Assembly: GCA_002695185.1 (NCBI GenBank)
Contig: NZOF01000134.1
Span: 1-20,821, forward strand
Length of the DNA stretch: 20,821 nucleotides
Direction: 5' to 3'
Origin: Erythrobacter sp.
GTDB taxonomy: Bacteria; Pseudomonadota; Alphaproteobacteria; Sphingomonadales; Sphingomonadaceae
Shown piece by piece: positions 1 through 20,821 of this stretch. Numbering within the stretch: position 1 is the first letter of the stretch; each line of letters starts with the position of its first letter. The notes beneath the pieces were generated by a model that was given only the letters and a program-made list of their open reading frames with translations, was not told the origin of the DNA and searched no databases. A program made the position numbers and the translations under genes.

Positions 1-23
1 CCATTGCTATACGGCCCCCGTGT

Positions 24-98
24 TCCGGCGTAGCTCAGCGGTAGAGCAGTTGACTGTTAATCAATTGGTCGTAGGTTCGATCCCTACCGCCGGAGCCA
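24..98 (+). tRNA. tRNA-Asn (anticodon GUU), CCA encoded
   Basis: The acceptor arms TCCGGCG (24-30) and CGCCGGA (88-94) pair perfectly, followed by discriminator G95 and an encoded CCA at 96-98. The anticodon loop CTGTTAA (54-60) carries GTT at 56-58 on a five-base-pair stem with one G-U pair. A D-arm with AGCTCAGCGGTAGAGC and a T-arm with the GGTTCGATCC pattern are present. It charges asparagine. The gene sits immediately outside the accessory region, the usual position for a tRNA used as an integration target. Confidence 0.97.
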
Positions 99-233
99 AT
101 AAAATCAAGCACTTAGGCGATTCCGCCGCCCGGTGTGAGCTACTCAAGCACAGCATAGGCACAGTTTTTAGGCTCGGCACTGTGCCTTAGGGGGCCAAGC
201 ACCGTCACCCCGTCAAGGCGTTGAAGATGTAGG
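99..233. other. Repeat-rich spacer beside tRNA-Asn, possible island boundary
   Basis: No gene is seen. Three direct copies of CAAGCAC lie at 106-112, 145-151 and 196-202. A perfect 9-bp inverted repeat (AGGCACAGT at 157-165, ACTGTGCCT at 179-187) has a run of five T in its loop. Repeats downstream of a tRNA 3' end can be integrase arm sites or an attachment-site remnant, but no tyrosine integrase gene lies in the window, so this is inference. The inverted repeat could also be a weak terminator for the tRNA or the convergent HNH gene. Confidence 0.4.
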
Positions 234-935
234 CTATTCCCAGATGACCTCGAACGCGAGGTACTCGGAGAGTACGCCCCGGATCATGAGGCTTCCCTCG
301 GCCACGGCCAGGAACCTGTAGCGTCCTTCCTGCACCGTGATCCAGCCGCTGGCGTAGGCGTCATCTGCGATCAGCATCCGGTGCATCGCCCTGCTACCGA
401 CCTCTGGCCAGATGTTCACTTCCGGCGCAGTCTCGAAGTGGTCGCGCTGGTCGTCCGTCATGGAGACCAGCGGCATCACAAGGACGTGCTCGGGCTCGTC
501 AAGGCGGGGTTCGTTGAGCTCGTAGGCTGCATGGCACCTCGCCAGCTTCATGACGACGCGCCGCACCCTTTCGTCTTCCGGCTGCCAGACGTGGATCAAG
601 GCTCCCCCGACGGTATCGCTCTGCCGGTGCCCACGCTCGATCCTATCGCGCAGGCTTCGGTTCCGGCGCAGTGCCCGCTTTATCTTGTCCCTTGACAGCT
701 GCTCCGGGTCGCTGGTGCCACAGACGACGCACTCGATGAAACAGGCCAGGTATTCCTCGTCGCCAGAGAAGCCGTTGTTGCAGTCGCCACAACTCGGGAG
801 CGACGGCATGTGCTTTGGGTGCGGTAGGTCCAAGAAGACCTTCGAGGGTGCGTGGTCCTTTGACTCGGTTTGGCCACCGCAGTGGACGCAGAAGCCTTTT
901 TGCCTGTCGTCGCCGTTGTTCGGTAGTCTTTCCAT
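234..935 (-). CDS. HNH-endonuclease-like protein with two CxxC motifs
   Basis: The 233-residue protein begins with a zinc-ribbon-like HNH region: C16xxC19, then K26-D27-H28, then C49xxC52 followed by N53-N54. This matches the HNH pattern of two CxxC pairs around a D/E-H core and a trailing Asn. The remaining ~170 residues are not a fold I recognise. Start codons also exist at 998 and 971, but they lie inside the upstream vsr-like gene. The ATG at 935 follows the purine-rich GGGGCGAGAAG and lies 13 bases past the vsr stop, so I prefer it. It is the last gene of a minus-strand run helicase-Vsr-HNH, suggesting a nuclease of a restriction or repair cluster. Nuclease activity is inferred from motifs only. 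Confidence 0.72.
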   Translation of the reverse strand: MERLPNNGDDRQKGFCVHCGGQTESKDHAPSKVFLDLPHPKHMPSLPSCGDCNNGFSGDEEYLACFIECVVCGTSDPEQLSRDKIKRALRRNRSLRDRIERGHRQSDTVGGALIHVWQPEDERVRRVVMKLARCHAAYELNEPRLDEPEHVLVMPLVSMTDDQRDHFETAPEVNIWPEVGSRAMHRMLIADDAYASGWITVQEGRYRFLAVAEGSLMIRGVLSEYLAFEVIWE

Positions 936-948
936 CTTCTCGCCCCAG

Positions 949-1371
949 TCAGTCTTTGTGTTCAACAGCATCTGCGACCCGTGCCGCAACTTGGGCAACG
1001 GCGGTCGCCCCCTTCAACTCGCACTCCCACACGACAATCAGGCGCCAGCCCAAGGCGACCAGCGCCGCGTCCCTCTCACCGTCGCGCCTGACGTTGCCCT
1101 CCAGCTTCGGGCGCCAGTATTCGAGGCGCGAGGCCGGAAGGCGCCCAGCGGGGCAACCGGCGTGCTGGTGCCAGAAGCACCCGCGCACCTGTACCGCCAA
1201 CCGCTGACGCGGGAACACGACGTCGGGCGATCCCGGTAGGTCCCGCCGGCATACCCTGAACCTGAGCCCCATCCCGTGCAGCGCTGACCTCAGCGCCACT
1301 TCCGGTTTGGTGTCACGACCGCGAATCCGGGCCATGTTTCTGGAGCGTTGGTCGGGCGTGATCCGATCCAT
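949..1371 (-). CDS. vsr: Vsr-family very-short-patch-repair endonuclease (copy 1, active site altered)
   Basis: The 140-residue protein matches the Vsr fold end to end. Vsr nicks 5' of T in T:G mismatches produced by deamination of 5-methylcytosine. The E. coli landmarks align: Glu24, catalytic Asp50 (SPDVVF), the zinc set in CFWHQHAGC plus Cys117 in VVWEC, His68, and Asp97. The residue equivalent to E. coli His64 is Arg63 (VRGCFW instead of VHGCFW), so activity may be reduced or changed. The start at 1371 gives MDRITPDQRS, the normal Vsr N-terminus. It lies two bases past the helicase stop (TGA-AG-ATG), indicating translational coupling. No m5C methyltransferase remains in this cluster; the nearest is at 16381-17472. 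Confidence 0.9.
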   Translation of the reverse strand: MDRITPDQRSRNMARIRGRDTKPEVALRSALHGMGLRFRVCRRDLPGSPDVVFPRQRLAVQVRGCFWHQHAGCPAGRLPASRLEYWRPKLEGNVRRDGERDAALVALGWRLIVVWECELKGATAVAQVAARVADAVEHKD

Positions 1372-1373
1372 CT

Positions 1374-2495
1374 TCAGGCGGAACCCGCAGCCACTTGTCT
1401 CTCCCCCGGGTCGCCGACAGACGGCAGCCGGTTGCTGGTGAGCAGGTCGCACATCTCCTCCTGCGAGAGACTTGCCACCAATTCGCCCGCTCCTCGGTCG
1501 CCGAGAAGGCTCCTAGCCAGCGCCGACTTCCGTTCCAGCGCCGTCACCACGGCCTCTTCGATCGTGTCCGTAGCGAGGAGGCGGACGTATGTGACGGGCT
1601 GTGTCTGACCTATCCGATGGTTCCGGTCCTGGCTTTGCGCGTAGTGGTCGTAGCGCCACGACAGGGATTCATAGATCGTGAAACTGGCGGCTGTCAGCGT
1701 GAAGCCTGTACCGGCGGCGGCCGGGTTCGCAATCAGAAGGCGGGTGTCCTGATCCTCTTGGAAACGCTTTGCGATGCCTTGCCGCTCATCGTTGGGTGTG
1801 GCCCCATAGATCGCGACCGCCCCGGGGAATCGCTGAAGGAGCTGTTCGATCGTCCGGATGTAGTTCGACCACAGGATGACCTTTCTTCCCGGCACAGAGA
1901 GGATGTCGGCGATCAAGCCGTCCAATGCCTCGAACTTCGCCGGCAGTCGGTCTAGTTCCGGGAAGATCAATGCCGGATTACTGGCAATCTGGATGAGCCG
2001 GGTCAGCTTGGCCAGTGCGGTGGACGCATAGGCCAGGTACTGCTCGCCCGTCATCTTCCTGATTTCGGCGACCATCTCGTCCCGCATCTGGTCATATACC
2101 CGGCGCTGCCAGTCGGGCAGTTCCACCCTCAGATCGGCATAGGTCTTTTCCGGGAGGTCAAGACATTGCTCCTTCGTGCGCCTCAGGATCAGTCTGTCAA
2201 AGGTCGCCTGGGCAAACTTGGCGGTGGGGTCATCTTCAAGCATCGCCTTGAAAACTTCAGCCGAACCCAGACTGGCCTTGCCGGGCTCCAGAATCTCGAC
2301 CTGGGTGTGAAGGTCTTCGGCCGTGTTCGTCACAGGCGTGCCCGACAGCAACCATCGAAACGCCGCATGCGGCGCAACCGCCCGCATCGCAGTTGAGGTC
2401 AAGGATTTCCAGTTCTTCGCGGCGTGGGACTCGTCCAGCACAAGTGCAGTCCGCTGCCGCTGACAGAGCGCGATGAGCGCAGTGGCTTTCAACGC
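1374..2495 (-). pseudogene. SNF2-family helicase, 5'-truncated
   Basis: About 370 C-terminal residues of a SNF2/superfamily-2 ATPase remain. Visible motifs in order: motif II LDESH, motif III LLSGTPVTNT, a RecA-like second lobe with VILWSNYIRTIEQL, motif V region AAAGTGFTLTAAS, and motif VI QDRNHRIGQTQPV. Motif I (Walker A) and everything upstream are missing. At about 2485-2498 the sequence changes abruptly into the phage host-specificity gene. The reading frame stays open to 2912, but that extension is an antisense-quality reading of the phage gene (rich in R, S, T) and is not helicase. Without Walker A the protein cannot hydrolyse ATP. Its companions vsr and HNH follow directly. Either the 5' end was lost by recombination or the contig is chimeric here. 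Confidence 0.85.
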
Positions 2496-4905
2496 CGCCC
2501 GGGCGGTCGAAATGCGGGTTCGACCACCAGGCGCGCAGGTCCTTGTAGCGAAACACCCAGTCCTTGCCATAGGCGCCGTCGGTGATCGGCGTGCGGATCT
2601 GGTTGGTCCGGTCCGCCTGGCTCGCATAGAACCAGTCGAACCCCTCGCCCCCGGTGATGTTCGTTTGCAGGTAGGCGCGGTCGTAGATGGCGGGCCAGCC
2701 TGCCTGCGCGTCCAGATGCTCGAAACCATCGCGCCAGTCCGAGAGCGGAATGTAATTGTCGATGCCAATGAAATCGATCTCCGCGTCCGCCCAGAGCGGG
2801 TCGAGATGGAAGAACACGTCACCCAAGCCATCGGCGGGCTGATGCCCGAAATATTCCGACCAGTCGGCCGCATAGCTGATCGCGGTGCCGACCCCGAGGA
2901 TCGCGCGCACATCGGCGGCGAGGCTCTGAAGCTCGGCGACCGCCGGATAGGTCGCGGCGCTGTCGCGGATGCCGGTCAGCCCGCGCAGTTCGGAGCCGAT
3001 CAGGAAGGCATCGACTCCGCCGGCCGCCGCGCAGAGATGGGCATAATGCAGGATCATCCGTCGCCAGCCCCAGTCATTGCCACCGGTCCAGGCGACGGTC
3101 TCGCCAGAGACGGCAAAGTCCGAAACCCGCGCATTGCCGAAGAACGCCGCGACCTGGCTGGCCGCCGTGGCCGTCTTATCGACCGAGCCCGCGTAACCCG
3201 GCGCCGGCGAACAGGTGATCCGCCCGCGCCATGGCAGCGCCGGCTGGCCGAGGGTGGCGGCGTTGTCGGAATATGGGTTCGGCAGGCTATTGCCCTCGGG
3301 CACATCCATCAGCAGAAAGGGATAGAAGGTGACGCGGTAGCCGCGCGCCTTCAGCGCCTTGATCGCCTGCACTACCGCCGCGTCGCTCGGCGTGCCGCCG
3401 TAAATGGGCCGCCCCTCGGCATCGGTGGAGACGAGATGCGCCGAGGCCCGCTCCGCGCCGTTGACCTGCCAAACCTGCGGGGTCGTGGTCTTGGTCGCGG
3501 TCTCGACGCCGGGGCGGATGGCGCAATGGCCAGCGCGCAGGTCGCTGCCGAACCAGCTCACCACGAGGCTCACGCTTTCGACCCCCGGCGCCAGCGCCTC
3601 AAGCCGGTCGAGCGAAACTGGAAAATCCGCCCGGTCGGTCTCGGCATGCACGTTCTCGGGCTTGGTCTTCGCGCCTTCCACCCGCATCACCGGTTCGGTG
3701 GCATAGACGAACTCGCCCGCGCCGGGGATCATCGTGACCGCGCGTATCGCGCCTTCGGCGGTGTCGGGATCGGCCAAGGGCCGGAACACCTCGAAGGAAA
3801 GCTGCGGGATACGGTTGCCGAAGGAGGTGAGGTCGAGTTCCTCGAACACCACATAAGCCGTGCCGCGATAGGCCGGCGCGCCCTCGGCCCCCATTTTCGC
3901 GGCAATGAACGGGTCGGCCGCCTGCACCTCGTCGCCGGGATACCAGCGCCAGGTGGCGGTCGAGGTGTCCAGAAGCTCGCCGTCGGCCCAGATGCGGCCG
4001 ATGCCGGTGATCGGGCCTTCGCAGAGCACAACAGCGAAGGACGCCGTGTAGGAATATTCGGTGGTGGTGACCGTCGGCCCGCCGCCCTTGCCGCCGCCCT
4101 GCGTGGTGGTGCTGACATGCTCGGTGAAATCGGTGGCCCAGATGATGTTACCACCCAGACGCATGCGGCCGAAGAGGCGCGGGATGGTGGTGCCTTCGGT
4201 GGCGGACGTGACCCGCAGGCTGTCGAGCCTTGCACCCTCGTAGCGCTGGTCGGGCTGGAGCGAGCCGACGATCCAGCTGTCGACGACGGAGCCGGCCATG
4301 GTGCCGATCGCCCCGCCGATGGTGGCGGCGGAAATGCCGAGGAGACCGCCGCCGATCGACGCGCCGATGGCCTGACCGGCAACCGTGCCGGCGCCCTTCC
4401 AGGCCGGGTTCTCCAGATCGATCCCGCAACGCCCGTCACCCAGCACCGCATCGCAGCCAGCCTGGAAACTCCGCCCCAACGGCTGATCCAGTACATGGGC
4501 AAGGCTCCGCATCTCGGCCGTAAAGGCCACCCGCCCGCGCCGGATCTCACCGATGGTGCCCCGTCGCATCAGCACGCGCTGGCTGGTATCCTGCCAGTTC
4601 ACCCGCCAGACCTCTACCGCCGCGCCGTCCCAGAGCCCCGCGGCGATGTCGGCTTCGGTGATGACGCCCGAGCGCAGCACGCCTTCGGCATCCTGCGCAT
4701 CCACCGCGAGATCACCTGAGGCGCGCAGTTCGGAGGCTTTGAGGCCGCTCTCGGGCTCTAAGCTGGTCCCGTCGAAGGAAAGCGCGAGATCATGGTCGGT
4801 GAAGCCGAACACCTGTCCGTCGGCGCGGGTGATGCGCCAGCACCAGGCGAGCGTCGTGGTGCCCTCGTCGAGATGGGATTGCAGTTCTGGCGAGAGGGAT
4901 TTCAT
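2257..4905 (-). CDS. Chimeric phage protein: DUF2163 N-terminus joined to GTA-like host-specificity (TIM-barrel) protein, 3'-truncated
   Basis: Residues 1 to about 175 match the DUF2163 family (start MKSLSPEL, Cys-containing FQAGCDAVLGDGRCGIDL near 147-164), a distal-tail protein of GTA-like phages. From about residue 176 (AGQAIGASIGG) it becomes the large tail host-specificity protein: a Gly/Ala-rich N-terminus, then GTTIPRLFGRMRLGGNIIWATDF, then a TIM-barrel glycoside-hydrolase-like part ending with AYGKDWVFRYKDLRAWW and NPHFDRPGGVE. In the family these are two genes separated by an NlpC/P60 peptidase gene, so the join near 4378 removed the DUF2163 end, the peptidase and the start of the third gene, yet stays in frame. 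After about 2488 the frame runs out of phase through the helicase remnant to 2257. The start overlaps the o-spanin stop by ATGA. It is probably non-functional as a tail tip. Confidence 0.82.
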   Translation of the reverse strand: MKSLSPELQSHLDEGTTTLAWCWRITRADGQVFGFTDHDLALSFDGTSLEPESGLKASELRASGDLAVDAQDAEGVLRSGVITEADIAAGLWDGAAVEVWRVNWQDTSQRVLMRRGTIGEIRRGRVAFTAEMRSLAHVLDQPLGRSFQAGCDAVLGDGRCGIDLENPAWKGAGTVAGQAIGASIGGGLLGISAATIGGAIGTMAGSVVDSWIVGSLQPDQRYEGARLDSLRVTSATEGTTIPRLFGRMRLGGNIIWATDFTEHVSTTTQGGGKGGGPTVTTTEYSYTASFAVVLCEGPITGIGRIWADGELLDTSTATWRWYPGDEVQAADPFIAAKMGAEGAPAYRGTAYVVFEELDLTSFGNRIPQLSFEVFRPLADPDTAEGAIRAVTMIPGAGEFVYATEPVMRVEGAKTKPENVHAETDRADFPVSLDRLEALAPGVESVSLVVSWFGSDLRAGHCAIRPGVETATKTTTPQVWQVNGAERASAHLVSTDAEGRPIYGGTPSDAAVVQAIKALKARGYRVTFYPFLLMDVPEGNSLPNPYSDNAATLGQPALPWRGRITCSPAPGYAGSVDKTATAASQVAAFFGNARVSDFAVSGETVAWTGGNDWGWRRMILHYAHLCAAAGGVDAFLIGSELRGLTGIRDSAATYPAVAELQSLAADVRAILGVGTAISYAADWSEYFGHQPADGLGDVFFHLDPLWADAEIDFIGIDNYIPLSDWRDGFEHLDAQAGWPAIYDRAYLQTNITGGEGFDWFYASQADRTNQIRTPITDGAYGKDWVFRYKDLRAWWSNPHFDRPGGVESHCAHRALSAAADCTCAGRVPRREELEILDLNCDAGGCAACGVSMVAVGHACDEHGRRPSHPGRDSGARQGQSGFG

Positions 4906-5102
4906 CGGCAGGTTCCCGTCATGCGGTCATCGAGATCGGCGAGCCAGCGCGCCCAAGCGGGCGGCACCTGAGCCACGGTTTCCGCAGGTGGCCGGGCCAG
5001 CCGCGCCTCGGCATAGGAGATGCACCCTGCATCACCAGGCACCGTCGTTGCGGCGCAACCGCTCAGCAGGGTCGCCAGCGCCGCGGCCGTCGCGAACCGC
5101 AT
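4902..5102 (-). CDS. Outer-membrane lipoprotein spanin (Rz1-like)
   Basis: From the ATG at 5102 the product is a short lipoprotein: MRFATAAALATLLSGCAATT has an N-terminal Arg, a hydrophobic stretch and lipobox LLSGC, so the mature protein would begin at Cys16. The rest is Pro- and Ala-containing (ARPPAETVAQVPPAW), as is usual for o-spanins. A longer start at 5144 (MHGKTRSGRS) is possible but would add a polar stretch before the signal. The gene overlaps the 3' end of the i-spanin in another frame and its stop overlaps the next gene by ATGA. Spanins fuse inner and outer membranes in the last step of Gram-negative lysis. Assignment rests on architecture and context, not on recognisable sequence identity. 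Confidence 0.68.
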   Translation of the reverse strand: MRFATAAALATLLSGCAATTVPGDAGCISYAEARLARPPAETVAQVPPAWARWLADLDDRMTGTCR

Positions 5103-5262
5103 CGCGGCCACGTTCGACCTTCCCGATCGTGTCTTCCCATGCATCGTGTTCGGCCTCCCGTTTGCCTGCGCGTTTGCCTTCCACTCGGCCCCAGACCCGG
5201 CCGAGGACAATGCCTCCAACCGTGCCCAGAGCGGCCACCAGCCAGATCAGGAAATCAGCCAT
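5032..5262 (-). CDS. Inner-membrane spanin (Rz-like)
   Basis: The 76-residue product has one N-terminal membrane segment (MADFLIWLVAALGTVGGIVLG) followed by a charged, Arg/Glu/Lys-rich tail (GRVEGKRAGKREAEHDAWED). That N-in type-II arrangement is typical of i-spanins. A longer open frame reaches 5352, but the ATG at 5262 overlaps the stop of the preceding small gene (ATGGCTGA) and starts directly with the membrane segment, so I prefer it. The lipoprotein gene at 4902-5102 overlaps its 3' end out of frame, the classic Rz/Rz1 layout. The periplasmic part is short compared with lambda Rz. Confidence 0.65.
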   Translation of the reverse strand: MADFLIWLVAALGTVGGIVLGRVWGRVEGKRAGKREAEHDAWEDTIGKVERGRDAVRDGRGAGDPAERLRRNDGAW

Positions 5263-5356
5263 AGGCCCGTTCCCCGCGCGCCGCGGCCACACAGAGGGCG
5301 ACAATGAAGACTCCAAGGCAGCCGCCCAGTATGAGCCCCGCCAGAAACTCAAGCAT
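5255..5356 (-). CDS. 33-residue membrane protein of the lysis cassette
   Basis: The tiny ORF encodes MLEFLAGLILGGCLGVFI followed by VALCVAAARGERAYG, essentially one transmembrane helix with a short basic tail. It is linked on both sides by the same overlap pattern: its ATG overlaps the upstream stop (ATGCTTGA) and its stop overlaps the next ATG (ATGGCTGA). That tight coupling within the lysis block supports it being real. The role is unknown; a holin/antiholin or spanin accessory protein would fit. Confidence 0.6.
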   Translation of the reverse strand: MLEFLAGLILGGCLGVFIVALCVAAARGERAYG

Positions 5357-5579
5357 CGCCCCGGAACCCCCGCTCGATCCGGTCGCGCAGACCGATCAGG
5401 CCGAGACCGAGAAAGATCAGCCCCGCCGGAGACGCATCGCCCGAGCCAGCGAGCAGCGCGACGAGGCGAGAAAGTTCAGCGAGCGGCCCGGTGGCGGGCA
5501 GCGCGACGGAGGCGATGCCGGTGAGAATGGCGAGCAGTCCCGCCCACCAGGTCAAGGAATTGGGTCGGATGTAGCGCAT
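5349..5579 (-). CDS. Small two-helix membrane protein, lysis cassette
   Basis: The 76-residue product has two hydrophobic stretches: WWAGLLAILTGIASVAL near residues 11-27 and SPAGLIFLGLGLIGL near 50-64. It ends in a basic, charged tail (RDRIERGFRGDA). Such small proteins occur beside endolysin genes in phages of Rhodobacteraceae-like hosts and could be a second holin or antiholin. It starts five bases after the endolysin stop and overlaps the next small ORF by eight bases. I do not recognise a named family. Confidence 0.68.
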   Translation of the reverse strand: MRYIRPNSLTWWAGLLAILTGIASVALPATGPLAELSRLVALLAGSGDASPAGLIFLGLGLIGLRDRIERGFRGDA

Positions 5580-5584
5580 GGGGA

Positions 5585-6238
5585 TCAGTTCCTTCTGGAC
5601 AGGTGGTTAAAGGTTGCTACCAACCGGGCGAGCCAGCTGGTCGGCGCGAAGGGTTTGGAAGCGGGTGCCGGCGGTGCTGGCGACGGGCGCAGCATCACCA
5701 GTGCTTCGCTTTCGGCGAGCCGTCGGCCCGGCCGCGAGAAGTCCACCCGGCCAGCGCGATCCACGGACCAGACCGGGATCGGGCCGGTGGGATAGCGGCC
5801 ATCACGGAACAGATCGCGCTCGGCCTCGCGGCGGGGAATGATCGAGGCGGGCTTGCGCCAGTTGAGAAACGCGTCGGCGGCTGCAACGCGATTGCCGGCG
5901 TTCAGGTGCCGGGTCAGCGCGGCACGCTGGATGCCGCCGGTGTTGAAGTGGAAGGAGACCAGCGCATTGAACTCGTGCGGCTCGAGCGGCACGGTCACGG
6001 CGCGTGCAACTTCGGCCTCGTAGCGCGCAAGATCGGCGCGGAACAGCCGGAACGCCTCCCGGATCCCGGCGTCCGGGTCCTGGGGCATCCCGCGCGGCAT
6101 TTTTTCCGGATAGGGTGGCCCGGCTGCGGCCGTGTGGCCGATGCCAAAGGTCCAGGTGCCGGCGGAATCGCGGTAAGGCCCGGGCACGATGCCCTCGTGC
6201 CGGGCAAGGGCCAGCAGGCCCCGGTCGGTCATGTGCAT
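5585..6238 (-). CDS. Phage endolysin, GH24 lysozyme-like
   Basis: The 217-residue protein carries the T4-lysozyme-type triad with exact spacing: Glu15 (RHEG), Asp24 (PYRDSAG) and Thr30 (TWTFGIGHT), i.e. E-x8-D-x5-T. EFNALVSFHFNTG near residues 98-110 is the second family signature. It cleaves the glycan backbone of peptidoglycan during lysis. The C-terminus (about 160-217) is Pro-rich and ends LARLVATFNHLSRRN, possibly amphipathic. There is no signal peptide, so release should depend on a holin such as the neighbour at 6367-6714. An internal ATG two codons in (6232) is an alternative start. Confidence 0.9.
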   Translation of the reverse strand: MHMTDRGLLALARHEGIVPGPYRDSAGTWTFGIGHTAAAGPPYPEKMPRGMPQDPDAGIREAFRLFRADLARYEAEVARAVTVPLEPHEFNALVSFHFNTGGIQRAALTRHLNAGNRVAAADAFLNWRKPASIIPRREAERDLFRDGRYPTGPIPVWSVDRAGRVDFSRPGRRLAESEALVMLRPSPAPPAPASKPFAPTSWLARLVATFNHLSRRN

Positions 6239-6242
6239 GGAA

Positions 6243-6374
6243 CTATCCGAGTAGCGAGAGGATCAGGATCAGCGCGGCGACCGCAAGGCCGATGCGCAGG
6301 CGGTGGGTGAAGGCATCACGCGGGTCGTCGGTCAGACGCCGCAGGCCGCGCAGGACACGGACGAGTTCAGTCAT
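6243..6374 (-). CDS. 43-residue single-helix membrane protein
   Basis: The ORF begins MTELVRVLRGLRRLTDDPRD, a basic amphipathic segment, and ends with a clean transmembrane helix, LAVAALILILSLLG. Its ATG overlaps the stop of the holin-like gene by eight bases (ATGACTGA), and the endolysin ATG lies five bases beyond its stop. The ATGnnTGA pattern recurs through this cassette. It is probably a lysis accessory or antiholin; no named family is recognised. Confidence 0.62.
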   Translation of the reverse strand: MTELVRVLRGLRRLTDDPRDAFTHRLRIGLAVAALILILSLLG

Positions 6375-6714
6375 CGCGGCCCTCCCGTGCATCGCGCAAC
6401 CGGGCGAGCACCAGCTCAATCACTGCCGGGCCGAAAACACCGACCAGGTAGGCGGCGGAACCGGCGGCGGAACCGGCGGGGATCGCCTGCGGCGGCAGAC
6501 CCAGCCAGCTGGTAACGACGGCCATGGAGAGGCTCCCCATGCCGGCCGCAATCAGCCCGCCGAGCAGGATGTGGCGCAGGGCGTCGCGCAGGCGCATCTT
6601 CGTTGTCAGCGCGTTGGTGGCGCCGCCGAGCGCGCCCCAGGCGGCGAGGATCACGGCGGTGGAAGCGGCGAGATCGCGCAGCACCGTCGCGACGAAACCG
6701 GAATTGTCGTTCAT
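6367..6714 (-). CDS. Holin-like membrane protein
   Basis: The 115-residue protein has three hydrophobic segments: about residues 14-32 (LAASTAVILAAWGALGGA), 46-68 (HILLGGLIAAGMGSLSMAVV) and 82-102 (AGSAAGSAAYLVGVFGPAVI). It ends with a charged tail, LARLRDAREGRDD. Three helices, small size, a basic/acidic tail and position just before the endolysin fit a class I holin, which would open the inner membrane for the GH24 enzyme. The start overlaps the preceding chimeric gene by ATGA. The holin assignment is contextual. Confidence 0.7.
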   Translation of the reverse strand: MNDNSGFVATVLRDLAASTAVILAAWGALGGATNALTTKMRLRDALRHILLGGLIAAGMGSLSMAVVTSWLGLPPQAIPAGSAAGSAAYLVGVFGPAVIELVLARLRDAREGRDD

Positions 6715-7406
6715 CGCCGGATCTCCAGGAGCGGGATGGAGGTGATCGAGCCGAGCCGCTCGATATCGAGGGTGACGTCGAGCGTGTCAGTGTCGAAGCG
6801 AACCGGCACGTCGAATTCGAACCCGGCGGTGATGGTGGCGTCTGCGCCTGGAGGCGCATCGAAAGTCACCAAGCCAGCGGTTGTATCAACGGACCAGCCG
6901 CTTGCCTGCTCGACGCCATCGCTGGCGACGCGCACCGTGCCGACCACGGGCTTAGTGATGATTCGAGTCCAGGTCTGCGAGCCCGACGCGTAGGCCTTCA
7001 CCAGCTGAAACGCCGTCGTCGTGCCATCGCCTGTGCCGATGACCTGATCGGTCGCCGAAGGCATCTGCGATGGTGCGCAGGACTTCCAATCTGCCCAGTC
7101 CTTGAAGCGGAAGCCGAAAAGCCGTCCGTTCCGTGCCTCGAAGAAGGCGACAACCGCCGCCAGGTCGTCGGCGCGGCGGATGCCGTAGGCGACATCGTAG
7201 CGCCGGCGTGAGTTCGCCCAGCTGGCGTTGCGCTCCTCGTCGCCCGAGGCGAGTTCGACGATCTGGGTGCGCCGCTCGGGACCACCACGGGCGCCGCGGC
7301 TGATATCGTCGGGGAGGGTTGCGGGCTTGAAGGGGATGTTTTCCAGCGCGCGGGTGAGTTCGATGACCGAGAAGGCATCGGTGTCGAAGATGTCCATGGT
7401 GGGCAT
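6711..7406 (-). CDS. Chimeric phage protein: major capsid N-terminus joined to DUF2460 tail protein
   Basis: Residues 1-30 (MPTMDIFDTDAFSVIELTRA and on to FKPAT) match the start of the lambda-E-type major capsid protein, expected directly after a decoration protein. From about residue 31 (LPDDISRGARGGPERRTQIV) the rest matches DUF2460, a GTA/phage tail protein, with RRRYDVAYG and GRLFGFRFKDWADW as signatures. In intact phages the capsid, head-tail connector, tail tube and tape-measure genes lie between these two. The join near 7314 therefore deleted many kilobases while leaving the frame open. The DUF2460 part looks nearly complete; the capsid part is lost. The ATG at 7406 follows an AAGGA ribosome-binding site. 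Confidence 0.82.
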   Translation of the reverse strand: MPTMDIFDTDAFSVIELTRALENIPFKPATLPDDISRGARGGPERRTQIVELASGDEERNASWANSRRRYDVAYGIRRADDLAAVVAFFEARNGRLFGFRFKDWADWKSCAPSQMPSATDQVIGTGDGTTTAFQLVKAYASGSQTWTRIITKPVVGTVRVASDGVEQASGWSVDTTAGLVTFDAPPGADATITAGFEFDVPVRFDTDTLDVTLDIERLGSITSIPLLEIRR

Positions 7407-7433
7407 GGGAATGTCCTTTCAGCTTGTCAGGTG

Positions 7434-7811
7434 TCAGCGCACCAGGATGCCGGCGGCGGCGAGCGCGGTATGGGCGGCATCGATCTCGAGCTGGGTTGGC
7501 GTGCCGGCAAAGACCAGATCGTTGGCGTTGACGATGGCCGGGCCGCGCAGGAGCGCGACCGCCTCCACGTCGGCCGCTGTGGCATCGGCCTTGCCCCAGA
7601 GCACGGCGACGGCGGTCTCGGTGCCATCGGTGGCGGCCGGATCGTGAGCGGCGTATTTGCCGGTCGCCGTGATCTTGCCCAGCACCGTGCCGGGCTGCAG
7701 GATCGGGTTTGCGCCGCCGGTGGCGATGGTGACGACCTCGCGGGTGTAATCGCGGAAGGCCTCCCAGACGAGGAAGCCGCCGGGGTGGGTGGTCTCGGAA
7801 AGAACGGGCAT
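7434..7811 (-). CDS. Phage head decoration protein (lambda gpD-like)
   Basis: The 125-residue protein begins MPVLSETTHPGGFLVWEAFR and has the beta-rich body with LQPGTVLGKITATGKY typical of phage head decoration proteins (HDPD family). These trimerise on the capsid surface and stabilise the shell. It appears full length. Order is canonical: protease, decoration protein, capsid. However, both the protease and the capsid genes are damaged fusions here, so it has no functional capsid to bind in this window. Confidence 0.82.
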   Translation of the reverse strand: MPVLSETTHPGGFLVWEAFRDYTREVVTIATGGANPILQPGTVLGKITATGKYAAHDPAATDGTETAVAVLWGKADATAADVEAVALLRGPAIVNANDLVFAGTPTQLEIDAAHTALAAAGILVR

Positions 7812-7817
7812 CTGTAC

Positions 7818-8627
7818 TTATCCCTTGCGCTTGAAGGTGCGGTTGATGACGTCGCCCCAGGGCTTTGCCTGCGGCGCGGGCCCCGGTTGCGGGTGGGCGG
7901 CGGAGATGTCGGGATCGGCCGCGGCGCGGGCATCGATCAGCGCCTTGCGGATATCCTCGAGACTGATTTCCGCCTCGAGAAAGCCGGCGGCCATCTGCGG
8001 CTGACCCGCAAGGCGGCAGAGATCGACCACGGTCTTGGCGTAGGCCATGGCTTCCGTGCGGATGGCGGCGCGATCAGGTTCCGGATCGGCATTGGACCCG
8101 TTGGCAGGTTCCGGATCCGGTTCGACCGCAGTGGGATCGTCCTTCGCCTTCATCGCCACAACGATCGCTTCCGGCGCATTCCTGAACCCGCTCACATCGA
8201 AGCGCGCGGCCATCTTCACCGGCGCGGCCATGGTATCGGCGAGCCCCATGTCGATGGCTTCAGACGCATCAAACCAGGTCTCGGCCGCCATCAGGGTGGC
8301 AATCTCATCCTCCGCCTTGCCGGATTTCGCCGCGTAGCCCTTGATGAGCGCGCCCACGATCTTGTCGAGCGCCTCGGCCATGGCTCGCATGTCTGCCGCC
8401 GTGCCCATCACCAGCCCCGAGGGATCATGGATCATCAGAAAGGCGTTTTCCGGCATGACGATCTCATCACCCGCCATGGCAATGTAGGAGGCGGCCGAGG
8501 CGGCAATGCCGTCGATGCTCACGGTGACATTGCCGGCATGACGTTGCAGGGCGTTGTAGATCTCCTTCTCGAAGTAGCCGTAGATCGAGGCGATCGCGGC
8601 CTGCTGGTAGGGGCGCAGGGTCAGCAT
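7818..8627 (-). CDS. Chimeric phage protein: helicase N-terminus joined to ClpP-like prohead protease
   Basis: Residues 1-20 (MLTLRPYQQAAIASIYGYFE) are the typical start of a phage DEAD/DEAH-box helicase, just before where Walker A would come. From about residue 22 (EIYNALQRHAGNVTVSIDG) the sequence is a ClpP-family head-maturation protease, with nucleophile Ser44 in IAASAAS and His67 in LMIHDPSG. The protease segment carrying the Gly-Gly oxyanion strand (usually NSPGG) is missing, so catalysis is doubtful. The C-terminal 100 residues are a Pro/Asp-rich linker and helical tail. In intact phages the rest of the helicase, terminase and portal genes lie between the two parts. The ATG at 8627 overlaps the upstream stop. 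Confidence 0.83.
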   Translation of the reverse strand: MLTLRPYQQAAIASIYGYFEKEIYNALQRHAGNVTVSIDGIAASAASYIAMAGDEIVMPENAFLMIHDPSGLVMGTAADMRAMAEALDKIVGALIKGYAAKSGKAEDEIATLMAAETWFDASEAIDMGLADTMAAPVKMAARFDVSGFRNAPEAIVVAMKAKDDPTAVEPDPEPANGSNADPEPDRAAIRTEAMAYAKTVVDLCRLAGQPQMAAGFLEAEISLEDIRKALIDARAAADPDISAAHPQPGPAPQAKPWGDVINRTFKRKG

Positions 8628-9442
8628 GCGGCGGTCTCCTTCTCGCGGGCGTCGTTGGTCCAGGGGGAGCCGTCACGCATGCGGTAGGAGACGAAGTCCT
8701 CGCCTGCGTCGCTCACCTCGCCGGGGACGAGATCGGGGATGAACAGGTGCCGGCCGCAGGCGCGACGCTGGTCGGCAGGGTCGAGCAACCGGTCGTGGCG
8801 CGCGCAGTGCCAGCCGCCTTCGATGGGCGTGGAATGCAGGCAGGACCGGCAGGTGACGGCCGCGGCGTCCTCGCCGTGGCAGAGCCCGTGGTGGTCGCAG
8901 AACCGGCACTCGAACCAGGCGGGATCCGCGCTGATCCGCTCGGGCGGGTGCTGGGCGAAGATGATCCGCCGCGCCTTTTCCAGGAGGCGCTCGCCCGTCT
9001 CGGGGTCGGCCGGAACGCGCTCGATGTGCAGCGCGTCGGTGTCCTTGCAGACCGCGACGTAGAGCGCCCGCGTGATGCCGGTCAGGTGCATGTACACCTG
9101 CATCTGCGCGGCGTGCTGGGGCTTGGCGAGCGCAACGCCCTTGGCGATCAGCTCGGCAAAGCTCTTCGCGGAATGCGTCTTGAACTCGACGACGTGCCAG
9201 GTCTTCGGCGCTTCGAGCAGACCGAGGGCGACGGCGTCGAGCGAGCCGCCGAAATGCCCGCCATGCGCCTCGACGCGGAACTGCCGCCCGGTATCGGGAT
9301 CGACCTCCAGCACCGTCGCGCCGGTGGCGCGCAGGTCGCGGACGAGCCGGGCCTCTTCCAGCTGGCCGGTCTCGAACAGCCGCAGGATGCGGCCGGTGTG
9401 CCGCGAAGTTGTCGCCCAGCGGAAATCGTACCAGAGCGCACG
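8621..9442 (-). pseudogene. Phage PD-(D/E)XK nuclease, 5'-truncated
   Basis: About 273 residues remain of a phage PD-(D/E)XK exonuclease-like protein. It starts mid-protein at ALWYDFRWATTSRHTGRILR. The nuclease core is visible: GGHFGGSLDAVALG, then WHVVEFKTHSAKSF, with the acidic residue and E-x-K pair. A Cys-rich C-terminal part follows (ECRFCDHHGLC, TCRSC, HCARHD), reminiscent of Cas4/AddB-type Fe-S or zinc clusters. The family start (about 25-30 residues) is missing. The frame stays open to 9673, but that part is antisense to the recombinase remnant. It overlaps the helicase-protease chimera by seven bases, the usual nuclease-helicase order in these phages. Confidence 0.8.
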
Positions 9443-9445
9443 GGC

Positions 9446-9694
9446 ACGCAAGCCTTGGCGGCGCTGAAAGAGGATCAGGCCGGGATTTCCGAGGCCGATG
9501 CCGTCGCGGCCCTGCATGACTTCGACGCCCTCTGGGCGCAGCTGTTTCCCGCCGAACAGGCCCGGATCATTCAGTTGGTCGTGCGGCGCGTCACCGTCAC
9601 TGCCGCTGGGCTGGAGGTGGATATCCGGCGCGAGGGCATTTCGAGTGTGATCCGCGAGATGGTCGCGCCGCACAATCTGGAGGCCGCTGAATGA
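9446..9694 (+). pseudogene. Serine recombinase, C-terminal remnant
   Basis: The last ~82 codons of a large serine recombinase remain. LAALKEDQAGISEADAVAAL is followed by FDALWAQLFPAEQARIIQLV and EVDIRREGISSVIREM, the characteristic end of resolvase-type integrases of alphaproteobacterial islands. The catalytic Ser domain and zinc-ribbon domain are absent. Upstream, the plus-strand frame stays open, but that is antisense to the phage nuclease. The stop overlaps the next gene by ATGA. It marks an integrative element that once sat here; the gene cannot act now. Confidence 0.82.
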
Positions 9695-10074
9695 CCGGAC
9701 CCAATGACACGATCCGGGTGTTGATCCCGCTGAACGTTCGCAAAAAGAACGGTCGCCCGAAAATCCTGCCGCCCGCCGACTACCGCCCCAGCGAGGACCG
9801 AGCGCAGGACCCGCATATCCTGCGCGCCATCGGCCGCGCGTGGAGCTGGCGCCGACGCATGGAAGCAGGCGAGTTTGCCACGATCCAGGAACTGGCCGAG
9901 GCGGTCGATTTGGCCGAACGCCACGTCAGCCGCCAGCTGCGGCTGGCCTATCTCGCGCCTGAGGTTCTGAAGCGGTTGACCTGTGGCCGCGAGGCGTCGG
10001 CGGTGAGCCTGTATGACCTGTGTTTTCTGGCGGGGGAGACTTGGGGGGAGCAAGCATGGAAAGCGTTTGCGTAA
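9691..10074 (+). CDS. HTH-containing partner protein of serine recombinases
   Basis: The 127-residue protein starts MTGPNDTIRVLIPLNVRKKN and contains a helix-turn-helix-like segment around residues 68-92 (ATIQELAEAVDLAERHVSRQ then LRLAYLAPEV). Its start overlaps the recombinase stop by ATGA, the arrangement usual for this small family behind serine recombinases. It may bind DNA and act as a recombination-directionality or regulatory factor; that function is inferred. The C-terminal GETWGEQAWKAFA is a variant of the usual W-x-x-Q ending, and the gene looks full length. Confidence 0.75.
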   Translation: MTGPNDTIRVLIPLNVRKKNGRPKILPPADYRPSEDRAQDPHILRAIGRAWSWRRRMEAGEFATIQELAEAVDLAERHVSRQLRLAYLAPEVLKRLTCGREASAVSLYDLCFLAGETWGEQAWKAFA

Positions 10075-10128
10075 GGAAGGCACGCCGAATTTTCTGGCGC
10101 GGGTCAAATTCGTCAAAGTGCTGTGATT

Positions 10129-10749
10129 TCAGCGGTGATTGCTTTGGCCAGCTTTTTCGAAGACGATACCGTAGTGAAAAGGCGGCAGCTCGACTAGGCT
10201 GGCAAGTCGGAAACCAGCGCGCTCAACGATTCGCTGTACGGTTTCGGGTGACATCCGCAATTCGGTCTTTGGCCCCCGCGGTTTGCCTAGAACCTGTGTA
10301 TCTTCGCGTGTGGCCGGATACCAGTTCACGATTCCCAGCTTCCCACCAGGTTTGAGCACTTTGGCGACCGCCTCCACGATCGATGTCTTGTCAGGGATGC
10401 CGTGAAAGGTGTTCGCGATGAGAACATAGTCGGCCTTTTCAGGAATGATGTTGGCTACATCACGCGCATCAGCAAGGATCAAATCTCTGACCGTGGCGCC
10501 TTGCTGGTTGAGAGCCTCTCGTGTCTGGTCCAACATGTTCGGATCAAGGTCTACCGCGAACAGATTTCCCTTCACGATCTTCGCAAGGGGCGCTGTGAAG
10601 TAGCCGTCGCCACTGCAGAGGTCCACGACGGTCATATGATCTTTGATCCCGATCTTACGAAGCGTTTCTTCGGGTTCAGGCCATAGCTCTTGCCACCAAT
10701 CGCGATCGGGCATCGCTGTGGCGGGGAATATCAAATCCGGATCTACCAT
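10129..10749 (-). CDS. Class I SAM-dependent methyltransferase
   Basis: The 206-residue protein has SAM-binding motif I VVDLCSGDGYFT (about 41-52), acidic motif II FAVDLDP (64-70), motif IV region YVLIANTFHGIPD and motif VI LKPGGKLGIVNW. The fold is ubiE-like. The substrate is unknown; position at the end of a sulfur/rhodanese operon suggests a small molecule or a thiol or metalloid species, but that is inference. An AAGGCC purine-rich sequence lies about 10 bases upstream of the ATG. It follows the DsrE-like gene by 28 bases on the same strand. Confidence 0.85.
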   Translation of the reverse strand: MVDPDLIFPATAMPDRDWWQELWPEPEETLRKIGIKDHMTVVDLCSGDGYFTAPLAKIVKGNLFAVDLDPNMLDQTREALNQQGATVRDLILADARDVANIIPEKADYVLIANTFHGIPDKTSIVEAVAKVLKPGGKLGIVNWYPATREDTQVLGKPRGPKTELRMSPETVQRIVERAGFRLASLVELPPFHYGIVFEKAGQSNHR

Positions 10750-10777
10750 TTGGTCGGCCTTCTTTTGTTGGCAATCG

Positions 10778-11131
10778 TCAGAATACGAGGACTTTATCCG
10801 CCGAGATGGTTTCCTCGGCCAACTCTGGCATGGTGCTCCTTGCCGCGCCGTCGATAATATCTTCGTCAGTCATGCCCCGCGCATCCATACAGGTCCCGCA
10901 GATCAGCACGCGCCCCTTGCCGATGATCACACGCTTCAGCATGCGTTCCATGTTGTAGTAGCCATCGGGCGTCTTCTGTCCCTTGCGGGCGGAGACAATG
11001 GCATCAGCCATCAGGAATACCGTGACGGTTCCCTCTGGCTCGGCCTTCATCAGCGCATGCGCCAAGCGCAAGGCGTTGTAGCCGCGTTCGCTGCCATAGG
11101 GCGGGTCGTTCAGTATGAACAGGGTTTTCAT
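10778..11131 (-). CDS. DsrE/DsrF-like sulfur-relay protein
   Basis: The 117-residue DsrE-like protein begins MKTLFILNDPPYGSERGYNA and carries the conserved cysteines Cys78 and Cys81 in LICGTCMDARGM. In DsrE/TusD-type proteins the second conserved Cys accepts and passes on persulfide sulfur. The protein is cytoplasmic with no signal. It lies between a periplasmic rhodanese and a methyltransferase gene in a same-strand operon, which fits handling of sulfane sulfur. There is no full dsr or tus set nearby, so it is more likely part of sulfide/persulfide detoxification than of dissimilatory sulfur oxidation or tRNA thiolation. Confidence 0.86.
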   Translation of the reverse strand: MKTLFILNDPPYGSERGYNALRLAHALMKAEPEGTVTVFLMADAIVSARKGQKTPDGYYNMERMLKRVIIGKGRVLICGTCMDARGMTDEDIIDGAARSTMPELAEETISADKVLVF

Positions 11132-11198
11132 GTTTCACTCCGCAATTCATCGCATGGTTCTGGCGCCCTGCCGCGAGGATGGAAGGGCATCCTATTGA

Positions 11199-11624
11199 TC
11201 ATGGTTTGTAGGCCGCGTCCTGCTGCCAGCCGGTGAAGCCGGTTTGAAGCACCACCACATTGTCGCGCCCTGCGACCCGGAGGGCGAAGGCCGCCTGGGC
11301 CGACAAACTTCCGGTGTTGCAGAACAGGATTGTCTTGCGATCCGTTGGAATCTCGTCGATCCGGTCCAGCACCTCGCGCCATTCGATATTGACCGCCCCC
11401 GGAATGGTCGCCGCCGCAAATTGCTCGGCGTCGCGCGTATCGACGAACAGAACGCTTTCGAACACCTCCTGGTCGATCTGCTGCGGCAGGATGATCCCGG
11501 CCTCGTATTCCGAGAACATCATGTATTCCTGCATCGCCTCGATGGCGTCATCGTTGGCGAACGCCGGATGGGCGAGCGAGGCCAGCGAAGCCACCGCAGC
11601 GGCGGCGATCGTACGTGTGATCAT
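11199..11624 (-). CDS. Periplasmic single-domain rhodanese
   Basis: The 141-residue product has an N-terminal signal peptide with probable cleavage after AFA (residue 23). It then has a complete rhodanese domain: VLFVDTRDAEQFAAATIPGA near 58-77 and active-site loop starting at Cys102 (FCNTGSLSA). Rhodaneses move sulfane sulfur from thiosulfate or persulfides to acceptors. A longer frame reaches 11819, but the ATG at 11624 follows GAGGAG and begins the signal peptide. It sits 16 bases after the VTT-rhodanese stop. An insert with Met-rich AMQEYMMFSEYEAGIILPQQ precedes the catalytic domain; its role is unknown. Confidence 0.9.
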   Translation of the reverse strand: MITRTIAAAAVASLASLAHPAFANDDAIEAMQEYMMFSEYEAGIILPQQIDQEVFESVLFVDTRDAEQFAAATIPGAVNIEWREVLDRIDEIPTDRKTILFCNTGSLSAQAAFALRVAGRDNVVVLQTGFTGWQQDAAYKP

Positions 11625-11640
11625 CGGGTTTCTCCTCGTT

Positions 11641-12615
11641 TCAATGAACCTCGTAGCCAAGTTCGTTCCAGCGCACCATTCCACCGCGTAGCACCGACAG
11701 GTTCTCGAAACCGGCATCCCGAAGCTGGATTTCTGCAGCGGCGGAACGGCGATCTGTGCGGCAGACCGCAATGATTGCATCGGCTGTCTTCTCTCTGACG
11801 TCGGCCAAACGATCGGCAAGCTCCTCCAGCGGCACGTTGAGTGCGCCCGCGATGTGGCCGTGCTCGCCAGTGAACTCCTCTGGTTTCCGCACGTCGAGAA
11901 CCAGAACCCGTTCGCCGTTTTGCAGCCTTGTCAGAAGCTCTTCCGCCTCAAGCCATGGGGTTTCGTCGCCTCGAATTCGCTTGATCAGGCGAGGGAGCAG
12001 GGCGATTGCCGCAAGAAGCCCAAGAGCCAGCAGCCCGTAGCGAATGGAACTGGAGTTGCCCCCAATGGCTTCTCGACCGGCATGGCCGAGCCATGTGTAG
12101 GCAAGTGCGCCCGGCGCCATCGTGACAAACGACGTGACCACGTAGGACAGGAAAGGGATGCGGGTCAGGCCAAGCGCGTAGTTGGTCAGGTTGAACGGAA
12201 ACAACGGCACGAGTCTCACGAAGGCAACGAAGCGCCAGCCCTCGGCCTCAACGCCCTGGATCATTCGTTTCAGGCGCCCACCTGTCTTTTTTGAAACCCA
12301 ATCGCCAGCGAGATAACGCGCGACAAGGAAGGCAATCCCCGCACCGATCGTAGCCCCGGTCAGGTTCAGAAGCGTGCCCCACACCGGGCCGAACATCGCG
12401 CCACCAGCCAGCGCGAACAGCGAACCAGGCGCAAACAGGACCGTGCCGATGGCGTAGAGGGCAATATAGGCCAGCGGCGCCAGAATACCGAGACCGTCGA
12501 GCCATGCGTCCAGCAAGGCCGGATCAAGCTTGTCTCGATTCAGGGCTACGGCTGTGATCGCCACCGTGACCACAAGCAGCAGGATCAGCCGTGAATGGCG
12601 GCGTGACTTTTCCAT
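11641..12615 (-). CDS. TVP38/TMEM64 (VTT) membrane protein fused to a C-terminal rhodanese domain
   Basis: The 324-residue protein has an N-terminal membrane helix and a VTT/DedA-like membrane domain (about 45-210) with the glycine-rich FAPGSLFALAGGAMFGPVWG and a re-entrant-like segment LVPLFPFNLTNYALGLTRIP. A last helix lies near 185-205. Residues about 225-324 form a cytoplasmic rhodanese domain: RVLVLDVRKPEEFTGEHGHI, active Cys285 in AVCRTDRRSA, ending LRGGMVRWNELGYEVH. The fusion suggests a transporter or scramblase-type protein tied to persulfide chemistry; the transported species is unknown. It starts two bases from the stop of the upstream gene, so translation is probably coupled. Confidence 0.9.
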   Translation of the reverse strand: MEKSRRHSRLILLLVVTVAITAVALNRDKLDPALLDAWLDGLGILAPLAYIALYAIGTVLFAPGSLFALAGGAMFGPVWGTLLNLTGATIGAGIAFLVARYLAGDWVSKKTGGRLKRMIQGVEAEGWRFVAFVRLVPLFPFNLTNYALGLTRIPFLSYVVTSFVTMAPGALAYTWLGHAGREAIGGNSSSIRYGLLALGLLAAIALLPRLIKRIRGDETPWLEAEELLTRLQNGERVLVLDVRKPEEFTGEHGHIAGALNVPLEELADRLADVREKTADAIIAVCRTDRRSAAAEIQLRDAGFENLSVLRGGMVRWNELGYEVH

Positions 12616-12616
12616 G

Positions 12617-13453
12617 TTATTTCTCCTGATCGCGAGGATCGGGACCGCTGGCAGGACCGCGCAGCGGCTGGATGAGCATCTTGTCGAGCCAAAGGTCGCG
12701 CACCGTGCGGAACTGTTCGAAGCCGATGGTCATGCCCTCATGCCCGCCCTTTGGCTGGGCGGTGTAGGTGCCAAGAAGGCGATCCCACCAAGGCAGGTTG
12801 AAGCCGTAGTTGCTGTCGGTTTCCGAACGGATGATCGAATGATGCACGCGGTGCATGTCGGGCGTCACCACGAAGAGCCGCAGCACCCTGTCCACCTTTT
12901 CGGGCAGGCGAATGTTGGAATGGTTGAACATCGCAGTGGCGTTCAGGATCACTTCGAAGATCAGGACCGCGACGGCGGGCGGACCAAGGGCGACGACGAC
13001 TCCCATCTTGATCCCCATCGACAGGAGGATTTCGATCGGGTGGAACCTGAGCCCCGTGGTCACATCAAATCCGAGATCGGCATGATGCATTCGGTGTAGC
13101 CGCCAAAGGGCCGGGACAGCGTGAAACAGGACGTGCTGGAGGTAGATCGCGAAGTCGAGCGCCACGATTGAGACGACGATCGCCACCCAGCCCGGCACCT
13201 CGAAGATATTGAATAGGCCCCAACCGTTCTGTTCTGCCAGCAAGGCAAGCCCAACGGCAGCAATCGGGTAGGTCAGACGCACCAGGATGGTGTCGATGAC
13301 GACGAGGCCGAGGTTGTTGGTCCACCGGATGAGCCGGGGGATTTCGATCCTGCGACGGGGTGCGGCGATCTCCCACAGGGCCATCGCGCCGAGGATGCCC
13401 AGAAAGAAGGCAAGGCGGATCGTTGGCTCATTGGCCAGGATTGTGTCAGTCAT
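12617..13453 (-). CDS. Sterol desaturase / fatty-acid hydroxylase superfamily membrane protein
   Basis: The 278-residue membrane protein has the di-iron histidine clusters of the superfamily: H107-x3-H111 (HVLFH), H120-x2-H123-H124 (HRMHH), H138 (RFHPIE), H178 (FNHSN) and H201-x2-H204-H205 (HRVHH). Hydrophobic helices lie near 12-30, 48-75 and 88-106, and another near 150-172. It would use a di-iron centre and O2 to hydroxylate or desaturate a lipid. It is the first gene of the operon divergent from the ArsR-rhodanese regulator, so it is probably derepressed with the sulfur genes. Its lipid substrate and its link to sulfur are unknown. Confidence 0.88.
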   Translation of the reverse strand: MTDTILANEPTIRLAFFLGILGAMALWEIAAPRRRIEIPRLIRWTNNLGLVVIDTILVRLTYPIAAVGLALLAEQNGWGLFNIFEVPGWVAIVVSIVALDFAIYLQHVLFHAVPALWRLHRMHHADLGFDVTTGLRFHPIEILLSMGIKMGVVVALGPPAVAVLIFEVILNATAMFNHSNIRLPEKVDRVLRLFVVTPDMHRVHHSIIRSETDSNYGFNLPWWDRLLGTYTAQPKGGHEGMTIGFEQFRTVRDLWLDKMLIQPLRGPASGPDPRDQEK

Positions 13454-13534
13454 GAACTTGCTTTCTTGTGATCTGCCGACTCAGGCACTACATTCAAGTT
13501 ATCGCTTGAATGATATATTGGAGGGGCCGCTGAA
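13454..13534. promoter_or_regulatory. Divergent promoter region with inverted-repeat operator
   Basis: A perfect 8-bp inverted repeat, CATTCAAG (13491-13498) and CTTGAATG (13505-13512), is separated by six bases. A possible -10 element TATATT lies at 13514-13519, just before the ribosome-binding site GGAGGG of the regulator gene, so the repeat covers the likely promoter. ATTCAA/TTGAAT arms are typical of ArsR-family operators. Binding by the adjacent ArsR-rhodanese protein would repress both directions. This is inference from symmetry and position. Confidence 0.75.
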
Positions 13535-14194
13535 ATGTCAATCGGGCCGAAGCAACAGCTGTTCGACGAGTTCGCCACGATCGCGAAGGCCATCGGCAAC
13601 GGTGGACGGATCGAGATCCTTGAACACCTGTCTCAGACCGAAAAGAGCGTCGATGCGCTGGCCGAGGCAATTGGCCTGACCGTGGCCAACACCTCGCAGC
13701 ATCTCCAGCACCTGAAGCGCGCAGGTCTGGTGAGATCCCGCCGTGCAGGGAAATACGTGCTTTATCGTGTGGCTGGCGATGAAGTTGTCGAACTGATGCA
13801 GATGTTGTTCCGGCTCGGCGAGAAGAACCTTGCCGAGGTGGATCGGGTGTTGCGGGGGTATTTTCACGAACGCGATTCCATGGAGCCCGTCTCACATGAT
13901 GACCTGCTGCGCCGTTCCAGGGACGGGCTGGTCACAGTGTTGGACGTGCGCCCAAGTGAGGAGTATGCCGCAGGCCATATCCCCGGCGCGGTCAATATCC
14001 CCTTGAAGGAACTGGAGACCCGTTTGTCAGAGCTGGATACTGGCAAGGAAGTTATCGCCTACTGCCGTGGTCCGTATTGCGTGCTTTCGTTCGAAGCCGT
14101 GGCGGCGCTGCGGGGCAAAGGTCTCAATGCGCGTCGCCTTGAAGATGGGTTGCCAGAGTGGCGCGCTGCCGGGTTGCCTTTAGAGTGTTCCTGA
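13535..14194 (+). CDS. ArsR-family regulator fused to a rhodanese domain
   Basis: The 219-residue protein has a winged-helix ArsR domain (about 8-95; recognition region VANTSQHLQHLKRAGLVRSR, wing RAGKYVLYRV). A rhodanese domain follows (about 118-216) with VTVLDVRPSEEYAAGHIPGA and active loop Cys177-RGPY-Cys182. The only cysteines are 177, 182 and 218; the DNA-binding domain has none, so it cannot use the intradomain dithiol of SqrR/BigR-type sensors. Persulfidation in the rhodanese loop is the likely signal. GGAGGG lies 8-13 bases upstream of the ATG. It is divergent from the sulfur operon and shares the operator repeat with it. Confidence 0.92.
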   Translation: MSIGPKQQLFDEFATIAKAIGNGGRIEILEHLSQTEKSVDALAEAIGLTVANTSQHLQHLKRAGLVRSRRAGKYVLYRVAGDEVVELMQMLFRLGEKNLAEVDRVLRGYFHERDSMEPVSHDDLLRRSRDGLVTVLDVRPSEEYAAGHIPGAVNIPLKELETRLSELDTGKEVIAYCRGPYCVLSFEAVAALRGKGLNARRLEDGLPEWRAAGLPLECS

Positions 14195-14691
14195 GCTCCT
14201 TTTGGCCTGCATGCTGTCAAGCAGCGGGCACAGGCCACGCCCCACCAAATGACCCAATGGATTGGCAACTACAGACCGCATGCCAATTCACATGATGTTG
14301 CTCACAAATACTTAGAACCACGCCGCCTTCGGGTGTCTCTGTTCGCCTCGGTGGCGGCTGAACCTGTCTCAACTGCGGCGCAACCCATTTCCATCAAAAT
14401 ACTGAAAATGCGCTATTTTTTGAATCCGTCTCGATTTGGGTGAAGGGCGGGTGGAAAGAGACGCTGGCCGTTCAGAGACCGATTTTGGGCCAACGGTCAG
14501 TCTCCGAAAGTCGGATGGCTCCGCTAAACTACTTTGAAACAAAAAGAAAAAAGGCCGGCACCGGGGCCTCATCTAGGGTTCGCGAACAGCAAGTGGCGGG
14601 GCATGCGGGATAGCGATGAGAACTATGTCTACTCCATAGCCCTCTATGACCCTCCTAAATAAATTTGCGCGTCAGCCAATTTCGGAACGCT
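14195..14691. other. Gene-free stretch between the sulfur cluster and the defence cluster
   Basis: I see no convincing gene. Structures present are: a hairpin just after the regulator gene (GGCCTG 14204-14209 with CAGGCC 14231-14236, inner GCTG/CAGC), which may be a Rho-type or weak terminator; a 9-bp stem with one G-U pair (14464-14472 with 14492-14500) followed by TCCGA/TCGGA (14503-14507, 14511-14515); an A-rich run at 14539-14552; and the 10-bp palindrome GTTCGCGAAC at 14578-14587. It may be a junction of two inserted segments. Confidence 0.5.
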
Positions 14692-16239
14692 TTAGGTGTT
14701 CGTATTCGGGAGATGCTTGCCAACGTGCCCCACGACCATTTTCAAGCTCTCTTGGTCGAAAATAAAATGAATTGAAGCGCAAGAGTTTGGGTCCCCTGCG
14801 CCAATCGTGATGTGGGGCTCAAACAGTTGTTTCTCGCCCTGATAGTCGAACTCGTAGTGGGAGCGGAATTTACCACGCGTAGTATCAGAGATGTGCATGC
14901 TGCTCCGCTTTCCCCAACCATGGTCGCGGAGATGCTGGAGCAGGTCACCGCCGCTCCCTTTTTCTTCTCGGCTTTTTGCCCAAGCGTCGACGATCTCGTC
15001 AAGGTCGGTCAACGCCTTGAAGATGTCATAAGGTCGCTGAAAGGGACTGACCTTTGCCGCCGATATAGCGGTGTCGAGGATCTCGAGGTTTTTGCATCGC
15101 TCTGCCGCGACCTGGACGGCCTTCAACACGGAAGAGAACGAGAGTTCCTCAACTTCTTCGACCTGACCGAGTTCATCCGAGCTTCCGGCTCCGGCGGTGA
15201 AGAACACCTGCTGGTTGGCCCTAAGATTGGCGTTTTCCGCCTTAAGTTCTTCAAGCCGCTTCTCAGCCACATCGAGACGAGCAAGGTCACGCTCGTAGTC
15301 GGCCCAGAAGTCATCTCCAGTCTCTTTCTTTATGACTAGAGCCCTCTGTCTTTCAGCGGCCTCAGCGCGGCGGATCAGATCGGCAATCCGTCCGTCCGGC
15401 ACATAGCGGAATGCTGCGACCGTAAATATCGCTCGCTCGATTGTTCGAGCAGCCGCATCAGGCCCCACCTGCTCAATCCAGGTTCCGAAAAGCAACCGGT
15501 GGCTTCGCGGGTCCGACACCTTTGAGAAACCGGGCCAGTAGATCCGCGCCGCTCCATTGAAGCATGAGAGTTGCCGTCCAACGTCATCGGCAAAATCCCA
15601 AGTCAGCTCAGGATCATCGACCTGAACCACGACCGCAACACCGGCGAGATTCCGTGCTAGCCTAGCTGGGTCGATTTGATTGGCTTCTCCTCGGGCATAC
15701 GGAGACAACAAAACTACAGGAAGCCTGCGAAGGTCACTTGTTAGTAGGGTCAGCAGGTCACCCAGCCCATCTTGCTTCAAGGCGTAAGGTTCAGCTCTCA
15801 CCTGCATCTGTCCTATGTAGGTGGGAGTCTTCGTGCAGATATCACGAATTGCGCGCGGCGATCCGAAAAGCAGTTTTGCAGGCGACACGCTGTACTCGAC
15901 AGACTCAATGGAGATGAGATGCTCTACACCACAGCGATCACCGAACTGCCCGACGCGCACCTCGTTCGCCCATCTCAGGCCATCATCGTTGTCATCTGGG
16001 AAGGACCAGCGGACGCAAACCACATGTTCGCCAGCGTCTTGATAGACCGACGAGAACAGTGAGTGACGTTCCGGAACATCGCCTGAAGAACCTTCAACCT
16101 CTGGGTCGAAGTCGAAATCAGCAATCTGCCGTCGACTCCGATAGTGTTGAACGATCCAGTCCTTATAGCTGGAGAGAACAATAGCAACACCGTCGCCAGT
16201 CGCCACATCGAAACGACAAGCATAAACAAGACGAGCCAT
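14692..16239 (-). CDS. Unknown 515-residue coiled-coil protein of the defence cluster
   Basis: I do not recognise the family. The N-terminal ~200 residues are mixed alpha/beta (MARLVYACRFDVATGDGVAI). A central segment has LPVVLLSPY, then DPARLARNLAGVAVVVQVDD and QLSCFNGAARIYWPGFSKVS, resembling a compact alpha/beta domain with conserved small residues. A coiled coil follows at about 311-346 (AEKRLEELKAENANLRANQQ). The C-terminal ~80 residues (GWGKRSSMHISDTTRGKFRS then FEPHITIGAGDPNSCASIHF) form a likely beta domain. The frame begins at 16281, but the ATG at 16239 follows GGAGGG, so I use it. It lies 141 bases after the methyltransferase on the same strand and is presumably part of that system as a specificity or sensor subunit; this is inference. 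Confidence 0.78.
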   Translation of the reverse strand: MARLVYACRFDVATGDGVAIVLSSYKDWIVQHYRSRRQIADFDFDPEVEGSSGDVPERHSLFSSVYQDAGEHVVCVRWSFPDDNDDGLRWANEVRVGQFGDRCGVEHLISIESVEYSVSPAKLLFGSPRAIRDICTKTPTYIGQMQVRAEPYALKQDGLGDLLTLLTSDLRRLPVVLLSPYARGEANQIDPARLARNLAGVAVVVQVDDPELTWDFADDVGRQLSCFNGAARIYWPGFSKVSDPRSHRLLFGTWIEQVGPDAAARTIERAIFTVAAFRYVPDGRIADLIRRAEAAERQRALVIKKETGDDFWADYERDLARLDVAEKRLEELKAENANLRANQQVFFTAGAGSSDELGQVEEVEELSFSSVLKAVQVAAERCKNLEILDTAISAAKVSPFQRPYDIFKALTDLDEIVDAWAKSREEKGSGGDLLQHLRDHGWGKRSSMHISDTTRGKFRSHYEFDYQGEKQLFEPHITIGAGDPNSCASIHFIFDQESLKMVVGHVGKHLPNTNT

Positions 16240-16380
16240 GGACCACTCCCTCCTGACGAACCGATCGCGCGCAACACCCATTTATCGGATCGCCGTCTAA
16301 TAAATGACTGCTATGCGCCTGAAACTCGTCTCCCGATGTGTCGCGATTTGAAGACCGGTATTCTTTCACCTTTCTGTCGG

Positions 16381-17472
16381 CTAATCAGCCAGCTTTGCTC
16401 CAGCGGTATGATCGCAAAGCGCGGAGCGTACCTGGCGAGCAATTGCTTCGGCGAATACACATGGAAGCGCGTTCCCGACGATCTCGCAGGCACGCTCGAA
16501 GTGGGGCGTTTCGAATTTGTAATCGGGCGGAAAGGTTTGCAGCAAGGCCGCTTCCCTAAGTGAAATCGTTCGGTCCTTCTCCGGGTGTCCGAACCGACCT
16601 TTGCTGAGCGTGGTGCATCCGGCAGTAATAGTTCCCGAAGGCTCATCCCAACTCATTCGTCCATAAACGTTGGAAAATCCCTTGTAGCCATCACGGTGAC
16701 ACTGGACCCGCACCTCCTCGGGAAAATCACTCCAGTTTCCCCCAGGCCTCGCGTGCTTAAGTCTTTCCATGTTCTCCGGAGAAAGTTGCCGAACTACATG
16801 CCACTCGACAGCCTGCGCGCCGCCCCGCTCTTTGGCATCAACGAATGTTATCGGCTCATCCATACCATAGATGGCATCGCGCACGGTTCGCCAGCAAGGG
16901 AGGCCGTCCTCGCAAGTTCTTGAATGGGTTTTCTTGGGCATAGAGATTTTGAAGCCAAGTCCAGCGAGCATGACGAGCCTGCGCCGTTGCTGCGGCACCC
17001 CATAATCAGCAACCTGTAGCACCGACCAATTGGTCTCGTAACCCAGACCTTCAAGTTGCCGCAATAGAGCCTCGAAAAGCGGCTTTCCCTTTTGCGCTAA
17101 GCCGGGGACATTCTCCATCATGATAGCGCTTGGACGGAGTTCGTCGGCAAGCCTCCCCACCTCGCTGACAAGGGCATTTCTCTCGTCCTCTTTCCGCCAC
17201 TTGGATGTGAGTGTCGAGAAGCCTTGGCATGGTGGGCACGCAGCAAGAACATCCACTCTGCCACCGGCCAGTGGTGCCAACATAGCACCGGTGACTGTTC
17301 GCACATCTTGGCGGAAGACCTGCACGGATGGATGATTGGCCTTGAAGGTTGCCGCAGCGTGTGGTTCCAGTTCCACAGCGGCCACGGTATTGAAACCGGC
17401 GTCTCTTAGACCGACTGCAAGGCCGCCCCCGCCCGAGAAGATCTCGACCGCAGAAAACATCTCTCCACTCAT
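16381..17472 (-). CDS. dcm: DNA (cytosine-5)-methyltransferase
   Basis: The 363-residue enzyme has all m5C motifs in order: I EIFSGGGGLAVGL (10-22), IV PPCQGFS with nucleophile Cys82, VI MENVPG (119-124), VIII QQRRRLVMLA (161-170), a target-recognition region (about 190-290), IX region GTITAGCTTLSKGRFGHPEK and X GNALP near the end. It methylates C5 of cytosine in an unknown sequence. Its ATG overlaps the stop of the ATPase-nuclease gene by ATGA, so the two are translated together. In this context it should protect host DNA from the linked nuclease, and its product would create the T:G mismatches that Vsr repairs. The dcm symbol is used in the general family sense, not as an E. coli orthologue. 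Confidence 0.95.
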   Translation of the reverse strand: MSGEMFSAVEIFSGGGGLAVGLRDAGFNTVAAVELEPHAAATFKANHPSVQVFRQDVRTVTGAMLAPLAGGRVDVLAACPPCQGFSTLTSKWRKEDERNALVSEVGRLADELRPSAIMMENVPGLAQKGKPLFEALLRQLEGLGYETNWSVLQVADYGVPQQRRRLVMLAGLGFKISMPKKTHSRTCEDGLPCWRTVRDAIYGMDEPITFVDAKERGGAQAVEWHVVRQLSPENMERLKHARPGGNWSDFPEEVRVQCHRDGYKGFSNVYGRMSWDEPSGTITAGCTTLSKGRFGHPEKDRTISLREAALLQTFPPDYKFETPHFERACEIVGNALPCVFAEAIARQVRSALCDHTAGAKLAD

Positions 17473-19640
17473 CTAGAAATCGCCAGTTGCTTTTGTCTTT
17501 TGGCTTCTGCCAAGAATTCCTGATGCATGTGTTCGGTTCTGCGGAGAAAGCCGGTCCATGTGATATGCTCCACGGTTCTGTCCGCTTTGTAGGACTCAAA
17601 GGCACGCTGCTGCGAACCGCTCAGGCCAATCTCGTCGCACACCAAAGTGACGGTGAACGTCTTGAAAATGCGCTTGAACTCCTCGTGTCCTGGTAGATCG
17701 AGGAAGCGCCCCATCTGGTCGATATAGAGCTGGATTCGATCCCATTCGTTGTTTTGCAGTTTGTGTTTTGGTCGCTTTATTTCGATGATCTGAAGACCGA
17801 AATCGTCAGCGGATAAAACAAAATCAGGGCGTTTCTTGTCGGCGCCCTCCTCAAATGCTTCCAGACGTATCTTCTCTCCTGTTTGAGCTTCGAAAAATTT
17901 TTCAAATTCGGATCTCGCAGTAGAGAGCTGCTGATTGGACGTTATGGGTGACCAAAGTGGATTAACGAGCCATGGGGCTTCCTCAATTGAATCTTGGAGC
18001 GCTTGCTCCAAGGTCTCCTTTTCGTCTTTCAATTCGATGATTCGCTCGATGACCTTGACGCGTTTTTCAGCAATCATCCCGTACGATGATAGTTCAGCAA
18101 TTCTAGCCGTGCGAAGAATAGTTGCCATGACCGCAATCGCGGCGTCTTCTTCACTGGCCGCCGTTTTCAACGCATCATCAAGAATGACATGTGGCCCAAG
18201 TGCGAGACTATACTGGACAAGCGAGTCCACGTACGCCTCGTCTCTTGCTTCGGCCGGGCGCAGGCGCTCTCCCATCAGCCTGGCCAATTCAATTGTCTTC
18301 TCGCGGATCGGCTTCCAACGATCCCCAGGGTAGGCCTCTTGGACCTTGTTCATCACATCGCCGGTTTCAAGAAACTCCTCCCACACCTTCTTTTTCTCGG
18401 GCTCGCGCGATCTGGTTCCGACCAAAGCCACGATCCCCTGTCCCCACCGCTCGAAGTCCTGGCCGAGTTCATCAGACCAAAGGATGTCCCGGCGGTCCGT
18501 CTGGATCAGGTCCTCCTCCTCGTCCAGCCAGTCTGCGTGCAATTCCCCGACAAGATAGCTGCGCACGCTGTGTTCGCCGGTGAAGCCGGATTTGCGATTG
18601 AATACCGCTGTTTGCGCGGCGATCTTGCCTCGGCAATAGATACGGATGCCCGCCATTAGATCATCCCGATAGGATTCCTTGGCATAAGCTACCCAACCCG
18701 TCACGGGGTAGAAGATCCCGTTCGCGGAACTGAACCCGGCTGTCGCGCCCGGCACCTCTTTGCCAGCTTCATCCTTCGCCGTAAATTCGTCCCGCCTCGA
18801 AACATCGACAGCTTCAGTCGTGGGGCCATCGAGGACAATCTTGGTGTTGGGCATCGTGACGATCTCGAAGTCGCCCACAACCCGCTCGCGGCCGGTGGTG
18901 CCCGGTGCTTTGGTGGTGTCAACAAGGTTGATCTTCCAATGCGCTGATGCAACGCCGAAGCGCTGCGCAAGCTGACGGGAGAAAGTCTCCATGTCTGGCA
19001 CCTGCCGGCGGTTGAATTCCCTCATGACGATCGTGGTGCCGGGCTTCGACTGGACAGTCTCATCCAGCGCACCGACTTCCGGCTCGTAGCTGCCGTCATC
19101 GTCCGAGAGAATTTCGCTCCGCCGCATGATGAAATGGGCCGTTTTATAGCCGCGTGCGGGTTTTCCGTGCTCGTCTTTACCGTCGACCTCTTCGCCGCCC
19201 GACGAGATAAGCTCCAATGTTTCGCAGATGCCGAACGGCGCGAGCTTGCCCACTCCCTTGCGCCCCATCACACGACGCTTGTGATTCGGCGTCCTGTCTC
19301 CACGGCTGGGGTCTTTTCTTCGCTCCCCTCCGACCGTCAGGTAGAAAGGGTTTACGACCTGAGGCCGCATGCCATGTCCGTTGTCGCGGACGGTGATCGT
19401 ATAACCACTATCCGAGACAACACCCTTCGAAAGCGAGGCCAGAGTCACGCCCATCGGTGCCTCTACTGTCACCTCTTCGGCATCAGCGTCATATCCATTG
19501 GCAACGAGTTCAGCGATTACGGCGGAAACCTTGTCATAGAGCTTCACGCCAAGCTTATCGACGGTCATTCTGGAGATGGTCATGCGATACTTGCCGCGAC
19601 CGCTCGTTGCCCCCGTTACGTCAGTTGCCTGCTCATTCAT
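17469..19640 (-). CDS. GHKL (Hsp90/MutL-like) ATPase with C-terminal PD-(D/E)XK-like nuclease domain
   Basis: The 723-residue protein opens with a GHKL ATP-binding domain: N-box AVIAELVANGYDADA (Glu44, Asn48, Asp51), G1 box DNGHGM (86-91) and lid/G2 GRKGVGK (126-132). A middle transducer-like domain spans about 200-400, and a helical part with a coiled coil lies near 540-575. The C-terminus carries Pro605-Asp606 (KRPDFVL) and Glu620-x-Lys622 (LQIIEIKRP), the spacing of a PD-(D/E)XK nuclease and similar to Shedu (DUF4263)-type cores. It is likely the restriction effector: ATP-driven clamp or dimerisation coupled to DNA cleavage. It is coupled by ATGA overlaps to the RHH gene upstream and the methyltransferase downstream. 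The nuclease call is by motif only. Confidence 0.87.
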   Translation of the reverse strand: MNEQATDVTGATSGRGKYRMTISRMTVDKLGVKLYDKVSAVIAELVANGYDADAEEVTVEAPMGVTLASLSKGVVSDSGYTITVRDNGHGMRPQVVNPFYLTVGGERRKDPSRGDRTPNHKRRVMGRKGVGKLAPFGICETLELISSGGEEVDGKDEHGKPARGYKTAHFIMRRSEILSDDDGSYEPEVGALDETVQSKPGTTIVMREFNRRQVPDMETFSRQLAQRFGVASAHWKINLVDTTKAPGTTGRERVVGDFEIVTMPNTKIVLDGPTTEAVDVSRRDEFTAKDEAGKEVPGATAGFSSANGIFYPVTGWVAYAKESYRDDLMAGIRIYCRGKIAAQTAVFNRKSGFTGEHSVRSYLVGELHADWLDEEEDLIQTDRRDILWSDELGQDFERWGQGIVALVGTRSREPEKKKVWEEFLETGDVMNKVQEAYPGDRWKPIREKTIELARLMGERLRPAEARDEAYVDSLVQYSLALGPHVILDDALKTAASEEDAAIAVMATILRTARIAELSSYGMIAEKRVKVIERIIELKDEKETLEQALQDSIEEAPWLVNPLWSPITSNQQLSTARSEFEKFFEAQTGEKIRLEAFEEGADKKRPDFVLSADDFGLQIIEIKRPKHKLQNNEWDRIQLYIDQMGRFLDLPGHEEFKRIFKTFTVTLVCDEIGLSGSQQRAFESYKADRTVEHITWTGFLRRTEHMHQEFLAEAKRQKQLAISR

Positions 19641-19840
19641 CTTTCTCGCCCCCTTCCGCGTCGGCCCGCCACCTCGTCGTCAGTCATCTCAAAGCCGGCG
19701 GCGCGCAACGCCTCCAGCACTATTGCCCGCTTGGTTCGGCCGGTTTCAGCTGCACGCACGTCGAGTTCGTGCTTGATCCTCCGCGGGACCGTGATCTGCA
19801 GGGGAACCTCGTCGGATGCTTCACGTCTCGGTGCGGGCAT
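19637..19840 (-). CDS. Small ribbon-helix-helix-type DNA-binding protein, probable autoregulator
   Basis: The 67-residue protein has an RHH-like pattern: a beta strand PLQITVPRRIKHELDVRAAE (about 13-32), helix, turn at TGRTKR, second helix AIVLEALRAAGF, then a basic tail GRRGRGRER. RHH proteins bind DNA as dimers through the strand. Ribosome-binding site GAAGGGAG lies seven bases upstream of the ATG. A perfect inverted repeat begins 12 bases beyond the start codon (19853-19874), a natural operator. Its stop overlaps the ATPase start by ATGA. It is probably a repressor keeping methyltransferase and nuclease expression balanced; an antitoxin-like or DNA-targeting role is also possible. Confidence 0.78.
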   Translation of the reverse strand: MPAPRREASDEVPLQITVPRRIKHELDVRAAETGRTKRAIVLEALRAAGFEMTDDEVAGRRGRGRER

Positions 19841-19852
19841 ATCGCGCTCCCT

Positions 19853-19874
19853 TCATGAAAACAACATTTCATGA
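19853..19874. promoter_or_regulatory. Perfect inverted repeat, probable operator of the RHH protein
   Basis: TCATGAAA (19853-19860) and TTTCATGA (19867-19874) are exact reverse complements separated by ACAACA. Each arm contains the palindrome TCATGA, so two copies of TCATGA lie 16 bases apart. The site lies 12 bases upstream of the RHH start codon, next to its ribosome-binding site, in the 116-bp region shared with the divergent vsr gene. Binding here would block the RHH operon and possibly vsr. Confidence 0.7.
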
Positions 19875-19956
19875 TTACGAGGCTGAGTGAAGAGGTTAAA
19901 TTACTGCGCTGGGTATTGCGTCGCGAACGAAATAAGACTGATGGTATTGTCACACG

Positions 19957-20370
19957 ATGGATGTCTTCAGCCGGGAAAAACGCAGTGAAGTCATGTCGCG
20001 GGTTCGCTCCAAGGACACGAGGCCGGAACTAATCGTACGTCGATCCCTCCACCGCAGCGGGCTCCGTTTTCGCTTGCATAGGCGCGACCTACCTGGGCAA
20101 CCGGACATCGTGCTACCTTCTCGCAAGGTCGTCGTTTTTGTTCATGGCTGCTTCTGGCACCGCCATCCTGGTTGTCGGCGCGCCACAATGCCCGCTTCTC
20201 GTACGGAGTTCTGGAAAGCCAAATTTGATGCCACCGTCAAAAGAGACGCGAAAGCGGTCTGTGCGCTGGAGGCGGCGGGCTGGACGGTGCTGGTGGTATG
20301 GGAGTGCGAGACGGGAACCGAAGCGCTGCATGCCCTATACCAACGGATAATCTCCGAGCCGGCGCATTGA
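19957..20370 (+). CDS. vsr: Vsr-family very-short-patch-repair endonuclease (copy 2, active site intact)
   Basis: The 137-residue protein has the full Vsr set: Glu24, catalytic Asp50 (QPDIVLP), His63 and His68 in VHGCFWHRHPGC, Asp97 (VKRDAK), and zinc ligands Cys65, His70, Cys73 and Cys117 (VVWEC). It nicks at T:G mismatches in a methyltransferase-specific sequence and hands over to polymerase. It diverges from the RHH-ATPase-methyltransferase run across 116 bp. No clear ribosome-binding site precedes the ATG at 19957 (GTCACACG), so it may be leaderless or weakly translated. It belongs with the methyltransferase at 16381-17472, though a second nuclease role in restriction cannot be excluded. 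Confidence 0.95.
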   Translation: MDVFSREKRSEVMSRVRSKDTRPELIVRRSLHRSGLRFRLHRRDLPGQPDIVLPSRKVVVFVHGCFWHRHPGCRRATMPASRTEFWKAKFDATVKRDAKAVCALEAAGWTVLVVWECETGTEALHALYQRIISEPAH

Positions 20371-20821
20371 TGAGGGCGATCGGACGCGAGCGCTCGCGAG
20401 CTTTCTCTCCAGGCGACGCCGTCGCGCCCTGTTTTTCACGGCCAACAATCCGTTGTGCCTCTGTACGAAACGCGCCCGCGACGCCGGCAGGATCGTCACT
20501 GATTGACGCTGCCGGCACAGCGCCTCGCCCCTTGGGCAGGGCGCTTTCTCATGCTCATGCGATGAATTTCCCGCAATACGATACGGCGATCAGGATGGCA
20601 GGGCTTCACGCCATCCGTGTGCTCATATCCTGATCCGGTTCATGCGCCCGGCCGCCGCTTCGCTTTGACCGGGCGGGTTGCTTGGGGGCGCTGCCCCCTG
20701 GCGCGGCACAAGGGCGGCCGGGCGGTATCCCCGACCTTCCGCGCGGATGCCAGCATCGCACATTCGTCACGACTTCGATCCGCTTGTGCAGGCCGGGTGA
20801 TCCCCCTCCGCCCGTCCGCCC
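20371..20821. other. Gene-free, hairpin-rich right end
   Basis: No supported gene is seen. Structures: the 14-bp palindrome CGCGAGCGCTCGCG (20385-20398) just after vsr; an 8-bp inverted repeat GCCGGCAG/CTGCCGGC (20483-20490, 20509-20516); a hairpin at 20519-20545; the hairpin GGGGGC-GCT-GCCCCC (20684-20698); and an 11-bp inverted repeat CGCCCGGCCGC/GCGGCCGGGCG (20645-20655, 20714-20724) enclosing it. A 23-codon ORF at 20562-20633 is too short to support. Confidence 0.5.
20519..20545 (+). terminator. Candidate intrinsic terminator
   Basis: AGCGCC pairs with GGCGCT around an inner GCCC-CTT-GGGC stem, with one small internal loop, and TTCTC follows. The stem is strong but the T-tract is short and interrupted. 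It lies about 150 bases past vsr, so it could end that transcript or one from outside the window. Confidence 0.4.

Follow-up and report, generated by a model that had tools for sequence, protein, structure and literature searches.

The question raised by this locus is whether five neighboring genes on a contig of Erythrobacter sp. (GCA_002695185.1, NZOF01000134.1) constitute one defense system or more than one. The window is the whole analyzed stretch of 20,821 nucleotides, whose DNA matches (Shinella, Thioclava, Rhodobacter phages) indicate an alphaproteobacterial origin. An earlier note described a single restriction-modification-like system composed of a ribbon-helix-helix (RHH) regulator, a GHKL ATPase-nuclease, an m5C methyltransferase, a 515-aa coiled-coil protein, and a divergent Vsr. 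An ORF check together with Pfam, PADLOC, and NCBIfam searches found all five genes at the places and in the predicted families that had been claimed. The features are as follows.

14692..16239, minus strand: HEC-07-like protein, 515 aa (PADLOC PDLC04161, E = 6.9e-43; NsnC PDLC03912, 2.1e-12, on the C-terminus)
16240..16380, no strand: 141-bp gap between the methyltransferase and HEC-07-like genes, with an inverted repeat (16267-16285/16300-16318, 74% complementary)
16381..17472, minus strand: m5C DNA methyltransferase, 363 aa (Pfam PF00145, 1.6e-57; TIGR00675, 155.6 bits, cut-off 100.65)
17469..19640, minus strand: restriction endonuclease, 723 aa (NF050001, PADLOC REase_II, conserved motifs, and fold comparison)
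19637..19840, minus strand: RHH regulator, 67 aa, first gene of the restriction-modification (R-M) operon (weak RHH_1 match, RelB-like model, and a 70%-identical copy in the locus L083)
19853..19874, no strand: candidate RHH operator, TCATGAAA-n6-TTTCATGA, an 8-bp inverted repeat 12 bp upstream of the RHH start
19957..20370, plus strand: Vsr mismatch endonuclease, 137 aa, divergent (Pfam PF03852, 6.8e-32; TIGR00632, 141.4 bits, cut-off 97.85)

The two ATGA overlaps that link the genes for the RHH protein, the GHKL protein, and the methyltransferase were seen again in the sequence. The 515-aa gene lies on the same strand, 141 bp past the methyltransferase gene, and 116 bp separate the divergent Vsr gene from the RHH gene.

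The R-M-like nature of the locus was borne out by the family matches of the endonuclease, the m5C methyltransferase, and Vsr, as was the proposed fusion of a nuclease to a GHKL ATPase. The 723-aa protein consists of a GHKL ATPase, an S5 domain, and a C-terminal PD-(D/E)XK nuclease (D606, E620, and K622); the last assignment is based on these conserved residues and on the match to NF050001 and does not derive from a fold match. Residues 18-717 align to positions 1-649 of the 659 positions of NF050001 (BbrUII/HgiDII), which is a full-length match. Because the score is 225 bits and the cut-off of 550 is not reached, the protein is regarded as a relative of BbrUII/HgiDII and not as a scored equivalog. 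PADLOC REase_II was matched with the E-value 5.8e-31. The motif residues are kept in 23 of 23 aligned relatives, T202 in 22, and E578 in 21. No HmaC model of PADLOC was matched by this protein, and the PADLOC comparison of the methyltransferase, which bears on HmaB, covers the best 25 of 64 families.

The genes of the endonuclease and the methyltransferase, joined by an ATGA overlap in the window, were found together in 35 distinct loci, at most 500 bp apart in 29 of them. The full-length match and the m5C methyltransferase partner are shared with the BbrUII/HgiDII type II enzymes, whereas the RHH gene and the candidate operator ahead of the endonuclease are a difference. The specificity of M.HgiDII is GTCGAC according to the passage concerned of PMC5867850, and it is not transferable to the window enzyme. 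The R-M neighborhoods of the paraMORC3 type were described by Iyer, Abhiman, and Aravind in 2008; as defined in the relevant passage (PMC2292703), they contain proteins with GHKL, S5, and a C-terminal RE-fold nuclease, whose neighbors include DNA cytosine methylases and Vsr-type nucleases. The window cassette has this architecture and these neighbors. It differs in that Pfam recognized no helicase among the five genes of the window, and in its RHH regulator, which that passage of PMC2292703 does not mention. The R-M-Vsr part is thus already known in its architecture and neighborhood.

The same GHKL plus PD-(D/E)XK architecture is found in VcSduA, and the excerpt of PMC12137116 consulted gives the name paraMORC3 to proteins of this build. 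The GHKL protein could accordingly be read as a Shedu type I-D (VcSduA-like) or modification-dependent nuclease, with the methyltransferase as a separate partner. This is very unlikely, given that DUF4263 was not detected by Pfam in the 723-aa protein at E-values up to 1, that the BbrUII/HgiDII match spans the full length, and that an m5C methyltransferase is present in the same stretch in the 35 distinct loci. The Shedu type I-D identity was rejected on the lack of a DUF4263 match, which together with the methyltransferase partner distinguishes the window enzyme from VcSduA.

As a type II R-M pair, the methyltransferase would shield host sites. By analogy with relatives, ATP-driven dimer closure of the GHKL/S5 module may gate the C-terminal PD-(D/E)XK nuclease on unmethylated sites. 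One 7.1-kb contig (L119) carries a full-length endonuclease, 70% identical to that of the window, and no match for the m5C methyltransferase, RHH, or Vsr was found there.

The 515-aa protein belongs to a different family. Besides PDLC04161, whose match covers residues 89-527 of the 529-codon ORF, three further HEC-07 models of PADLOC were matched: PDLC04159 (4.1e-20), PDLC04160 (6.6e-13), and PDLC04158 (3.6e-7). The length of 515 aa holds if the start is at 16239, as in most full-length homologs. HEC denotes "Hma-embedded candidate" in the passages concerned of PMC12988326 and PMC11411939, where HEC-07 itself is not named; the source is the preprint 10.1101/2024.01.29.577857, as cited in PMC11411939. 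The window copy differs from this description in adjoining an R-M-Vsr cassette; by its family name it would be an Hma-embedded candidate. Neither the name HEC-07 nor a mechanism for it was found in the literature searched, and the search for NsnA/B/C gave unrelated papers.

The protein can be divided into an N-terminal alpha/beta region, a thioredoxin-like region (~135-275), a coiled coil (~283-348), and a conserved C-terminal domain (~425-515). The predicted structure (pLDDT 84.5, pTM 0.59) supports the thioredoxin-like middle through a fold match, and no solved structure pointed to an activity. In the C-terminal domain, E474, H476, C487, H491, H505, and H509 (numbering of P0006) are invariant in all 26 aligned sequences. 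The C-terminal ~145 residues match NsnC of PADLOC-DB, at profile positions 181-311 of 316 in the best stretch of the best model, whereas the N-terminal two thirds show no match, and the likeness to NsnC is thus not full-length. Shorter proteins with the C-terminal domain were considered as a separate architecture, which was rejected: nearly the whole length of each of the ten examined (315-461 aa) aligns to the HEC-07 protein, which makes them forms of it that are truncated or begin at another start. HEC-07 is a candidate solo defense gene. Tentatively, its product would work alone as a coiled-coil oligomer; an infection cue might be sensed by its N-terminal and thioredoxin-like domains, and the C-terminal domain, conserved and rich in His, Glu, and Cys, might be the effector.

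The relationship between the 515-aa protein and its neighbors was addressed by searching all loci collected with the five window proteins (tblastn). HEC-07 matches were found in 29 loci, or 26 distinct ones after removal of three duplicates (L018, L121, and L122), and none of them contained a match for the endonuclease, the methyltransferase, RHH, or Vsr. Two loci with profile matches and no tblastn match (L022 and L025) are outside the 29. A GHKL match was found in 80 loci, many of which match in the ATPase domain only and may represent other GHKL families; the methyltransferase is also present in 40 of them (35 distinct) and HEC-07 in none. Ten of the 80 were dropped as duplicates before counting, while the near-identical contigs L050 and L051 were both kept, as were two Bradyrhizobium plasmids with similar surroundings (L001 and L003).

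These counts apply to flanks of limited length. Among the 26 HEC-07 loci, at least 1 kb is available on both sides in 19 and at least 2 kb on both sides in 12; on the 5' side, which in the window faces the R-M genes, 15 have at least 2 kb. Among the 29 loci with close endonuclease and methyltransferase genes, at least 1.5 kb is available beyond the methyltransferase in 18 and on both sides in 16. The proteins from 13 of the 26 HEC-07 loci are only 22-41% identical to that of the window, and the counts leave out the closest relatives of the window endonuclease (80-93% identity). At the genome level, HEC-07-like proteins (25% identity) were found in one of 14 genomes chosen among those with endonuclease matches, with the nearer copy ~68 kb from the endonuclease gene. 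Conversely, an endonuclease match (24% identity) was found in one of ten genomes or records, in a stretch without HEC-07; nine of the ten are HEC-07 genomes (9 of the 13 pattern-scan loci), and the match is among these nine.

Co-occurrence of the 515-aa family with the GHKL nuclease elsewhere, on which the earlier note had made its reading depend, was thus found in none of the loci examined. That reading took the five genes as a single system with the coiled-coil protein serving the GHKL endonuclease as a sensor or specificity subunit, and it could draw on the common strand, the 141-bp gap without a detected terminator, and the PADLOC matches of both proteins to defense families. It is now highly improbable. 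The endonuclease, methyltransferase, and Vsr are found in 0 of the 26 HEC-07 loci and HEC-07 in 0 of the 35 loci with the R-M pair, so that this pair stands without HEC-07 in 35 of 35 loci within the flank limits, and the 515-aa protein is HEC-07-like instead. Type II restriction and modification enzymes, moreover, carry their own specificity. The single five-part system was rejected on these counts, and a new five-part system is unsupported because the neighbors look independent. With high probability, the locus comprises two neighboring but separate defense units: an R-M-Vsr cassette (16381-20370; RHH, GHKL-ATPase/PD-(D/E)XK endonuclease, m5C methyltransferase, and Vsr) and an HEC-07-like gene working alone (14692-16239). 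This separation keeps a neighbor gene from being mistaken for a subunit.

The borders of HEC-07 copies were determined with blastn, in which the similarity to the window extends over 14691-16249 (L004), 14693-16240 (L005), 14696-16240 (L006), 14693-16238 (L007), 14694-16279 (L043), and 14691-16264 (L044). DNA similarity stops near the gene borders, at most ~40 bp beyond them, and judging from these alignments, the moving unit is one gene, HEC-07 alone. HEC-07 looks rare: the pattern scan of genome contigs yielded at least 13 distinct loci, and of 385 genomes sampled from one class, nine contain it, eight of them as weak matches and only the genome taken as the center as a strong one. It was also found in three viral contigs and six plasmid records. 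The analysis thereby supplies data on the gene borders and context of HEC-07.

Four loci (L004, L005, L043, and L044), whose HEC-07 copies are 76-84% identical, share common flanks when read by eye. A phage cement protein gene adjoins HEC-07 in L005 and L043 in convergent orientation, and a capsid protein gene is near it in L005 and L044, convergent in the latter. As a side reading, this flank may be a moron-like prophage site, and prophages are suggested to carry HEC-07 because copies adjoin phage capsid genes. AbiH directly follows HEC-07 in L006, a D12 methyltransferase directly precedes it in L009, and Cas3 and Cse1 lie within ~7 kb in L008. R-M company for HEC-07 in general is possible because other R-M-type genes are nearby in L007 (SNF2 helicase and N6/N4 methyltransferase within ~6 kb) and L044 (N6 methyltransferase with an HSDR_N domain within ~8 kb). 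In L012 (10001-10673), only two fragments are left of a decayed copy, covering residues 63-182 and 411-513 (87% identity).

No terminator-like site was recognized in the 141-bp gap by a simple scan, and co-transcription of HEC-07 with the R-M operon is therefore possible. HEC-07 might have been inserted downstream of the methyltransferase gene and be transcribed from the RHH-controlled promoter, with shared regulation and separate mechanisms. This local operon capture is a special case of the two-unit explanation and compatible with it; it is conceivable but doubtful. The common strand, the short gap, and the lack of a recognized terminator-like site agree with it, and the passages of PMC12988326 and PMC11411939 derive the HEC name from embedding within other defense loci. 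The arrangement, however, is seen in this window only, and a promoter-like stretch, read by eye, precedes HEC-07 in L004, L043, L044, and L006. A mechanism common to the R-M cassette and HEC-07 is unlikely. It is highly improbable that HEC-07 is a back-up effector behind the methyltransferase gene, switched on from the RHH-controlled promoter once restriction has failed or repression of the operon is lifted; if true, this would be a layered restriction/abortive unit under one RHH operator.

Within the R-M-Vsr cassette, the 67-aa protein matches Pfam RHH_1 weakly (E = 0.012), with the RHH Pfam scores below the cut-off, and a RelB-like antitoxin model (3.5e-4; 20.7 bits, cut-off 50). The operator pattern TCATGAAA/TTTCATGA appeared in 0 of 100 shuffles. 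L062 and L083, two records of a single locus, are the only ones to show it among the 108 loci scanned. In L083, it lies 14 bp before an RHH gene 70% identical to that of the window, followed by a shortened endonuclease (338 aa, 77% identical). These observations support autogenous control, by the RHH protein of its own operon via the palindrome as a candidate operator. The layout is C-protein-like, with the regulator gene first in the operon and the palindrome just ahead. The RHH protein would bind the palindrome before its own gene and limit how strongly the RHH-R-M operon, and perhaps vsr too, is transcribed. This arrangement may not be general, because L119 showed no RHH gene and the strand read there has no TCATGAA half-site. 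In L050 and L051, another small protein directly precedes the endonuclease, and the L050 copy is a weak RHH match (E = 0.012).

No case of RHH-controlled R-M was found in the literature search, including the passage of PMC3874152, in which the RHH repressors mentioned are those of toxin-antitoxin systems. In the part of PMC12255303 concerned, a type I R-M island is repressed by RptR, an alpha-helical protein whose 6-bp site is different. This R-M-Vsr cassette belongs to a known kind, and its candidate RHH operator is concrete enough to be tested.

Vsr repairs T:G mismatches arising by m5C deamination, and the Vsr of the cassette would be expected from its family to do the same. A second Vsr gene is present at 949-1452 on the minus strand (PF03852, 1.9e-27), and its product shares 51% identity with the Vsr at 19957-20370 over 118 aa. 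Beside it, at the end of the window opposite the cassette, is a SNF2 helicase gene (1374-2912, minus strand); in PADLOC its product matches ZorD and DpdE best, with an HmaA model (1.1e-14) ranked below them. The second Vsr and the SNF2 helicase possibly belong to another defense locus.

A tRNA-Asn(gtt) gene is located at the left end of the window (24-98). In L083, a tRNA-Asn gene (10182-10256) whose flank is similar by eye is located ~200 bp from the RHH/endonuclease remnant, and tRNA-Asn may be an insertion hotspot for defense cargo. Phage tail/lysis-type genes resembling those of gene transfer agents occupy 2257-10116 on the minus strand, with matches to GTA_TIM, the baseplate hub N-terminal domain, DUF2460, phage lysozyme, and Clp protease; the other ORFs of this part had no Pfam match. 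Between this phage module and the R-M cassette, the segment 10129-14194 encodes a small methyltransferase, a rhodanese, a VTT-rhodanese, a fatty acid hydroxylase, and an ArsR-rhodanese fusion.
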